Shown: positions 1-64,000 of the stretch, piece by piece
Position numbering within the stretch: position 1 is the stretch's first letter
How the letters are laid out: each line of letters starts with the position of its first letter
NCBI RefSeq assembly: GCF_013167955.1
Contig: NZ_BLWF01000004.1
Span: 1-64,000, forward strand
Source: Thermanaeromonas sp. C210
GTDB lineage: Bacteria > Bacillota > DSM-521 > Neomoorellales > Neomoorellaceae
Direction of reading: 5' to 3'
Length of the DNA stretch: 64,000 nucleotides
Program-made: the position numbers and the translations under genes
The notes under the pieces: generated by a model
Databases searched by the model: none
What the model saw: the letters and a program-made list of their open reading frames with translations, nothing else
Told to the model about the DNA's origin: nothing

Positions 1-2
1 CC

Positions 3-269
3 GCCGGGCCTAGGGGCTACATAAAGGTATGGACCCGTCATGAAAGGATGCAAGGGATGGTGGTCATTGGCGTGGAGGATAACGGCCCGGGTATACCCCC
101 GGACAAATTGGAAAAGATCTTTGAAGCCTTTTATACCACCAAGGAACACGGCACCGGCCTGGGGCTTACCTTAAGCCGGCGAATGGTCGAAGGCCACGGT
201 GGGAAAATAGAGGTTACCAGCCGGGTGGGTGAAGGAAGCTGCTTCAAGGTCTACCTTCCTTTGCCATGA
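3..269 (+). CDS. Sensor histidine kinase, C-terminal ATPase end (partial)
   Basis: The reading frame is open from the left window edge, so only the last 88 residues are present. They form the end of a HATPase_c domain: the G1 box DNGPGI, an F-box region with FEAFYTT, and the G2 box GTGLGL, followed by a Gly-rich end typical of NtrB-class kinases. The ATP-binding domain phosphorylates the kinase's own histidine, which lies upstream of the window. Input domain, partner regulator and stimulus cannot be seen. The next gene starts 65 bases later behind its own ribosome binding site and has no functional link to it. Confidence 0.85.
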   Translation, partial: AGPRGYIKVWTRHERMQGMVVIGVEDNGPGIPPDKLEKIFEAFYTTKEHGTGLGLTLSRRMVEGHGGKIEVTSRVGEGSCFKVYLPLP

Positions 270-334
270 TATCCATGCAGTGGATATTGTGGATAAATCT
301 GTAGATAACATGGAAATATTTTGGAGGAAGAATA

Positions 335-2617
335 ATGAAGTTAACAGAAAATGCGCGCCTCATTCTAGAAAAGAGATATTTGCGCAAGGAAAACGGCGTG
401 CCTGTCGAGACGCCGGAGGAAATGTTCCTGCGCGTGGCCCGGGCGGTAGCCGAAGCGGAAAAAGAGTTTGCGCCCCAGCTTTCGCCCGAGGAGCTGGAAG
501 AATACGTCCGGAAGTTCTATGATCTTATGGTGAGTTTAGACTTCCTGCCCAACAGCCCCACCCTTATGAATGCAGGTCGCCCCCTGGGACAGCTATCGGC
601 CTGCTTCGTCCTGCCGGTGGAAGATAGCATGGAAGAGATTTTTACCGCGCTTAAGGATGCGGCCCTTATCCACAAGAGTGGCGGCGGGACGGGCTTCTCT
701 TTTTCCCGCCTCCGTCCTAAGAATAGTCCCGTGCGTTCCACCGGAGGGTTGGCTTCGGGGCCTGTATCTTTTATGAAGGTGTTTAACGCGGCTACGGAAG
801 CCATCAAGCAGGGCGGCACCCGCCGGGGGGCCAATATGGGTATCTTGAGGGTGGACCACCCGGATATTGTGGAATTCATTTCCTGCAAGGAGGACAATAA
901 GGAATTAACCAATTTCAATATCTCCGTGGGATTGACCAAAGAATTTATGGAAGCAGTGGCCCGCGACGATTACTATGAATTAAAGTTCGGGGATAAGGTG
1001 TACGAAAAACTTAAGGCCCGCGATGTTTTCGACAAGATCGTTAGCCATGCCTGGGCCAACGGGGAGCCGGGCATCGTATTCCTGGACCGGTTGAATGAAG
1101 GCAACCCTACTCCCGAGCTGGGGGAAATCGAGGCCACCAACCCCTGCGGCGAGCAGCCCCTGCTGCCCTACGAAGCATGTAATTTAGGCTCCATCAACCT
1201 TTCCCACATGGTGGAGAATGGTGAGATCCTCTGGGACAAGCTCGCCAGAACGGTTTACTGGTCGGTACGTTTTCTGGACAATGTAATAGAAATAAACCGG
1301 TTCCCCATTGAGAAGATCACCGCCATGGTGCGGGGCAACCGCAAAATCGGCCTGGGGGTCATGGGTTGGGCCGACATGCTCTTTAAGCTACGCATCCCCT
1401 ATGACTCGGAAGAAGCCGTAAATCTGGGCGAAAAGGTCATGTCCTTCATCCAGGGGGAGGCCGCGAAGGCTTCCCAGAGCTTGGCGGAGGAGCGGGGCAG
1501 CTTCCCCAATATCGAAAGGAGCATTTACCGCGGCACCAAACGCCGCAATGCCACGTGTACCACCATCGCCCCCACGGGAACCATAAGTATGATCGCGGGT
1601 ACCACGTCCGGCATAGAGCCGGTCTTTGCCCTGGCCTACACCAAGAACGTCCTGGACGGTGAGAGCCTCATAGAGGTCAATCCGGTTTTCGAAGAATACA
1701 TCCGCACTAACTTTTCGCCGGAGATAGGCCGGGAAATCATCCGGCAGGTGGCAGCCACCGGTTCCGTGAAGGATATTGCCGAGATACCCGCCGATATGCG
1801 GCGGGTCTTCGTGACGGCCCTGGAGATCAGCCCCGAGTGGCACATCCGCATGCAGGCCGCCTTCCAGAAATTTACTGACAATGCCGTCTCTAAGACCGTC
1901 AACTTTCCTCCCACGGCCACTAAAGAGGACGTGCGCCGGGCTTACGAGCTGGCCTACCAGCTGGGGTGTAAGGGCGTTACGGTTTACCGCTCGGGGAGCC
2001 GCGAACAGGAGGTCCTGGTGACCGGAGCCCGGGCCAAAGACCGCAGGGAAGGGGACCGTAGCAGGGATAAGACGTATCCCCGTCCCCGCCCCAAGCGAAC
2101 CATTGGAGTGACGGAGCAGGTTAAGACCGGCTGCGGAAAGATGTATATTACCGTCAACTACGACCAGGAGGGCCTGATCGAAACCTTTATCACCACCGGT
2201 TCCTCGGGGGGCTGCAGCGGGTTTACCGAGGGTGTTAGCCGGCTCATTTCCCTGGCCCTGAGGGCCAATATTGCCCCGGAAGCCATCATCGACCAGCTGA
2301 CCTCGGTGAGCTGTCCTAATTTCCTGCGGCGCCGTGCCACGGACAAGGGGATTATAGGCAAGTCCTGCCCGGACATCATCGGCCGGGTATTGGCCCGGGA
2401 GCTCAAGAACTGGCAGGAGTTCGGCACCAATCTGGAAGCCAATTTGGCGGCGGCCTGGGAAGAAATCAGCGCCACCCTGGAGGGTTGCCGGCAGGACAAC
2501 GAGCGGCCCAGTGAAGATGAATTGATAAGGCAGGGTATTTGTCCTGAATGCGGCTCGCGCCTCCGTCACCAGGAAGGGTGCGTTACTTGCAGCTGCGGCT
2601 TCAGCAAATGCGGGTAG
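335..2617 (+). CDS. nrdJ: Adenosylcobalamin-dependent (class II) ribonucleotide reductase
   Basis: Reduces ribonucleotides to deoxyribonucleotides without oxygen, using a thiyl radical generated from adenosylcobalamin. The 760 residues match the usual length of monomeric class II enzymes. Visible signatures are the SACF cysteine near residue 90, NPCGEQ near 269-274 (family radical cysteine, with Asn and Glu), the EACNLGS cysteine near 282, and GTTSGIEPVF in the barrel. A TSCPD-type domain lies around 600-700. A Cys-rich tail (CPEC...CSCGF) follows and would be the swinging redox or zinc end. ATG follows GGAGGAAG. It heads a run with the glycosyltransferase and gltX, 16 and 6 bases apart. It needs the cofactor whose biosynthetic operon lies at 44.8-60.6 kb. 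No riboswitch fits in the 65 bases upstream. Confidence 0.96.
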   Translation: MKLTENARLILEKRYLRKENGVPVETPEEMFLRVARAVAEAEKEFAPQLSPEELEEYVRKFYDLMVSLDFLPNSPTLMNAGRPLGQLSACFVLPVEDSMEEIFTALKDAALIHKSGGGTGFSFSRLRPKNSPVRSTGGLASGPVSFMKVFNAATEAIKQGGTRRGANMGILRVDHPDIVEFISCKEDNKELTNFNISVGLTKEFMEAVARDDYYELKFGDKVYEKLKARDVFDKIVSHAWANGEPGIVFLDRLNEGNPTPELGEIEATNPCGEQPLLPYEACNLGSINLSHMVENGEILWDKLARTVYWSVRFLDNVIEINRFPIEKITAMVRGNRKIGLGVMGWADMLFKLRIPYDSEEAVNLGEKVMSFIQGEAAKASQSLAEERGSFPNIERSIYRGTKRRNATCTTIAPTGTISMIAGTTSGIEPVFALAYTKNVLDGESLIEVNPVFEEYIRTNFSPEIGREIIRQVAATGSVKDIAEIPADMRRVFVTALEISPEWHIRMQAAFQKFTDNAVSKTVNFPPTATKEDVRRAYELAYQLGCKGVTVYRSGSREQEVLVTGARAKDRREGDRSRDKTYPRPRPKRTIGVTEQVKTGCGKMYITVNYDQEGLIETFITTGSSGGCSGFTEGVSRLISLALRANIAPEAIIDQLTSVSCPNFLRRRATDKGIIGKSCPDIIGRVLARELKNWQEFGTNLEANLAAAWEEISATLEGCRQDNERPSEDELIRQGICPECGSRLRHQEGCVTCSCGFSKCG

Positions 2618-2633
2618 GTGGAGGACAGCTGCC

Positions 2634-3773
2634 TTGCGGATAGCATTTTTTTCCGATAGCTACCTTCCTTACCGCAGCGGCGTCGTTCGCTCCATCGAGA
2701 CCTTCACGCGGGAGTTGAGGCGGGCGGGACACGAGGTGTTTATTTTTGCTCCGAGTTATGGTGCTTCCGGACCGGAAGAGAACATCTATCGCTTCCCTTC
2801 CGTGCGGGCCCCCAATTTTAAAGAATTTGCCCTGGCCATTCCCTGGGCCCCCCGGCTGGGGAAACTACTTACGAGGCTTCAGCCGGATGTAATCCACGTC
2901 CATTCGCCTTTCATGGTAGGCAGGCTCGGGGCGAGGGCGGCGCGGCATCTGGACGTGCCCCTGGTATTTACTTATCATACCCTTTACGATAAATACGCCC
3001 ATTACTTTCCCCTGGCGCCCGGATTAGCCGCGAAGGTTGTCCGCTGGTATGCCGTAAACTTTTGCAACCGCTGTAACCTGGTCATAGCTCCTACGACGGA
3101 AGTAGCCTCCTTTCTGAGGGAGAACGGTGTTAAGGCGAGGATTGAAGCCCTGCCCACGGGGATTGTGGTAGAAGAGTATCAAAGGGGCGACCCCGGCTGG
3201 CTGCGGCGGAAGACCGGGCTGGGGGAGGAAGACGTTGTTCTTCTCCATGTGGGCCGCCTCGGCAAGGAGAAAAACCTGGATTTTCTTTTGCGGTGTTTTG
3301 CCCGCCTGCGGCGGGAAGCCCCCTTTACCCACCTGGTCCTGGTAGGCAGCGGCCCCCTGGAAGGGCACCTGAGGGAGGAGGCCCGGCGCCTGGGGGTGTT
3401 GGAGGCGGTCCATTTCCTGGGTGCTTTCCCTTTCGAGGACATGCCGAAGGTTTACCGGGGAGCCGATGTGTTCGTTTTTGCCTCTCTGACCGAAACCCAG
3501 GGCCTGGTTATCGCCGAGGCCAAGGCTGCCGGGCTACCGGTGGTGGCCGTAGCCGCTTACGGGGTGAAAGAAATGGTGAAACACGGGGTGGACGGCTTTT
3601 TGGTGCCGCCGGATGAGGAGGAGTTCATCGCCATCCTGAAGGAAATAATTCTTAACAGGGATTTGCGCCGCCGGATGGGGACGAGGGCTGCGGAAAACGC
3701 TTACAGGTTGTCTTCGTCCGCCATGGCCCGCCGGCTGATAGACCTGTACCGAGAACTGATAGACGAGGAGTGA
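2634..3773 (+). CDS. GT4-family glycosyltransferase
   Basis: A GT-B fold glycosyltransferase of 379 residues that transfers a sugar from a nucleotide donor, most likely to a lipid. The N-terminal half begins with FSDSYLPYRSGV, typical of the diacylglycerol glucosyl- or mannosyltransferase branch (MgtA/PimB-like). The C-terminal half carries HVGRLGKEKNLDFLL near 205 and the EX7E donor-site motif ETQGLVIAEA near 285. No membrane segment is evident, so a peripheral membrane protein is likely. The TTG start follows GGAGGAC. It lies between nrdJ and gltX in one transcription direction with short gaps. Substrate is inferred only; other GT4 enzymes look alike at this level. Confidence 0.85.
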   Translation: MRIAFFSDSYLPYRSGVVRSIETFTRELRRAGHEVFIFAPSYGASGPEENIYRFPSVRAPNFKEFALAIPWAPRLGKLLTRLQPDVIHVHSPFMVGRLGARAARHLDVPLVFTYHTLYDKYAHYFPLAPGLAAKVVRWYAVNFCNRCNLVIAPTTEVASFLRENGVKARIEALPTGIVVEEYQRGDPGWLRRKTGLGEEDVVLLHVGRLGKEKNLDFLLRCFARLRREAPFTHLVLVGSGPLEGHLREEARRLGVLEAVHFLGAFPFEDMPKVYRGADVFVFASLTETQGLVIAEAKAAGLPVVAVAAYGVKEMVKHGVDGFLVPPDEEEFIAILKEIILNRDLRRRMGTRAAENAYRLSSSAMARRLIDLYRELIDEE

Positions 3774-3779
3774 GACACG

Positions 3780-5258
3780 TTGTCCGTTCGCGTTCGGTTT
3801 GCACCGAGTCCCACAGGGAGTCTACACATAGGGGGAGCCCGCACGGCTCTTTTTAATTGGCTTTTTGCCCGGCGCCATAAAGGCTCCTTTGTTTTGCGCA
3901 TCGACGACACGGACCTGGAACGTTCGTCGGAGGAATCCTACCGGTCTATCCTGCGTTCCCTGGAATGGCTGGGCTTGAATTGGGATGAAGGTCCCTATTT
4001 GGAATCAGAACGCCTGGAGCTGTACCGCCGGGCGGCAGAAAAGCTGTTGGTGGAGGACAAAGCATATCTGTGCTACTGTACGCCGGAAGAGCTGGCCGAG
4101 CGCCGGCGCGAGGCCCAGGCCAAGGGGTTGGCCCCCATGTACGACCGCCGGTGCCGGTATCTTACCCCCGATGAGCGCTCCAGGTTGGAAGCCGAGGGCC
4201 GGCGGCCCACCATACGGCTGGCGGTGCCCGACACCGGGACTACGGTAGTGTCCGATGTTATCCGGGGCGAGGTGGCCTTTGACAATGCTACCATTGATGA
4301 TTTTATAATTGTCAAGTCCAACGGCATGCCCACTTATAATTTTGCCACCGTGATAGACGATCACGAGATGGGGATTACCCATGTTATCCGGGCGGAGGAG
4401 CACCTGTCCAACACACCCAAGCAGATCTTAGTCTTCCAGGCCCTTGGGTATGAGCTGCCCGTTTTTGCCCACGTGCCCATGATCCTGGCGCCGGACCGCA
4501 GCAAATTAAGCAAGAGACACGGTGCCACGTCGGTGGAGGAATACCGCGAAGCGGGCTACCTGCCGGAGGCCATCATCAACTATCTGGCCCTACTGGGCTG
4601 GTCGCCCGAGGGGGAAGAAGAAATCCTGCCCCTGGAGGCCATAATAAGCCAGTTCTCCCTGGAAAAGGTGTCAAAGAATGCGGCCATCTATGATACTAAG
4701 AAGCTTACGTGGATGAACGGTCACTATCTGAGGGAAAGCGATCTAGACAGGATTACCACAATGGCCCTGCCTTTTCTCCAGGCCCAGGGCCTGCTGCCCG
4801 ATCCCTTACCCGAGGAAGATTATCCCTACGTGCGGGCCGTGGTAGAAGCCGTCCGGGACCGGGTAAAAACCCTGGCCGAAGTAGCCGAGGCGGCCAGCTA
4901 TTTCTTTGCCAAGGTGACGGAATACGAAGAGAAGGGTGTACGCAAGTTCTTCGCCCGGCCCGGTGTGGCAGATTTGTTGCGGCAGGCCAAGGAGCGGCTT
5001 CAGAAGCTGGAAACCTTTGACATGGAAACCACAGAGAAGGCCTACCGGGACCTGGCCGCCGAGCTGAATATCCCCGCCGGCCAGCTCATCCATCCCACGC
5101 GGCTGGCCGTATCCGGCCGAACCATGGGACCCGGCCTCTTTGAGATATTAGAGCTCCTGGGGAAGGAGAGGGTGGTTGCCCGGCTGGAGCAGGCCATTGC
5201 GTGGATACAAGAAAATATAGAAGGGGCCGCTGAAGGCGGAAGTTTAAATGGCCCTTGA
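3780..5258 (+). CDS. gltX: Glutamyl-tRNA synthetase
   Basis: Attaches glutamate to tRNA-Glu, and in organisms lacking GlnRS also to tRNA-Gln before transamidation. Length of 492 residues is standard. The class I signature HIGGAR lies at about residues 17-22 and the KMSKS-equivalent LSKRHG near 243. The anticodon-binding C-terminal region is complete. The start is TTG six bases after the preceding stop, with GAGGAG for the ribosome. A tRNA-Gln gene follows 41 bases downstream. That neighbour is suggestive of a non-discriminating enzyme but does not prove it. Confidence 0.96.
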
Positions 5259-5299
5259 CGAATGAGGCGGCCCGTGCTATCATAATTATTGCTGAACGC

Positions 5300-5373
5300 T
5301 GCGGGATGGTGTAGCGGTAGCACACATGACTCTGGATCATGTTGCCCTGGTTCGAATCCAGGTCCCGCAGCCA
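5300..5373 (+). tRNA. tRNA-Gln (anticodon CUG)
   Basis: A complete cloverleaf can be drawn. The acceptor stem is TGCGGGA/TCCCGCA. A four-pair D-stem follows. The anticodon stem CATGA/TCATG closes the loop CTCTGGA (anticodon CTG). The T-arm is CCTGG-TTCGAAT-CCAGG. Discriminator G is followed by an encoded CCA. Its 3' 43 bases recur at 10838-10880, so it is also the attachment site of the island that follows. Confidence 0.96.
5331..5373 (+). repeat. attL-like repeat: 3' part of tRNA-Gln
   Basis: These 43 bases run from the anticodon loop to the encoded CCA. They match 10838-10880 at 42 of 43 positions; the only difference is C at 5345 versus T at 10852. Integrases of tRNA-targeting elements regenerate the tRNA at one end and leave a 3' fragment at the other, which is the arrangement seen. 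Confidence 0.9.
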
Positions 5374-5383
5374 AGGAAAATCA

Positions 5384-5410
5384 AGGCCTCCCGAAATTGG
5401 GAGGCTTTAA
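5384..5410 (+). terminator. Intrinsic terminator after tRNA-Gln
   Basis: A stem GCCTCCC/GGGAGGC (5386-5392 with 5399-5405) with a six-base loop is followed by TTTAAAATTT. It ends the gltX/tRNA-Gln transcript. It lies on the island side of the left repeat; another terminator follows the right repeat at 10894. Confidence 0.75.
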
Positions 5411-5429
5411 AATTTACCTCGTTTGACCC

Positions 5430-5576
5430 CTATTTGACCCCTACAGGGAAAAAACACTCGACTGCGGCGGCCTCCAGAAACCTCCTCACCTCCTTGACGC
5501 TGAACGGGGCCGCTTCCTTTTTCCTCATGGGGGCAGCTCCGTCGCCTCGTTTACGTTCCGATGTGGACTACTTCCT
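5430..5576 (-). pseudogene. Tyrosine recombinase (integrase) relic
   Basis: On the minus strand a stretch reads NVNEATELPP, then after a one-base frame change in a C-run MRKKEAAPFSVKEVRRFLEAA. This matches the junction between the core-binding domain and the catalytic domain of tyrosine integrases. It then jumps to a short tail ending GVK-stop, with GSNE after the stop, resembling integrase C-termini. All catalytic residues (R-H-R-Y) are lost in the internal deletion. It lies directly beside the tRNA attachment site with its 3' end toward the tRNA. It is too short for certainty, but position and sequence agree. Confidence 0.6.
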
Positions 5577-5703
5577 TTAATACTTAAAGCAGGTGCGGGG
5601 TATCACTCCGGTTATTGTCCTGGACGAATTCCACCTGGCCGGAGAGACATCCCCGGCTTTCTTGTTTTTCAGGGTTCTGATCGAGAAAGAAGGAGAGTTT
5701 TGA
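5551..5703 (+). pseudogene. Transposition/ExeA-type AAA ATPase relic
   Basis: The frame reads through one TAA at 5578-5580 as DVDYFL-stop-YLKQVRGITPVIVLDEFHLAGE. The segment TPVIVLDEFHL resembles the Walker B strand of ExeA/IS21-helper-like ATPases, in which a D-E pair follows a hydrophobic run. No Walker A motif remains upstream. Only about 50 codons are recognisable, so the family call is tentative. Confidence 0.35.
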
Positions 5704-5779
5704 GATAGGATTTTACACGCCCAACCAAGGTACACAAAACTGGAAAACAAGTGAATTTCTGGGGTATAATACTCGTGGG

Positions 5780-6016
5780 GTGATCGTTGACGTGCTGGAT
5801 CGGATAATCAAAGAGGCCGAAGACGTCCTCGGCATACCGGGGGAGATCATCTTCAGAGAGGGTGTAAAGAAGTTCCTGCTCTCCAAGGTCGAGGAGAACA
5901 ACAGCCTCATCAAATCTCTAAAGGAGAAGTACGGCGCTTCGGGATACCTGGAGCTGGAAGAAAAAATCAGGAGGGGCGACGTGCCCGAGCACCCCGCTTG
6001 GAAGGGCGTGATGTGA
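5780..6016 (+). CDS. Small acidic protein, possible antitoxin-like
   Basis: A 78-residue protein starting at GTG, with TATAAT ten bases upstream at 5765-5770 that could be its own -10 box. The sequence is largely helical and charged, including LKEKYGASGYLELEEKI in the second half. I recognise no domain. Size, highly charged helices and the adjacent broken frame beginning ILWEELSGHTEAL suggest the first gene of a toxin-antitoxin-like pair, as often carried by islands. That role is inference. Confidence 0.5.
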   Translation: MIVDVLDRIIKEAEDVLGIPGEIIFREGVKKFLLSKVEENNSLIKSLKEKYGASGYLELEEKIRRGDVPEHPAWKGVM

Positions 6017-6126
6017 TCCTGTGGGAGGAGCTGTCCGGGCACACCGAAGCCCTGTAGGGGCTGGTCCGCCGGCTGGAAGCAGGTGAAACCGACTGGGGGG
6101 GTCGCTTAACTGATCCTGTTCAGTAA
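6013..6126 (+). pseudogene. Broken short frame after the 78-aa gene
   Basis: Overlapping the end of the previous gene by four bases, a frame reads VILWEELSGHTEAL, hits TAG at 6055-6057, and continues GLVRRLEAGETDWGG to a stop at 6124-6126. The close spacing suggests a former two-gene unit whose second gene is truncated and interrupted. I do not recognise a family with confidence. Confidence 0.3.
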
Positions 6127-6188
6127 AAACAATAACGAGGTGGTAAAATCGACAGTAAGCAGGTATAATGGTCTAGGGGGTGAATGTA

Positions 6189-6407
6189 ATGGCTTTGCCA
6201 TGCGAACCGCGCGACTATGCCAAGGTTCTCATCGACCGGTTAACCGATGAACAGGTACAGGCGCTCCTAGTCATCCTGGAGTCCATGGCCTGGCCGACAG
6301 AGCGGATTACTCCGGAAGAAGCTGAGGAGATCGAAGCAGGATTTGCCGAAATCGAAGCGGGTAAAGGCGTGAAGGCTGAAGATGTCTGGAAGGAACTTGG
6401 TATTTGA
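6189..6407 (+). CDS. RelB-like antitoxin of a type II toxin-antitoxin pair
   Basis: A 72-residue acidic protein whose gene overlaps the following RelE-like toxin gene by 26 bases, the standard antitoxin-toxin layout. It would bind and neutralise the toxin and probably repress the pair. The C-terminal half is rich in Glu (EEAEEIEAGFAEIEAG). ATG at 6189 is preferred because AGGGGG (6175-6180) lies at the right distance; a GTG at 6180 would overlap that site. No clear DNA-binding motif can be named from this short sequence. Confidence 0.7.
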   Translation: MALPCEPRDYAKVLIDRLTDEQVQALLVILESMAWPTERITPEEAEEIEAGFAEIEAGKGVKAEDVWKELGI

Positions 6408-6663
6408 GATTATTTTCTCCCCCAAGGCCATAAGGCAGATGAAAAAGCTTGAGCGGGAAACACAGGTGAGGATCAAGTCGGCAATCGAGAGAAGCCTGCG
6501 GAGTTTCCCGCCTGAAGGAGATGTCGTGAAGTTAGAGGGGCAAAGAGATGTTTTTAGACTTCGGGTAGGTGATTGGAGGGTAACTTTCCGGTATCGGTTC
6601 GACAAGAGGGAAGTACATATTTCCGAAGTCGTCCATCGGAGCAAAGCCTACCAAGTAAGATAA
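6382..6663 (+). CDS. RelE/ParE-family toxin
   Basis: A 93-residue basic protein of the RelE/ParE fold, which in the RelE branch cleaves mRNA on the ribosome. Features are the N-terminal strand-helix FSPKAIRQMKKLERET, the central GDVVKLEGQRDVFRLRVGDW strand pair, and the C-terminal VHISEVVHRSKAY containing the family's late basic residues. It overlaps the antitoxin gene, implying translational coupling. It appears intact, unlike most of the island. Confidence 0.82.
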   Translation: MSGRNLVFEIIFSPKAIRQMKKLERETQVRIKSAIERSLRSFPPEGDVVKLEGQRDVFRLRVGDWRVTFRYRFDKREVHISEVVHRSKAYQVR

Positions 6664-6872
6664 TTTTGTCGAGGGGTAACAGCATGATCGGATAATCTCA
6701 GGCAGTCCTGGCGGTCCCACCTGCGGGCCGTTTTCCTTTTGGCCGGTAATGGCTAGAGGAAATCGGAGCATAGAGCAAAGACCGGGCAGGCCTCCATGGG
6801 CGGCTGGTTCTTATCCGGGCCGTTCCCCGTTTGTTTATACGCCAACGACTGTCCTGCGAAAAGGGGGGTAAA

Positions 6873-7080
6873 GTTGGCTGCTGAGAAAAACCAGGCAGCT
6901 GAAAAAGCCCTGACCGTTGAGGATGTCTTTAGGAAGGCCGAGCTGGAGCGCCGCAGCGGAAAAGGCCGTCCGAGACAGGGCCTCCATGGTGGCGGGCGCG
7001 AAGGCGGAAGGCATAATAGAAGCAAAGCAGGATGCTATTCTTTGATACCTGAAGAAGAGGTTTGGCGGTGTCACCTGTGA
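6873..7080 (+). pseudogene. Relic resembling the C-terminus of an Rpn/PD-(D/E)XK-type element protein
   Basis: One frame reads AAEKALTVEDVFRKAELERR. A second, shifted frame continues AAAEKAVRDRASMVAGAKAEG and IIEAKQDAIL, stops at TGA 7043-7045, then YLKKRFGGV. Alternating charged helices ending in a motif like AIL-YLKKRFG resemble the tail of recombination-promoting nuclease (Rpn) family proteins. The stretch from 6664 to here shows nothing else codable. Family assignment is weak. Confidence 0.3.
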
Positions 7081-7086
7081 GAATAA

Positions 7087-7329
7087 GATACGGCAGGTAA
7101 GCGCCTGACCAGGAACGCAGAAAAAGACCTTCTGAGGTTGCGGGACTTGACGCAAAGGGCTACCAAAGAGATCCTAAACCTCAAAGAAAACCCGTACAAA
7201 GGCCACCCGCTTAGAGGTAGTCTTCGTGGAGCCCGGGCATTGGAATTCTCCCTCAAAGGCGTGGCCTAAGCCTACGTGGTACTGGAAGAAGAGAAGGTCT
7301 GCCTGGTATTGTCAAAGGAAAGGAATTAA
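7087..7329 (+). pseudogene. Second RelE-type toxin, broken
   Basis: The frame reads KRLTRNAEKDLLRLRDL, then ENPYKGHPLRGSLRGARALEF, followed by an in-frame TAA at 7267-7269 and AYVVLEEEKVCLVLSKERN. This is the core of a RelE-like toxin: N-terminal helices, the NPYKGHPLRG turn and the paired C-terminal strands. It lacks a start codon and an antitoxin, and is interrupted. It is unlike the intact toxin at 6382, so it is not a duplicate of it. Confidence 0.6.
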
Positions 7330-7341
7330 GCTATTTTGCGT

Positions 7342-8881
7342 TTACGAGAAGTATTCTGCTATTAAGCAGGAGAAAAAGAATAGAAAAAGTTCTTCTTCTC
7401 GGAGGGAATCTGTTCCCAGGATCTCGAATATCCGGCTTAGCCTGTAGGTCAAGGTATTTCTATGAATGAAAAGCTTCTTGGCGGTCTGCGAGATATTAAG
7501 GCCGTTTTGAAGGTAGGTATACAAACACCGGACGTATTCGGTATTGTTTTTTTCGTCGTATTCTTTGAGTTTCAGTACTAGAGGATGGCAGAGGCTTTTC
7601 AGGCTGGTGGACTTATCCAGAGATCTTAGGATATGGTCTATGTAGTAATCCCGAAAATAATACCTCCACCTGTGGGGATCCTTTTTAGTCCCTTCCGTCA
7701 GGGCTATTTTGCTCTGGATGTAAGGGTACTTGAGGTTGAGAAAGTTATAGAACTTCAGGCTGATTCCGCATTTGATGCCGATCCGTGAAAGTAGTTCATC
7801 TAGCTCCTTCAAGAAGGCCGAATCATCAAGTGAGTAGTCGTTTTCGCGGAGGACGGCAATAATTGAATTTTCGTACGTAAATATAATGGCTCTTCCAATA
7901 AGTTTCTTTATACGGTATATGTACGTCTTAAACAATACCTCGTCCAAGCTCTGTTCGGGAGATGAAAAATTGAGGAGGTAGAAGCCGTCCTCAAGACCCC
8001 ACTTTCTCTTTCTTAGATGATACTCCACTACTTTCTTTTCCACTTCGAATCCGTTCAGCAACCTCTCGATGAAGTAGAAGGGTTCTTCTGTTATGTCCGT
8101 GAGCTCCCGGTTCTTGGAGATGGCTAGCTCCATCACGTTTTTCAGGTGATAGACAAGGGATAGCTGGCCCAGGGTAAAAGGTTTGTTGATGTCGATGAGA
8201 CCAAAGGTGCCGAAGTGTTTTCCGTTAATGCTGAGACCGGCTATCATCTGAGTATATCTGTCCGAGGAGTTACTTTTATAAAAAAACGGTTTCTTCCTGG
8301 TGCGGACCCATTCGCTCATCTTTTTCCGCTCCGGAAAAGACAAGCTTTCCACAGGGGAATACCCGTACCGTATTACCTCTTCCCAGATGGTACCCTGGTA
8401 GTTCTCCGGAAGCTTTCCTGCGGTCATAATAAGCGCAAGGGAGGCATCGAACAGGGCGATGATTTTCCAAAGCTGTGGCGCCGATATCAAATATTGTCTG
8501 CAAGGGCTCATTCTGTATTATAGCGTCAATCATACGCCTGTTCCAGGTGGAGTATTTTTCGAAGATATCCTGGAGCATATGGAAGACTTCCAGAACATCA
8601 AGTGAGGTGTCTATATTGATAAGGTTGCAGGGGAGCTGTTGGGAAAGTCTGTCGTCCAAGGGACCAACGCAGACAACGCATAAATCTGCTGCCGCGAGTG
8701 TGTCCACCCCGCTAGCCAGAGTTTCTGCCTCCAAGACGTAAAGATAGTCTTTGGAAGGAAGGCGGGGAAGCTCTTTAACGATTCTCGCCTGTTTCAGGTG
8801 GAGCTCTATGGACTCATCGAGTTTTGCTCTGGGGTTAAAGGGCTTCAACTCGTCAAGGATGATATGCATATTGAGGTTCAT
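7342..8881 (-). pseudogene. PucR/CdaR-type transcriptional regulator with one frameshift
   Basis: Two overlapping minus-strand frames (8881-8276 and 8511-7342) join into one regulator of about 510 residues if the frame changes near 8485. The first ends NEPLQTIFDI and the second resumes ISAPQLWKIIALFDASL. The N-terminal part resembles a PucR-type ligand region, the middle is GAF-like (KPFFYKSNSSDR...), and the C-terminus is the family's helix-turn-helix: NISQTAKKLFIHRNTLTYRL. Such regulators control catabolic genes beside them. This one is divergent from the O-demethylase gene, its likely target. The start at 8881 follows GGAGGAGGCAAGAGATA. A sequencing error would make it intact. Confidence 0.75.
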
Positions 8882-9063
8882 TATCTCTTGCCTCCTCCGC
8901 GTCTGTTATATTCCTCCACTGATTATACCATACCTTGTGCAAAAATGACGAAAAATGAACCAGAAGTTTTGATTTTGGTGCTGAAGATTTAGAACTAAGA
9001 GGAATGTTATAAATAATAGCAGGACGGGAGAATGTGGACGTGATATAGTCCAACCGCAAGTAA

Positions 9064-9285
9064 ACCGGGAGGAGAGGAGGTGGGGAGACATCTCTGTTTT
9101 TCGCTGGACTCGCTTATGTGCAGAGGATACGAAGCGATTTTGGTCGTAACGTAAACCGGATAACCCAGGTGGCTCTAAACCGGGTAGTAATGTCAGGGGT
9201 CAACAGGCTGTCCAAGGGTAGTGTGTATAAACTTCTGGGCGTTTGCGAAAAGCCCGACAAATTGCCTTCTGCGTTTAATCTGTGA
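9064..9285 (+). other. Unassigned open stretch between regulator and O-demethylase
   Basis: From a stop at 9061 an unbroken frame of 73 codons runs to TGA at 9283-9285, reading FAGLAYVQRIRSDFGRNVNR and ending EKPDKLPSAFNL. It has no ordinary start codon near its beginning and no clear ribosome binding site. It could be the tail of a lost gene. I recognise no family. The rest of 8882-9311 should hold the two divergent promoters, which I could not place with confidence. Confidence 0.25.
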
Positions 9286-9320
9286 AAAGGCCTATCTTGT
9301 GTTAAAAGGAGATGGTATTT

Positions 9321-10694
9321 ATGTATTCGCCGAACAGTCCGGTGTATGAAGGTGCTACTTTGTTATTTGCTATACGGCCTGGGGTTCTTGTTCCTTATGA
9401 ATATACTGGGTACAAAGATGAGATTCTGGCTTCAAAAACAACCGCCTGGTTCGGGCTGAGCCTCATGCTATCCCCGGTTTATGACGTGAAAGGTCCAGAT
9501 GTAGTGAAATTTTTGAACTCCATCTGTGTTAACGATTTTAGCAATCTTGGTGATAAAGGGATCCGGCATGCAGTGATTTGCAATGAAAAAGGGCAGATTC
9601 TGACAGATGGTGTGGTGATTAAAATTGCAGAGGATACTTTCCGCACCTACTGGCTGAACCCGCCCATTGATTATCTAGTTAAGACGAGCGGTATGGATGT
9701 GGTAGGGGAGGACATTACTGGGAAGGAATACTTCATCCAGATTGCTGGGGAAAAGTCCTTGGAAATACTTGAAAAAGCCTGTGAGTGCGACCTGCATGAT
9801 ATTAAATTTGCGACTCACCGCATGGCAAAGATGGGTAACAAGGACATACGGATAATTAGGCTTGGCATGACTGGTAACCTGGCCTATGAAGTTCACGGGC
9901 CTATAGAAGATTTCGATGAAGTCTATCAGAGGATTTGGGAGGCAGGCAAGTCGTTTGGCGCCAAGAAGCTTGGTTTCCGCGCCTATTGTATGAGCCACAC
10001 CGAGGGAGGGTTTCCTAATATCCATATTCACTATCCGCTGCCCTGGTTTGAATCCGACGAGGGGCGGTACGCGGTCGACGGAGGTCTGTCTGCTTATCTG
10101 AAAGGCCGTCCTGATTTGGCCTGGTACAACATGAACCGTCGGCTGATGGGAAGTGTTGGAGACGATCTTGATGTCCGTTTCGTTACTCCATACGATGTTG
10201 GCTGGGGACACCTGGTAAAGTTCAATCATGAATTTCCGGGAAGAAAGGCACTGGAGAAAATCGCTCAAAATCCTCCGCGAACCGTGGTAACCCTGGAATG
10301 GAACGCAGATGATATCGCTGCTGTCTATGCTACTCAATTTCGGGGCCGGGAAGTAGAACCTTGCGAAAGAATAGATGCCGAGCCGCTGGATCAGTACTAT
10401 CTCGATAACACCGCTGGAGGGGTATTCATATATCGTGCTGACTGGGTAATGGCGAATGGCAAGAAGGTGGGGATCAGCACTGGCCGTATCTGTAGCTACT
10501 ATTACAACAGAATGATATCTCTCGGGTTTATCGATCGCCAATATGCAGAGGTAGGGAAGGAACTCACATTGATCTGGGGAACACCGGGTACTCCGCAGAA
10601 AGAGATCCGCGTCAAAGTTGCCCGTTACCCGTATATTGATCTGGTTCGCAATGAGCACCGGGACGTGGAGACCATTCCACGTTATAGGAAATAG
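9321..10694 (+). CDS. Tetrahydrofolate-dependent aromatic O-demethylase (LigM/DesA family, GcvT fold)
   Basis: A 457-residue protein matching LigM/DesA-type vanillate or syringate O-demethylases over its whole length. The family moves the methyl of an aromatic methoxy group to tetrahydrofolate without a corrinoid protein. Family-typical segments are NPPIDYLVKTSGMDV, the glycine-cleavage-T-like core, TPYDVGWGHLVKFNHEFPGR, VTLEWNADDIAAVYA, and SLGFIDRQYAEVGKELTLIW. ATG at 9321 is chosen because AAAAGGAG lies nine bases upstream; an in-frame ATG at 9312 overlaps that site. It is the only sizeable intact gene of the island. In an acetogen, the methyl-THF formed could enter the Wood-Ljungdahl pathway directly. 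The substrate is not determinable from sequence; other methylated aromatics are possible. Confidence 0.85.
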   Translation: MYSPNSPVYEGATLLFAIRPGVLVPYEYTGYKDEILASKTTAWFGLSLMLSPVYDVKGPDVVKFLNSICVNDFSNLGDKGIRHAVICNEKGQILTDGVVIKIAEDTFRTYWLNPPIDYLVKTSGMDVVGEDITGKEYFIQIAGEKSLEILEKACECDLHDIKFATHRMAKMGNKDIRIIRLGMTGNLAYEVHGPIEDFDEVYQRIWEAGKSFGAKKLGFRAYCMSHTEGGFPNIHIHYPLPWFESDEGRYAVDGGLSAYLKGRPDLAWYNMNRRLMGSVGDDLDVRFVTPYDVGWGHLVKFNHEFPGRKALEKIAQNPPRTVVTLEWNADDIAAVYATQFRGREVEPCERIDAEPLDQYYLDNTAGGVFIYRADWVMANGKKVGISTGRICSYYYNRMISLGFIDRQYAEVGKELTLIWGTPGTPQKEIRVKVARYPYIDLVRNEHRDVETIPRYRK

Positions 10695-10837
10695 TAATGG
10701 TGAAATTGTGAACGACAGGGGTTGACAGCCATTTTGACAGCAATGGAGATAGAAAACTATGGACTCGATACACCAGATAGACGATGAAGTCCTTGAAAAA
10801 TAACGGTTTAGACAACTGTAAACAAACAGATGGTGCT

Positions 10838-10880
10838 TCTGGATCATGTTGTCCTGGTTCGAATCCAGGTCCCGCAGCCA
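10838..10880 (+). repeat. attR-like repeat: duplicated 3' end of tRNA-Gln
   Basis: Forty-two of 43 bases match the 3' part of the tRNA-Gln at 5331-5373, through the CCA end. The 5' half of a tRNA is absent upstream, so this is not a tRNA gene. It marks the right end of the island. Confidence 0.9.
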
Positions 10881-10893
10881 GAGAAAGAAAAGA

Positions 10894-10931
10894 GGGTTCT
10901 GTCTACTTGAAAGGGCGGAACCCTTTTTTTT
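10894..10931 (+). terminator. Intrinsic terminator behind the island
   Basis: The stem GGGTTC/GAACCC (10894-10899 with 10918-10923) is followed by eight T. It lies just beyond the right tRNA fragment. By position it may have been the original terminator of tRNA-Gln before the island was inserted. Confidence 0.7.
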
Positions 10932-11036
10932 GTAGCCCGAAAAGGGCCTCCTTTTGGTAACAATAGCCGGGCCGGCAAAATATGATATATCAGGCAGTAG
11001 ATAGAATTCCCTGTTATTAAAGGAGGTTATCCCTCT

Positions 11037-11666
11037 ATGTCGGAAGAGGCCGTAATCCAGCAGCAACAAATTCAGCCCGGCCCGTGCCCGCCGGAGGGTT
11101 GCCCGCCCCCGACGCGGATTGAATGCATTGTGGTGGATAAGGTTTACGACAGCTGCTTCCAGGTGGAAAACCGCAGCCGTGATACAGTAGTGAGTACCGG
11201 AGCAGGTAACGAATGGCCTACCGGCACCTTTACCGTAGGGCAGGCTGTTCCTTGCGCCCTCACGGCAGGCCAGAGCATTTCTTGCTCGGTGGTCAACTCT
11301 ACTCCGGGCCAGGACGGTTTTGCCACCTTGACCCTGGTCGTCTCGGTTCCCCTTACTCTGGCCAATCCCAATGCCCCGGCGGAAACCGTTGACCGCGTTT
11401 TTACCTTTAGTAAAATCGTAACTTTGTGCGCTCCCGAAGGGGTTAATGTAGACTGCTCGGAGAGCACCCTTCTCTTCTGCAACTGCGTAATTTCCGCCGT
11501 GGCCGCGGATCAGGTTACCGTCACCTGCGACTTTGAGGTATGCTTGGTAGTGAAAACCGTCCTTACGGTACAGCTCCTGGTGCCTAGCTACGGTTTCTGC
11601 GTCCCGGCTCCCTGCGTGGTAGTTCCCGGCATCTGCCCACCTTCGCCGCCCGCCCAATGCACGTAG
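11037..11666 (+). CDS. Cysteine-rich protein, unknown, possibly spore-coat associated
   Basis: A 209-residue protein with strong ribosome binding site AAAGGAGG and no signal peptide. It begins with a Gln/Pro-rich segment (QQQQIQPGPCPPEGC), then CIVVDKVYDSCFQVE, several Thr/Val-rich beta segments with paired cysteines, and a Pro/Cys tail ending CPPSPPAQCT. About 17 cysteines are spread through it. Cytosolic Cys-rich beta proteins of this type in spore formers are often outer spore-layer components; here that is inference only. It is followed directly by the first group II intron on the opposite strand. Confidence 0.75.
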   Translation: MSEEAVIQQQQIQPGPCPPEGCPPPTRIECIVVDKVYDSCFQVENRSRDTVVSTGAGNEWPTGTFTVGQAVPCALTAGQSISCSVVNSTPGQDGFATLTLVVSVPLTLANPNAPAETVDRVFTFSKIVTLCAPEGVNVDCSESTLLFCNCVISAVAADQVTVTCDFEVCLVVKTVLTVQLLVPSYGFCVPAPCVVVPGICPPSPPAQCT

Positions 11667-11777
11667 GCGAGGGCCGCGACAAAGCAATAACCTTACGGGT
11701 ACCGATCGAGTAGGAGGGGGCGGCTAGCCCCCGTCCTCTCACACCACCGGACATGCGGGTCCGCATCCGGCGGTTCA

Positions 11778-12917
11778 TCAAGCTTGACGAAGACAAGAAT
11801 AGCGGTCGGTTAAGCTCATGAGGCCCTGGGACTGCCAATAGGCATTGCCCAGGGCTCTATTCATTGGCCCATGGGCCATCCGCCATGGCCCTTTGCGAGC
11901 ATTGGCAAATTGATGTACTACCCACTCTGGTAGCCCCAGTGCACGCAGTTCGCGGTATCTTGTCCGTACTCGCTTCCACTGCTTCCAGAGACACATGCGT
12001 AGCCTCCTCCGCATCCAGCCTTCTATCTCCTCAAAGACGCTGGGCGTTTCGGCCAGGGCAAAGTATCCTATCCACCCGCCCAAGTAGGCGTTGAGACGCT
12101 CTATACGCTCGGCCATACTCACGGGTTTATTCCGGGCAGTTATCTCCCGAATTTTCCCTTTCACCCGCTCGATGGTCTGAGGCGCCAGGCGGATAAGAAT
12201 TTCTCCTGTCTTGCGTTTGTGCATGCTGAACCCCAGGAATTTCAGTTTCCACGGTCGGTCTACCGCGCTCTTTTGCTCATTAATCTTGAGCTTCAACCGC
12301 TCCTGCAGGAAGTTGCGGATACTTGCCATGACCCTTTCTCCCGCTCGTTTGCTTTTGACGTAGATGTTGCAGTCGTCGGCGTAACGGACGAATTTGTGGC
12401 CCCTCTTTTCCAGTTCTTTGTCCAGGTCGTCCAGGAGGATGTTGGCCAGTAACGGGCTTAAAGGTCCACCCTGCGGCGTCCCTTCTGCCGTCTCTATGAC
12501 TATTCCGTTTACCATGACGCCTGCCTGGAGATAACGGCGGATAAGGATGAGTACCCTCTTATCCGTTACTTTTCGGGCCACTCGGGCCATGAGTATGTCG
12601 TGGTTTACCCGGTCGAAGTATTTCTCGATGTCCAGGTCCACAGCCCATTCGTATCCTTCTTCTACGTACTGCCGCGCCTTCTTTACCGCGTCGTGGGCTC
12701 TCCTTCCGGGTCGAAACCCGAAACTGCCTTCTGAAAACTGCGGTTCGAAGATGGGCGTCAATACCTGCAGGAGGGCCTGCTGGATCAGGCGGTCCATCAC
12801 TGTGGGTATCCCCAGCTTCCGTTTGCCTCCCCCGGGTTTCGGGATTTCGACCCGGCGCACGGGCTTTGGTCTGTAGGTTCCCGCGAGCAGTTCTCCCCGG
12901 ATGCGCGGCCTTGTCAA
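11778..12917 (-). CDS. ltrA: Group II intron reverse transcriptase/maturase, main part (copy 1)
   Basis: Reverse transcriptase and maturase of 379 residues, needed for intron splicing and retrohoming. RT blocks are visible: IPKPGGGKRKLGIPTVMDRL, SFGFRPGRRAHDAV, LDIEKYFDRVNHDIL, GTPQGGPLSPLLANILL and the catalytic FVRYADDCNIYV. The maturase X domain follows (LNAYLGGWIGYFALAETPS). No HNH endonuclease domain is present, as usual for class IIC. The first RT block lies in the upstream frame (12914-13198), so this frame starts at a TTG whose last two bases begin that frame's TGA stop. Whether the two parts are made as one protein is unclear. Confidence 0.85.
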   Translation of the reverse strand: MTRPRIRGELLAGTYRPKPVRRVEIPKPGGGKRKLGIPTVMDRLIQQALLQVLTPIFEPQFSEGSFGFRPGRRAHDAVKKARQYVEEGYEWAVDLDIEKYFDRVNHDILMARVARKVTDKRVLILIRRYLQAGVMVNGIVIETAEGTPQGGPLSPLLANILLDDLDKELEKRGHKFVRYADDCNIYVKSKRAGERVMASIRNFLQERLKLKINEQKSAVDRPWKLKFLGFSMHKRKTGEILIRLAPQTIERVKGKIREITARNKPVSMAERIERLNAYLGGWIGYFALAETPSVFEEIEGWMRRRLRMCLWKQWKRVRTRYRELRALGLPEWVVHQFANARKGPWRMAHGPMNRALGNAYWQSQGLMSLTDRYSCLRQA

Positions 12918-13198
12918 ACGCGTATTTGGTCCCGCAACCCTTCGGCCGGGATGCCGTCCACGCCGGGCGCGCCTCCGTTCCGCTCTACCCGCTTTAACGC
13001 GGCCAGCATGTTGCTCCTTTCCACCACCTGCTCCATCAGGCCGCTACCTTGGCCTCCGCGAGGTGACGTTCCGCTTTGTGCCGGAGAAGAACTCGGCCCT
13101 CCCGCGGTCCCCCGTGGCTTCACCACTTCCTCCCGCGGACAGGCCCCTTGCGGGGTTTTCTGCTGTCTTCGTCCTTCTCGCGAACGCATCGGTTTCAC
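12914..13198 (-). CDS. Group II intron RT, N-terminal part in a different frame (copy 1)
   Basis: This 94-residue frame ends with MEQVVERSNMLAALKRVERN, GGAPGVDGIPAEGLRDQIRV and then TGA. That is the normal N-terminus (RT-0/RT-1) of class IIC intron proteins, which should continue directly into PRIRGELLAG of the next frame. A -1 frame change is needed at 12914-12918, where stop and next start overlap as TTGA. The start at 13198 is GTG; AGAGGTG lies before the next in-frame ATG (13189). The same break is in copy 2. Confidence 0.7.
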   Translation of the reverse strand: MKPMRSREGRRQQKTPQGACPREEVVKPRGTAGGPSSSPAQSGTSPRGGQGSGLMEQVVERSNMLAALKRVERNGGAPGVDGIPAEGLRDQIRV

Positions 13199-13597
13199 CT
13201 CTGACTTGATGTTCGGGCCTTCCCCTGGTGTTCATGACCCCCTGGGTACTATGCCCTCTGCTGACTCCTGCCGGTTCAGCCGTGCCTTCCGACACGGGTT
13301 GCCAGCTTTCCCTGGCTTATCCGGCAGGCCTCCCCGGGTAAGAGCGTTAACCTTCGCCCCGCGCCCGCCCCATCTACTCTACCGCCCCTTGGCAGCCTGG
13401 GATTTCGCTGTGTGTTGCCAGCTCATCCGAACGGTCTAGCCTCCTATGGGGTTCTTGTTCATCGGGCCGTGGCTTTGCCTCCGGCTTCCTTCGAATCCTA
13501 CCTCGCGGTAGGCACCCTTGCCTTTGGCTAGCAGACTGTGCTGCCTCGCCTGCAGCGGACTTTCACCACCAAGTTAACGCCCATGCCGGGCGCACAA

Positions 13598-13633
13598 CGA
13601 ACAAAGCACCGCTTTATCACGGTGCTTTGTTCG
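13598..13633 (-). terminator. Terminator hairpin interrupted from its T-run by intron copy 1
   Basis: A perfect 14-bp stem (CGAACAAAGCACCG with its complement) closes an eight-base loop that contains the TGA stop codon of the gene at 13617-14801. The intron begins two bases after the stem. Placement behind a terminator stem is the known target preference of class IIC introns. Confidence 0.8.
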
Positions 13634-14801
13634 TTTCCGGAGGCCCTACCGGAGCTTCCCTCTGCCCAGGGAGGGAGGCCGCCAGGCCCTTGAGCTCGGC
13701 AAAAATGTTTTCCGGAGAGGAACTAACCCGTGGCTCCAGGGAGTCGGGCAGAGCACCGGGCAATACCCGGTGCGGACAACCGGGGGCCCAGGGAAGGGAA
13801 GGGGGCTTCGCCGCCTTGCCACCTATGGCCGCGGCCCGCGGGGAGCTTTGATAGCCCCTCGCCATCAACTGGAGCCGTAAAGGGTCTATCCTGCTAGGAG
13901 GCAGTTCGGGTGTTCCCTGCCGCTTAAAGAAGTAAACGGGACCGTCACCCGGGGGGGACAGGGGGTTGGTTCCCCAGTAACGCTGTTTCCCAGGTGCCGG
14001 TGCTTTGACCTGCTTGGGGGGAGAGGGAACACCTGCCTTTGTGCTGCCGCCCTCCACGGGGAGAAGGGGGGCTTCGCGGCTGGAAGCGGCATCCCCTTCA
14101 TGGCTCCTTTCTTCTCCTCGGGTAGGCGTTTGTTCTTCCATGAGGGATTCCGCCACCGCTTCCCCTTCTTGGGGTAGTGGTTCTGCTTCAACCTCTTCCG
14201 GAGGCGGCGAAGGCACATCCGAGGCTTCGCCGCCGTCTTCCGGTGTCGGCTCTTCCTCCATTTGAAGGGGCGTCCTTTCCGGCTCCTCTTGAGTTGTATC
14301 GTCACCGCGCCGGCCGTAATGGTTTATCACTCCGTTAACGATCCAGCCGGTGAGGCGTTCGATCTCCTCCGGGGTGAGGCGAAAATGGTGGAGTTCCATC
14401 AATACCAACGGTACCCCGGAATTTCTTATCAACCTGTAGTAGCGATATTGTTTTAGGAAGTCCCAACTTCGGGCCAGGGAGTAGGAGACTATTTCTCTGC
14501 CGAGGAGCATCTCCTGGACAATGGCGGCAATAACGGCTAGACTCTCCTGTCGCCTCTTACAGGAGTAATAAAAGTGTATACTGCTGTCCCCCGGAGGGCC
14601 TTCGGCCGTCCGCCCTACTTGGGTGAGGGCGATGGCCACGTCCACATTCCAGAGCTGTAATAATATTCCATCGTCCGCCCGGGCCGGGAGAAGGATGACC
14701 TTAATTCCCTGGGCCTCCAGTTCCCGATTCAGGGCAACAAATAAAGCCTGCAGCTCTGGCCCCGGTTCGGTTATCTGCCGGAGGGCAACGGTAATATCCA
14801 T
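13617..14801 (-). CDS. Degenerate amidase-like protein with long disordered tail
   Basis: 394 residues. The N-terminal 175 residues have the plan of N-acetylmuramoyl-L-alanine amidases (Amidase_3). LFVALNRELEAQGIKVILLP is followed by NVDVAIALTQVG, SSIHFYYS (catalytic-strand His kept), VPLVLMELHHF (Glu kept) and LTGWIVNGVINHYG. The first zinc ligand motif (DPGHGG) is missing, so peptidoglycan cleavage is doubtful. The remainder is Pro/Glu-rich and low in complexity. No signal peptide is seen. The start ATG follows GAGGGGTGAAAG. The stop codon lies inside the terminator hairpin loop. Fold assignment is inferred from pattern only. Confidence 0.55.
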   Translation of the reverse strand: MDITVALRQITEPGPELQALFVALNRELEAQGIKVILLPARADDGILLQLWNVDVAIALTQVGRTAEGPPGDSSIHFYYSCKRRQESLAVIAAIVQEMLLGREIVSYSLARSWDFLKQYRYYRLIRNSGVPLVLMELHHFRLTPEEIERLTGWIVNGVINHYGRRGDDTTQEEPERTPLQMEEEPTPEDGGEASDVPSPPPEEVEAEPLPQEGEAVAESLMEEQTPTRGEERSHEGDAASSREAPLLPVEGGSTKAGVPSPPKQVKAPAPGKQRYWGTNPLSPPGDGPVYFFKRQGTPELPPSRIDPLRLQLMARGYQSSPRAAAIGGKAAKPPSLPWAPGCPHRVLPGALPDSLEPRVSSSPENIFAELKGLAASLPGQREAPVGPPETNKAP

Positions 14802-14939
14802 CTTTCACCCCTCTTTTCTCAGTAAGGAGTCAACACCCCAGTACAGAATATGTGACCTCGTCGATAAATGACCTAGGAGCAAGCCGGAAAGCCCCTTCAT
14901 AAGATAAAAGTAGTCTTTAAACGGGAGGAGTGGGAAAGG

Positions 14940-15251
14940 GTGACTTTCTACTATGACCGCCTTAAACACCGGGCCGTCCCACCGCTGCCCCCCGAAACCC
15001 CGGGCAGGCGTGCCGCGGACATTAACCGGCAACAGCAGGTGAGCGTTACTTTGGTGATTACCAATATGACCACCAAAGACGATTGCACTAAACTGGTAGA
15101 TATGCTGGGTACACTTCCCGGGGTGTCCAGGGCCATTCCCCTCTTAAGCCAGCGGCGTTTGATCGTAACTTATAATCCCTGGCAAATAACTCTAGAAACC
15201 ATCTGCTTTCATATTCGCCAGCTGGGGTATCATTACGTACAAAAGATATGA
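14940..15251 (+). CDS. Small HMA-like (ferredoxin-fold) protein without CXXC
   Basis: 103 residues, GTG start after GGGAGGAG. Residues about 33-100 (VSVTLVITNMTTKDDC through LETICFHIRQLGYHYVQ) follow the beta-alpha-beta-beta-alpha-beta pattern of heavy-metal-associated domains. These include a VSRAIPLLSQRRLIVTYNP hairpin and a final ICFHIRQLGYHY helix. The metal-binding CXXC is replaced (MTTKDDC), so copper binding is unlikely and a structural or regulatory role is possible. The first 30 residues are Pro/Arg-rich. No pump gene is near. Confidence 0.55.
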   Translation: MTFYYDRLKHRAVPPLPPETPGRRAADINRQQQVSVTLVITNMTTKDDCTKLVDMLGTLPGVSRAIPLLSQRRLIVTYNPWQITLETICFHIRQLGYHYVQKI

Positions 15252-15353
15252 AGGACTTGTTCTTGAGGGGCCGGTTCGGCCCCTTAAGGTTGACAATAGA
15301 AGGGGGTAGTGGTAAGGTATTACTGCATTTAACAAGAGTCAGGAGAATCCGCC

Positions 15354-16196
15354 GTGCGCATTGGTTCCCATCTATCCATCGCTCAGGGTCTGCCCAAGGC
15401 GGCCCTTATGGCCGAACGTATCGGCGCCAATACCTTCCAGTTCTTCACCCGGAACCCCCGGGGCGGCCGGGCGCGCCACATCGGGAAGGAAGAGATAGAA
15501 GAGTGGTATACGGAGAGGGAGCGGCTGGATATTTACCCGGTGGTAGGTCATCTGCCTTACACCGTCAATTTGGCCGCCTCTCCCGGGAAGCTAAAGGACT
15601 TTGCCGCTATGGTAGTGCGAGAAGATATGGCTAGGGCTGCCGCTATAGGGGCGGAATACGTAGTGAGCCATCCCGGCCGGCATAAGGGTGACCGTGAAGA
15701 GGCCCTACACCGCCTGGCCGAGGTCATCCGCCAGGGCCTGGAGGAAACCCCGGAAGTGAAAACGAGGTTCCTCCTGGAAACTATGGCAGGGCAACGGGGG
15801 GAAATAGGTAGTCTGGAGGATCTGCACCAGATTTTGGACTTACTGGATTGGTCGCCGCGGGTAGGTATTTGTATCGATTCGGCCCATCTTTTTGCCGCAG
15901 GGTGGAATCTAAAAACCCCCGACGGGTGTGATGACTTGGTGGCGGCCCTGGAGAAAAAGATCGGGCTGGAGCGCGTTAAAGTAATGCATTTAAACGATTC
16001 CCTGGCTCCCTTAGGCAGCCACCGGGACCGTCATGCCTGCATAGGTAAAGGCGAACTGGGGGACGAGGGCATCGGCGTCATTGTAAACCATCCCTTTTTA
16101 GGCAGCTTGCCCATGCTCCTGGAGACTACGGTAGAACATTACGAGGATTATGGAGACGAAATTGCCAAGGTCAAGGAATTACGGAGTAGGGGGTAG
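15354..16196 (+). CDS. nfo: Deoxyribonuclease IV (AP endonuclease, endonuclease IV family)
   Basis: Cuts DNA 5' of abasic sites in base-excision repair with three zinc ions. The 280 residues have the TIM-barrel family signatures: RIGSHLSIAQGLPKA at the start, NTFQFFTRNPRG, VVGHLPYTVNLA, FLLETMAGQRGEIGS, VGICIDSAHLFAAGW and VKVMHLNDSLAPLGSHRDRH, which contain the His, Glu and Asp ligands. Start is GTG with AGGAGAA upstream. Single-gene unit. Confidence 0.95.
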   Translation: MRIGSHLSIAQGLPKAALMAERIGANTFQFFTRNPRGGRARHIGKEEIEEWYTERERLDIYPVVGHLPYTVNLAASPGKLKDFAAMVVREDMARAAAIGAEYVVSHPGRHKGDREEALHRLAEVIRQGLEETPEVKTRFLLETMAGQRGEIGSLEDLHQILDLLDWSPRVGICIDSAHLFAAGWNLKTPDGCDDLVAALEKKIGLERVKVMHLNDSLAPLGSHRDRHACIGKGELGDEGIGVIVNHPFLGSLPMLLETTVEHYEDYGDEIAKVKELRSRG

Positions 16197-16300
16197 GGTA
16201 AGGGGCTCTTCTTTAAGGGGTAATTCCCTGGCGTAACCCCGAGGCTCAGGAGAAAGTGGGTGCTAAAGCGCGCTTCTGAAAAGCGGGGTGCGTCAGCCCT

Positions 16301-17266
16301 TTATCCGCGTGACACCAAAGCCCTGCAATAGGGCAGAATCTGTTCTGCCGTCAAAATGAGGGGCCATTGGAGGTCCAAGCCGCAGATTTTGGTAAAGGCT
16401 ATCTTATCCCTACGTAAGTCGGGCCATCCGGCCACCGCTTCCAGGCAGGCAGGGAAAAAGAGATAATCGGTTTGTACTTTGCTCCAGGTTGTGCCGGGGG
16501 ACTCCCTCAGGCAAAAGGTGAATTTACCCTTGGCCGTCCAGCAAAGGAGCGTTGCAGACCCCAGGATTAGCCGGACGGGGGCCCGGTCCGGTAATTCCAG
16601 TACCTCCCCCAAGTATTCCTTTCTCGATAGGCGGCGGGCCCTTTGCCGGGTATAGTAGTAAAGACCATAACTGCCGCCTTGCGGCTTCCAGACCAGCCAG
16701 TAAAGCCGTGAAGCCTCCGGTCCGTAGAAATAAATCCCGGCCTCCTTCCTTTCTTGGCCTATAATGCAGGGCGGGCTCCACCCCGCTGCCCGGGTGTAGG
16801 TGGAGGAGAGGAGAATTTTCATCCCGCCGGTGACCTCTTCCCAGCAGAGGAAAAGGCGCTCGCTATCCTCCAGCGCAAAGCATAAAGGCTCGGGGGGCAG
16901 GGTAAAGGGCAGTTCGCGGATTAGCCAGTCTCCTCCCTGATAAAGAAGGTGCTTCACTCTACCTGGACCCAAACGCAGTAATATGTGCTTCCTGCCGGTG
17001 CCGTCCACTACCAAGCCATAGGGCTCTTCTCCGTCTCGGCAAGGCAGGGATAGAGTTTGCCAGGATCGGCCCTGCCAATAGACATAAATATTGCGTCCCT
17101 CCGCCGTCCTTAGCAAAAGGTGTAGGCGCCCCGCGGGGTCGAGAGAGGAGAGGTAATAAGCGATGCCGGCGACCGGCCTTCCGGTTAGAATATAAGCATA
17201 GTTCAGCCAGCCGGGGCCGGAAGTGATATTCCATATGTCGTCCTCTAGAGTCCAGAGCAGAGGCAC
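16301..17266 (-). CDS. Unknown protein with repeated Trp/Tyr-rich beta segments
   Basis: 321 residues, GTG start behind AGGTGAAA. No signal peptide. Regularly spaced segments such as IYVYWQGRSWQTL, VKHLLYQGGDWLIREL, LFLCWEEVTGGMKILL, YWLVWKPQGGSYGLYYY and LLCWTAKGKFTF suggest beta-propeller-like blades of about 45 residues. I do not recognise a named family. The surrounding genes give no functional hint. Confidence 0.6.
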   Translation of the reverse strand: MPLLWTLEDDIWNITSGPGWLNYAYILTGRPVAGIAYYLSSLDPAGRLHLLLRTAEGRNIYVYWQGRSWQTLSLPCRDGEEPYGLVVDGTGRKHILLRLGPGRVKHLLYQGGDWLIRELPFTLPPEPLCFALEDSERLFLCWEEVTGGMKILLSSTYTRAAGWSPPCIIGQERKEAGIYFYGPEASRLYWLVWKPQGGSYGLYYYTRQRARRLSRKEYLGEVLELPDRAPVRLILGSATLLCWTAKGKFTFCLRESPGTTWSKVQTDYLFFPACLEAVAGWPDLRRDKIAFTKICGLDLQWPLILTAEQILPYCRALVSRG

Positions 17267-17320
17267 CGGTTTTTCACCTGCCCTAAAGTTAATATATTAA
17301 CCTCGGGGCGGAACTGTACT

Positions 17321-17358
17321 AAAAAAATAAGCCCCTCGACGGCTGTGAGCTGGGGCTT
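17321..17358 (-). terminator. Intrinsic terminator (minus strand)
   Basis: On the minus strand AAGCCCC pairs with GGGGCTT (17352-17358 with 17329-17335) and is followed by a T-rich run. It lies about 80 bases beyond the tRNA-Glu terminator, so it may end a separate small transcript from 17359-17436. Confidence 0.65.
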
Positions 17359-17436
17359 GCAAGGAAATACAGGTTGGAAAACGACCACCCTCCTGTATCT
17401 GCGGAGGGCGGTGTCCCTGGCGGGGTTTTAGGGCAA

Positions 17437-17460
17437 GAAAAAATCCGGGCCGTAGCCCGG
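17437..17460 (-). terminator. Terminator of tRNA-Glu
   Basis: CCGGGC-TACG-GCCCGG followed by ATTTTTTC on the minus strand, 22 bases after the tRNA-Glu CCA end. Confidence 0.8.
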
Positions 17461-17481
17461 AAATGTTGATATTGCTTATTG

Positions 17482-17557
17482 TGGTAGCCCTACGGGGATT
17501 CGAACCCCGGTTACCGCCGTGAGAGGGCGGCGTCCTAGTCCACTAGACGATAGGGCC
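17482..17557 (-). tRNA. tRNA-Glu (anticodon CUC)
   Basis: Complete cloverleaf on the minus strand. The acceptor stem is GGCCCTA/TAGGGCT (G-U at the first pair). Anticodon stem CCGCC/GGCGG encloses CTCTCAC (anticodon CTC). The T-arm CGGGG-TTCGAAT-CCCCG follows, then A and encoded CCA. Confidence 0.95.
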
Positions 17558-17612
17558 TCGAACCGAGATTAATTATACCATGCCTGTCTCCTTCCGTCAA
17601 TCCCCTGCCGGC

Positions 17613-18732
17613 CTGGCGAATCCCCAGTTTTGACGATTCTAACGATTCTGAGGCTGAATATGAGAAAGGAAAAGGGAACCCTCCTTTCGAAGAGATATTT
17701 GTAAATGATAGGCACGAAAGGAGGATTCCCATGAGTTTTAAGAGATTTGTCAAGAACTTTGTAGCATGGTTTAGCGATCTTCGCAAGTCCCAAAGAAAAA
17801 CACTAGCAGCCTTGGTATACGGCCTGATGAAGTCGCGCCGTGTTGGTGTCGCAGCTATAGCCCGAGGCATATACGTGGCTTGCAAATTCAAGAAAAAGAT
17901 TACTTATAGCTTTGGATTGGACGGACTTGCATGATAAAAAGCATCAGGCCCTTTTTGCCAGCGTTATTTTAGATACCCGAGCCATACCTATTCTATGGCG
18001 AGTAGTTGAAAAAGAAAATCCAAGCTATAGCCAGAACCAGGAAGAAGAAAGGCTGCTAGAGAAGCTGAAAGAAATTATTCCTCAAGGGATTGAAGCTATT
18101 ATACTGGCCGACCGCGGTTTTGGGCGGGTGGAGCTATTTAAGAAATTGGGGTTTTTAGGGTTCAAGTATATCATTCGAGTTTCGGGCACTGCCTGGATAG
18201 ATAGTGAGCAATTTACCGGGAGTTTACAACGCTTTCCTGTGCGCCCAAACCAACTAATTGATTTTGGCCGGGTACTTTACCATAAGAAGGAGAAGTATCC
18301 GGTACGGCTCATTTACCAATTCGCACCTGGGCAGGAGGAGCCATGGTTTTTAGTTACTAATCTGGATTGGGAGGCGAAAAGAGTACCTCAGGGCTACGGA
18401 CATCGCATGGATATCGAGGAAAAGTTTAAAGACTTTAAGAACCTGCGCACGGGCCTGGGGTTACACGGGGTAATTCTTTCTGCTGCTTGTCGCTATGAGC
18501 GTTTACTATTGGTAGTAGTGTATGCTTATTTCTTTCTTCTCCTGGCCGGAGCCTATGGTGAAGAGAAAGGATATCACCGGAAACTGGTGGCCAGTTCTAC
18601 TACCAAAAGGCGCGTTATGGGCTTGTGGCAAGTTGGATATTATGTGTTAAAAGCTTTCAGAGTAGGTTGTCGCCGCTTATTATGTCTCCTACCTTCCTTG
18701 ATGCCGGAAATTTAAAACTGGGGATGCGCCAG
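17613..18732 (+). mobile_element. IS4-type insertion sequence, internally deleted
   Basis: About 1.1 kb bounded by 21-bp inverted repeats, 19 of 21 identical: 17613-17633 and the complement of 18712-18732, sharing CTGGCG then ATCCCCAGTTTT. The transposase inside is broken. No target duplication could be confirmed. Confidence 0.75.
17731..18715 (+). pseudogene. IS4-family DDE transposase, deleted and out of frame
   Basis: The N-terminal frame (17731-17934) reads RKTLAALVYGLMKSRRVGVAAIARGIY up to ACKFK. The C-terminal frame resumes with IALDWTDLHDKKHQALFAS (first catalytic Asp), AIILADRGFGRVELFKKL (second Asp) and YGHRMDIEEKFKDFK (the YREK-like Glu segment). Roughly 50 residues between CKFK and the first Asp strand are missing and the frame changes near 17915. 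It cannot make an intact transposase. Confidence 0.82.
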
Positions 18733-18758
18733 CCTGCCGGCCTGGTGCATCCCCATTT
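18720..18758 (+). terminator. Long hairpin at the IS right end
   Basis: A 13-bp stem starting GGGGATGC (18720-18732 with 18742-18754, one G-T pair) is followed by ATTTTC. It overlaps the right inverted repeat and would end transcription leaving the IS. The remainder up to 18981 shows no gene or clear signal. Confidence 0.6.
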
Positions 18759-18981
18759 TCGAGGCTAGGCCTGCGCCTTGGCTTTCGCTCGCTCCAAAAG
18801 CCCAGGTCGTACCAATGGCCGCCTAGGCGGCCCTTTGGCCTTCAGGATCCGGTGAGGTTTCAGGTTGAAACCCAATCCTCCTCCCCGGCTACGGCCGCCG
18901 TGACTCCAGGCCACGACCCGCCTTCCTCAGGGCCTGAACTGGGGCTGCCGTGGAAGACTGGCCATCCTCCCAGGGTGCTCT

Positions 18982-19458
18982 TTACAACCGTTCGATGATT
19001 TCTATGGCTTTGCGGAGGTGCCCTATCAATTCTTCTACCTCCGATCGATCAAGTTTCTTTAGGATATTTGAGAGTATTTCCTGGTGCTCGGCCATGACCT
19101 TTTCCATATGCATCTTACCCTGGGGGGTGAGCACCACTATTTGTTTCCTCCGGTCGGCCGGTGCCTCCCTGCGGGCGACCAACCCTGCCTTCTCGAGGGA
19201 GTCCAGCAAAGTGGTAACCCCTCCCTTTTCCAAGTCCAGTTTCCTGCTGAGCTCACTAGGGGTGGCCGGACCGCCGCAGTAAAGAAGGGCGATCAGTTTT
19301 TGCTGGTTTTTCTTGAGCCGGGCGCCCGGGCTTTCACCCTCCCGAAAGGCACGAAGGAATTTCTGGTGGTGCAGCCCGAAGAATCTCACCAGGGTCCTAT
19401 ATAATTCTTCAGCCAGTTCTTTATCCCGTCCTCTTTCCTTTTCCGCTCCTGCACCCAT
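18982..19458 (-). CDS. MarR-family transcriptional regulator
   Basis: 158 residues with the winged helix of MarR proteins: PATPSELSRKLDLEKGGVTT as the helix-turn-helix, SLEKAGLVARREAPADRRKQ as the wing with the conserved D-R pair. Dimerisation helices lie at both ends. It likely represses its own promoter: an inverted repeat TCTTA-TTG-TAAGA sits at 19536-19548 beside the -10 box. No effector gene adjoins on the same strand; the target could be the secreted-protein cluster at 19.8 kb, transcribed divergently. Confidence 0.85.
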   Translation of the reverse strand: MGAGAEKERGRDKELAEELYRTLVRFFGLHHQKFLRAFREGESPGARLKKNQQKLIALLYCGGPATPSELSRKLDLEKGGVTTLLDSLEKAGLVARREAPADRRKQIVVLTPQGKMHMEKVMAEHQEILSNILKKLDRSEVEELIGHLRKAIEIIERL

Positions 19459-19535
19459 ACCCTCGGGCCCCTTTATACCCTTTTACAGCGCACCTCGAGT
19501 AAGGGCTCATCTGCTACACAAGTATCAGTTCGAAA

Positions 19536-19577
19536 TCTTATTGTAAGAATTATAACTTAAAAACCGCCGTCCATCAA
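19536..19577 (-). promoter_or_regulatory. marR promoter with overlapping operator
   Basis: On the minus strand TTGATG (19577-19572), 17 bases, TATAAT (19554-19549). The inverted repeat TCTTATTGTAAGA (19548-19536) begins next to the -10 box, where a bound MarR dimer would block transcription. The rest of 19459-19847 shows no other gene. Confidence 0.65.
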
Positions 19578-19850
19578 CTTAACATTATCCTAACACCAAC
19601 ACCGGCCACGCTTTGCACCCGTGTACCTGAAAGGGAAGACAAAGGACGGGGATTTCGGTCCTTTATGTTCCGGGGCTTAACTATTTTAGGGTTATGGGTT
19701 ATGCTGAAAATAACATAACGAGTCGCTTTTTATATTTGAACGCTACCGGATGCGCCGTTGGTATACGGTTATTTCTGACACAACTCTATCAAGGGTTAAA
19801 AAGCGGAAGGCTGGCCTGCCCAGCCCGGGTGGGAGGAAGTAAGGCCCGTG

Positions 19851-21132
19851 ATGCTATTCTCCCTCCCGCAAGAGGGGAGACGTGCCGGCCAAAGTAAAAT
19901 ACTTATCTTTCTTTTTCTTCTACCGGCATTTTTCGTTGCAATCTGCACTTTCTGTTCCCGGAGCTCTTCCGCCCAATCCCCCGGGCCTACAACGGAAGTC
20001 AGGGTGGTCAAGTATGCCGCCGACAAGAAAACGGTCCTTGCGGAACGGACGGTCACTTACCGTTGGATGGAGGCCAACTTGCCGGTTTACGGGGATGGTA
20101 ACACCCATTATTACCACCAAGGACCTGTTTTCGAGGGAGCCTGGCAGCAGGTTTATCCCGATAAACAATACAACCCCTGGGATCCGGAGGAAAAAGTCAA
20201 TATCCAGAGCAGGGATTACGGAGCCGTAAAAGGGACCAATATTAAAGACCTGTGCGACCTGGTGGGCGGCATGTCCCCCGGTGATAAGGTTAGAATCAAA
20301 GCCGTCGACGGTTTTAGCCGGTGGTTCACTTATGAGAGCGTGTACCACCCGCCCGGAAGGGGCCATTGATTCTCTGCTGGTACAATGGCGCGGAGGGGCA
20401 GAGAGGGGAAGGGCGGGGGTTGGGCTACGTGCCCGACTACCATGAGGGGGGATGCGGTTAGTTTTCTTTGCCGCGGCAAACGCGCAAGGCTATCACTGCT
20501 TCTGCAACTGGGACATGCACGAGTGTCTTCCGGAAGAATCCTGGCACTTCTACCGCAGCGGCGGCAAGGAATATCCCTCCTCCAGCGGTCTTTCCGTGAA
20601 GTGGGTCAGTGAAATTGCCATCTACTCCCAGATATCACCCCCGGCCGAAGAGGCTGCCGGGCAAGCCCTTCCCGAAGCCGCGCCGGTTCAAGGGGCCGGT
20701 TCCGGGGAAGGCCGTTTTACTACTGACCCCGGGGTTCCCGCTCCGGAGGAGAGAAGGAATGGTGAGGGGAGCTCGCCCCCGGAAACCGAGGTGGGAACCG
20801 GTGGGCCGCGGGAGGAGTTAGCCACGGTGGGCATCTCCGTAGAACATATGCAGGTAGCCCCCCCAAGGGAGGTGGTACGCTTAATTAACAGCGGAACCGC
20901 GGAGTTGGAAGTATATTTGGCGGCCGACGAAAGGGAAAAGGGGCCGCCCGGGGAAGATAGCCCCCTGATTTATGTTAACGGTGGGCCCTATGACCCTTCC
21001 CGGGCCATTGGCCGGGTTCCGCCGGCGGGCGCATTAACGGTCGCCATTGAACTTAAGGGGCCTTATCCTGAAAACATGGCGGAGGAGGTGTGTTTTCTCT
21101 TCTGGGCCCGGCCCCTTCTGGATTTTCAGTAG
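19851..21132 (+). pseudogene. Secreted paralogue of the 21204 protein, two frameshifts
   Basis: A signal peptide (ILIFLFLLPAFFVAICTF) leads into the domain shared with the next gene: EVRVVKYAADKKTV, TYRWMEANLPVYGDGNTHYY, GAVKGTNIKDLCDLVGGM. The frame is lost near 20364 in a G-run, continues in another frame as PLILCWYNG to YVPDYHEG, and shifts again near 20447 in a second G-run to MRLVFFAAANAQGYHCFCNW. The C-terminal part (20630-21132) is a Pro/Glu linker and a separate beta domain not found in the neighbour. Two breaks in G-runs could be base-calling errors. The ATG follows GGGAGGAAG. Confidence 0.65.
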
Positions 21133-21203
21133 CGTCCCACTTACAAGGCGAACAGAGACCTTGCCGTCCGCCGGTAAATTTCTTGTATGGAGGGTTTTGG
21201 AGA

Positions 21204-22361
21204 ATGATCTTGAGAAGACTATCTCTACGGCCTTACCGGCTTTTGCCGGGCATCGCCCTTTCCCTTCTAATAATGGCCCTTTGGGGGCTCTGGCTAGCCC
21301 TTCCGGCTGCTGCGAGTGCGGCAACTACCTCCGTACGTATTGTCAAATATGCGGCCGATGGGAAAACCGTAGTGGCCGAGGAGGAAGTAGATTACCGTTG
21401 GATGGAAGAAAATCTCCAGGTGTACGGCGACGGAATAACCCATTACTATCATCAGGGACCGACCTTTGATGAGGGTAACCTGTGGGATCCCGCCGAAGAG
21501 GTAAATTTAAAGGATCAGGGCGCGGTTAAAGGGACGAATATCAAAGATCTTTGTGATCTCGTCGGGGGAATGGTTCCCGGAGAAACGGTGAGGATTCGAG
21601 CGACGGACGGTTTCTCCAAGGACTTCCCTTACGAGAACGTTTATAATCCCCGGCCGGAACAAGGGCCTCTAGTGCTTACCTGGTACTGCGACGGGAAATA
21701 TATACCCGAATACGAGGATGGCATGAAATTGGTTTTCCTCGCCCAGACTCCCAATAACCAGGGGCAGTACGTCTTCGGGAGCGCCGATATGCAACAGTGC
21801 CTCCCGGAGCAGTACCGGCATTATTACGATATTTACCCCACGAGCAACGGTTACACGGTAAAGAACGTCAATGAAATAATAATTTTCGGCAAGGAAGAGC
21901 CGTTGGAAACGGGACCGGCCTGGGAATTGGAGTTGAGCGGGGCCCTAAACAAAAAGGTAAGCTGGGAGGAGTTGGCCGAGGGTGTAAGGTGTCAAGGGGT
22001 GGAGTACGAGGATGATAGCGGTACGTGGCGGGGAATACCCCTCTGGTACCTTATGGGCTACGTAGATGATACTAACGAACACGGTACGGGGGCCTTTAAC
22101 GACAGGCTCGCCCAGGAGGGGTATTCCGTCACGCTCTTGGCCGGTGATGGCTATGCTGTAACCCCGGATTCTAAGACGGTAGCCCGCAACGACAACTACT
22201 TGGTGGCCTGTTACCTTAACGGCGCACCTCTACCGGAGACGGATGCCAAAGGAAAGCCCCTGGCACCCTTAAAACTGGTCGGCCCCGGCGTTAGCGGGGG
22301 GCAAAGAAGCGGTTTTCGTCCTGGTAAGGTTGGCGGCGGGAGGAACAAGTTCTCATGTTAA
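21204..22361 (+). CDS. Secreted protein: conserved N-domain plus sulfite-oxidase-like (molybdopterin-fold) C-domain
   Basis: 385 residues. A signal sequence (LLPGIALSLLIMALWGLWLALPAAASA) is followed by the SVRIVKYAADGKTVV domain, also present in the upstream gene (about residues 35-235). The C-terminal region WELELSGALNKKVSWEELAE, then DSGTWRGIPLWYLMGYVDD and GYSVTLLAGDGYAV, resembles the oxidoreductase molybdopterin-binding (SUOX-like) fold. I cannot identify the Moco cysteine. ATG at 21204 follows GGAGGG. Its end overlaps the ABC ATPase start by seven bases. The tail after GPGVSGGQ looks shifted in a G-run, so the last 20 residues may be wrong. Function unknown. Confidence 0.65.
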   Translation: MILRRLSLRPYRLLPGIALSLLIMALWGLWLALPAAASAATTSVRIVKYAADGKTVVAEEEVDYRWMEENLQVYGDGITHYYHQGPTFDEGNLWDPAEEVNLKDQGAVKGTNIKDLCDLVGGMVPGETVRIRATDGFSKDFPYENVYNPRPEQGPLVLTWYCDGKYIPEYEDGMKLVFLAQTPNNQGQYVFGSADMQQCLPEQYRHYYDIYPTSNGYTVKNVNEIIIFGKEEPLETGPAWELELSGALNKKVSWEELAEGVRCQGVEYEDDSGTWRGIPLWYLMGYVDDTNEHGTGAFNDRLAQEGYSVTLLAGDGYAVTPDSKTVARNDNYLVACYLNGAPLPETDAKGKPLAPLKLVGPGVSGGQRSGFRPGKVGGGRNKFSC

Positions 22362-23425
22362 GAGTCACTGACCTGGAAGTACGGCTGCCCTCCTTTAGCC
22401 TTAGGAATATAAGCTTTCAGGTGGAGGAGGGAGAATTTTTCTTCATCCTGGGACCCTCGGGAGCCGGTAAAACCGTATTGTTGGAAGCCCTGGCCGGGTT
22501 ACACAGACCTCGGCAGGGGAGGATTATCATGGAAGGAAGGGATATTACGTTTCTTCCTGCGGAAAAGCGACCCTTTTCCATTGTGTACCAGGATTTTACC
22601 CTTTTCCCTCACCTGACGGTAGAAGAGAATATCCGTTATCCCCTGCGCTTTCGCTGGCCGAACACCGGCTTTACTTGGCAGCAATGGGTGGAAGTGTTGG
22701 GAATAGGGTCGCTGCTGTCCCAATACCCCCATACTTTAAGCGGCGGTGAAAAGCAGCGTGTCGCCCTGGCGCGGGCTTTGGCAGCTTGCCCGCGCCTGCT
22801 CATGCTGGACGAACCCCTTGTCAACCTCCATCCGGCCCTGCGGGGCGAAATAGGGAAGGAGCTGAAGCGCCTAAACCGCGACTTCGGCCTCACGACAATC
22901 ATGGTAACCCACGATTTTTCCGAGGTCTTCTCGTACGGGGAGCGGGTTGCAGTACTCATAGGAGGGCAAATGGTGCAAATCGGAACGCCCGAGGAGGTAT
23001 TCAGGACGCCGGTCTCACCGGCAGTGGCCGGGTTCGTGGGATTGAACAATCTCATCCCCTTGGTGTGGCACGAGGGAAAGTGGCACATATTGGGCCGTCC
23101 TGTAGAGACAGATTATGGTTTTTCCCCTCGGGGCCTATTGGCCGGGGTGCGTCCGGAGGATGTGCGGGTAAGCCGTCAACCCCTTTTGCTTACTTATTCA
23201 TGGCCGGGAGAGGTGAAGGGCCTGACCAACATGGGACCGGTATTCCGCCTGGAGGTAGAGGTAGACGGCTTTAAACTTGACGCAGATGTAGCCGGCTACC
23301 GGGTCCTGGAAGAAGGGCTAAGGGTTGGAGCAAAGGTCTACGCAGGGTTCGCGACCGAGCACCTTTGCTTCCTGCCGGGCGAACCGGAGGCACCCCATCC
23401 CAAACCGCCGGAAGGGGAGAGATAA
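22355..23425 (+). CDS. ABC transporter ATPase, molybdate/tungstate type
   Basis: 356 residues, ATP-driven import subunit. Walker A GPSGAGKT near residue 35, Q-loop VYQDFTLFPHLTVEENI, signature LSGGEKQRVALARAL, Walker B LLMLDEPL and H-loop TIMVTHD are all present. A C-terminal TOBE-like domain (LLAGVRPEDVRVSR onward) as in ModC/WtpC suggests an oxyanion substrate. The start overlaps the preceding secreted-protein gene (ATGTTAA), so the two are translated together. No permease or binding-protein gene is adjacent, so it must pair with a membrane subunit encoded elsewhere. Substrate is inference. Confidence 0.85.
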   Translation: MLRVTDLEVRLPSFSLRNISFQVEEGEFFFILGPSGAGKTVLLEALAGLHRPRQGRIIMEGRDITFLPAEKRPFSIVYQDFTLFPHLTVEENIRYPLRFRWPNTGFTWQQWVEVLGIGSLLSQYPHTLSGGEKQRVALARALAACPRLLMLDEPLVNLHPALRGEIGKELKRLNRDFGLTTIMVTHDFSEVFSYGERVAVLIGGQMVQIGTPEEVFRTPVSPAVAGFVGLNNLIPLVWHEGKWHILGRPVETDYGFSPRGLLAGVRPEDVRVSRQPLLLTYSWPGEVKGLTNMGPVFRLEVEVDGFKLDADVAGYRVLEEGLRVGAKVYAGFATEHLCFLPGEPEAPHPKPPEGER

Positions 23426-23444
23426 CCGGTACTTTAGACTTGCA

Positions 23445-23500
23445 GATGTAATTACATCTTGACATAAATACATAGGCGCGTTATGCTAATGTTAGCATAA
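23445..23500 (+). promoter_or_regulatory. Promoter with two perfect palindromes before the aldehyde dehydrogenase
   Basis: TTGACA (23459-23464), 17 bases, TATGCT (23482-23487). A 14-bp palindrome GATGTAATTACATC (23445-23458) abuts the -35 box. A second inverted repeat, TTATGCTAA-TG-TTAGCATAA (23481-23500), covers the -10 box and start point. They look like an activator or repressor site upstream and a repressor site over the promoter. The gene's GGAGAGG follows directly. Confidence 0.75.
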
Positions 23501-23520
23501 CCGGAAAGGAGAGGAACCTC

Positions 23521-24969
23521 ATGCCGCAACACAACGCCTTCATGTTAATAAACGGCAAGATTATCTATGAAGGTTCCAGCCCATCGAGGAAGGAGATTAT
23601 CAATCCGGCCACCTTGGAAGTCATCGGTAGCGTATCTGAAGCGGGAGACACCGAGATCCAGCTTGCCCTCAATGCCGCCGACAGGGCCTACCGGGAATGG
23701 TCCAGGCTAACTCCCGCTCGAAGGGGGGAAATGCTCCATCGGGCCGCTTCGGAAGTCAGGGCCAGGGTCGACAGCATAGCGCGGCTTTTGACTATGGAGC
23801 AGGGGAAGCCCCTGGCAGAAGCCCGCGGAGAAGTAACTTCGGCGGCCCAGGCCCTGGATTATTACGCAGAAGAGGCGCAACGTATTGTCGGAGAAGTATT
23901 GCCTACGAACAAGGATGACACGAGAAGCCTGGTGATAAGGCAGCCCCTCGGTGTAGTTGCCGCCTTTGTACCCTGGAATTATCCCGTGTTGTTAGCTGCC
24001 TGGAAAATTGCTCCTGCCCTGGCTGCCGGCAACTCCGTAATCGTTAAACCCGCCAGCAATACCCCTCTGGCTACCGGTGAATTCGTGCGCATCATCGACG
24101 AGTGTCTAGAGCCTAAGGGCGTCATAAATTTAGTTTTGGGCTCCGGTGCCCGGATCGGGCCCGCACTTATATCCAGCCCCGTGGTCCAGAAAGTAACCCT
24201 CACCGGCTCCACCGAAACGGGCAAACAGATCATGGGCCTGGCCGCTCCCTATCTCAAAAAGGTTTCCCTCGAACTGGGAGGAAACTGCCCCATTATCGTC
24301 TGTAGGGATGCCGACCTGGATGCCGCGGCACAGGGAACGGTCTACCGGTCATTCCGCAACATGGGGCAAGTCTGCAATGCCATCAACCGGGTATACGTGG
24401 ACGAACGGGTCGCCGAGGCTTTTTGTGCCAGGGTGGTAGAAAAGGCGAGCAGACTAACCATCGGAGATGGTTTGCTGAACCCCGATGCTGATCTCGGACC
24501 CATGGCTACGGCAGAGGGATTAGAAAAGACCCGTGCGCACCTGGAAGATGCTGTAGCTAAGGGTGCTAAGGTGCTCTACGGCGGCCGGCGTCCGGAGAAC
24601 GCCGGGCCGGGTTATTTCTTCATGCCGACGGTACTGGTTAACGTAAACCACCAAATGCGGGTTATGACCGAGGAAACCTTTGGCCCTCTGGCACCCATTA
24701 TGACCTTTTCCGACCTGGAACAGGCGGTTGCCTTAGCCAACGATAGCCCCTATGGTCTTGTGGCTTACGTCTATACAGCCAGTCTCAAGACCGCCTTCTA
24801 TTTGAGCGAACACCTCCAATTCGGCACCGTAGGGGTAAACAACGTTACCGGCGGAGAGGTGGCTTTTCCCTACGGCGGTTGGAAAGAGAGCGGGATGGGA
24901 GTAGAGTTATCGCACCACGGTTTAAATGAGTATCTGGCCTTAAAACATATCCGGCTAACCCTGTTATAG
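23521..24969 (+). CDS. NAD(P)-dependent aldehyde dehydrogenase
   Basis: 482 residues of the ALDH superfamily, oxidising an aldehyde to its acid. Landmarks are FVPWNYPVLLAAWKIAPAL (oxyanion-hole Asn), KPASNTPLATG (cofactor Lys), GSTETGKQIM, the general-base Glu in LELGGNCPI, and catalytic Cys in NMGQVCNAINR. EETFGPLAPI lies near the end. The sequence is closest in character to lactaldehyde/succinate-semialdehyde dehydrogenases. The substrate is not readable from sequence. It stands alone behind an elaborately controlled promoter, so aldehyde- or substrate-induced expression is likely. Confidence 0.93.
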   Translation: MPQHNAFMLINGKIIYEGSSPSRKEIINPATLEVIGSVSEAGDTEIQLALNAADRAYREWSRLTPARRGEMLHRAASEVRARVDSIARLLTMEQGKPLAEARGEVTSAAQALDYYAEEAQRIVGEVLPTNKDDTRSLVIRQPLGVVAAFVPWNYPVLLAAWKIAPALAAGNSVIVKPASNTPLATGEFVRIIDECLEPKGVINLVLGSGARIGPALISSPVVQKVTLTGSTETGKQIMGLAAPYLKKVSLELGGNCPIIVCRDADLDAAAQGTVYRSFRNMGQVCNAINRVYVDERVAEAFCARVVEKASRLTIGDGLLNPDADLGPMATAEGLEKTRAHLEDAVAKGAKVLYGGRRPENAGPGYFFMPTVLVNVNHQMRVMTEETFGPLAPIMTFSDLEQAVALANDSPYGLVAYVYTASLKTAFYLSEHLQFGTVGVNNVTGGEVAFPYGGWKESGMGVELSHHGLNEYLALKHIRLTLL

Positions 24970-25106
24970 GGCTACTTTGTAGGGCGGCCCGGCCGGTTGA
25001 GGCGGTTTGCACTGGATAACCTCCGAAAAAAAGTGGATTATGTTTACGGCCAACCCCATTGCCCGCAGAGGGCAGATTGCCCTTCACGGAGGAAAAAGGA
25101 GGGGGC

Positions 25107-25256
25107 TTACCCCTGGGGCGAGGGCTGCTCCCTCCGGTGACCGAAGAAACGAGCCAACAGGGCTCCGTGAATCAACCCCATCGGGTAAGCCAACCATGCG
25201 AGCCAGCGCAGCCACGATCTCTCGCGCCTGCGCACAAACATACGAGCTCGGAGCAT
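25107..25256 (-). CDS. Small membrane-associated protein, unknown
   Basis: 49 residues with a very good ribosome binding site (AGGAGGGATAACT before ATG at 25256). The N-terminus is Arg-rich (ARMFVRRRERSW), then one hydrophobic helix (LRWLAWLAYPMGLIHGALLA), and a short basic tail. The positive-inside charge fits a single-span membrane peptide. No family recognised. Confidence 0.5.
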   Translation of the reverse strand: MLRARMFVRRRERSWLRWLAWLAYPMGLIHGALLARFFGHRREQPSPQG

Positions 25257-25416
25257 AGTTATCCCTCCTGTTTTTTTAGTTTCCGCCGTCGTAAATTTTT
25301 CTATACCGTTGTGCCTTACCAGTAATTGTTGCCCCGGTGCAGCTTTAAGAAACAAACCGGCTTGGCAAAATAAAATATAAAAAAAGTTCACCGGGCAAAA
25401 GGAGAATACAGGTAAA

Positions 25417-25551
25417 ATGAAGAAGAGATTTAGATTAAGCCGCAACCGCCTCAACCAGGATAGGCGAGCCCAGGTTCACGCCCGCGAGCTCCATGTTATT
25501 CGCGGTAATCAAATCCTGGTTGATCCGGAAAGAGGGCCGGAAAACAAGTAG
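25417..25551 (+). CDS. Small basic protein, unknown
   Basis: 44 residues, ATG at 25417 preceded by AAAGGAG. The sequence KKRFRLSRNRLNQDRRAQVH is strongly basic, followed by VIRGNQILVDPERGP. It ends five bases before the FliK-like gene's GTG and is likely co-transcribed with it. No family recognised. Confidence 0.45.
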   Translation: MKKRFRLSRNRLNQDRRAQVHARELHVIRGNQILVDPERGPENK

Positions 25552-25556
25552 CAAGG

Positions 25557-26996
25557 GTGCAGAGATATCCTATGGATTTGATTTTGAGCGCCCCGGGGCA
25601 GGTTAGAGCTGGCGGGCAAGCTACCCTTGGCCTGCCCCCTTCCCGCCATAAAGGAGGGCTTCCTGCCTGGCGGGTGGGGCAGGTGATAGGGGGAAGGGTC
25701 CTGGCCCGGATATCGGCGAACAGTTACCTTCTGGTAGTGGAAGGCCAGGAGGTGCTGGCCCGCTCGGCCTTCTCCCTGGAGGCAGGGCAGTTCGTGGTAA
25801 TGGAGGTACAAGAGTTCAGGGACAGCAGGTACATGGTGAGATTGCTCTCCCCGGGTCCGGAGCAAAAGGAAAAGGGCGAGGAAGCCATGAAATCCCTTCC
25901 CCACCAACTGGGCCTCAAGGACACTCCCGTGCACCGCGCTCTAATCCAGGCCTTTATCGCCCAGAAGTTGCCCCTGACTGCCGGGCGGATTAAAGAAGCC
26001 GCTCTTATGCTGGGTTTTCTCCAGGCCCGGGCCGGTGAAGTTCCCTCACCGGAGGAAATCGCCACCGTTTTACATGCCTTAAAGAGGGAACTCCCACCCA
26101 GGCCCGAAGTCCTCCAAGCCCTCCATGCTTTTGTGAACGCTGAAAAGGAAGGTCGCCAGGGGACCATGACCCGGCTAGTGAGCTTCCTTTTCTCGGCTTC
26201 TCCCGTCCTGGAAGAGTTCCTTACCGATGCACAAGGCAGATCCCTGTGGCTCCAGCTTAAGGCCGCAGCGAAGGCCCTGGTGCTCAGGCCCCATGAGGGG
26301 CCGGCCGGGGTGGCGGAGCAGCTGCGCAGCCTCCTGGGCGCCCAGCTGCCGCGGGCCGAACCGTCCCACGGGTACGAGGAAGGGATAGGGAAGGGGTTTG
26401 AAGGTCGCCGGTACGGAGAAGTATCTCCACCGGGAAGGGATTTACCCACCAGGTTGAGACAGTTTATCCGCCATTTGGATCAATATGAAGCTACGGGCGA
26501 AAAGCCGGCCTTTTTGGCCTCCATCAAGGAAGAAGGGCATGGCCTCGCAAGGCAGCTTTGGGGCCAGTATCTCTGGCAAACGGGCAAGGGGGAAGGGGAG
26601 GCTTACCTCTATTTTAGCCTGCCTGTCCTGCTGGATGGGCAAATCCTGAAGTGGGGAGAGCTCCTTATAAAAAAAGATCGGGGATCCACCGTCGTCATCG
26701 ATCCCCAGGACTTTACAGTAACTATCCTGCTACATACCCGCCATTTAGGGACCCTCAGCCTGGAAATAAGAGTCCGGAAGTCCGAAGTCACGGTGCAGGG
26801 AAAAGTGGAATATGCCTGGGTGGGTCGGCTCCTGGACAGCTCCTGGTCTACCCTGGAGGAAGCCCTGGAGGGTCTGGGCTACCGCCTCCACAAGGCCACC
26901 TGGGCGGTATGCCGGGTCACCTCTATATTTAACCCCCAAGGGACGCCGGGTTCGGGTACAGCGCCCGGAGTAATTTCAGTAGACGTTAAGGTCTGA
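25557..26996 (+). CDS. FliK-like hook-length-control-family protein (YlqG-like)
   Basis: 479 residues. The middle is variable and helical. The C-terminus carries a FliK-type domain: QDFTVTILLHTRHLGTLSLEIRVRKSEVTVQGKVE, in which the paired strands and final helix match the flagellar hook-length control family. In Bacillus subtilis a YlqG-YlqH pair combines such a protein with a short FlhB-like protein outside the main flagellar operon; the same pair is seen here. Start is GTG 25557, or ATG 25572; neither has a strong site. Its job is unproven. Confidence 0.65.
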   Translation: MQRYPMDLILSAPGQVRAGGQATLGLPPSRHKGGLPAWRVGQVIGGRVLARISANSYLLVVEGQEVLARSAFSLEAGQFVVMEVQEFRDSRYMVRLLSPGPEQKEKGEEAMKSLPHQLGLKDTPVHRALIQAFIAQKLPLTAGRIKEAALMLGFLQARAGEVPSPEEIATVLHALKRELPPRPEVLQALHAFVNAEKEGRQGTMTRLVSFLFSASPVLEEFLTDAQGRSLWLQLKAAAKALVLRPHEGPAGVAEQLRSLLGAQLPRAEPSHGYEEGIGKGFEGRRYGEVSPPGRDLPTRLRQFIRHLDQYEATGEKPAFLASIKEEGHGLARQLWGQYLWQTGKGEGEAYLYFSLPVLLDGQILKWGELLIKKDRGSTVVIDPQDFTVTILLHTRHLGTLSLEIRVRKSEVTVQGKVEYAWVGRLLDSSWSTLEEALEGLGYRLHKATWAVCRVTSIFNPQGTPGSGTAPGVISVDVKV

Positions 26997-27022
26997 AATT
27001 GAACTTTCCGTGGAGGCTAGGG

Positions 27023-27298
27023 ATGAAACAGGAGGACAAAGTAAAAAAGGCCGTGGCCCTGCGGTACGAAGAAAATGAAGACCCGGCTCCCCAGGTAGTA
27101 GCCTCGGGCAGGGGGCCGGTGGCCGAGCGGATTATCGAAACCGCCCAAAAATCGGGGGTCCCTATCCACCGGGATCCGGATCTGGCGGAAATGCTTTCCA
27201 CCTTAGACATCGGCACCCAGATCCCCCCAGAGCTGTACCAGGTCGTTGCCGAGGTACTGGTCTTCATTTATTCCCTGGACCAGAAGGCCCCAAAATGA
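27023..27298 (+). CDS. FlhB-like C-terminal-domain protein (YlqH-like)
   Basis: 91 residues corresponding to the cytoplasmic tail of FlhB/EscU export proteins, without membrane part. The stretch KKAVALRYEENEDPAPQVVA is followed by ERIIETAQKSGVPIHRDPDLAEML, which retains the helix after the autocleavage region. The NPTH cleavage motif is absent. ATG at 27023 follows GGAGG; an upstream TTG at 26999 is less likely. It follows the FliK-like gene by 26 bases. It probably interacts with it, mimicking the FliK-FlhB switch. Confidence 0.85.
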   Translation: MKQEDKVKKAVALRYEENEDPAPQVVASGRGPVAERIIETAQKSGVPIHRDPDLAEMLSTLDIGTQIPPELYQVVAEVLVFIYSLDQKAPK

Positions 27299-27881
27299 AA
27301 CCGGGCGGCTCTGGCCTCCCCGCCGCAGGGGAGCCCGGGGGAGAACCCTAACAAGGTTTACATAAAGCGTTTCCCGCGCGAAGAAGCCTAGCGCCTTAAG
27401 CCACCTTCGAATCACCATCCCGGACATCAAATCGCATCGACGCAGCTTCCGGCTTAGCCGCCGGCCGTCGCCCGCCATATACCGAACAATCCTCAGGGGC
27501 CCGGTTCTAAAGTTGACCCTCAGGGATAAGTCCTCAATGCCAGGGATACGCGGAGGGGGTCTCCGCGTCAACGCCCCCAGGGCTCGGAAAGCAGCGCTTA
27601 TCGCATCCTCGGCCCTAGGGGTGCCTATTTATGCTAGGGACCGAGGCCCGAGGGATTGCGGACCTTTAGCAGGTTCTATGGTAATTTATATTCAGGTGAT
27701 AATAAATACGTCCCGGCTGTTAGCCGACGGCCAAGGGGCCATCAGGCGCCCGGCGCCGGCGTTCCTATTGAAAGAGCCCTTTCGTGCCGGCACTCCTTTG
27801 GTTGCCTTACTTATATCTCTCATCTGGTTAACATAATCATTATTATCGGAAGTTGTTTATTATCTCATAAAGTATCCTTTC
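27299..27881. other. Non-genic stretch with one start-less open frame
   Basis: No supported gene. On the minus strand a frame is open from about 27628 to 27203 without ATG or GTG and without a binding site. It contains LRVNFRTGPLRIVRYMAGDG, which looks protein-like, but it runs into the opposite-strand FlhB-like gene. It may be a gene relic. The rest is GC-rich with inverted repeats such as CGGAGGGGG/CTCCGCG near 27551, and A+T-rich near 27830-27890. Confidence 0.3.
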
Positions 27882-29165
27882 CTAAATACCCTGTTCCTCT
27901 TCTATTTCCCCGGCGGCCAAAAGAAGGGCTACTCGGGTGTAGGCCAGGGATATCCCGCCCTGGAGGAAGACTCTATAAGGCGGTCTTAAGGGCGCATCGG
28001 CGGTCAATTCCAGAGAAGCCCCCTGTACGAAGGTACCGCCGGCCATGATGACTTCCCCGGTATAACCCGGCAGAGGGGCCGGTTCGGGCATAACCTGGGC
28101 CTCTACCGGGCTGCCGCGCTGCAGCCCCCGGCAAAAGGCCATAAGGACTTCCGGCCGGCCCAGAGTGATGGTTTGTACAATATCGTGCCTTTCTTCCCAC
28201 GGCATGGGATCTACGGGGTAGCCCAATTTGTGGAAAAATGCAGCCGCCAAAATGGCGCCCTTTAAGGCCTCCCTCACCACCAGGGGTGCCTGGAATAATC
28301 CCTGATAAAAGATCCTCTTTCCGGTAAAGGCCCCCAGTTCTCGGCCCAATCCCGGAGCCGTCAAATAGGCCGCAACTTCTTCGACCAGCCCTTCCTTCCC
28401 CACGATATAGCCCCCGCCCGGCGCCAGGGTGCCCCCTGGGTTCTTAATGAGGGACCCGGCCGTCAAGTCCGCTCCTACCTCGCAGGGTTCCCGGTCCTCC
28501 ACCATTTCACCGTAGCAGTTGTCTACCAGGCAAAGGGTGTAGGGGTAAGCACCTTTCACCGTTTCAATTATCTCCCCAATAGCCGCCACCCCCAGGGAGG
28601 ACCGGTCTTGGTAGCCCCGGGAGCGCTGAATGAGGCACAGGCGGGGCTTAAGCCGGGCCACCTCCCGCGCGATGGCGGGCAAGTCCGGCCCTTCGGGCGC
28701 CGGATCCACTTGGGCATAGCGGATGCCCCTGTCGGAGAGGCGGCTCCTCACCGGCGGTCCCAGGCCGATGACCGTAGAGAGGGTATCGTACGGCCTGCCG
28801 TAGGCGGCCAGGACGGTATCCCCCGACCCCAGGAGGGCCTGCAGGCAGAGGCTTAAAGCATGGGTACCGGATACAATCTGGGGTCTCACCAGGGCCGCCT
28901 CTCCGCCGAAGATCCGGGCATAGAGCTGCTCGAGGGCTTCCCGGCCTACGTCACCATAACCGTATCCGGTAGAATCTTGAAAATGAAACTCATTTATCCC
29001 TAAATCCTGAAAGGCCTTTAAGACCTTTAAATGGACCCGGGCGTTCACGGCTTCCACCCGGTCAAAGTAGCCCCCCTCCCGGCACTCTTCCTCAGCCTCG
29101 GCAAGTTTCTCTACCAGCCAGGGGGAAATGGAAAAATAATTCTGGATAATACTGGTAAATGTCAA
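27882..29165 (-). CDS. ynbB: PLP-dependent methionine gamma-lyase-like protein (YnbB family)
   Basis: 427 residues of the family once called aluminium resistance protein, a fold-type I PLP enzyme related to cystathionine/methionine lyases. The cofactor lysine is in AGSLIKNPGGTLAPGGG, the phosphate loop in QIVSGTHALSL, and the Asp in CLVDNCYGEMVE. The N-terminal DSTGYGYGDVGREALE is typical. It lies 30 bases after spoVK on the same strand; in Bacillus subtilis ynbB also lies close to spoVK. The true substrate of the family is not settled. Confidence 0.88.
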   Translation of the reverse strand: MTFTSIIQNYFSISPWLVEKLAEAEEECREGGYFDRVEAVNARVHLKVLKAFQDLGINEFHFQDSTGYGYGDVGREALEQLYARIFGGEAALVRPQIVSGTHALSLCLQALLGSGDTVLAAYGRPYDTLSTVIGLGPPVRSRLSDRGIRYAQVDPAPEGPDLPAIAREVARLKPRLCLIQRSRGYQDRSSLGVAAIGEIIETVKGAYPYTLCLVDNCYGEMVEDREPCEVGADLTAGSLIKNPGGTLAPGGGYIVGKEGLVEEVAAYLTAPGLGRELGAFTGKRIFYQGLFQAPLVVREALKGAILAAAFFHKLGYPVDPMPWEERHDIVQTITLGRPEVLMAFCRGLQRGSPVEAQVMPEPAPLPGYTGEVIMAGGTFVQGASLELTADAPLRPPYRVFLQGGISLAYTRVALLLAAGEIEEEQGI

Positions 29166-29195
29166 GGACGTTTTGACCCCCCCCTAACTTTCACC

Positions 29196-30212
29196 TTACG
29201 AGGGATCATTATAGCAGATGTGGCAGGGTTCTTGTAGGTTTGCCCCTACGGGCCGCAGGTTGCTTCTGGGCTGCCTGTTGCCGCCCAGGCCCACCAGATC
29301 TTCCCTAGTTATGGCCATGAGGTCCTCTCTGGTGAGGACGGCCCTCCCCATAAGTCTTACGGCCTGGCGGCGAACGGCTTTTTCGACGAGATTACGGGCC
29401 AACCGGGCGTTACCGTTGTAGCGGTGGCCGAATACTGCTTCCCGGCGAAGGATCCGCTCCAATTCAGACCTGGCCTCCGGAGTTAGAAAATACTGGCGTT
29501 CCTTTAACATCAATTCGGCAATGCTTAGGAGTTCGTCTACGGAATAGTCGGGAAATTCCAGATGAATGGCAAAGCGCGAGCGCAGCCCGGGATTGGTTTC
29601 CAGAAAATACTCCATTTCTTCTTTGTACCCGGCTAAAATCAGAATAAGGTTATCCCGGTGATCCTCCATCCCCTTTACCAGGACGTCGATGGCCTCGCGT
29701 CCGAAATCCTTCTCCCCTCCCCTGGCCAGGGAATAGGCCTCATCTATAAAAAGTATTCCTCCCACGGCCTTGCGCAGCTGCTCCCTGGTCTTATGAGCCG
29801 TGTGCCCGATGTACTCCCCCACCAGGTCGGCCCGCTCAACCTCCACCAAATGCCCATGGGTGAGCAATCCCAACTCCTTGAAAAGACGGCCCAGGAGGCG
29901 GGCGACGGTGCTCTTTCCGGTGCCGGGATTGCCTTTGAAGATCATGTGGAGGCTCATGGGCGAAACCACCAGCCCTTCCGCCTGGCGCCTTTTCTGTATC
30001 TCCACATATGCGCGTATTTCCTTTACTAGTTCCTTAACGTTAGCCAGTCCGATGAGTTTGTCTAGATCCTTCAAAAGGGCCTCGACTCTCCCCGGCCCGG
30101 CCTCCTTTACCGCGCCCAACCTTTCTTTACGGGCCGTAGGGACGTTCTTTTTCCCTGCCGATCTCCCCGGGCTCGCAACCTTGCCGGAACCGAAGCCGAT
30201 TTTAATCTGCAA
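29196..30212 (-). CDS. spoVK: Stage V sporulation protein K, AAA+ ATPase
   Basis: 338 residues of the CbxX/CfqX-SpoVK AAA+ family, needed in late spore maturation in Bacillus. After about 60 residues of basic linker the domain begins LDKLIGLANVKELVKEIRAY. Walker A GNPGTGKST, Walker B GILFIDEAYSLARGG, sensor/pore segments and the lid (VFGHRYNGNARLARNLVEKA, sensor 2 Arg) follow. The start is TTG with GGGGTGAA upstream. This is one of the clear spore-former markers in the window. Confidence 0.9.
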   Translation of the reverse strand: MQIKIGFGSGKVASPGRSAGKKNVPTARKERLGAVKEAGPGRVEALLKDLDKLIGLANVKELVKEIRAYVEIQKRRQAEGLVVSPMSLHMIFKGNPGTGKSTVARLLGRLFKELGLLTHGHLVEVERADLVGEYIGHTAHKTREQLRKAVGGILFIDEAYSLARGGEKDFGREAIDVLVKGMEDHRDNLILILAGYKEEMEYFLETNPGLRSRFAIHLEFPDYSVDELLSIAELMLKERQYFLTPEARSELERILRREAVFGHRYNGNARLARNLVEKAVRRQAVRLMGRAVLTREDLMAITREDLVGLGGNRQPRSNLRPVGANLQEPCHICYNDPS

Positions 30213-30614
30213 CCCCCTTCACCCCGCCCTCGGCTGCCTTTCCTAAGAAATTATATGCTCCCGGACCGCGCCGCTAACGGGGTTCCGCCATCCCAGTAGC
30301 AGGCAATCGAGCTATCTCTATTGTTAGCCGGGATGTTCTCTACGCCGGTACGGGACAGCTTGGGGCAGGTCGTGGGCAAGATTGGGCCCCAGGGAGGACG
30401 GAATGGGGGCCGGAGTACCGGCTAATGCCGGGGTATGAAGGCAAAAGGCTTTGGCAAGAGGCTGCGGGAGTCCCCAGAGGGCTGGTTAATCACTCCGGTC
30501 TGCGAAGCCTATCGGGGAAGGCGAAGTACGCATTCCTTTCCCCAAACCCGCCATTAACCGGAGGTAGTTCCGGCCTGGAGGGAAAAACCCCGTTTCGGGA
30601 GATGCTTTGCCACC
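30213..30614. other. Intergenic region, no gene seen
   Basis: Between spoVK and the DUF1540 gene. One plus-strand frame (30425-30631) lacks a binding site and a protein-like composition. No RNA motif recognised. The spoVK promoter should be at its left end but I could not place it. Confidence 0.4.
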
Positions 30615-31007
30615 TCAGGGGGCGGCCTTAGGCCGGAAGGTGTAGCAATTAGTGTCCTGGCATTCGTCAGCATTGGCGCCCACCACGTCGATCTCCGGCG
30701 CCCTACACCGGTTGCCTTCCACCCAGTACTCACAACTGCTCACGGTGCAGGTTACGGAGGGATACACCTGGCTCCCCGGCAGCAAAGTGCTGGTTATCCA
30801 GCCTCCCCAGTTTACATTGTCCAGGGAACCCAGGGTGTTGGCGACGCCCCGCCGCTGGTAAAAGGTCTTACACTGGGTGTGCTCGGCAATGTGGGACATC
30901 TTACCCTCTTCTTCGTGGGTAATATCGATATTATTGGCATTGCACTGATTTCCCTTTAACCAGTGGACGCAAGTATTCACGGTGCATTTCACTTTCGGAC
31001 CGTCCAT
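30615..31007 (-). CDS. Protein with two DUF1540 cysteine modules
   Basis: 130 residues with two copies of the DUF1540 motif. The first is VKCTVNTCVHWLKGNQCNAN with a later CKTFY. The second is VTCTVSSCEYWVEGNRCRAP with a later CYTF. Each has four cysteines that could bind a metal. The start follows AAAGGAGGAG. DUF1540 proteins are common in spore-forming Firmicutes with unknown role. It lies just after intron copy 2 in the same direction, so its promoter may be in or before the intron. Confidence 0.85.
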   Translation of the reverse strand: MDGPKVKCTVNTCVHWLKGNQCNANNIDITHEEEGKMSHIAEHTQCKTFYQRRGVANTLGSLDNVNWGGWITSTLLPGSQVYPSVTCTVSSCEYWVEGNRCRAPEIDVVGANADECQDTNCYTFRPKAAP

Positions 31008-31144
31008 TTCGCTCCTCCTTTTCGGGTGGCTTTAGCTCTAGTGTTATACGCCTTACCTGCCTTTATACCAAATCGAGTAGGAGGGGGCGGCTAGCCCCCG
31101 TCCTCTCACACCACCGGACATGCGGGTCCGCATCCGGCGGTTCA

Positions 31145-32284
31145 TCAAGCTTGACGAAGACAAGAATAGCGGTCGGTTAAGCTCATGAGGCCCTGGGACT
31201 GCCAATAGGCATTGCCCAGGGCTCTATTCATTGGCCCATGGGCCATCCGCCATGGCCCTTTGCGAGCATTGGCAAATTGATGTACTACCCACTCTGGTAG
31301 CCCCAGTGCACGCAGTTCGCGGTATCTTGTCCGTACTCGCTTCCACTGCTTCCAGAGACACATGCGTAGCCTCCTCCGCATCCAGCCTTCTATCTCCTCA
31401 AAGACGCTGGGCGTTTCGGCCAGGGCAAAGTATCCTATCCACCCGCCCAAGTAGGCGTTGAGACGCTCTATACGCTCGGCCATACTCACGGGTTTATTCC
31501 GGGCAGTTATCTCCCGAATTTTCCCTTTCACCCGCTCGATGGTCTGAGGCGCCAGGCGGATAAGAATTTCTCCTGTCTTGCGTTTGTGCATGCTGAACCC
31601 CAGGAATTTCAGTTTCCACGGTCGGTCTACCGCGCTCTTTTGCTCATTAATCTTGAGCTTCAACCGCTCCTGCAGGAAGTTGCGGATACTTGCCATGACC
31701 CTTTCTCCCGCTCGTTTGCTTTTGACGTAGATGTTGCAGTCGTCGGCGTAACGGACGAATTTGTGGCCCCTCTTTTCCAGTTCTTTGTCCAGGTCGTCCA
31801 GGAGGATGTTGGCCAGTAACGGGCTTAAAGGTCCACCCTGCGGCGTCCCTTCTGCCGTCTCTATGACTATTCCGTTTACCATGACGCCTGCCTGGAGATA
31901 ACGGCGGATAAGGATGAGTACCCTCTTATCCGTTACTTTTCGGGCCACTCGGGCCATGAGTATGTCGTGGTTTACCCGGTCGAAGTATTTCTCGATGTCC
32001 AGGTCCACAGCCCATTCGTATCCTTCTTCTACGTACTGCCGCGCCTTCTTTACCGCGTCGTGGGCTCTCCTTCCGGGTCGAAACCCGAAACTGCCTTCTG
32101 AAAACTGCGGTTCGAAGATGGGCGTCAATACCTGCAGGAGGGCCTGCTGGATCAGGCGGTCCATCACTGTGGGTATCCCCAGCTTCCGTTTGCCTCCCCC
32201 GGGTTTCGGGATTTCGACCCGGCGCACGGGCTTTGGTCTGTAGGTTCCCGCGAGCAGTTCTCCCCGGATGCGCGGCCTTGTCAA
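31145..32284 (-). CDS. ltrA: Group II intron reverse transcriptase/maturase, main part (copy 2)
   Basis: Protein sequence identical to the copy at 11778-12917: RT blocks with YADD, X domain, no endonuclease domain, starting at a TTG that overlaps the stop of the upstream frame. With both copies carrying the same break, either the protein is made in two coupled pieces, or recoded, or splicing depends on another intron protein. Confidence 0.85.
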   Translation of the reverse strand: MTRPRIRGELLAGTYRPKPVRRVEIPKPGGGKRKLGIPTVMDRLIQQALLQVLTPIFEPQFSEGSFGFRPGRRAHDAVKKARQYVEEGYEWAVDLDIEKYFDRVNHDILMARVARKVTDKRVLILIRRYLQAGVMVNGIVIETAEGTPQGGPLSPLLANILLDDLDKELEKRGHKFVRYADDCNIYVKSKRAGERVMASIRNFLQERLKLKINEQKSAVDRPWKLKFLGFSMHKRKTGEILIRLAPQTIERVKGKIREITARNKPVSMAERIERLNAYLGGWIGYFALAETPSVFEEIEGWMRRRLRMCLWKQWKRVRTRYRELRALGLPEWVVHQFANARKGPWRMAHGPMNRALGNAYWQSQGLMSLTDRYSCLRQA

Positions 32285-32565
32285 ACGCGTATTTGGTCCC
32301 GCAACCCTTCGGCCGGGATGCCGTCCACGCCGGGCGCGCCTCCGTTCCGCTCTACCCGCTTTAACGCGGCCAGCATGTTGCTCCTTTCCACCACCTGCTC
32401 CATCAGGCCGCTACCTTGGCCTCCGCGAGGTGACGTTCCGCTTTGTGCCGGAGAAGAACTCGGCCCTCCCGCGGTCCCCCGTGGCTTCACCACTTCCTCC
32501 CGCGGACAGGCCCCTTGCGGGGTTTTCTGCTGTCTTCGTCCTTCTCGCGAACGCATCGGTTTCAC
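32281..32565 (-). CDS. Group II intron RT, N-terminal part in a different frame (copy 2)
   Basis: Same 94 residues as in copy 1, ending GGAPGVDGIPAEGLRDQIRV then TGA overlapping the next TTG. It supplies the RT-0/RT-1 region missing from the main frame. Confidence 0.7.
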   Translation of the reverse strand: MKPMRSREGRRQQKTPQGACPREEVVKPRGTAGGPSSSPAQSGTSPRGGQGSGLMEQVVERSNMLAALKRVERNGGAPGVDGIPAEGLRDQIRV

Positions 32566-32963
32566 CTCTGACTTGATGTTCGGGCCTTCCCCTGGTGTTC
32601 ATGACCCCCTGGGTACTATGCCCTCTGCTGACTCCTGCCGGTTCAGCCGTGCCTTCCGACACGGGTTGCCAGCTTTCCCTGGCTTATCCGGCAGGCCTCC
32701 CCGGGTAAGAGCGTTAACCTTCGCCCCGCGCCCGCCCCATCTACTCTACCGCCCCTTGGCAGCCTGGGATTTCGCTGTGTGTTGCCAGCTCATCCGAACG
32801 GTCTAGCCTCCTATGGGGTTCTTGTTCATCGGGCCGTGGCTTTGCCTCCGGCTTCCTTCGAATCCTACCTCGCGGTAGGCACCCTTGCCTTTGGCTAGCA
32901 GACTGTGCTGCCTCGCCTGCAGCGGACTTTCACCACCAAGTTAACGCCCATGCCGGGCGCACA

Positions 32964-32992
32964 ATAAAAGGAGCCCCGATTTTAGGGGCTCC
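32964..32992 (-). terminator. hfq terminator, target of intron copy 2
   Basis: Minus-strand stem GGAGCCCC/GGGGCTCC (32992-32985 with 32977-32970), then TTTTATT. The intron starts within two bases of the end of the T-run, so termination should still work. Confidence 0.85.
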
Positions 32993-33006
32993 ACCTCGCG
33001 TTGTTG

Positions 33007-33258
33007 CTACTCGTTTTTATTCTCTGCCTTGTTTTCGGCGGCCAGACTCACCGGCCGGTGGGGCATAACCGTGGAAATGGCGTGCTTATATACCATTTGC
33101 TGCTTGCCTTCAGAATCTAGCAGGACGGTGAAATTATCGAAACCCCGCACCACTCCTCTAAGCTGAAATCCGTTCACCAGGTAAATGGTGACGGGTACGT
33201 TGTCTTTCCGGATTTGGTTGAGGAAGACATCCTGTAAGTTTCCTTGTCCCTTGCTCAT
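33007..33258 (-). CDS. hfq: RNA chaperone Hfq
   Basis: 83 residues. Sm1 motif ([40 protein letters not shown]) and Sm2 motif with YKHAIST are complete. It forms hexameric rings that bind U-rich and A-rich RNA. Binding site GGAGGGGACAAG. It ends the miaB-mutS-mutL-miaA-hfq run, 43 bases after miaA. Confidence 0.97.
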
Positions 33259-33301
33259 CTTGTCCCCTCCAGCCTGGCATTATTTGTTTTTTTAGTATAC
33301 C

Positions 33302-34282
33302 CTATTCTACACAGATATCCAATTGTCCTGCCATCCACCGGCTTATGGCGTCAGAAATTTCCTCCCTGTTGTCGGGCGTAACTTCCCACCATACTATCCG
33401 GGGATCCCGCCTGAACCACGTCCACTGCCTCTTAGCGTACCGTCGGGTGTTGCGCTTCAAAAGGGAAACGGCCTCGGCGAAGGTCAGATGCCCCTGGAGG
33501 TAAAGGGCCATCTCCTTGTAACCCAGTATCTGCAGGGCTGGCGTTTGGAGGTCATATCCCTTGCGGAGAAGGTCCCGCACCTCCTCCACTAGGCCGGCCG
33601 CAATCATCTCATCCACCCGCCGGTTAATTCGTTCGTAGAGAACTTCCCTTTCCATGGTCAAACCAGCCAGGGCCAGCCGGTAGGGAGAGCCGGACCACCT
33701 GCCCTTCCAGGTGGCGGAAATGGGCTCCCCGGTCAAAAGGTACACCTCCAGGGCCCGGATGATGCGGCGCCGGTCATGGGGGTGTATGCGGGCCGCCGCT
33801 ACGGGGTCTACCTCCTTTAGCCACCGGTAGAGGTGTTCGTTGCCGTAGCTCTCGGCCTCCCCTTGCAAACGCGCGCGCAAATCGCTATCCCGGGCCCCGG
33901 GAGCAAAAAAATAAGGGTCCACCACTGCCTGAAAATAGAGGCCCGTCCCCCCTACCAGCAGGGGCAGGTGTCCCCGGTCGTGAATGCCGGCGATGGCTTC
34001 ACGGGCCAGCCGCTGGTATTCGGCTACGCTGAAGGATTGATGGGGTTCAACAACATCCAAGAGGTGATGGGGGATGGGTTTGCCCGACCTGCTCACCCGC
34101 TGGTGGGGAAGGAGCTTAGCCGTTCCGATGTCGAGCCCCCGGTACACCTGGGCCGAATCCGCCGAGACAATCTCCCCCTCCAGGCGGGCAGCCACCTCCA
34201 GGGCAATTTCCGACTTTCCCACCGCCGTGGGACCTACAAGGGCCCCGAGGGGAGGCTTGGAGGACGAGGAGTTAGCCCCCAA
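33302..34282 (-). CDS. miaA: tRNA dimethylallyltransferase MiaA
   Basis: Adds a dimethylallyl group to A37 of tRNAs reading UNN codons, making the substrate for MiaB. 326 residues with P-loop GPTAVGKSEIALEVA, SADSAQVYRGLDIGTAK, VGGTGLYFQAV and RRIIRALEVYLLTG. TTG start three bases after the mutL stop, with GGGGAGGGGGG upstream inside mutL. Shares its pathway with miaB at the other end of the run. Confidence 0.96.
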   Translation of the reverse strand: MGANSSSSKPPLGALVGPTAVGKSEIALEVAARLEGEIVSADSAQVYRGLDIGTAKLLPHQRVSRSGKPIPHHLLDVVEPHQSFSVAEYQRLAREAIAGIHDRGHLPLLVGGTGLYFQAVVDPYFFAPGARDSDLRARLQGEAESYGNEHLYRWLKEVDPVAAARIHPHDRRRIIRALEVYLLTGEPISATWKGRWSGSPYRLALAGLTMEREVLYERINRRVDEMIAAGLVEEVRDLLRKGYDLQTPALQILGYKEMALYLQGHLTFAEAVSLLKRNTRRYAKRQWTWFRRDPRIVWWEVTPDNREEISDAISRWMAGQLDICVE

Positions 34283-34285
34283 GGT

Positions 34286-36118
34286 TTACTGCCCCCCCTC
34301 CCCGGCAGTTTGCGGCCGGTGAAAGTACCGGGCCAGTTCCTCCCGGCTTATTTTTATTACTGCTGGGCGGCCGTGGGGACAGGTATGGGGGTGCGGGCTT
34401 TCCACCAATTCTTGTAAGAGCATGTTCATTTCAGCCGGCGAAAGGGGATCCCCGGCCTTGACGGCTCCGTGGCAGGCCATGGATTTTAGCAGCCTCTCTT
34501 CCAGGGACCCCAGGTCTTCGGGTTCCGGTTCCTGTAAAAGTTCTTCCAGCACTTCCCTTTCCTGGCCGGCCGGGACGCCGGCCGGTGCCCCCCGCAGCAA
34601 AAAGGTATTTGTCCCGAAGGGCTCCACGATAAATCCCAGGGCTTTCAGGGCCTCCTGCCGGGTAAGGATTTCCAGGGACTGGGAGGGACTCGGCCGGAGC
34701 AACACGGGTGGCTCCGCCACCTGGGTGGGCCAGGTATCCCGACGCCGGGCCTTCAGACGCTCAAAGCGGCAGCGCTCGTGGGCCGCATGCTGGTCGATGA
34801 TGTACAGGCCGTCTTCCCCCTCGGCCAAAATATATGTATTCAGCACCTGGCCCACGGCTCTTAACGGAGGCAATCCTCCTTCCGTATCCAGGGAGACGCC
34901 CGCACCGGCCTCTCCCTTCGGGGGCGCCGGGGGCGGATGGATACCGCCAGCCCTTACCCCTTCCGCCGGGTTTCCCGGTAGTCCCAGCGGCCTCTCCTCC
35001 CGTCCTTCCCTCAACATAAGCCCCAATTCCTGCTGGCGTGCCGCCGCCGGCGAGCCCGGTGCCCAGTGGGCAGGGAATCTCCGGCTGCTCCTCGGGGCCC
35101 ACGCGGCCCTGCCTACCCCCGCAGGAGTTTGGAGGGCCCGTTTGACGGCCCGCCCGATATGCGCCGCCAGGGCTTCCTCATCCCTGATTTTAACGATGAG
35201 CTTAGAGGGATGGACGTTAACATCCAACCACGAAGAAGGCAAGTGCAGGTGCAGAACAAAGACCGGCCGTCTCTGTTCGGGAATTAAGGTGTGGTATGCC
35301 GCCTCTACTTCGCGGGTAATGGTCCTACTCAGCACGTAACGACCATTTACAATCAACACCTGCTGTTCCCGGCCGTACCGGTGAAGCCACGGGGGCGAAA
35401 CCAAGCCCTCAAGGCTGGCCCCCTCTTCTATAGTTTCCCTCACCGGTAAGAGGTTTTGCCCCATGTCCAGTCCCCAGAGGGCGGCCACGGTAGAGCGCAG
35501 GTCATTATTACCCGGCGTGTTTAAACTGCGCCGACCCTCGATGACCAATTGAAAGGCGATTTCCGGGTGGGCCAGGGCCAGCCGCTCTACCACTCCCGCC
35601 ACCCGCGAAGCCTCTGTAGCCGGTTTCTTTAAATGGCGCCGCCGGGCGGGGGTGTTAAAGAAAAGGTCGGCCACTGTTACGGTGGTCCCTTCGGGACAGC
35701 CGGCTTCTTCCACGGCCAGCTGTCGCCCGCCTTCTATTCTTATACGCGTCCCCAGGGTCAGGCCCGCGGGACGAGTAAGGAGCTCCACCCGCGCTACGGC
35801 CGCAATGCTGGGCAGCGCCTCGCCGCGGAAGCCCAGGGTCTGAACATTGAACAAGTCCTCTATCCCCCGGATTTTACTGGTAGCGTGGCGGGCAAAGGCC
35901 AGAACCGCATCCTCTGCGTCCATCCCTGTGCCGTCGTCTTGCACCCTTATATAGTCTCTGCCGCCGCCTTTAATTTCAATTTTTATGTGTCGCGCCTGGG
36001 CATCGATGGCGTTCTCCACCAATTCTTTAACTACGGAAACCGGCCGCTCCACGATTTCGCCGGCGGCTATTTGATCCGCCGTATGCGGGTCCAGGATGGC
36101 AATCTTAGCGGGTGCCAT
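34286..36118 (-). CDS. mutL: DNA mismatch repair protein MutL
   Basis: 610 residues. GHKL ATPase at the N-terminus (IAAGEIVERPVSVVKELVEN, DDGTGM, TLGFRGEALPSIAAV). A Pro-rich linker spans about 340-410. The C-terminal dimerisation/endonuclease region contains QHAAHERCRFE and ACHGAVKAGDPL. The DQHAxER and ACH motifs are those of MutL proteins with latent endonuclease. ATG at 36118 is chosen because AAAGGAGGAAA sits directly before it; a GTG nine codons earlier does not. Its start follows the mutS stop by 14 bases. Confidence 0.95.
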   Translation of the reverse strand: MAPAKIAILDPHTADQIAAGEIVERPVSVVKELVENAIDAQARHIKIEIKGGGRDYIRVQDDGTGMDAEDAVLAFARHATSKIRGIEDLFNVQTLGFRGEALPSIAAVARVELLTRPAGLTLGTRIRIEGGRQLAVEEAGCPEGTTVTVADLFFNTPARRRHLKKPATEASRVAGVVERLALAHPEIAFQLVIEGRRSLNTPGNNDLRSTVAALWGLDMGQNLLPVRETIEEGASLEGLVSPPWLHRYGREQQVLIVNGRYVLSRTITREVEAAYHTLIPEQRRPVFVLHLHLPSSWLDVNVHPSKLIVKIRDEEALAAHIGRAVKRALQTPAGVGRAAWAPRSSRRFPAHWAPGSPAAARQQELGLMLREGREERPLGLPGNPAEGVRAGGIHPPPAPPKGEAGAGVSLDTEGGLPPLRAVGQVLNTYILAEGEDGLYIIDQHAAHERCRFERLKARRRDTWPTQVAEPPVLLRPSPSQSLEILTRQEALKALGFIVEPFGTNTFLLRGAPAGVPAGQEREVLEELLQEPEPEDLGSLEERLLKSMACHGAVKAGDPLSPAEMNMLLQELVESPHPHTCPHGRPAVIKISREELARYFHRPQTAGEGGQ

Positions 36119-36132
36119 GGCTTTTTCCTCCT

Positions 36133-38778
36133 TTACCCCCACCACCTCAACTGGTGCTCATTCTGGACGGAGCGGCGACGGGACGAGAGCTTTTTCTGCC
36201 AGTTGAATATGGCCTGCATGGCTTCGAGGGGAGTTTTGGTCATAAGATTGTATTCTTCCAGTTCCCTCAGGACTTCGGCCTCCACTTCTTTGCTCCTCCT
36301 GGACTTCCCGCCCGCCCCCTCGGGCCGGACGACCTCGCGGACTTCTTCGCTTCTGCCCGTCCCGGCGACTTTAGAGGAGCCATCCAGCAGCTCTCCCGCC
36401 CGTTGCAGCACTTCTTCCGGCAGCCCCGCAAGGCGGGCCACATGCAGCCCATAGCTCCGGTCCGTACCGCCGGGCACAATGGTATGTAAGAAAACTACGT
36501 TTTCTCCCTCTTCCCTGACGGCAATGCTGTAGTTCTTTACTCCCGGCAGATATTCCTCTAACTCCACCAGCTCGTGGTAATGGGTGGCAAAGAGGGTACG
36601 GCTCCCGAGATGGTCATGGAGGTATTCCACCACCGCCCGAGCTATGCTTAACCCGTCGGCCGTGCTCGTCCCGCGTCCCACCTCATCTAAAATGACCAGG
36701 CTCCGCCGGGTAGCCTGGCGCAAAATGTAGGCGACTTCCTGCATTTCCACCATAAAGGTGCTTTGGCCCGCGACGAGGTCGTCTGCCGCCCCCACCCGGG
36801 TCATAATCCGGTCCACCAGCCCGATCCGGGCAAAGCTGGCAGGCACGAAGCTGCCCATCTGGGCCAGCAGCACTATAAGGGCCACCTGGCGGATGTAAGT
36901 AGACTTGCCGGCCATGTTCGGACCGGTTATAATATGTATCCGCTGGGAACCACCGTCCAACACCGTGTCATTGGGTACGAATTCCTTGTCCTGCACCACC
37001 CTTTCTACCACGGGATGCCGGCCCTGGCGTATTTCAATGCGGTCCCCCTCATCAACAACGGGACACGTATAATTATAGTCCGCAGCCACCGCGGCCAGGG
37101 AGCACAGCGCGTCTAGAATGCCCAGGGCTTTGGCCGTTCCCTGCACCCGGGGCAGTACGGACAAGACCCGATCCCGGAGTTCCTGAAAAAGCTCGTACTC
37201 GAGGGCCGCCAGCCTCTCCTCCGAACCGAGAACCTGCTGCTCCAACTCCTTTAACCGGGGGGTAATGAAACGCTCCGCATTGGCCAGGGTCTGTTTTCGC
37301 TCATAATCCTCCGGTACCAGAGGGAGATTGGGCTTGGTTACTTCGATATAGTAACCGAAAACCCGGTTATATCCTACTTTGAGGGACTTAATACCCGTCC
37401 GCTCCCGTTCTTGGTTTTCCAACCCGGCAATCCACTCCCGGCCGTGGTTCACCGCGTCCCGAAGACGGTCCACCTCGGGATGGAACCCCGGCCTTATGAG
37501 TCCGCCCTCCTTCACCCCGGCCGGTGGGTCGTCCACCAGAGCCCTGGCGATGAGGTCGGTAACCTCTTCTACGGCGTCCAACCGGGCGGAGACCTTTCTC
37601 AGGAGAGCAGACTTAGCCCCTTGAAGGATTTCTCTTAAAGGGCCCACTACCTCCAGGGATTGGCGCAGGGCCTGTAATTCTCGACCCCCTGCGGTCCCGT
37701 AAGCCACCCGGCCGCCCAGCCGCTCCAGGTCCCTGACTTGTTTTAAATATCCCTCCACCTCCTGCCGCAACAGGAAATTGCTCACCAGTTCCCCTACAGC
37801 TTCCTGCCGTTCCCGGATGGCCTCCAGTTTAACCAGGGGCTGTTCGACCCACCGCCGCAAAGTCCGGCCTCCCATGGCCGTGCAGGTCCGGTCCAGCACC
37901 CACAGCAGGGAACCCCGCCTCCCGGGCTCCCTTCCGGCCACGGTAAGCTCCAGGTTGCGCCGGCTGGCCTGGTCTAATCCCATATAAGTCACTTCATCTT
38001 CTAAACTGGGGGGTTCCAGATGGGCGAGGGAATTTTTCTGGGTGGCGGTGAGGAAACTTAAAATCATGGCTCCGGCCATGAGCGCCGCTTCCCCGGCCTC
38101 GAGGCGCCAGTCCTGGCCGAAACGTTCCCTGAGGATCCTTAGGGCAGCATCCGCTTCAAACCCTTGGTCCCAGGGAGTCAGCACGCCGGCACAGTATGGG
38201 CGAAGGCGCTGGATAAAGCCCGCATCCTTAAGCCAGGCGGAAGGGAGCAGGCATTCCGCCGGTTCCAGGCGAACCAGCTCATCGACCAGCTCCGGAAAGC
38301 GGTTGCACAGGTGGAGACGAAACTCCCCGGTAGACACATCCACCCAGGCCAAGCCGTAGTTGCCGTGGTGGGGGGCTACGGACACCAGGAAGTTATTGCC
38401 CTTCTCCGGCAGATATTTGTCATCGGTAAAGGTCCCCGGCGTGATGATGCGTACCACTTCCCGGCGCACCAGCCCCTTGGCGGTACGGGGATCCTCCACC
38501 TGTTCACAAATGGCTACCTTGTAACCCCTCGACACCAGGCGGGCGATGTAGCCGTCGGCCGAGTGATACGGCACGCCGCACATGGGAGGAGCGTCTTCCC
38601 CTGATTCCCTTGAGGTTAGAACGATCCCCAGTTCCCGGGAAGCCACCACTGCGTCTTCGAAGAACATTTCGTAGAAATCGCCCAGCCGGAAAAAGAGGAT
38701 GGCGTCGGGGTGCCGGTCTTTCAAAGCCTTGTACTGCCGCATCATGGGTGTAAGGGTGGCCTCCCTGCCCTTCGTCAT
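36133..38778 (-). CDS. mutS: DNA mismatch repair protein MutS
   Basis: 881 residues of MutS1 type. The mismatch-binding domain I has the Phe-X-Glu equivalent in [12 protein letters not shown]. Clamp/lever domains occupy the middle. The ABC-type ATPase has Walker [18 protein letters not shown]-like [11 protein letters not shown], Walker [14 protein letters not shown] and FATHYHEL. The C-terminal part carries a helical dimerisation tail. Start ATG overlaps the miaB stop (ATGA), so translation is coupled. Confidence 0.97.
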
Positions 38779-40094
38779 GCCACTACCTCTCCCTTAAGGA
38801 GCCACGTCTGGGCCTGGGTTATTCTCACCTGTACCAGCTTACCGATGAGTTCCTGGGACCCCGGGAAATGGACCAGTTTATGGGTGCGGGTGCGGCCGCT
38901 CAGTTGAGTAGGATCGTTTTCGCTGGTCCCTTCCACCAGCACCTCCATTTCCCTTCCCACCAGCGCCTCATTTTTGGCCCGGCTGATGCGGTTCTGCAGC
39001 TCCATCAAGCGCTGCAGGCGCTCCTTCTTCACTTCCAGCGGAAGCTGGCCCGGGAGGCCGGCGGCGGCGGTCCCGCGGCGGGGCGAGTACATGAAGGTAA
39101 AGGCATTATCAAACTGGACCCGCTCCACCAGATCCAAAGTGGCAGCAAAGTCCTCTTCCGTCTCTCCGGGAAAACCGACGATAAGATCAGTGGTGATACT
39201 CACCCCGGGTAAATGGCGCCGCAAATTGTCCACCAGGACAAAATAATCCTCGCGGGTATAGCCGCGGTTCATGAGTTCCAGTATGCGGTTGCTCCCCGCC
39301 TGCACGGGCAAGTGGACGTGTTCGCATACCTTGTCCAAGCGACTTAAGGTCCGGATGAGATCCAGTGTAAAATCCCGCGGGTGGGAAGTCATATAGCGGA
39401 TGCGCCGGAGCCCTTCGATCCCGTTGACCATCTCCAGAAGGCGGGCAAAGTCTATCTCCCCCGGCAAGTCTCGACCGTAAGAATTCACGTTCTGGCCCAG
39501 GAGCATCACTTCAAGTACCCCGTCGTCCACCAGCTCCTGGACCTCCTTGACAATATCCTCGGGCCGCCGGCTGCGCTCCCTACCCCGCACGTAGGGCACA
39601 ATGCAATAGGAACAGAAATTATTGCAGCCATAACTTATCGTTACTAAAGCCTTAACACCACCCGCCGTCCGGTGGGGCAGCCCCTCCACGATCTCCCCTT
39701 CTGTGTCCCAAATGGAGGCCACCGGCTGACGGAGAAAGCTTACCCGCTCCAGTAAGTTCGGCAGCTCATGGATATTGTGGGTGCCGTAGATAAGATCCAC
39801 ATGGGGCGCCTTCTGGCGCATCTCTTCCGCCGCCCCCGGCTGCTGGGTCATGCAGCCTCCCACGGCAATGATTAAATCCGGGTTCTTGCTCTTTAGCCGA
39901 GCAAGCTGACCCAGCTTGCCGTAAACTTTGTTTTCTGCTTTTTCCCGTACACAACAGGTATGAAGTATAATGACGTCGGCCTTTTCGAGAGCCGGAGCCC
40001 TGGTGTATCCCCTTTCTTCTAACAAGCCAGCGATGATCTCGCTATCCCGCTCATTCATCTGACAACCGTAGACTATGGTCCAGTAACTTTTCAC
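38775..40094 (-). CDS. miaB: tRNA-2-methylthio-N6-dimethylallyladenosine synthase MiaB
   Basis: Radical-SAM methylthiotransferase acting on i6A37 of tRNA. 439 residues: N-terminal MTTase domain with three cluster cysteines ([30 protein letters not shown]), radical-SAM CX3CX2C in [15 protein letters not shown], and a C-terminal TRAM domain ([16 protein letters not shown]). First gene of the run ending with hfq. Confidence 0.96.
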
Positions 40095-40207
40095 TGAATG
40101 TTAAGCCTCCCGGTCTTATCTTTCTGCCACCCTGGTCAACTTATATAATAATTATATCCTCCCGGCCACCTTTAAACAAAGGATGACTTCCCCCGGCCCT
40201 TAACAAC

Positions 40208-40234
40208 AAAAAAGCCACCTCTCCACGAGGCGGC
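40208..40234 (-). terminator. Intrinsic terminator
   Basis: Minus strand GCCGCCTC-GTGGA-GAGGTGGC followed by six T. It lies 280 bases after the DUF151 gene and would end its transcript or a separate RNA. Confidence 0.85.
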
Positions 40235-40515
40235 TCGGCCCAGCTATCCCCGACTTTTTATCCAGGCGTTATGCAGCTCGGGTTCCCTCCGCAAGTTTCG
40301 CGGGCGCCAACCTAGTCCTCCCTGTGAGGAGTGCGGCGGGTTGCCCGTATCCTCCGGCATCCTTCCTTAAAAGGCCCCGTCCGCCAGCTTATTACTCCCC
40401 TACCCCGCCCCTGCCCTCCATTGCGGTAGGCCTACTTCCTTTGGCTAAAATTCCCTACCTTCCCCCCTAACCCGCGTACTTAAATCTGCGGATAAGCCAG
40501 GACGCCCCGTATGCC
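40235..40515 (-). ncRNA. Possible structured non-coding RNA or long 3' UTR
   Basis: This 280-base stretch lies between the DUF151 stop and a strong terminator and holds no gene. On the minus strand it contains short hairpins: CGGG-CAA-CCCG, CCGC-GAAACTT-GCGG and a CCCGA/TCGGG pairing around 24 bases. The terminator distance is much longer than elsewhere in the window. I could not match a known RNA family. Promoter not identified, so it could simply be untranslated trailer. Confidence 0.3.
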
Positions 40516-40998
40516 CTAGTGCAGGGATTTTTTGTCAATTTCCGGCTTGCTCTGTTCCAGTAATTCCTGCCGCTCCTCTTCCGACTGCCCCGCCAGTACA
40601 TCCTCTACAGCAAGGGTATAGGCGGCCACCTTCTCCGAAATGTAGAGAGGAGCATTGGTGCGCAGGGCTAAGGCAATAGCATCGCTGGGTCGCGCATCAA
40701 CCACTACTTCTTTGCCTTCGTGGTCGAGGTACAGCTCGGCATAATAGGTGCCGTCGCGGATATCCTGGACGAGCACGCGGCTCACTTTAGCCCCGAGGCT
40801 CTCGCACAAGGTTCGCAGCAGGTCGTGGGTCATGGGCCGAGGCGTGAGTATCCCCTGTAATGCCATGGCAATGGCCTGCGCCTCAAAGGGCCCCACCCAG
40901 ATGGGTAATACCTGGGATTCCTCCTGGTCGACAAGGAGTACGACCGGGCTCATGCTTTGATCCAGGACGATCTGCTTCACCTTGACCGGTATAAGCAT
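40516..40998 (-). CDS. DUF151 (bifunctional nuclease-like) protein
   Basis: 160 residues of the DUF151 family. Visible are VLLVDQEESQVLPIWVGPFEAQAIAMAL, RPMTHDLLRTLCESLGAKV and VVVDARPSDAIALALRTNAPLYIS, which are the conserved core. Plant members have nuclease activity; the bacterial role is unclear. Stand-alone gene. Confidence 0.9.
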   Translation of the reverse strand: MLIPVKVKQIVLDQSMSPVVLLVDQEESQVLPIWVGPFEAQAIAMALQGILTPRPMTHDLLRTLCESLGAKVSRVLVQDIRDGTYYAELYLDHEGKEVVVDARPSDAIALALRTNAPLYISEKVAAYTLAVEDVLAGQSEEERQELLEQSKPEIDKKSLH

Positions 40999-41140
40999 AC
41001 CAACCCACCTCCCTGCCCTTCATTGGACTTACGCAACCTTCCCCGCACCGGGGCTGCAGCCGCCGGCCCCTTGCAGGATGGCCGGCGGTCTACCACGAAT
41101 AGCTCTCCTTTACTTTATTACCAAGCCTGGTTAATCTATA

Positions 41141-41584
41141 CTATACCCACAGGTACAATCCCGTGACCTCGTCGTAGACCCGCTGGGGAGGGGCCGGCAA
41201 GGCCAGTTCCTGGATGAACACCTCCCCTGCCACCACCACCGTCCCTTCCATCAAGTGGCCTCCCAGCACCTTCCCTTCCTTGTTCAAGAAGGTTACGTGG
41301 GCATGAACGAAGGGGCGGCCTTCCTTCAGGCTTATGTTTCCCATACCGGAGAGTATTTCCATGGGCTCATCCAGGTCAAGGGTGATAAATTCCTTGCGGT
41401 CCTGGAGATAGTACCCGACCCTAGCCTTTTTTACCCCGCCCAAAAATTTGATCCACCCAAAGCGAACATCCTCTTCCCCAGCTATACCCTGCAAGGCTCC
41501 CAATAAATCGGCTCCGTAGCTGAGGCGAAAGGCGAGGACCCTTCCCGGCCTGCCTTCCCACTTCTTAAAATATAGATTCGTCAT
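41141..41584 (-). CDS. DUF296/PPC-domain protein
   Basis: 147 residues of the PPC (AT-hook associated) family: VLAFRLSYGADLLGALQGIA, FGWIKFLGGVKKARVGYY, VHAHVTFLNKEGKVLGGHLMEG. The GGHL motif and trimeric beta fold are typical. No DNA-binding AT-hook is present. Function in bacteria unknown. It follows the DUF362 gene by 27 bases and is probably in one transcript with it. Confidence 0.88.
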   Translation of the reverse strand: MTNLYFKKWEGRPGRVLAFRLSYGADLLGALQGIAGEEDVRFGWIKFLGGVKKARVGYYLQDRKEFITLDLDEPMEILSGMGNISLKEGRPFVHAHVTFLNKEGKVLGGHLMEGTVVVAGEVFIQELALPAPPQRVYDEVTGLYLWV

Positions 41585-41611
41585 CGGCGGCCAACCTCCT
41601 CCCTCCGGGGG

Positions 41612-42724
41612 CTAAACTTTTATAAGGGTGTACTTCCTGGTACCCAGACCTATTTCTTCTCCGTAAGCCAGCTGATGGGTCCCATCATAGCCGCTTACGG
41701 CCAGAAATTTATCCGCAGCATCCCCTTTACCGTCCAGGCGCGTACCTGGGAGGGGCGGCTGCGCATTCACCAGGTCCAGGCTGGCTTGATCCAGGGCCAC
41801 CGGGTCGTAGGACGCCAGGATCCCGACGTCGCCTACCAGGGCGGCATCGTTCCAGGAGTTACAGTCGCATTCCGGGGCAACGTTGGTAACGAAATTAAAG
41901 AAGGCCACTTTGCCCTTCTTGTTCTGTAGAGCTCCGTAGGCGTATTCCACAACTTTTTCCTGCAGGGCTTCCGGCTCGGATTTAAAGTTCGGTTTGATGG
42001 CCCGGTAGGGACAGGTGACGGTGCATTCTCCGCAGCCGATGCACTTTTCCTCGTCGATTACGGCGTGCTCTTCAACCGTAATGGCCCCGGCCGGGCACCA
42101 CCGCCGGCACCTGCCGCAGGCTATACATTTTTCCACCGTAACCTTCGGCAAAACGTCGGAGTGCATCATCTGTTTGCCGCTTGGGCTGCCGCAGCCCATG
42201 CCCAGATTCTTTAAGGCCCCACCGAAGCTGGTAAGCTCGTGACCCTTAAAATGACTCAGCACCACCAGGGCATCGGCATGATATATGGCGCTACCTATTT
42301 TTACTTCTTTGAACCGCTTTAGATTAACCGGGACGTTTAGATAATCTTTACCCCGTAGACCGTCGGCTATAATTACCGGCGCGCCCACCACGGCGTAGGC
42401 AAAACCGTTTTCCACCGCCGTCTGCAAATGGTCCACGGCATTAGAGCGCGATCCTACATATAGAGTATTGGTATCCGTCAAAAAGGGTTTTCCCCCTTTC
42501 CGGCGGATCAACTCGACTATGCGCCGGACGAAGGCGGGGTGTATATAGGCCAAGTTGCCCTTTTCACCAAAGTGCAGTTTCACGGCCACCAGATCGCCCT
42601 CGGCTATAATTTCCCCGAAACCCGCCCGCTGCCAGAGGCGTTCCACCTTGTCGATGAGATTCTTGCCCTTTTCCGTACGCATATCCGACCAGAAGACCTC
42701 GGCTGTTCTGCCCTCAACCGTCAT
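41612..42724 (-). CDS. DUF362 protein with two 4Fe-4S clusters
   Basis: 370 residues. DUF362 core (VAVKLHFGEKGN, KPFLTDTNTLYVGSRSNAVDH, LKNLGMGCGSPSGKQMMHSD) with a bacterial ferredoxin insert: CIACGRCRRWCPAGAI and CIGCGECTVTCPYRAI, i.e. two CX2CX2CX3C clusters. Expected to be a cytoplasmic electron-transfer protein; partner unknown. ATG at 42724 is chosen over an upstream TTG because GAGGGGAG precedes it. Confidence 0.88.
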   Translation of the reverse strand: MTVEGRTAEVFWSDMRTEKGKNLIDKVERLWQRAGFGEIIAEGDLVAVKLHFGEKGNLAYIHPAFVRRIVELIRRKGGKPFLTDTNTLYVGSRSNAVDHLQTAVENGFAYAVVGAPVIIADGLRGKDYLNVPVNLKRFKEVKIGSAIYHADALVVLSHFKGHELTSFGGALKNLGMGCGSPSGKQMMHSDVLPKVTVEKCIACGRCRRWCPAGAITVEEHAVIDEEKCIGCGECTVTCPYRAIKPNFKSEPEALQEKVVEYAYGALQNKKGKVAFFNFVTNVAPECDCNSWNDAALVGDVGILASYDPVALDQASLDLVNAQPPLPGTRLDGKGDAADKFLAVSGYDGTHQLAYGEEIGLGTRKYTLIKV

Positions 42725-42764
42725 ATTTCCGGCTCTCCCCTCTTCCAACCTGCCTGGCTACGGG

Positions 42765-44258
<1,494 letters not shown>

Positions 44259-44304
44259 CTACTCCAGAGGGCCCACAACTCAAATCCCGTCCGCTTTATT
44301 GCCT

Positions 44305-44333
44305 ATTATAGCGCAGCCGGAAAAGGAAGTAAA
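44305..44333 (-). promoter_or_regulatory. guaB promoter
   Basis: Minus strand TTTACT (44333-44328), 17 bases, TATAAT (44310-44305), about 85 bases before the start codon. I saw no purine riboswitch in the leader. The remaining bases to 44581 hold no gene. Confidence 0.65.
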
Positions 44334-44581
44334 CTAATCCCCTCCCCTGGCCATGTCCCCTTGCCTTCGGCCGCGACCCGGCCCTTTCTTTCACAGTTTT
44401 GCGGGCCGCACTGGCCCTCCCTTGTCGGCCTCCGGCCGAAACCCGCCGAACAGCTTTGGGCCCTACCCAGCAAGGCCCCTGCACTACCCCCGTCCGGCCG
44501 ATTTCCAATTTCGCTAAAGTTCCGTCTCCTGCTGGTCTCCGGTCCTTCCCCGGCGAACTCAATTACCTTGCCTGGGGTAAC

Positions 44582-44809
44582 TCAGTCCTCCCCCACAATG
44601 GATTGCAGGCCGTAACGTTCAAAATGCTCCCGCAGGCGGCTGATCACCTCCGGAGGAACCCCAAAGGCCGCCGCCATCTCCGTATCGGACTTATTGGCAG
44701 CCAGCGCGCCCATGAAGGCGTCGAAGTCTATACCAACTTCCTCCGCCATGCTCTTTAAGCTCGGACGGGTGCTCCAGGGTACCCGGGCGGGTGCAAACCT
44801 TTCACTCAT
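44582..44809 (-). CDS. Small helix-turn-helix-like protein
   Basis: 75 residues. Helical segments SLKSMAEEVGIDFDAFMGAL and KSDTEMAAAFGVPPEVISRL look like a helix-turn-helix of the type that follows a short linker. No longer family match. It lies at the end of the cobalamin operon behind a hairpin whose 3' arm is its ribosome binding site, so its expression may depend on that structure. Confidence 0.6.
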   Translation of the reverse strand: MSERFAPARVPWSTRPSLKSMAEEVGIDFDAFMGALAANKSDTEMAAAFGVPPEVISRLREHFERYGLQSIVGED

Positions 44810-44833
44810 AAAAAATACCTCCCTTCGGAGGTA
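44810..44833 (-). terminator. Hairpin that is both terminator and ribosome-binding-site mask
   Basis: Minus strand TACCTCC-GAAG-GGAGGTA followed by TTTTTT and then ATG of the 75-aa gene. The 3' arm GGAGG is the only Shine-Dalgarno sequence of that gene. The structure would end the cobalamin operon and hide the site in read-through RNA. Confidence 0.75.
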
Positions 44834-44851
44834 GTGTGCCTCGGGATATCC

Positions 44852-45478
44852 TCACTTATCCTTTAAGTGACTGATATCATTTAGCAGGCTCAGGACGTTA
44901 CAGTTCCCGTAGCAGTCCACAATGCTGACACTGGCATTGTCCAGGTGGAACCGCCATATGCCTGCCAGACCCAGGCCCAGGAGGCTGGAAATTACCGTAC
45001 TCAGAGTGCCGCCGTGGGAAACTACGGCCACCGCCTGCCCGGGATGTTGGGCTATGATTTCCCGGACGGCCCGACAAGCCCTCTCCTGGAGTTCGGCGAA
45101 GCTCTCACCACCCGGAACCTGTTTAGTACCGGGATCGGCCAGCCATTCCTCAACGTCTCTGGGAAAGGCCTTCCGGATCTCCTCATAGGTTAGGCCTTCC
45201 CACAGGCCGAAGTCCATTTCCCGCAGATCCCTCACCTGGAGGATCTCTAAACCGTGCATCCGGGCTACCGCCGCTGCCGTTTCCCGGGCACGCCTGAGGT
45301 CGCTGGTATAAACAGCATCCACCTTCTCCCCCTGCAGGCGGCGGCCCACAAGTTCGGCCTGCCGCCGGCCTTCGGGGCTCAAGGCTACATCCATATGTCC
45401 CTGGTACCTTCCGCTGTGGTTCCATTCCGTCTGGGCATGGCGGACCAGGTACAGACGGGTACCTCGGCTCACGGGCAT
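44852..45478 (-). CDS. cobC: Histidine phosphatase, probable alpha-ribazole phosphatase
   Basis: 208 residues of the phosphoglycerate-mutase-like superfamily: LYLVRHAQTEWNHSGRYQGH with the phosphorylated His, DLRRARETA, REMDFGLWEGLTYEE and VAVVSHGGTL with the second His. Its place at the end of the cobalamin operon (overlapping cobD by 10 bases) supports removal of the 5'-phosphate from alpha-ribazole phosphate or adenosylcobalamin phosphate. Confidence 0.88.
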   Translation of the reverse strand: MPVSRGTRLYLVRHAQTEWNHSGRYQGHMDVALSPEGRRQAELVGRRLQGEKVDAVYTSDLRRARETAAAVARMHGLEILQVRDLREMDFGLWEGLTYEEIRKAFPRDVEEWLADPGTKQVPGGESFAELQERACRAVREIIAQHPGQAVAVVSHGGTLSTVISSLLGLGLAGIWRFHLDNASVSIVDCYGNCNVLSLLNDISHLKDK

Positions 45479-46599
45479 CCCCCTGACAGTAATTCTCTTA
45501 ACACGGCCAAAAGGATGTTATTGGCCTGCCGGTCCCTGACGGCGACCCGGATATGAACATCCCCCAACCCGGCAAAGGAAGCGCAATCTCGCACAAGTAC
45601 CTTGCGACGGGCGCAGGCCTCTGCCAGGCGGCCGGAACTCCAACCGGTCCGTCCGATGTCCACGAGAATAAAATTAGCCTCCGGCGGGTAAGGCCTGCTG
45701 CCGGACAGGGAAGCCAGGCCCCGGTAAAGATACTCTTTTTCTTCCTCCAGCCATTTCCTGGTGTTCACGACAAACTCCCTATCCTTGAGGGCCTCTACTC
45801 CGGCCATCTGGGCCAGGATGTTGACGGACCAGGGATCCCGTCTCCCTTCGAGATGCCTTATCAGGGAGGGTGAAGCTACGGCATACCCTAGGCGAAGCCC
45901 AGGAAGGGCATAAAACTTGGTCAAGGACCGGAGCACCACCACGTTCGGATATCGAAGGGCTTCCCGGCACAGGGACCGCCGCCGATCTTCCTGCACAAAA
46001 TCCAAAAAGGATTCGTCCACCACCAGCCAGGTCCCCTGTCTGCGGCTTTCCTCGAGTACGGCTGCCAGATCCCGGTCCTCGATTAGGTTGCCTACGGGAT
46101 TGTTGGGGTTGCAGAGAAAGGCCATATCGACGCGGGCCAGACACCGGCTATATTCCGCTCCGTCCAGGCGGAAGCCCTCACCGGCCGGTAAAGGCAGGGA
46201 AAGCACCCGGGCACCGGCCGCCTCCGCCGCCCGCCTGTATTCCGCAAAGGTGGGTTCGGCCACCAGCACGGCCCGCGGCTTCAACAAAAAGCACAGGCTG
46301 TATATAATATCCGTGGCCCCATTGCCGATAAGTAGGGCCCCGGGCGGCACCTGAAGTTCAAGGGACAGGGCTTCTTTAAGCTCTTTGCTGGCCGGATCCG
46401 GGTACCGGCAAACCGCCCGGAGGTTGGCCGTCAGACATGCCCATACGCCGGCAGGCGGCCCCAGGGGATTGATGTTGGCGCTGAAATCCAGGATTTCTTC
46501 CGGCTTCCAGCCGTATTTATCTAGCGCTCCCCGCCAGTCACCGCCGTGAAGCGGCCCGGACGGTACCCCGTCCTCAACACCCCGTTGCCTTTCGACCAT
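45469..46599 (-). CDS. cobD: Threonine-phosphate decarboxylase
   Basis: PLP enzyme of aminotransferase fold that makes (R)-1-aminopropan-2-ol phosphate for the nucleotide loop. 376 residues: ILDFSANINPLGPP, AVCRYPDPASKELKEAL, LIGNGATDIIYSL, AFLCNPNNPVGNL, and cofactor Lys in LRSLTKFYALPGLRLGYA. It overlaps pduX by about 80 bases unless a later start is used. Together with PduX it completes the route from threonine. Confidence 0.92.
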   Translation of the reverse strand: MVERQRGVEDGVPSGPLHGGDWRGALDKYGWKPEEILDFSANINPLGPPAGVWACLTANLRAVCRYPDPASKELKEALSLELQVPPGALLIGNGATDIIYSLCFLLKPRAVLVAEPTFAEYRRAAEAAGARVLSLPLPAGEGFRLDGAEYSRCLARVDMAFLCNPNNPVGNLIEDRDLAAVLEESRRQGTWLVVDESFLDFVQEDRRRSLCREALRYPNVVVLRSLTKFYALPGLRLGYAVASPSLIRHLEGRRDPWSVNILAQMAGVEALKDREFVVNTRKWLEEEKEYLYRGLASLSGSRPYPPEANFILVDIGRTGWSSGRLAEACARRKVLVRDCASFAGLGDVHIRVAVRDRQANNILLAVLRELLSGGCP

Positions 46600-47471
46600 C
46601 GTTCACGCCAGGCCTCCATTCTACCACCGGTCACCCTCGCCCGGATAAAATTTACATAGGGAAAGGTCGCCCGGATCTTTCCTTCCAGTTCCGCGCAATC
46701 TACCGACCCGGGTCGGTAGAGGATGCCTGCCACGGTGCCGCTGTGGGCCACATTAACCCCCAGGGCCCCAAAGGCGGTAGCTATCTCCACCAGGGTTTCC
46801 AGCTCCGGTTTGTAAAGAATCCCCTGGTTGGCCAGGGCGCTGATTGTCGCGCCCCGGGCGACCAATTCTTCCCGGCCGCTTGTCAAACCTTCCCGCACCA
46901 GGGCCACCGCCCGGCGGACGGCTTCCTCCTTGGCCCGGTTTAAAGCCATTAGATCCGTGCGCCGGTTAAAAAGGAGGGTGTCGACCGTGCCTCCCCGATC
47001 GACTATCAATACCGCCAGGGGCGGCGGTTCTCCGAGGCTCTCCCAGAATTCGCCCCGGAGGTGATCAAAGAGTACGATGCCCGGCAGGAAGGTACCGTCG
47101 CTCGGTTCAACGGACAGGGCTATATCCTTAATCTCTTCAAGGGAAAGCTCCGCCCCCAAGGCTTTAGCCGTAGCGGCTGACGCCGCCGCCACGTCGGCGG
47201 TGCTGCTGGCCAGGCCCTTGCCCGGCGGCAGGGGGTTGAAAATCTTCAGGGCGGCCCCCCAGCGCCTTTCTCCCAGCCGTTCCATGGTCAGGCGGGCCGC
47301 CGCCAGAGCCTTTTGCTTTCCCGCAGGAGCCTCAAAGCGGCGACCGGGAATTAAAGTAACCACCACTTCAGTGCAAATATCTATGGGACAGGTAATAAGG
47401 AAATATCTACCGTCGACCATCCCCTGGACTAATTCGCCGCAGGCACCGCTAACCCGAGCTACACCTCGCAC
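46521..47471 (-). CDS. pduX: L-threonine kinase (GHMP family)
   Basis: Phosphorylates L-threonine for the aminopropanol linker. 316 residues. ARVSGACGELVQGMVDGRYF at the start, GHMP motif NPLPPGKGLASSTADVAAAS, and GVNVAHSGTVAGILY near the end. GTG at 47471 is chosen because AAAGGGGGTGG precedes it; an extended start 20 codons earlier lacks one. In the operon its product feeds CobD. Confidence 0.88.
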   Translation of the reverse strand: MRGVARVSGACGELVQGMVDGRYFLITCPIDICTEVVVTLIPGRRFEAPAGKQKALAAARLTMERLGERRWGAALKIFNPLPPGKGLASSTADVAAASAATAKALGAELSLEEIKDIALSVEPSDGTFLPGIVLFDHLRGEFWESLGEPPPLAVLIVDRGGTVDTLLFNRRTDLMALNRAKEEAVRRAVALVREGLTSGREELVARGATISALANQGILYKPELETLVEIATAFGALGVNVAHSGTVAGILYRPGSVDCAELEGKIRATFPYVNFIRARVTGGRMEAWRERWSKGNGVLRTGYRPGRFTAVTGGER

Positions 47472-47490
47472 GGCTAGCCACCCCCTTTTA

Positions 47491-48252
47491 CTACGGCCGT
47501 AGATAATAAACTGCCAGGAAAAAAACCTCAACGATTTCGGCCAGGGCGCCGTAGGTATCCCCCGTCAGACCGCCTAAAAGCCGCCGGACCCACCTGCACC
47601 ACCCCAGGGACACCAGGGCCGCAAGGAGCAGATAAAAAAGACCAGCAGGCCCCATTATAAACCACGCCACCAGGGCGGCTACCAGGGTGGCGGAAAACAG
47701 GTTGCGGCGCCCGCGGCCGGCCTGGAATAGGGAACCCATCCCTTCCTTACGGGCGTAAGGGAAGCACGTTAGGGCCGGCACCATGGCCCACCGGCTCAAA
47801 ACGGGCATCAACACCAGCGGCGGCGGCAGCGGGAGGCCGGCCAGCCGGAGGTTCCCGGACGGCAGGGCGGCCAAAAGGCTGAATTTCAAAACCAGCAGGG
47901 TGACCACCGCCGTAACGCCATGGGCACCCACGCGGCTGTCCTTCATGATAGCCAGGATACGTTCCCGGTCTCTGCCAGAAAAAAGGCCGTCCATGCTGTC
48001 GATAAAGCCGTCCAGGTGAAGGCCCCCGCTTAAGAAAACCGCCAGGGCCAGGACCAGCCCCGCCCGGGGAAGGTCCGGTACCAGTAAGCTCAATGCCTGC
48101 CAGGCCGCGGCCAAAATGAGACCTAAAACCAGGCCTACCAGGGGAAAGTAGGCGACGCTTTGCTGCCAGGCTTCTCCGGTATTATCACCGCTCTTTAAGG
48201 GAATCCGGGTCAAAAACTTCAGGGCCACAAGAAAGGCATTAAACCCCTTCAA
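47491..48252 (-). CDS. cobS: Cobalamin synthase (adenosylcobinamide-GDP ribazoletransferase)
   Basis: Integral membrane enzyme joining alpha-ribazole to adenosylcobinamide-GDP. 253 residues with about seven hydrophobic segments and the family motif GGLHLDGFIDSMDGLFSG followed by MKDSRVGAHG. Start overlaps the cobT stop by four bases. Last lower-ligand assembly step. Confidence 0.94.
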   Translation of the reverse strand: MKGFNAFLVALKFLTRIPLKSGDNTGEAWQQSVAYFPLVGLVLGLILAAAWQALSLLVPDLPRAGLVLALAVFLSGGLHLDGFIDSMDGLFSGRDRERILAIMKDSRVGAHGVTAVVTLLVLKFSLLAALPSGNLRLAGLPLPPPLVLMPVLSRWAMVPALTCFPYARKEGMGSLFQAGRGRRNLFSATLVAALVAWFIMGPAGLFYLLLAALVSLGWCRWVRRLLGGLTGDTYGALAEIVEVFFLAVYYLRP

Positions 48253-49310
48253 CTATCCAGCGCCCCCGAAACCCCGGCCTGGCTGAAGGTAGCCATTTCA
48301 TGATAGATTTTAATGGCCGCTTCTACCAAGGTCATCCCCAGAGCGGCCCCGGTGCCCTCGCCCAGGCGCATCGCCATGGTCAGCATGGGTTTAAGGCCCA
48401 GGAGTTCCAGGACGGCGGCGTGACCAGGTTCTTCCGAAAGATGGGAGGCCAGAATATAGTCAGCGGCTCCCGGGGCCAGGCGAGCGGCCACCAAGGCAGC
48501 AGCTCCGGAAATAAGGCCGTCGATAATTACCGGCACCCGTTTAGCGGCTCCCGCCAGGATCACCCCAGCCATGCCGGCTATTTCCAGTCCCCCCACCTTG
48601 GCCAGAACATCCAGGGGATCGGCAGGATTGGGGCGATTTACTTCCAAGCCCCGACGAATAGCATTGATTTTTAGCTGCAGGCGCTTATCATCGATACCCG
48701 TCCCCCTACCGGTAATCTTTTCCACCGGCAAACCGCTGAAAGCGGCGACGATGGCTGTGCTGGGGGTGGTGTTGCCGATGCCCATTTCCCCGATGCCTAA
48801 GAGTTCGCTCCCGGCGGCAATTTGCTCGTTAGCAACCTCGATACCGATTTCCAAGGCGGCAACGGCCTGTTCCCTGGTCATGGCCGGCCCCCTCGCAAGG
48901 TTGGCCGTACCCGGGGCTACCTTTCTTTTCAACAAGCCCGGGAGGTCCGGCAGTTCCGCCGCTACCCCGACATCTACCAGGACGAGCTCCGCCCCGGCAT
49001 GACGGGCCAGAACGTTGATTGCCGCCCCGCCCCGGGCAAAATTTAATACCATCTGGGGCGTAACCTCCTGGGGAAAAGCGCTCACCCCTTCCGCCACCAC
49101 CCCGTGGTCACCAGCCATAAGGATATGGGTTTTGCGGGTTAAGCGGCGCGGCACTTCCCCCTTTATCCCGGCCAGTTGCCGGGCAATAGCTTCCAGGGCG
49201 CCCAGGCTTCCTGGCGGCTTGGTGAGATCATCGAGGTGGGCCTGGGCTCGAACCATGGCCTCCCTGTCCAGGGGGCTGATGGCAGCCAGGGTCCGGTTTA
49301 ACAAATCCAT
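48249..49310 (-). CDS. cobT: Nicotinate-nucleotide--dimethylbenzimidazole phosphoribosyltransferase
   Basis: Activates the lower-ligand base to alpha-ribazole phosphate. 353 residues: LTKPPGSLGALEAIARQLAG, MAGDHGVVAEGVSAFP, GEMGIGNTTPSTAIVAAF, GTGIDDKRLQLK and catalytic Glu region LGEGTGAALGM. It is preceded by the cbiA relic that supplies its GGAGGAA. Confidence 0.95.
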   Translation of the reverse strand: MDLLNRTLAAISPLDREAMVRAQAHLDDLTKPPGSLGALEAIARQLAGIKGEVPRRLTRKTHILMAGDHGVVAEGVSAFPQEVTPQMVLNFARGGAAINVLARHAGAELVLVDVGVAAELPDLPGLLKRKVAPGTANLARGPAMTREQAVAALEIGIEVANEQIAAGSELLGIGEMGIGNTTPSTAIVAAFSGLPVEKITGRGTGIDDKRLQLKINAIRRGLEVNRPNPADPLDVLAKVGGLEIAGMAGVILAGAAKRVPVIIDGLISGAAALVAARLAPGAADYILASHLSEEPGHAAVLELLGLKPMLTMAMRLGEGTGAALGMTLVEAAIKIYHEMATFSQAGVSGALDS

Positions 49311-49603
49311 GGGGCATTCCTCCTTCGCGGCAGGCCTTCATGAAGCGCCTGCACGCCGTCATAAAATTATTTGCGGCTTCTTTATTGAAGCCAATATCCT
49401 TGTGCGGTATAACCGTCGCGGTACAACTTTTGGCCGACCTGCCAGGTATAGGCGTAAGGGAAATCATCGTCCGTACCGGTCAGCGAGGAATAGTGGAACT
49501 CGTGGCCCCGGACGGTATCGCCCCTTTTGCCCAATATGGTAGCGATGCTCGTCTTGCCTACCGCGCTGCGGCTACCGGCTATGACAATTCGCTTATAGCC
49601 CAT
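49311..49603 (-). pseudogene. cbiA: Cobyrinate a,c-diamide synthase relic (large internal deletion)
   Basis: The start is intact: binding site AAGGGG, ATG, then YKRIVIAGSRSAVGKTSIATI, the N-terminal P-loop of CbiA/CobB. The sequence then jumps to LGKRGDTVRGHEFHYSSL, the glutaminase-domain C-terminus, runs to a stop at 49382, and continues in another frame as FNKEAANNFMTACRRFMKAC. About 350 of some 450 residues are missing and the end is frameshifted, so it cannot work. Its position between cbiB and cobT shows an ancestral complete operon. Confidence 0.85.
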
Positions 49604-49619
49604 ATAAATACCCCTTTTT

Positions 49620-50591
49620 TCAGTACCAGCGCCCGGCAAAGGCCAAAATCGAACCGCCGACAAGCGAAACGAGGAAAGTGGCAACCGCCATGAGGCAGAC
49701 GGCCAGGCCGATATGCTCTTTCTTTAAAGGCTGCCGGGCCTCCCCGATGAGAGGGCGTTGAGAGGGCCGCCCCTGATAATAATTGAGACCGCCCAGCTGC
49801 ACTCCCAGGGCGCCGGCGACCGCCGCCTCCGGAAAACCGCTGTTGGGGCTGGGGTGCCGGCGGGCATCGCGCAGCATAATCGTCCAGGCCCGCCGGCCAT
49901 AACCCAGCAGGGCGGCCGCCACGCATAAGGCTATCCCCGTTAGCCTGGCGGGAAGATAATTAGCCACATCGTCCAGCCTGGCTGCCGCCCGGCCGAAAAA
50001 AAGGTAGCGGTCGTTTTTGTAACCCAGCATGGAATCCAGGGTGTTGACGGCCCGGTAGGCCATGGCCAGGGGAACCCCTCCTAGGAAAAAATAGAAAAGG
50101 GGGGCAATAACACCATCGCTGGTATTCTCAGCCACAGTTTCCACCGTCGCCCGGACTACCTCCCCTTCGTCCAGGCCCGCCGTATCCCGGCCCACTATCC
50201 GGCTTACCCGGCGGCGAGCGCAGATCAAGTCTCCTGTTTCAAGGGCCCGGGCGACGCCGGCGGCCGCTGTAGCCAGGCCCCGGGGGGCAATGGTTGTAGC
50301 CAGCAGCCACGCGGCCAGCAATACCTCCACCCAGTAATTAATCCGGCCGGCTGCTGCCAGCAAGCCCCAGGTGATGGCCCAGCTGCCCCCGACGATGCCG
50401 ACGACCACCACCCCGCCCGTAGCTAACAGGTAGCCCCGGGAAGCATTCGGCCGCCACAAAAGTTTTTCCAGGGCGCTGATACCCGCCCCCATGACCTGGG
50501 TCGGGTGCAGGAGCCAGGGCGGGTCCCCCACCGCCAGGTCCAGGAGCAGGGCCAGGACCAGCAAAAGGACGCTAGGCTCCAAAGCCGTCAC
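49620..50591 (-). CDS. cbiB: Adenosylcobinamide-phosphate synthase
   Basis: Membrane enzyme attaching aminopropanol phosphate to adenosylcobyric acid. 323 residues with several hydrophobic helices. Family segments LLDLAVGDPPWLLHPTQVMG, VSRIVGRDTAGLDEGEVVRA, VAENTSDGVIAPLFYF and DARRHPSPNSGFPEAAVAGAL are present. Overlaps cobQ by 20 bases. Confidence 0.94.
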   Translation of the reverse strand: MTALEPSVLLLVLALLLDLAVGDPPWLLHPTQVMGAGISALEKLLWRPNASRGYLLATGGVVVVGIVGGSWAITWGLLAAAGRINYWVEVLLAAWLLATTIAPRGLATAAAGVARALETGDLICARRRVSRIVGRDTAGLDEGEVVRATVETVAENTSDGVIAPLFYFFLGGVPLAMAYRAVNTLDSMLGYKNDRYLFFGRAAARLDDVANYLPARLTGIALCVAAALLGYGRRAWTIMLRDARRHPSPNSGFPEAAVAGALGVQLGGLNYYQGRPSQRPLIGEARQPLKKEHIGLAVCLMAVATFLVSLVGGSILAFAGRWY

Positions 50592-52125
50592 CTGCCAGGG
50601 GCCGGTCCAGACCCATGATCGCCGCCAGTCGTTTCAGATCTAAGTGCCTGGCCACCACGGCAGCCAGGGCATCAAAACGGCGCTCCTGGTCGGCGTCGAA
50701 TTCCAGACCGCTCTCCCTGGCCGGCAGGCCGCGCCTGGCCCTTAAAACATCTAGGATCCGATGGCGGAAGGCGTCATTATCCCAGATGCCGTGGATGTAG
50801 GTACCCCACACCAGACCGTCGTCGCTCTGGGCGCCGTCGTCGATGTCCACCAAAACGCTGCCGCGCCGAGTGATTTTAAAGGCTGGCTGGCCGGCCACCA
50901 GGCTGCTTGCCCCCATATGGATCTCATAGCCCTTCACTTCCAGGCCCTGCAACGGCCCCAAGAAGGGTCCCGTGCCGGTTACCCGGCCTTCAACAAGGTT
51001 AGTGGCCTTGGTCGGCTGAAACACCGTCCGCACCGGCAGGAGGCCCATGCCGTCAATGCCGTCATAGTCGGTTTCTACATGGCCGGGATCGGCAATTTCC
51101 CGGCCCAGCATTTGATAACCGCCGCAGATACCCACCACCGGGGTGCCCCGCGCCGCCAGCTCTTTAATGGCATCTTCCAGGCCCCGCTGCCGCAGCCACA
51201 ACAGATCACCAATGGTGTTCTTGCTCCCCGGCAGGATGATGAGGTCCGGATTCCCGAGGGCGTTCTTGTCCTCTACATAGCGCAGGTTAACGCCCTCTTC
51301 CCTTGCCAGGGCGTCAAAATCGGTAAAGTTGGCGATGCACGGCAGCTTTATTACGACAATTTCCACCTCGCCGGGGGCAGTGGGGCGGGCAGCGGCCTTT
51401 TCGAGGACCACGGAATCCTCCTCGGGCAGACCGTGGGCCAGGAAGGGGATGACCCCCAGAACAGGCTTGCCGGTTTTCTTTTCTAAAAAGTCCAGGGCCG
51501 GCTGCAGCAAAGCCATGTCGCCCCGGAACTTGTTGATGATCAAACCGGCCACCAGTTCCCTCTCGTCTTCCTCTAAAAGCTCCAAAGTCCCGACAATGGC
51601 CGCCAGGGCACCGCCGCGGTCGATATCGGCCACCAGGAGCACCGGCGCTCCGGCCATCTTGGCCACCCGCATATTGGCGATTTCCCTATCCTTAAGGTTA
51701 ACCTCCGCCGGGCTGCCGGCGCCTTCGATAACGATAACCTCGAATTCCTTATCCAGGGCGGCATAAGCCGCCTCCACGTAACGCCACAGCTCCTGGTTAA
51801 AGCTTCCATGATAATCCCTGGCTCCCACATTGCCCACCGGCCGCCCCAGGAGAATCACCTGGGAGCGGGCGTGGGCCGTGGGTTTGAGCAAGATCGGATT
51901 CATTTCCACCCGCGGCTGCACCCCGGCGGCATAAGCCTGCACCAACTGGGCGCGTCCCATTTCCCCGCCGTCCGCAGTGGCGCCGGAGTTTAAAGCCATG
52001 TTCTGGGATTTAAAAGGGGCTACCCGGTAGCCGGCGCGGTAAAAAATCCGGCACAGGGCCGCCGCCAAGACGCTCTTGCCGACGTTGGAGCTGGTCCCCT
52101 GGAGCATGACCGCCCGGGCCATCAA
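50572..52125 (-). CDS. cobQ: Cobyric acid synthase
   Basis: Amidates four side chains using glutamine and ATP. 517 residues: P-loop-like QGTSSNVGKSVLAAALC, NMALNSGATADGGEMGRAQ, DRGGALAAIVGT, and a class I glutamine amidotransferase domain with VVGICGGYQMLGREI (nucleophile Cys) and a late His in GTYIHGIWD. Start overlaps cbiC by four bases. Also called cbiP in the anaerobic series. Confidence 0.96.
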   Translation of the reverse strand: MMARAVMLQGTSSNVGKSVLAAALCRIFYRAGYRVAPFKSQNMALNSGATADGGEMGRAQLVQAYAAGVQPRVEMNPILLKPTAHARSQVILLGRPVGNVGARDYHGSFNQELWRYVEAAYAALDKEFEVIVIEGAGSPAEVNLKDREIANMRVAKMAGAPVLLVADIDRGGALAAIVGTLELLEEDERELVAGLIINKFRGDMALLQPALDFLEKKTGKPVLGVIPFLAHGLPEEDSVVLEKAAARPTAPGEVEIVVIKLPCIANFTDFDALAREEGVNLRYVEDKNALGNPDLIILPGSKNTIGDLLWLRQRGLEDAIKELAARGTPVVGICGGYQMLGREIADPGHVETDYDGIDGMGLLPVRTVFQPTKATNLVEGRVTGTGPFLGPLQGLEVKGYEIHMGASSLVAGQPAFKITRRGSVLVDIDDGAQSDDGLVWGTYIHGIWDNDAFRHRILDVLRARRGLPARESGLEFDADQERRFDALAAVVARHLDLKRLAAIMGLDRPLAGDGFGA

Positions 52126-52760
52126 TCTTCACCTTCCCCGTCCCAAGTCAGGTGCAGCAGGGCATTGACGGCAGCCACCGCCACCGTGCTGCCGCCCCTG
52201 GTGCCCCTGACGGTGACAAAGGGTACGCCGGACCTCTCTAAGGCTGCCTTGGCTTCCGCCGCGCCCACAAAGCCCACCGGAGTGCCGATGACGGCCGCCG
52301 GTGCCACCTGGCCTGCGGCCATCAATTCTAGAAGGCGAAACAGGGCCGTGGGAGCATTGCCGATGGCCACGACGGCTCCCGTCATCCGGGGCGCCAGGTA
52401 CTCCATGGCGGCCATAGCCCTGGTTATTCCCCTGGCCGCCGCTGCCGCAGCCACCTCCCTTTCCCGGATGGCGCAGATTACCCTCCCGCCGCCCCGGGCA
52501 AGGATTTGGCTGTTGATCCCCTGGCGCACCATTTCGATGTCGGTAATGATGTCCGCCCCGCCGCACAGGGCCGCAGTCGCCGCTGCAACCAGCCGGGGGT
52601 GAATAACCACCAGCCGGGCGTATTCCAGGTCGCCGGTGGCATGAACGATTCGGGTAACGATGTTCCTTTCCTCCGCCCCCAAACCGAGATCGCCTAGCTG
52701 CGCCGCGATGATGGCCCGGCTTTGGGCCTCAATGGCCCGGGGATTATTGAGGTACGACAC
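52122..52760 (-). CDS. cbiC: Cobalt-precorrin-8 methylmutase
   Basis: Moves the methyl from C-11 to C-12 to give cobyrinate. 212 residues: VTRIVHATGDLEYA with the catalytic His, CGGADIITDIEMVRQGI, AIGNAPTALFRLLEL and GTPVGFVGAAEAK. Overlaps cbiX by 17 bases. Confidence 0.95.
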   Translation of the reverse strand: MSYLNNPRAIEAQSRAIIAAQLGDLGLGAEERNIVTRIVHATGDLEYARLVVIHPRLVAAATAALCGGADIITDIEMVRQGINSQILARGGGRVICAIREREVAAAAAARGITRAMAAMEYLAPRMTGAVVAIGNAPTALFRLLELMAAGQVAPAAVIGTPVGFVGAAEAKAALERSGVPFVTVRGTRGGSTVAVAAVNALLHLTWDGEGED

Positions 52761-53127
52761 CCGGAGCCACCTCCCGGATACGTTCGACTATAATCTCGGC
52801 GATCCGCCTATCGGCGCCCAGGTTGCTGCCGTAAATCAAGGTAACCCCTGGAAACCGCTCCCGGGCCGTAGCCAACTGCTCGGGAATATCCCGCTGGACG
52901 TGGAGGCCGTTGCAGAAAAACATGGGTATCACGACTATCTGCCGCAGGCCTTCCTCCACCAGCATGGCAATACCTTCCAAGAGATTGGGATGGGTGCGCA
53001 TCATGTAGCAGGGCTGTATCCGGACATCGCCCAGAAATTCCCGCACGTGGCCCGCCAAAAGCTTCAAATGCTCGTTGGCCTCGGGGATGCGGCTGCCGTG
53101 GCCCAGTAAAATAATACCTATATCCAT
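52744..53127 (-). CDS. cbiX: Sirohydrochlorin cobaltochelatase, short form
   Basis: Inserts cobalt into sirohydrochlorin, the first dedicated step. 127 residues, the small CbiX form that works as a homodimer. Metal-binding His residues lie in LLGHGSRIPEANEHL and in PMFFCNGLHVQRDIP. CbiK is not present, so this is the chelatase of the operon. Confidence 0.9.
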   Translation of the reverse strand: MDIGIILLGHGSRIPEANEHLKLLAGHVREFLGDVRIQPCYMMRTHPNLLEGIAMLVEEGLRQIVVIPMFFCNGLHVQRDIPEQLATARERFPGVTLIYGSNLGADRRIAEIIVERIREVAPGVVPQ

Positions 53128-53137
53128 TTCGGTCCTC

Positions 53138-53896
53138 CTATCTCCCTAGGGCTTCCCCCAGCATGGGGATGATTTCCTCCAGTGGCAGGCCGCCGGACTC
53201 GGACGGGCGGCGGACGACCACGACCGTCAGGCCCAAATCCAGGGCGGCCCGGACTTTTTCTTCGACTCCGCCGGTGCTCCCGCTCTCTTTGGTAACCACC
53301 ACATCGGCTTGGTACTGCCGATACAGGGCGCGGTTTAACTCATAGCTTAAGGGGCCTTGAATGGCCACAATATCCCGCGGCCAGATTCCCAGCCGCCGGC
53401 ACCTGGCCAGGGAATCCTCCTCGGGCAGCACCCGGACGACGAGCCTTTTCCCTTTCAGGGCCGGTGCATCGGTAAAACACTCCAAATGGCGCGTCCCGAT
53501 GGTTAGAAATATTACCTGGCCGCGGGCGGCCAGCACGGCCGCTTCCTCAAAACTGGAGGCCGGCAGAAGGTTGGGGTAGGAAGGTAGGCGCACCTCCGGC
53601 CGGCGGTAACGGAAATAGGGGAGCCCCAAGGCGCGGCAAGCCTCCCGAGCGTTCTCGGTAATGTTAACGGCAAAGGGATGGGTGGCGTCAATTACGGCAA
53701 CAATGCCGTGTCTTTTAAGATAATTTGCCAGTTCTTCTTGCCCCAGGGGACCTGTGCGGACTAAATCAGCCCCCGCTTGCCTGGCTAATCTGGCTCCGTA
53801 CTCAGTAACGACGCTGGCGGCCACCCGGTAACCCTCTGATTTTAAAACGCCGATAACTTGGGAGGCGTCGGCGGTGCCGGCCAGCACCAGGATCAC
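53138..53896 (-). CDS. cbiJ: Cobalt-precorrin-6A reductase
   Basis: NADH-dependent ring reductase. 252 residues: LVLAGTADASQVIGVLKSEG at the N-terminus, VIDATHPFAVNITENAREAC, YFRYRRPEVR and VVTKESGSTGGVEEKVRAA. Overlaps cbiH by four bases. Confidence 0.92.
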   Translation of the reverse strand: MILVLAGTADASQVIGVLKSEGYRVAASVVTEYGARLARQAGADLVRTGPLGQEELANYLKRHGIVAVIDATHPFAVNITENAREACRALGLPYFRYRRPEVRLPSYPNLLPASSFEEAAVLAARGQVIFLTIGTRHLECFTDAPALKGKRLVVRVLPEEDSLARCRRLGIWPRDIVAIQGPLSYELNRALYRQYQADVVVTKESGSTGGVEEKVRAALDLGLTVVVVRRPSESGGLPLEEIIPMLGEALGR

Positions 53897-54672
53897 AACC
53901 GATACCCCCTGGGTGTCACCAGACGGCCGTCCAGCACCCTGGTCTGGCTGTTGCCGATGATTACCGTGCTTACCATATCCACCGGCAAATCTAGAAAGGT
54001 AGCCAGGTCACGGATCCACGCTTCTTCCCCTTCCCGGCCGGCATTGCGCACCACTCCCACCGGCGTGGCCGGGTGGCGGAACCGGAGGATAATATCCCGG
54101 GCCCGGCGAAGGTGGTCGGGTCGCCCGTGGCTGCGGGGGTTGTACAGCACCAGGACGAAATCGGCCGCCGCCGCATGCTCGAGGCGGGCGGCGATAACCT
54201 CCCAGTGGGTCAGGCGATCGCTTAAGCTGATGACGGCAAAGTCGTGCATCAGGGGGGCCCCCAGGGCGGCCGCCGCAGCAGTGGCCGCTGTCACGCCGGG
54301 AACGACGTCGACCTTTATCCCTTGGCCCCGGGGATGGGTGGCCAAGATTTCCAGGAGCAGCCCGGCCATACCGTAGACACCGGGATCGCCGCTGGAAACA
54401 ACAGCCACCCGGGCTCCGGCGGCAGCCCTCTCCACCGCCTCCCGGCACCGCTCCACCTCCCCCGTCATCCCGGTAACTACTACCTCCTTGCCCTCGGTCA
54501 TGGAGGTTATCAAGTCGACATAAGTGCGGTAACCGACGATTACTTCCGCCTGCTCCAGGGCCTGCCTGGCGCGGTAGGTCATCTCCGCCTCCCCGCCCGG
54601 TCCCAGGCCCACAACCGCTATCTCGCCAGGGCCAGGGCGACGGTAACTCCCCGGTAGCTCTTTTTCGGCCAT
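53893..54672 (-). CDS. cbiH: Cobalt-precorrin-3B C17-methyltransferase
   Basis: SAM-dependent ring-contracting methyltransferase. 259 residues. VVGLGPGGEAEMTYRARQAL binding loop, SSGDPGVYGMAGLLLEIL, VVPGVTAATAAAAALGAPL and VLYNPRSHGRPDHL are typical of CbiH/CobJ. ATG at 54672 is chosen after GGAGAGGGGG, which lies within the end of cbiG, giving a 55-base overlap. Confidence 0.94.
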   Translation of the reverse strand: MAEKELPGSYRRPGPGEIAVVGLGPGGEAEMTYRARQALEQAEVIVGYRTYVDLITSMTEGKEVVVTGMTGEVERCREAVERAAAGARVAVVSSGDPGVYGMAGLLLEILATHPRGQGIKVDVVPGVTAATAAAAALGAPLMHDFAVISLSDRLTHWEVIAARLEHAAAADFVLVLYNPRSHGRPDHLRRARDIILRFRHPATPVGVVRNAGREGEEAWIRDLATFLDLPVDMVSTVIIGNSQTRVLDGRLVTPRGYRL

Positions 54673-55709
54673 AATAATTCCCCCTCTCCAGCCGCCAGGA
54701 CTGCCGCCGGCTCGCAAACCCCGGGAATGCCGGTAAACCTTTTAACCCTTTCCGAGCGGTTAAGATAGGGCCGTCTATCCAGGCAGCCTACCAGCTCCTC
54801 AGGCGTAAAGGTTAAAAGCTTAACGCCGAGGCGCGCGGCAGCTTCTTTAAGCCCGGGCTCCCTTCCCTTAAAATCGACGGTGGCGAGGGAGGCAAGGCTG
54901 CGGCGGCTGAGGCCTGCCTCCGCCAGGGCCAGGCCCAGGGCGTAAAGAATCATACGGGCGGTTGCCCCCCGGCGGCAGCCGATGCCGGCGCTGATCACCC
55001 GGGGCCTCCAGTAGACCCACCGCGGCCCCGGAAGGGGCAGGCGCCGCCAGGTTACCAGAATCCCGGCTTCGGCCACGCCCTGGGGAAGGGGGTTTTTTAA
55101 GGGGCGCACCCTTAACCCGGGAAGCAAGCCCTCCACGGCCCTAAGTAAAGGACTTTCCACCAGCACCTCCACCGGTTCGCCATTGACCAGGGCCGCCATC
55201 ACTTTGGTGAAAACGGCCGCCGGCCAGACATCCACGTTCAGATCCCGGGCCACCAAATCCAGGGCCGGAAGCCCCAGGACCTCGCCGGCGGTAGTAATCA
55301 CCGCCCGACCGTTTAGGATGTCCGCCACCTGGCGGGCCAGAGCGTTGGCCCCGCCCAGGTGGCCGGAAAGGAGGCTTACGGCGTATTGTCCCGCCACGTC
55401 CACCACTACCACTGCCGGATCCGCCTTTTTAGAAACAAGGTGGGGACTCAGGGCCCGCACGGCAATTCCCACGGCCATAACCATGATTAACGAACGGTAG
55501 TGGGGAAAAATCTGACCCAGGAACCGGGATAACGGTCCGGAATAGCTTGTTATATTGAATGAATTTCCGTCCTCCCCTTCTGCCGCCGGGCTCAAACCGA
55601 CAGGGACGAAGACGGTACTCTTCTCCGCTAAAGCCCGGGCCAGCCTTCGGGCCGTCTCGTATCCGGGCCGGGTCAAAGTGATGATGGCTACCCTGCCGCC
55701 TTCATCCAC
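54618..55709 (-). CDS. cbiG: Cobalt-precorrin-5A hydrolase
   Basis: Opens the delta-lactone and releases acetaldehyde, a step specific to the oxygen-independent route. 363 residues. N-terminal VAIITLTRPGYETARRLARA; middle HLGGANALARQVAD; C-terminal domain ISAGIGCRRGATARMILYAL. GTG at 55709 follows GGTGGAG; the long upstream extension has no binding site. Overlaps cbiF by eight bases. Confidence 0.93.
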   Translation of the reverse strand: MDEGGRVAIITLTRPGYETARRLARALAEKSTVFVPVGLSPAAEGEDGNSFNITSYSGPLSRFLGQIFPHYRSLIMVMAVGIAVRALSPHLVSKKADPAVVVVDVAGQYAVSLLSGHLGGANALARQVADILNGRAVITTAGEVLGLPALDLVARDLNVDVWPAAVFTKVMAALVNGEPVEVLVESPLLRAVEGLLPGLRVRPLKNPLPQGVAEAGILVTWRRLPLPGPRWVYWRPRVISAGIGCRRGATARMILYALGLALAEAGLSRRSLASLATVDFKGREPGLKEAAARLGVKLLTFTPEELVGCLDRRPYLNRSERVKRFTGIPGVCEPAAVLAAGEGELLWPKKSYRGVTVALALAR

Positions 55710-56466
55710 CGGATTTCTCCACCTTCCGGTAGCCGTGGCCGAAGGACGGGTGGTAGAGGCAGGAGCGCTGGTAAGGGCCGGCCAGGAAATCGCCGACCAG
55801 GAGGAGTGCCGTCCGCTCAATACCTTCCTGCCGGGCCTTAGCTGCAATATCCTCGAGGCTGCCCCAAATTACCTTTTCTTCCGGCCAGGAAGCTTTATAA
55901 ACCACGGCCGCCGGCGTCTGCTCCCCGTACCCGCAGGCCAGTTCGGCCGTAGCCTCCTCCAGGCAGTGGGCGCTCAGGAAGAGGCAGAGGCTCGCGCGGT
56001 GGGCACTCAGGGCCCTCAGATTTTCGGCCTGAGGCACGGGAGTCCGGCCCCCGCGGCGGGTGAGGATAAGGGTCTGGCTCCGTCCTGGCACGGTAAATTC
56101 CCGGCCCAGGGCGGCGGCCGCCGCCGAGAAGGAACTCACTCCCGGCACCACCTCATAGGGGATGCCGCGGGCCTCCAGGGCCTCCATTTGTTCCCGTATA
56201 GCACCGTACAGGGAAGGATCGCCCGTATGTAGCCTTACCACCTCCCGTCCCCGCCGGACGGCCCCTTCCATAATCTCAACAATCTCCTCCAGGGTAAGAG
56301 AGGAGCTGTCGTAACATACCGCTTCCGGGTGCGCCCAGGCCAGCAAAGCCGGATTAACCAGGGATCCGGCATAGATAATGACCCCCGCCTGCTCCAATAG
56401 CCGTCTACCCTTAACGGTGATTAGTTCCGGGTCGCCCGGACCGGCCCCTACAAAGTAAACCTTCAT
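55702..56466 (-). CDS. cbiF: Cobalt-precorrin-4 C11-methyltransferase
   Basis: SAM-dependent. 254 residues: VYFVGAGPGDPELITVKGRR, AGVIIYAGSLVNPALL, VVRLHTGDPSLYGAIREQME, VVPGVSSFSAAAAALGREFT and QTLILTRRGGRTPVP. All are standard CbiF/CobM segments. Overlaps cbiL by four bases. Confidence 0.95.
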   Translation of the reverse strand: MKVYFVGAGPGDPELITVKGRRLLEQAGVIIYAGSLVNPALLAWAHPEAVCYDSSSLTLEEIVEIMEGAVRRGREVVRLHTGDPSLYGAIREQMEALEARGIPYEVVPGVSSFSAAAAALGREFTVPGRSQTLILTRRGGRTPVPQAENLRALSAHRASLCLFLSAHCLEEATAELACGYGEQTPAAVVYKASWPEEKVIWGSLEDIAAKARQEGIERTALLLVGDFLAGPYQRSCLYHPSFGHGYRKVEKSGG

Positions 56467-57179
56467 TGCCGCTTTCCCCGCCCCTTTACGATAATCAAGG
56501 AAAGATAATCATGCCTTTGTCCCATGCCGGCTTCCAGATCCCAGGAAAAGGTTTCCCCCTTCTGGCCGCACCGGGTGGCGAGGACAGAGGTCCTCACCAC
56601 GCCGGCCCGGGTCAGGACGCGAACGATCTCGTCGTAACGCCTCGCCACCTTCATGAGCACCAGATTGGGAAATAAGGGTATCAGCCCTTCCAAGGCCTCG
56701 GGGTCCTCCAGGGCGGGTATAATGGCCAGCGCCTCATCGCCCTTGGCCAGGGGCAGATTCAGCCTGGCGGCTGCCGCCGAGAAAGAAGTGATTCCCGGTA
56801 CGGTTTCTATGGGGATGGAAGGGTCCAACCCTTGGATAATTTCCATAAGGTAACTGTAAGTGCTGTAAAGGCTTGCGTCTCCCAGGGTCAAAAAAGCCAC
56901 ATCCCTACCCTCCCGGAGCTTCCCCAGCAGCTCCCGCGCCGCCGCCTCCCAGCAGCGCTCGAGGTAAGAGCGGTCGCGGCTCATGGGCATAAACAGGGAG
57001 AGTATCTCCTGGTTTGGCCGCACAAAGGCCTGCACCACCCCCAGGGCGAGGCTTTCCTCTCCCCGCTGGGAAACGGGTACTGCCAGGACGGGCACCCTTT
57101 CCAAAATCCGTCGGGCTTTCAGGGTGAGGAGCTCTGGATCACCGGGACCCACTCCCACGCCGTATAATTTGCCGCTCAT
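56463..57179 (-). CDS. cbiL: Cobalt-precorrin-2 C20-methyltransferase
   Basis: SAM-dependent first methylation of the branch. 238 residues: LYGVGVGPGDPELLTLKARR, VAFLTLGDASLYSTYSYLME, VPGITSFSAAAARLNLPLA. ATG 57179 follows GGAGGAGGAAGG; the open frame extends 52 codons farther but is Arg/Gly/Pro-rich non-coding sequence. 220 bases separate it from cbiT; that gap holds no gene. Confidence 0.95.
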   Translation of the reverse strand: MSGKLYGVGVGPGDPELLTLKARRILERVPVLAVPVSQRGEESLALGVVQAFVRPNQEILSLFMPMSRDRSYLERCWEAAARELLGKLREGRDVAFLTLGDASLYSTYSYLMEIIQGLDPSIPIETVPGITSFSAAAARLNLPLAKGDEALAIIPALEDPEALEGLIPLFPNLVLMKVARRYDEIVRVLTRAGVVRTSVLATRCGQKGETFSWDLEAGMGQRHDYLSLIIVKGRGKRQ

Positions 57180-57399
57180 GGCCTTCCTCCTCCCACCGGC
57201 CTCCGGGCCTTTAGGGCCGGCTGTATCTCCTCTTCCCAACCCTGGTGGACCGGGATCCCCTGGTAGAACCTCCCGGCCCGGACGGCCCTTCGCCTCCGAC
57301 CCCTTTCTCCGGCCCCACCGGGGATCCGCTATCACCCGCTAACACCCCACACGGCCCGGGACTTGACGCCTGGACCTGACGGACTAAAGCAGGACCTGA

Positions 57400-58008
57400 C
57401 TAGGAACAGGCGCCGTCGGCCAGCTGAACAATATAAACCGGATTTAGGCTGCGGAACATCCGGCGCCCGCCCACCTCTTCCAACCTCGCTACATTTAATG
57501 CTACGGCCGAGGTGTGGTACCCCTTGCTCCGGCCGAAGGTCATACTATCCCACAGGGTTTCCAAGGTAACAGCATTAATGACCATGATCCCCCGGGGCTT
57601 CAGGGCCCTGCTACAGTACTCCAGAATATCCTTCAGCCGGCCCCCGCTGCCCCCGATAAAAATGCGGTCAGCCGGCGGCAGGCCCTCCAGGGCTTCAGGA
57701 GCCCTCCCCACTACCTGAACTACATTCCCCAAGCCGAAGGCCTGGATGTTAGCGCGGGTCAAATCCGCCGCCACCGGGTCCTCCTCGACGGCGTATAACG
57801 TTCCGGGATTAACCAATCGGGCGGCCTCTACCGTCAGGGACCCTGTACCGGAGCCGACGTCATATACCACCTGTCCCGGGGCCAGGCGCCCCTTGGCCAG
57901 GGTCAGTACCCGGATTTCCTCTTTAGTAAGGGGAACTGCCCCCCGGCTGAACATCCCGTCGGGAATGCCGGGAGTTATGTAGGGCCACTTACCGCCGGGA
58001 AAACCCAC
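57400..58008 (-). CDS. cbiT: Cobalt-precorrin-6B C15-methyltransferase (decarboxylating)
   Basis: 202 residues. VYDVGSGTGSLTVEAARLV is the SAM-binding motif I of a Rossmann methyltransferase; GGSGGRLKDILEYCSRAL and GIMVINAVTLETL follow. It acts with CbiE at C-15/C-5. The start overlaps the end of cbiE by 20 bases. The C-terminal ten residues are not family-typical. Confidence 0.93.
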   Translation of the reverse strand: MGFPGGKWPYITPGIPDGMFSRGAVPLTKEEIRVLTLAKGRLAPGQVVYDVGSGTGSLTVEAARLVNPGTLYAVEEDPVAADLTRANIQAFGLGNVVQVVGRAPEALEGLPPADRIFIGGSGGRLKDILEYCSRALKPRGIMVINAVTLETLWDSMTFGRSKGYHTSAVALNVARLEEVGGRRMFRSLNPVYIVQLADGACS

Positions 58009-58642
58009 CGATGATCACCGCCGCCGCATCAAAATCGGCCCGGGCCAGCTCCTCGGCCGTCAGATACGCCGTCCTCTCTCCCGGCCCGCCCAGTTGACTT
58101 CCCACCCAGAGGACGGTTGCACCCAGCCCTTTACCCTCCATGTATCTTCCCACCGCCGCCGGCGTATTTTCCCCGCCGGTGAGGACGGCAAGTAGGATTT
58201 CCTGCCGGGCCAACCCCTCCAAATAGGGGTCCAGTACTCCCAGGGGCCGTCCGTGCAGGCTCACTATATTGGCCCTTTCCCAGCTGCATCCCAGCCGGGC
58301 GAAGGCCAGCTGCACCGAGCTTATTCCCGGCAGCACCCGCATTTCCTCCGGGCGAAAACGGCGCTGCAGCCAGCCCAAGAGGCTATAAAGGCCGGGATCT
58401 CCCGAGACCAGAACTGCTGTCGGGCGCCCCGCTACCGAACTCAAATACCGGTATAACCCTTCCAGATCGGCATCAATAATCCTGCGTTCCTTATCGAGGA
58501 AACCGAACAGTTCCAGGGCCCGGCGCCCTCCCACCAAAATCTCCGCCTCCGCTGCCGCCTGGTAAGCCGCCGGCGTAAGCCACATAGGATCGCCCGGTCC
58601 CACGCCGACCACCGTAAGCCAAGGCCGCCTTTCACCCTGCAT
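57989..58642 (-). CDS. cbiE: Cobalt-precorrin-7 C5-methyltransferase
   Basis: 217 residues: VVGVGPGDPMWLTPAAYQAA, VLVSGDPGLYSLLGWLQRRF, LPGISSVQLAFARLGCSW, VSLHGRPLG. Tetrapyrrole methylase fold, separate from cbiT as in clostridia (fused CobL elsewhere). Confidence 0.93.
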   Translation of the reverse strand: MQGERRPWLTVVGVGPGDPMWLTPAAYQAAAEAEILVGGRRALELFGFLDKERRIIDADLEGLYRYLSSVAGRPTAVLVSGDPGLYSLLGWLQRRFRPEEMRVLPGISSVQLAFARLGCSWERANIVSLHGRPLGVLDPYLEGLARQEILLAVLTGGENTPAAVGRYMEGKGLGATVLWVGSQLGGPGERTAYLTAEELARADFDAAAVIIGGFSRR

Positions 58643-59738
58643 GCTGCAAGTCCTCCATTATCCTAGCCCCTTCCTCGTCCTGGCCGACGATGCCACCGGC
58701 CAGGTCCAAGAAGGCGGTCCCCACCTCCAGGACATCCCCTACCAGCTCCCGGCTGCGCTTGCTGGCCACGGAAGCCAGATGGTCCCAGAATTCGCGGGAC
58801 CGCCTTTCCTCCCAGAAACCGCGCAGAATTTGAACAACAACCTCCAGGGTATTGGCCGACAGTATAGCCTGCACCCCCTCGGGTGGGAGGCCCCAGGCTG
58901 CCGCCCTCGCAGCCACAATCTCCCGCCGGGCATCTGCCGTCCGGCTATGGGTATTAAAGATACCGCCGGCCACCTTCACTAACTTGCCCACGCCACCCCA
59001 CAGGAGCACCTTCTTCAAGCCCCGCTCTGCACACGCCTTAAGCAGGTCTCCTATGTAGTTACCGCTCAAGATTACCGCCCTTTCCGGCAGGCCGTAACCC
59101 TCCACCGCCTGGCGCCGGCCCCGGCGGCCGGGCGTTAACACGATGGCTCTAAATCCCGCCGCCCGGGCTACATCAATTTGCGGGAGGAGGGAAACGCGCA
59201 GCGCCTCTTCCGACATGGGCTCTACAATGCCGGTAGTCCCCAGGATGGACAGGCCTCCTACAATTCCCAGGTGGGGGTTTAAAGTGCGCCGGGCCAGTTC
59301 CTCACCGCCGGGGATACTTATGGTGAGCTCCACACCCTCACCTTCGGGGATAAAATCCCTGACTGCTGCGAAAATCATGGCGCGGGGCACGGGATTGATG
59401 GCCGGCTCTCCCACCGGTACCGCCAGGCCCGGAAGAGTTACCTTTCCCACCCCTCTACCGGCCTTCAAAGTAATCCCCCGCCCTCCGGGACGCGCCCTCA
59501 CCTGAACGGCGGCACCGTGGGTAATGTCGGGATCATCGCCTGCGTCTTTGATGACCGTAGCTTCTGCCCAGCCCTCCCCCCGCCGCACCGTTACCGGGAG
59601 TTCGATTACCTCTCCCCGGGGCAGGGTGACCCGCACTCGGTCCTCTGTTTTTCCGGGGCCCCAGAGGGCTTTTACCGCCGCCCTGGCTGCGGCCGCCGCG
59701 CAGGTACCGGTGGTATAGCCCTTTCTAAGATTGTTCAT
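58632..59738 (-). CDS. cbiD: Cobalt-precorrin-5B C1-methyltransferase
   Basis: Marker of the anaerobic route. 368 residues: LRKGYTTGTCAAAAARAAVK, VIKDAGDDPDITHGA, GRGVGKVTLPGLAVPVGEPA, PGRRGRRQAVEGYGLPERAV and GGVGKLVKVAGGIFNTHSR. Overlaps cbiE and cobU by short stretches, so the first genes are tightly coupled. Confidence 0.96.
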   Translation of the reverse strand: MNNLRKGYTTGTCAAAAARAAVKALWGPGKTEDRVRVTLPRGEVIELPVTVRRGEGWAEATVIKDAGDDPDITHGAAVQVRARPGGRGITLKAGRGVGKVTLPGLAVPVGEPAINPVPRAMIFAAVRDFIPEGEGVELTISIPGGEELARRTLNPHLGIVGGLSILGTTGIVEPMSEEALRVSLLPQIDVARAAGFRAIVLTPGRRGRRQAVEGYGLPERAVILSGNYIGDLLKACAERGLKKVLLWGGVGKLVKVAGGIFNTHSRTADARREIVAARAAAWGLPPEGVQAILSANTLEVVVQILRGFWEERRSREFWDHLASVASKRSRELVGDVLEVGTAFLDLAGGIVGQDEEGARIMEDLQHAG

Positions 59739-60309
59739 AGAGACCTCCTCCCGGTCCCTTAAGTTGCCTCCGGACAGCCAGGGATTTTACTTCCACGGGC
59801 AGGCCGCAGACCACTAGATACACCGCGTCGGCCCTGGAGGCCACTTCCTGATTGGCCAGGCCCAGGAGATCGCGATAAAGGCGGCCGAGGGGATAGGGTG
59901 GTACCACCCCTAATCCCACCTCATTGCTGACCAGGATAACGTCGGCCGGGGACTCCTGGGCCCTGCGGGCCACCTTCCGCAACCGGACCACGACCTCCTC
60001 CTCGCCGAGGCCCTCCTCTACCAGGAGGTTGCCCACATAAACCGCCAGGCAGTCCACCAGGAGGACCCTTCCCCTCTTCCCCCATTCTTTGATTACTTCC
60101 TCCAGGGCCACGGGTTCCTCCACCGTAGTCCAGCAGTCCGGCCTCCGGGCCTTATGGCGGGCCACCCGGGCGGCCATCTCCTCATCCGTGACCCTGGCGG
60201 TGGCCACATAAACGACCTCCTCACCCCAGCTCGCGGCCAACTCTTCGGCAAAGCGGCTCTTACCGCTCCGCACCCCTCCCGTAATGAGTACCAGCCTTCC
60301 CCGTTCCAA
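59725..60309 (-). CDS. cobU: Adenosylcobinamide kinase / guanylyltransferase
   Basis: Phosphorylates adenosylcobinamide and adds GMP. 194 residues: P-loop LITGGVRSGKSRFAEELA, VYVATARVTDEEMAARVARH with the guanylylated His, and VSNEVGLGVVPPYPLGRLYRD. First gene after the riboswitch leader, 37 bases past the terminator hairpin. Confidence 0.95.
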   Translation of the reverse strand: MERGRLVLITGGVRSGKSRFAEELAASWGEEVVYVATARVTDEEMAARVARHKARRPDCWTTVEEPVALEEVIKEWGKRGRVLLVDCLAVYVGNLLVEEGLGEEEVVVRLRKVARRAQESPADVILVSNEVGLGVVPPYPLGRLYRDLLGLANQEVASRADAVYLVVCGLPVEVKSLAVRRQLKGPGGGLYEQS

Positions 60310-60345
60310 TCCCGGACCTCCCTAAACTGCCTAGCTCCACATACC

Positions 60346-60378
60346 AAAAAACCCAGCCTCTCGCCTAGAGGCTGGGTT
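60346..60378 (-). terminator. Expression-platform terminator of the cobalamin riboswitch
   Basis: Minus strand AACCCAGCCTCT/AGAGGCTGGGTT, 12-bp stem, five-base loop, then TTTTTTGG. Formed when the aptamer is bound to cobalamin, it would stop transcription 37 bases before cobU. Confidence 0.88.
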
Positions 60379-60427
60379 GCTATTATCCTTCCATCGGGCC
60401 CTTCCCTTGACGCGAGGGTCTACAGTC

Positions 60428-60582
60428 ACCACAGGCAGGTCTCCTGGCTCCGGCTCACCGCCATCCTTCCCCTTCCCAGGGCGTACCCCAGTGGGCTTTC
60501 TGAAGGATAGCTCCCCGGTTACAGTGGCGCGACCGCTCAGGATTTTCACCTGATTCCCTTTTAGCCTTACGGCACCTGTGGT
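60428..60582 (-). promoter_or_regulatory. Cobalamin riboswitch
   Basis: The minus-strand sequence has the class landmarks in order: ACCACAGGTGCC, AAAAGGGAATCAGGTGAAA, TCCTGAGCGGTCGCGCCACTG, GAGCC-AGGAGACCTGCC and closing CTGTGGT, which pairs with the first element. Adenosylcobalamin binding is expected to favour the terminator at 60346 and shut off the operon. Confidence 0.95.
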
Positions 60583-60602
60583 CGTCCGCTATTTTTTCCT
60601 TC

Positions 60603-60631
60603 AGTATAGCGCAAGATCGTTCACTAATCAA
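60603..60631 (-). promoter_or_regulatory. Promoter of the cobalamin operon
   Basis: Minus strand TTGATT (60631-60626), 17 bases, TATACT (60608-60603), about 20 bases before the aptamer. Confidence 0.75.
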
Positions 60632-60740
60632 GGGTTTCCTGTCGCAATCATGCCCCTTGTTCTCGTCCGGCCACCACTCCTAAACCCCGGAGCTAAAAGA
60701 GCCCGCCGGAGTCTAGCTCTAGGGCGGCTGCGCTGGGAGG

Positions 60741-61640
60741 CTAAAGCTTCCCGGGTCCTTCTCCCGACCGGCCAGGCCTCTCCCCTTCCCCGCCATCAAA
60801 GGCACTCCTTAGGGCACGGGCACACCCCTTGAGTCTTTCTATGACCTCCTCGCCCACTGTCACGGCTCCCAGCTCGGCATGGTCCGGGATGTCCGGACCG
60901 TGAAAATCGGAGCCGCCGGTAACCAGGAGGCCGAGCTCTCCGGCCAGGTCCAGGTAGCGGGCCACCTCCTCCCGGCTGTGCTGGGGGTAATAGGCCTCAA
61001 GCCCCTGAAGCCCTCTGCTCGCCAGTTCCCTTATAATGGCGTCTTCGCCTATGAGGCCGGGATGGGCCAGCACGGCTACTCCCCGACAGGATCTGATAAT
61101 CTCGACACCTTCGGCCGGCGCAAGTTTATACCGGGGCACATAGGCCGGCCGTCCCCGTTCCAGGAGCTCGGAAAAAGCAGCCTCGATGGAGGGAACAAGG
61201 CCCCGCGCTACCAGGGCCTGGGCAATATGCAGACGTCCGACGGCCTGCCCCCGGACCAGGGGAGACACGTCCTCCCAGGTAACGGGATAACCCAGCTCTT
61301 GCAACCGGGCGATGATCTTAAGGCACCGCCTGTACCGGGCCTCCTGCCGCTGTTGCAAGAAGCTGCGTAGCCTGTCCCCCTGGAAGTCGATATAATATCC
61401 CAGCAGGTGGACGTCACAACCCTCCCACTCGGTGCTCAACTCAATGCCCGGGATTACCTCAATACCATAAAGGGAAGCCACAGCCAGGGCTTCCTCTAAG
61501 CCGTCCACCGTGTCATGATCCGTAACCGCTATGGTCGCCAGCCCTTTTCGATGTGCCAGCCGGACCAGTTCGTGGGGCGTTAGCTTTCCATCCGAAGCGG
61601 TAGTATGGGTATGGAGGTCTCCGCCTTTGACTGCCGGCAC
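60741..61640 (-). CDS. PHP-domain phosphoesterase (nucleoside bisphosphate phosphatase/RNase AM-like)
   Basis: 299 residues. The N-terminal DLHTHTTASDGKLTPHELV and AVTDHDTVDGLEEAL carry the PHP metal ligands. Later PGIELSTEW, VAVLAHPGLIG and VTGGSDFHGPD supply the others. This architecture (about 280-300 residues with an insertion) is that of the 3',5'-nucleoside bisphosphate phosphatase group. Exact substrate not determinable. Convergent features are absent; the cobalamin promoter lies 110 bases beyond its stop. Confidence 0.87.
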   Translation of the reverse strand: MPAVKGGDLHTHTTASDGKLTPHELVRLAHRKGLATIAVTDHDTVDGLEEALAVASLYGIEVIPGIELSTEWEGCDVHLLGYYIDFQGDRLRSFLQQRQEARYRRCLKIIARLQELGYPVTWEDVSPLVRGQAVGRLHIAQALVARGLVPSIEAAFSELLERGRPAYVPRYKLAPAEGVEIIRSCRGVAVLAHPGLIGEDAIIRELASRGLQGLEAYYPQHSREEVARYLDLAGELGLLVTGGSDFHGPDIPDHAELGAVTVGEEVIERLKGCARALRSAFDGGEGERPGRSGEGPGKL

Positions 61641-61657
61641 CCCCCTGCTTCCCCGGC

Positions 61658-62182
61658 TTACTTTTGCTTGTTAAAAACCAGGACTCGGCCTTCCTCCCTA
61701 AAGGCTATCAGTTTTTTCTGGGTTGCTTCTCTCCTTATACTCTCCAACATGTGGTCGATTATTTCTTCCTGCACCAGCAGGTCTTCTTCCTGCACATTCT
61801 CATTAACATCCGCCACCAGGCTCTCGCCGAACTGCTGGCGTACGAGGGTCATTATAAGGTCAATTTCCCCCTGGGACAGGGTTCCCACATCCCTCTGCAC
61901 CTCGAGAACGGTGAGCTGCTCGAAGCAGTGATAATCCAGGATGATTACCTGGGCCTCCCGCTGCTCCAGGAGATTAAAGGTGGCCAAAGACTTAACAAAC
62001 TGCTCCCTGAACTCTTCCAGTTCCTCGCGGGGAACCCGGCCCCTCAGCATGAAGGAAAACTTTAGTATGCGGGCGCCCGGTTCATAATTGATGGTCCCTA
62101 TCTCCGGATAGCGCACCAGTATAGAGATTAATAGTCCCACGCTGTCGGATATCTCGCCGTTGTACCGGTATCGTACGCCCAT
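61658..62182 (-). CDS. Conserved protein of unknown function
   Basis: 174 residues, ATG start. Two-part sequence: an alpha/beta segment GLLISILVRYPEIGTINYEP to QVIILDYHCFEQLTVLEV, then a helical acidic region GEIDLIMTLVRQQFGESLVA and EEDLLVQEEIIDHMLESI. I recognise no named domain. It lies between rny and the PHP gene on the same strand and could belong to the rny transcript. Confidence 0.65.
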   Translation of the reverse strand: MGVRYRYNGEISDSVGLLISILVRYPEIGTINYEPGARILKFSFMLRGRVPREELEEFREQFVKSLATFNLLEQREAQVIILDYHCFEQLTVLEVQRDVGTLSQGEIDLIMTLVRQQFGESLVADVNENVQEEDLLVQEEIIDHMLESIRREATQKKLIAFREEGRVLVFNKQK

Positions 62183-62347
62183 ACTGTGCCACCTGCCTTC
62201 TACCTAAACGGTGTTCAAGGCTTAGTTCTGCGCCTTCTTCAAAAAATCCTGCCATCTTTTAGTTCGGGCCGCAAAAAATATGGTGGCAGAGATGGCAATT
62301 TAAGGCCTCTCCCTGCCACCCCTGCCTGTAAGCAACACCTTCCCGGC

Positions 62348-63892
62348 CTACTTGGCATAGTCCACGGCCCTTGTTTCCCGAATGACCACTACCTTAATCT
62401 GGCCCGGATATTCCAGTTCATGCTCGATCTTCTTCACTATGTCCCGGGCCAGCTGCACGGCCATGGTATCGTCTATTTTCTCGGGCTTGACTATGATGCG
62501 GATCTCGCGGCCTGCCTGTATGGCGTACGCCTTATCCACTCCGCTAAAGGAGTCGGCAATCTCCTCTAGTTTTTCCAGACGCTTGATGTAGGCCTCCAGC
62601 GTTTCCCGCCGCGCTCCGGGCCTGGCGGCGGAGATGGCATCGGCCGCCTGCACCAGCACAGCCTCGAGGCTGCGCGGCTCTATATCCCCGTGGTGGGCTG
62701 CAATGGCGTGGATTACCTCCGGGGACTCCCGGTATTTCTTGGCCAGCTCAACCCCGATATTGACATGGGGCCCTTCTACTTCGTAGTCTACGGCTTTCCC
62801 GATATCGTGGAGCAGGCCGGCACGCTTGGCCACCTGGACGTCGGCCCCCAGCTCGGCCGCCATGGAGCCCGCCAGAAAGGCCACCTCCAGCGAATGTTTC
62901 AGGACGTTCTGGCCGTAGCTGGTCCGGTACTTAAGCCGGCCCAACAACCTGATAAGTTCCGGGTGCAGGCCGTGAACGCCGGCCTCAAAAGCAGCCTGTT
63001 CACCCTCCTCCCGGATCTTCTGCTCGATCTCCCGCCGGGCCCTTTCCACCATTTCCTCAATGCGGGCCGGGTGAATGCGGCCGTCGGCAATGAGCTTCTC
63101 CAGGGCAATACGGGCTATTTCCCGGCGGATGGGGTCAAAGGCTGATAAAATGACGGCCTCCGGAGTATCATCGATAATTAAGTCCACACCGGTCAGGGTT
63201 TCCAGGGCGCGGATATTGCGTCCCTCGCGCCCGATGATGCGCCCCTTCATCTCATCGTTGGGCAGGTTAACCACGGAAACAGTGGTTTCGGCCACCACTT
63301 CAGGAGCACACCGCTGAATGGCCCAGGTGATGATCTCTTTGGCTCGTTTGTCGGCTTCCTCCTTGGCCTCCGTTTCCACTTGTTTGATCAACAGGGCGGC
63401 CTCATGGCGCACCTCGTCCTCCACGCTTTTCAGCAGCAGCGCCTTGGCCTCTTCGGTCGTCAAGCCGGAAAGGCGCTCCAGTTCGGCCACCTGCTGCCGC
63501 TTGAGCTCCTCCAGATGCTGCTTGAGGCGTTGCAGGTCTTCTTCCTGCCGCTGAAGATGGGCTTCCCTTCGTTCGAGACCCTCGGCCTTCCGCTCCAGAG
63601 CTTCCTCCTTCTGCAGCAGGCGGCGCTCCAGGCGCTGGAGCTCACTACGCCTTTCGCGGTTTTCCCGCTCCACTTCATTACGGAGGCGATGGACCTCTTC
63701 CTTAGCCTCCAGGAGGGCCTCCCGCTTCCTGGCCTCGGCCTCCCTTTTGGCCTCCTCGATGATGGCCGCCGCCGACTTTTCCGCGGAAGCTATCTTAGTC
63801 TCCACCAAATATCTACGGAGAACATACCCAATTCCCGTGCCTGCCGCCAGAGCCGCCAGCAGGGATGCTATCCAAACTAAAATCTCTCTCAC
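62348..63892 (-). CDS. rny: Ribonuclease Y
   Basis: Membrane-anchored endoribonuclease that starts mRNA decay in Firmicutes. 514 residues: one N-terminal membrane helix ([20 protein letters not shown]), a long Glu/Arg-rich coiled coil to about 190, KH domain [20 protein letters not shown], and an HD domain with [15 protein letters not shown] and [13 protein letters not shown]. The 160-base gap after it holds an imperfect hairpin (GGTGGCAG/CTGCCACC) but no gene. Confidence 0.97.
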
Positions 63893-63902
63893 CCCCTTGA
63901 CA

Positions 63903-63932
63903 TAAAATAAAGCCGAGCAGAAACCCGGCTTA
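63903..63932 (-). terminator. Terminator of a gene right of the window
   Basis: Minus strand AAGCCG...CGGCTT followed by TATTTTATG, ten bases before the rny start. It must end transcription entering from beyond 64000; recA commonly precedes rny in related genomes, but nothing of it is visible. Confidence 0.6.
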
Positions 63933-64000
63933 GGAAAGGCATCCTACCAATTTTTCCCTTGAAAAAATACAGCTATGCACCTGTTGGCTAAGAACTGGCT

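Follow-up and report, generated by a model that had tools for sequence, protein, structure and literature searches.

The gene at positions 9321 to 10694 on the forward strand of the 64,000-nucleotide stretch of DNA analyzed here (the window), which comes from the thermophilic anaerobe Thermanaeromonas sp. C210, probably encodes a corrinoid-independent, tetrahydrofolate (THF)-dependent aryl O-demethylase that acts on methoxyphenols or methoxyhydroquinones rather than on benzoates. We infer the reaction, the use of folate and the substrate class from the computed fold, clade membership, active-site residues and gene neighbors. The protein belongs to a distinct new branch of a known kind of enzyme, the LigM-like folate family, and this branch comes with a testable guess at its substrate. 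The original prediction of a THF-dependent aromatic demethylase is made probable by the fold and by the residues that are kept, but a LigM/DesA type in the narrow sense is not supported.

The gene specifies a protein of 457 amino acids with a LigM fold, and its reading frame is open from an ATG at 9312 through position 10694 with no stop codon and no frameshift. The ATG at 9321 is preferred as the start because the ribosome-binding site AAAAGGAG (9304 to 9311, forward strand) is located 9 bases upstream of it, and because MYSPNSP, the N-terminus of both Moorella orthologs, falls at the position matching this start. Residue numbers used below follow the 460-amino-acid open reading frame that begins at 9312, not the 457-amino-acid form. 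The C210 protein is 89 and 86% identical to two Moorellaceae orthologs, and comparison of the genes yields dN/dS values of ~0.04 and ~0.07, which average over an old divergence with dS near saturation. These low ratios therefore indicate long-term constraint rather than a chance reading frame. Together with the open frame and the presence of a GCV_T domain, they bear out the expectation of a real and intact gene at this location.

GCV_T is the sole Pfam domain of the protein (E 7e-34), and LigM is its best sequence match in the PDB (3e-35). When an AlphaFold2 model (32 aligned sequences, mean pLDDT 92.6, pTM 0.91) was searched with Foldseek, the top 16 PDB matches were all LigM chains, followed by T-proteins, and the GCV_T fold spans the full length of LigM. 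LigM, a vanillate/3-O-methylgallate O-demethylase (PDB 5x1i-5x1n, 5tl4), shares this fold (Foldseek E 4.6e-37, TM ~0.77), and the two proteins are alike in size, in the position of the catalytic tyrosine and in the folate-side glutamate and glutamine. However, they are ~27% identical, the positions of LigM Arg122 and His60 are replaced in the C210 protein, and the two fall in separate clades. The best NCBIfam model is that of DesA, a syringate O-demethylase (NF047633), yet the C210 protein scores 185.8 bits against a cut-off of 800; DesA has the catalytic tyrosine in common with it but likewise occupies a separate clade. The LigM model (NF047885) gives 166.5 bits against a cut-off of 580. Calibration controls for the two models scored 777.7 against 580 (L076, LigM model) and 833.3 against 800 (L102, DesA model). 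Scores are also below the cut-offs of two GcvT models (78.4 versus 300 and 58.2 versus 235.85 bits), of the DMSP demethylase model (42 versus 410 bits) and of the sarcosine-oxidase model.

In a tree of 105 rows, the C210 gene falls within a clade of 31 rows (SH-aLRT 100, branch 0.53), and both a 20-row LigM/DesA clade (SH-aLRT 99, branch 0.6) and the GcvT rows are separate from it. The 31 rows are a sample, drawn from the best 80 loci kept among at least 600 matching stretches, and the main protein of locus L028, which is identical to clade row L029, was left out as a duplicate. A 49-row tree chosen from the 105 supports the C210 clade, LigM/DesA and GcvT groups at 100/100, 100/99 and 100/100, respectively. 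Forcing the C210 gene together with LigM/DesA in this smaller tree is rejected by an AU test with a p-AU of 2.7e-61, a value to be read with the knowledge that the groups were defined after the first tree. Orthology to LigM or DesA is accordingly rejected by the two models, the AU test and the replaced Arg122 position. The notion of a LigM/DesA-type enzyme stands as far as the LigM fold and the single gene are concerned, but fails in the narrow sense for the same three reasons. Comparison with the GcvT and sarcosine types came out in favor of the original prediction, as evident by the position of the gene outside the GcvT clade and by the low sarcosine-oxidase and DMSP scores.

Active-site residues were counted in a MAFFT alignment of the 105 tree rows, and LigM numbering was assigned via the offset in the LigM pairwise alignment. 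We take LigM Tyr247 to be catalytic, Arg122 to serve the substrate carboxylate, and Glu215 and Gln165 to lie on the folate side. The Tyr247 position (Y225 in the C210 protein) is tyrosine in 31/31 clade rows and in 20/20 LigM/DesA rows. In contrast, it is arginine in 4/4 rows of GcvT, an aminomethyltransferase that has the GCV_T folate-binding domain in common with the C210 protein but a separate place in the tree. The Glu215 and Gln165 positions carry glutamate and glutamine, respectively, in all 31 clade rows. Arginine occupies the Arg122 position in 19 of the 20 LigM/DesA rows versus none of the 31 clade rows, where leucine (26 rows, and the C210 protein itself), methionine (2), isoleucine (2) or serine (1) is found. 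Histidine is present at the His60 position in 20/20 LigM/DesA rows, and is not among the residues listed for the C210 clade. The clade has a signature composed of Arg111 (31/31), His229 (31/31) and His86 (30/31), and no arginine is present at the Arg111 position in the LigM/DesA rows. We read the alignment as pointing to a clade in which the methyl-transfer machinery is retained and the benzoate clamp is lost, and Arg111 could be a new carboxylate clamp supplied from another position. Because the LigM and DesA model scores fall short, the AU test rejects the joint grouping and the substrate arginine is missing, there is no need to assume that vanillate or syringate is a substrate, and the natural substrate is probably neither of these LigM/DesA compounds. 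A methyl-transferring catalytic tyrosine, given without a residue number, is also described for LigM/DesA-like proteins of thermophilic lignin degraders in the available text of one study (PMC9296663).

The gene is present as a single copy in the C210 genome (2.68 Mb, 99% complete), where two further matches are weak (28 and 26% identity over ~200 residues). At E <= 1e-20 it was found in 3/22 genomes of the order, host included, with the class-level search covering the same 22 genomes, and in 7 of 398 phylum-sample genomes (again counting the host), two of these with weak matches of ~200 residues. Relatives include Moorella stamsii DSM 26217, Fusibacter paucivorans, Sporosalibacterium, Acetobacterium, Parablautia, Sphingobium and Arthrobacter, and the clade as a whole spans Moorellaceae, acetogens, gut Clostridia and the aerobes Sphingobium, Arthrobacter and Agreia; several of its members derive from gut samples, judging by their record titles. 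Homologs on a Sphingobium plasmid and on an Acetoanaerobium replicon are 60 and 58% identical, respectively. A 38% relative adjoins an SMR efflux gene on a 7.5-kb mobilizable Psychrobacter plasmid (L121, NZ_CP124528.1).

Gene neighborhoods offer clues to the substrate. Three aerobic clade members, from Sphingobium sp. EP60837, Arthrobacter CAU 1506 and Agreia, reside near genes of the hydroxyquinol lower pathway, and each of the three main sub-branches of the clade contains one such aerobe with hydroxyquinol 1,2-dioxygenase and maleylacetate reductase genes nearby. The distribution of three carriers over three sub-branches therefore favors a common substrate class over one inherited operon. 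The Sphingobium protein (WP_066532091.1, annotated only as an aminomethyltransferase family protein) shares the clade of the C210 protein but, unlike it, is encoded in an aerobic host within a run on plasmid pEP1 that includes maleylacetate reductase, a dioxygenase, folD and folB. For Arthrobacter, the best PDB match of the dioxygenase is hydroxyquinol 1,2-dioxygenase (1tmx, 8.6e-141), and the reductase resembles maleylacetate reductases. Maleylacetate reductase homologs occur at 3/30 clade loci versus 0/59 outside (Fisher p 0.036), and hydroxyquinol-type dioxygenases at 3/30 versus 1/59 (L060), a difference that is not significant alone (Fisher p 0.11). Hydroxyquinol genes were not found at the anaerobic clade loci, and the substrate guess for the Moorellaceae is thus extrapolated from aerobes at 43-60% identity.

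A PucR regulator is encoded at 19/30 clade loci versus 4/59 outside (p 2e-8), and an NmrA-family gene near 4/30 clade members versus 1/59 others. These neighborhood counts are lower bounds, given that the search missed the PucR at L015. Locus L028 was counted as outside; moving it into the clade by hand gives 20/31 versus 3/58 for PucR and 5/31 versus 0/58 for NmrA. The NmrA-family gene resembles triphenylmethane reductase and YtfG, which reduces quinones. Genes for C1-THF metabolism are located beside clade members (folD and folB in Sphingobium, a cyclodeaminase, and PurU). However, PurU and FolD are more common outside the clade (13/59 and 9/59) than inside (2/30 and 2/30), and these counts speak against a simple THF story. 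In a Treponema MAG (L043:7863-10843), genes for a corrinoid protein and a pterin-binding methyltransferase come after that of a distant relative, and the locus gave no match to a URO-D-type methyltransferase I, an arrangement that possibly reflects a corrinoid-linked use of the GCV_T-type fold. Another distant relative (31%; G197, L018:3626-10652) has genes for an MFS transporter, a corrinoid protein and MetF in its vicinity, and its subclade also has a protein of Candidatus Formimonas warabiya.

In the mechanism we propose, a methoxyphenol or methoxyhydroquinone would bind, THF would attack the carbon of its methoxy group, and Y225 would help the phenolate to leave; the products would be 5-methyl-THF and the phenol. 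Aerobic relatives would in this way form hydroxyquinol, which hydroxyquinol 1,2-dioxygenase and maleylacetate reductase would process further. In acetogens, the methyl branch of the Wood-Ljungdahl pathway would take up 5-methyl-THF, and the phenol would be released. The host genome encodes acetyl-CoA synthase (ACS, PF03598), in agreement with the acetogen-type background that had been supposed, and methyl-THF could therefore feed this pathway, a flux that we infer from the computed gene content. ACS is present in 13/18 genomes of the family (Moorellaceae), host included. Co-occurrence of the demethylase gene with Wood-Ljungdahl genes is partial: ACS is present in 13/29 clade genomes or records versus 62/199 in a phylum sample. 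Among the 21 judged to be Bacillota, 13 have ACS (Fisher p 0.007). Fusibacter and Sporosalibacterium are without ACS, and therefore acetogenesis is no requirement for the gene.

Six B12-binding_2 proteins are encoded in the host as well, along with a cluster in which genes for URO-D-type methyltransferases and corrinoid proteins are grouped with one for a pterin-binding methyltransferase. An exclusive bypass of corrinoid is rejected by this gene content. The proposal that methoxy groups reach methyl-THF by bypassing corrinoid can thus be kept only as an additional route, with the folate enzyme as an addition to the corrinoid methyltransferases and not as their replacement. An MttB-type corrinoid methyltransferase (PF06253) was not found in the host and is present in 1/18 family genomes, a result that gives no test of MtvB, which we take to lie outside the PF06253 family. 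In hosts of this kind, the MtvABC-type corrinoid O-demethylases (Moorella, Acetobacterium) would likewise make THF the acceptor of methoxyaromatic methyl groups, but they consist of three proteins with corrinoid, whereas the C210 enzyme would be one GCV_T-fold protein without corrinoid; MtvB presumably has a fold that differs from GCV_T. In the available part of one study, Moorella genomes carry mtvABC, and newly isolated Moorella can use vanillate and syringate for growth, with methyl transfer from methoxyaromatics assigned to mtvABC (PMC11328732).

The gene is carried on a tRNA island, as anticipated in the original prediction. The integration site is a tRNA-Gln (CTG) gene at 5300 to 5373 (forward strand), whose last 42 bases (5332 to 5373) recur 5.5 kb away with 1 mismatch as a second copy of the tRNA 3′ end at the far end of the island (10839 to 10880, forward strand), and relatives have tRNA-Gln sites without this second copy. 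A tRNA-Gln query matched 16/18 family genomes, host included, and gltX is within 1.5 kb of the full-length tRNA-Gln locus in 11 of 15 relatives. Genomes G018 and G007 (L154, L153) have a second partial copy beside gltX, and this site apparently attracts repeated integration among members of the family. The tRNA-Gln and gltX genes run in the same direction in C210 (G004 is similar) and in opposite directions in several relatives, as if the segment had been inverted (loci compared with C210: L146, L147 and L142). In two Moorella genomes the demethylase gene resides elsewhere, beside apparent pyrimidine-synthesis genes (names judged from sequence), and therefore the gene has moved. Island positions 5400-7300 contain short frames only. 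A ParE-type toxin-like frame (6382-6663) is preceded by a short frame, and the two (6190-6663) are perhaps a toxin-antitoxin pair. Just outside the island is a group II intron reverse transcriptase/maturase (11778-13198; TIGR04416, 409.5 bits), the first part of which is seemingly in another frame (12914-13198).

A divergent PucR/CdaR-type regulator occupies 7342 to 8881 on the reverse strand in two frames (8276-8881 and 7342-8511). This gene is frameshifted in C210, and an intact 525-amino-acid ortholog is located beside the demethylase gene in Moorella stamsii. The frameshift makes expression of the C210 gene uncertain. The split regulator and the short frames at 5400-7300 would both fit a decaying island cargo, meaning a once-active enzyme no longer expressed in C210. 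Such decay would be compatible with an O-demethylase, but we regard it as somewhat unlikely: the enzyme gene has no stop or frameshift, its dN/dS (0.04-0.07) is low even if averaged over an old divergence, genome G010 keeps the gene although tblastn found no PucR beside it, and the PucR frameshift may be a sequencing error.

Other explanations concern the reaction itself. The enzyme could in function be an ordinary vanillate/syringate-type O-demethylase whose carboxylate site has been rearranged (Arg111 substituting for LigM Arg122 would be one example), and an arginine that is universal in the clade and absent there from LigM/DesA would suit this arrangement, as would the status of LigM as best PDB match by both sequence and fold. 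Moorella isolates that grow on vanillate and syringate could be cited in its favor as well, though the available text credits mtvABC (PMC11328732). With model scores far below the equivalog cut-offs (185.8/800 and 166.5/580 bits), a LigM/DesA placement rejected by the AU test, and aerobic neighbors that point to hydroxyquinol, this alternative is unlikely. It is less probable still that the protein is a methyltransferase I with a corrinoid protein, rather than THF, as its methyl acceptor. Two Acetobacterium clade members are near corrinoid clusters, and the L043 and L018 relatives adjoin corrinoid genes as described above. However, the latter two are outside the 31-row clade, no corrinoid protein or MT-II match is present in the C210 gene region or at the two Moorella loci, the folate-side Glu and Gln are retained throughout the clade, and it is C1-THF genes that adjoin in aerobes. 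Least probable of all is that the methyl donor is an N- or S-methyl compound and the enzyme of the GcvT, sarcosine, dimethylglycine or DMSP type. The GCV_T fold is in common, but GcvT, sarcosine or DMSP-type identity is rejected by the sub-threshold model scores and by the separate clade of the GcvT rows, and no glycine-cleavage or flavin partner is found among the annotated frames neighboring the C210 gene.

O-demethylation in acetogens has been described as corrinoid-based. In the accessible full-text literature, nothing turned up about acetogens with a LigM-type enzyme or about the C210 clade. THF-dependent demethylases recorded in the available parts of published work include DesA, LigM and DmdA, along with the demethylenases SesA and BrdA (PMC5547118), and the dicamba demethylases Dmt, Dmt50 and Dmt06 (PMC9404685). 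We tentatively suggest, at a confidence short of even, that the clade may be an unnamed family of methoxyhydroquinone/methoxyphenol:THF methyltransferases, laterally shared by aerobes and acetogens. In the former it would serve the hydroxyquinol pathway, and in the latter it would supply Wood-Ljungdahl methyl groups with no need for a Co(I) corrinoid or for ATP to reactivate it.

If the proposed function is correct, a folate route that relies on one protein would dispense with corrinoid, with an activating enzyme and with the ATP spent on reactivation. The range of methoxylated substrates open to anaerobes would widen to include those without a carboxylate. The clade would also provide a candidate enzyme for the conversion of methoxyhydroquinone to hydroxyquinol, a step suggested by a fungal study whose available text does not name the enzyme (PMC8336404). 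Given its gut-derived members, the clade may furthermore bear on the fate of methoxylated plant compounds in the gut.

Follow-up and report, generated by a model that had tools for sequence, protein, structure and literature searches.

The cobalamin operon of the heat-loving Thermanaeromonas sp. C210, a relative of Moorella, as found in the 64,000-nucleotide stretch of DNA analyzed here (the window), is intact except for cbiA, of which only a short remnant persists. As far as a draft assembly allows, sequence analysis makes it certain that this remnant is a real, decaying cbiA pseudogene, predicted to be non-functional. It is also well supported by sequence that the only CbiA-type amidase remaining in the assembled genome is DsrN, a siroheme amidase encoded on a different contig. 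We tentatively favor the explanation that B12 synthesis continues in this organism, with DsrN covering the a,c-amidation.

The original prediction of a gutted cbiA at 49311-49603 was confirmed by translation, HMMs and alignment to intact relatives. The remnant comprises the following features:

49311..49603, minus strand: cbiA pseudogene (translation, HMMs, alignment to intact Moorella-type copies)
49538..49603, minus strand: first 22 cbiA codons retained, P-loop included (alignment)
49537..49538, minus strand: junction of a 1,083-bp (361-codon) in-frame deletion (alignment)
about 49387..49537, minus strand: retained C-terminal cbiA piece, ILGK..RGHEFHYS..DGYTAQG (BLASTN)
about 49311..49386, minus strand: cbiA C-terminal tail, out of frame, reaching the cobT ribosome-binding site (BLASTN)

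Read from 49603 to 49304 on the minus strand, the remnant translates as MGYKRIVIAGSRSAVGKTSIAT followed by ILGKRGDTVRGHEFHYSSLTGTDDDFPYAYTWQVGQKLYRDGYTAQGYWLQ and a stop codon. The first part, MGYKRIVIAGSRSAVGKTSIAT, corresponds to the cbiA start with its P-loop; after it comes an in-frame jump to the C-terminal ILGK...RGHEFHYS...DGYTAQG, and then the frame is lost. HMMs place the second part at positions ~367-420 of the ~420-450 in the CbiA, CobB and CfbB models. Comparison by BLASTN with intact cbiA in the cbiB-cobT interval of Moorella-type relatives revealed three collinear pieces. The main gap, previously and rightly put at about 350 residues, is exactly 361 codons or 1,083 bp when measured against G005, G012 and G009; the start, the binding site and part of the end were kept, as had been claimed, in the form of the 22 N-terminal codons with the P-loop and the aligned C-terminal pieces. 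Relative to the intact Moorella copies, the remnant also carries two frame-breaking deletions, of 1 bp (~49397/49398) and 25 bp (~49386/49387), and a 2-bp insertion in the tail (~49325-49326). Because these three small indels shift the C-terminal tail out of frame, the predicted product is a 73-aa fragment.

A CbiA protein is taken here to consist of an N-terminal P-loop synthetase domain and a C-terminal glutamine amidotransferase (GATase) domain with a catalytic Cys, in ~450-470 aa. The remnant is homologous to such proteins and is sited between cbiB and cobT; it has lost the catalytic Cys and the larger part of each domain. Within its first 22 codons there are four amino-acid changes at places that are unchanged in four intact relatives. 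On the remnant's own branch dN is ~0.09 and dN/dS ~0.37 over 67 codons (0.19 with one reference pair), a number of codons so small that the estimated time since loss is wide. Neighboring genes, on the same branch and with the same reference pair, mostly have a dN of 0.02-0.04 and a dN/dS of 0.07-0.20.

The claim that the other corrin-ring genes are intact also held. All ten (cbiD, E, T, L, F, G, H, J, X and C) are full length, as are the later genes cobQ, cbiB, cobT, cobS, the PduX-like kinase gene, cobD, cobC and cobU, and the ~7.8 kb of ring genes contain zero frameshifts and zero stops. NrdJ, likewise said to be retained, was found with its TSCPD domain. The relevant features of the window, in addition to the remnant, are:

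335..2617, plus strand: NrdJ, class II (B12-dependent) ribonucleotide reductase with TSCPD domain
44852..45478, minus strand: cobC (alpha-ribazole phosphatase), intact, outside the Moorella-type block
45469..46599, minus strand: cobD (threonine-phosphate decarboxylase), intact, outside the Moorella-type block
46500..55900: Moorella-type block, approximate limits, from pduX to within cbiF, about 9.4 kb, including the cbiA remnant
46521..47531, minus strand: GHMP kinase, PduX-like, intact
47491..48252, minus strand: cobS, intact
48249..49310, minus strand: cobT, intact
49620..50591, minus strand: cbiB, intact
50572..52125, minus strand: cobQ (cobyric acid synthase), intact, without unusual substitutions
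52122..52760, minus strand: cbiC, intact
52744..53127, minus strand: cbiX (cobaltochelatase-like), intact
53138..53896, minus strand: cbiJ, intact
53893..54717, minus strand: cbiH, intact
54618..55847, minus strand: cbiG, intact
55702..56466, minus strand: cbiF, intact, the Moorella-type block ending inside it
56463..57335, minus strand: cbiL, intact
57400..58008, minus strand: cbiT, intact
57989..58642, minus strand: cbiE, intact
58632..59738, minus strand: cbiD, intact
59725..60309, minus strand: cobU, intact
60417..60594, minus strand: cobalamin riboswitch at the head of the operon, full length, 114 bits

Elsewhere in the window, about 19.4 kb from each other, are two group II introns (11705-13512 and 31072-32879, both on the minus strand). 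Their Rfam scores and spacing are equal, and they are probably near-identical copies.

DNA identity to Moorella-type genomes is mostly 75-95% within the block, whereas it is ~61-73% on both sides within the operon. Synonymous distances are near saturation outside the block and ~0.3-0.9 inside it, and for the dsr cluster and the operon genes outside the block, G017/Thermanaeromonas is the somewhat nearer match. On the simplest reading of these patterns, the middle of the operon was probably replaced by Moorella-type DNA through homologous recombination, and the cbiA remnant either arrived with this block or decayed after its arrival. The nearest sampled Moorella changes gene by gene within the block, which suggests that its donor is unsampled. 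Since the genome is a draft, the remnant might in principle be an assembly or sequencing artefact. We consider this the least probable reading, and an artefactual deletion very unlikely, given that several separate lesions are seen: one assembly error cannot account for four separate indels, amino-acid change is raised in the retained pieces, and the limits of the block fall within intact reading frames (pduX and cbiF).

A whole-genome search for CbiA-family GATase domains yielded CobQ, a MurT/GatD-type protein, weak amidotransferase matches and one full-length CbiA homolog of 467 aa on another contig (C3:100515-101918). A GATase_3 match at C4:147161 was considered as a second CbiA and rejected, as it is of the MurT/GatD type. 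The original prediction had proposed a second cbiA elsewhere, to be sought among CbiA/CobB homologs; the C3 homolog was indeed found, but it is a DsrN, and neither a second true CbiA nor a fragment of another copy was detected in the whole genome (a 19-contig draft, 99.4% complete). It is unlikely that an intact cbiA lies outside the assembly, in a gap or on a plasmid, or that a non-homologous enzyme does the step. Contig breaks can have such an effect: in G016 (Thermanaeromonas-like; L238 and L252), contigs break inside cbiB and cobT and the place of cbiA is absent, illustrating how the gene can be missed. In C210, however, completeness is high, the search turned up no trace of another copy, and the assembly runs unbroken through the usual place of cbiA, where the pseudogene lies.

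CobQ amidates further side chains of the same molecule, as is textbook knowledge, and an unusual CobQ covering the a,c-amidations had been proposed. However, CobQ of C210 shares 89-92% identity with its counterparts in the nearest Moorella-type genomes, which retain an intact CbiA, and it is unchanged at all columns that are invariant in 13 relatives. The proposal was rejected on these grounds, and we give a CobQ of broadened specificity very little credence.

The protein encoded at C3:100515-101918 is, by its sequence relationships, DsrN and not CbiA. DsrN is a siroheme amidase homologous to CbiA, CobB and CfbB, and in M. thermoacetica dsrN adjoins a second dsrAB copy (PMC10504309). In C210 the gene lies downstream of dsrM, dsrK, dsrA-like and dsrB-like genes, a layout also found in Moorella and Thermanaeromonas. 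At this locus (L007:5550-13968), dsrM-dsrK-dsrA-dsrB-dsrN is followed by genes for a multi-HTH regulator and SelD, in an order conserved in Moorella and Thermanaeromonas. In a 75-row tree, the C3 protein falls inside the dsr-linked clade, where it groups with Thermanaeromonas DsrN, and the branch to cob-linked CbiA has 100% SH-aLRT support. It is DsrN-like at 11/11 columns that separate the DsrN and CbiA clades, with no shift towards CbiA-type residues at these clade-specific columns. It lies outside the clade of cob-operon CbiA, though generic CobB models score it above their cut-off, and its 452.8 bits in the CfbB model are below the curated cut-off of 560. All 64/64 near-universal columns are kept, the catalytic Cys included, and it is the sole homolog in the genome with complete active-site motifs. 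A single-sequence search found no solved structure near this protein, and no cobalamin riboswitch was found in the 20 kb around dsrN.

In relatives whose operon could be read through, cbiA lies between cbiB and cobT, and in G017 directly after cbiB. Exceptions to an intact cbiA at the usual place are G016, G008 and G001. In G008 (Moorella-type, single contig), cbiA of the cob operon has an in-frame TGA (L163:9637-9639) that falls exactly on the codon for the GATase catalytic Cys (PLYAE*GGLMYL), the remainder of the 468-codon frame being open; in its sister genomes, G013 and G014, the frame is intact. This TGA is possibly a nonsense mutation, a sequencing error or a selenocysteine codon, the last of these being without support, as no convincing SECIS hairpin was found at the site. 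G008 is perhaps a second member of the Moorellaceae in which cbiA is broken and DsrN intact. In G001, of the same family (L162), the operon contig contains cobQ-cbiB-cobT-cobS and cobU without ring genes or cbiA, and no CbiA/DsrN homolog was found in the genome. Judged by gene content, what is left of this operon seems to serve salvage only, so ring genes can disappear when synthesis is lost.

We further surveyed 300 genomes of the phylum, in which the DsrN clade scored at least 470 bits and CbiA at most 390. A DsrN-clade protein occurs in about 40 of them, most of which also have a separate CbiA homolog; outside the Moorellaceae, about 25 DsrN-bearing genomes keep one. Reading of the cob operon confirmed a separate CbiA in G143, G020, G187, G257 and G290, and the first three of these, considered as further cases of DsrN without CbiA, were rejected because each has a cob-linked CbiA. 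DsrN without CbiA was observed in eight genomes (G054, G303, G202, G225, G023, G062, G244 and G094), none with CbiC, so these organisms make no corrin ring. A general role of DsrN as a CbiA substitute across the phylum is therefore unsupported.

Demand for corrinoids in C210 is indicated by homologs of the corrinoid iron-sulfur protein (CFeSP) subunits and by NrdJ. Contig C4 carries a cluster predicted to serve cobamide salvage (L253:3853-8393; G000 C4:174000-187000), in which btuF-btuC-btuD and a gene of the DUF71 (diphthamide-synthase-like) type directly follow a B12 riboswitch. Genes of the DUF71-B12 group are linked to the salvage of cobamides and adjoin B12 transporter genes in 75/102 cases (PMC3541065). 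A riboswitch-controlled BtuFCD importer makes corrinoid salvage possible, and de novo B12 synthesis may have been lost recently, as the original prediction also allowed: cbiA would have decayed while the ring genes are still undamaged, and corrinoids imported by BtuFCD would be finished by CbiB, CobU, CobS and CobT together with the DUF71-type protein. G001 illustrates the decay of an operon to a salvage-like set within this family. We regard such a loss as possible, ranking close behind coverage of the step by DsrN. Against it, decay is absent from the ring genes: the ~0.3-kb remnant carries the large deletion and three small indels, the ~7.8 kb of ring genes is without a lesion, and the imported ring genes keep a low dN/dS. 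If the indels of the remnant were separate events, ring genes unselected for equally long would be expected, by proportion, to carry dozens of lesions, a strong argument but not proof. We judge it most likely that B12 synthesis still runs, because lesions accumulated in the remnant and not in the ring genes.

In the mechanism that we tentatively prefer, Moorella-type homologous DNA would have replaced the middle of the operon, and the cbiA within this block would have decayed. Conversion of cobyrinate to cobyrinate a,c-diamide would then be carried out by the DsrN encoded beside dsrA-dsrB, acting on a second tetrapyrrole besides siroheme and accepting cobyrinate at its a and c acetates alike. 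According to work cited in PMC10504309, the known product of DsrN is siroheme amide and not a diamide, so to amidate the two acetates of cobyrinate it would need a new or a side activity. Several observations speak against DsrN: most other DsrN-bearing genomes of the phylum keep a separate CbiA, no B12 riboswitch is near dsrN, the protein is not shifted towards CbiA-type residues, and an importer is available. DsrN of this lineage of the Moorellaceae could, more speculatively, be a bifunctional tetrapyrrole amidase serving both siroheme amide and cobalamin, which would have allowed the death of cbiA here and perhaps in G008. Overall, the interpretation in the original prediction was supported in part, and it missed the three small indels, the imported block and the DsrN candidate.

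If DsrN covers the step, one amidase would be common to sulfite reduction and B12 synthesis, the CbiA/CfbB/DsrN enzymes would still be interchangeable, and pathway predictions based on a missing gene can err both ways. If it does not, the genome would have been caught just after the loss of B12 synthesis, with corrinoid-dependent enzymes remaining.

Compared with known systems, the remnant is homologous to CbiA/CobB (cobyrinic/hydrogenobyrinic acid a,c-diamide synthase) and has the position usual in the Moorellaceae, between cbiB and cobT, but it lacks 361 of ~470 codons and its reading frame and is not functional. CfbB, the Ni-sirohydrochlorin a,c-diamide synthase, is a third member of the amidase superfamily of CbiA and DsrN, and its targets are the a and c acetates of a different tetrapyrrole (PMC7242693); unlike the C3 protein, which scores under the CfbB cut-off, it belongs to the archaeal F430 pathway. 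As in paralogous displacement, one pathway gene has been lost and a homolog elsewhere is the candidate; no case of a paralog taking over between the siroheme and cobalamin pathways was found in the literature searched. With DsrN of the dsr clusters, a siroheme amidase known from Allochromatium vinosum (PMC10504309), the C3 protein shares its clade, its dsrA-dsrB neighborhood and its active-site motifs. What sets C210 apart is that its genome retains a full set of corrin-ring genes with DsrN as its one CbiA-type amidase.
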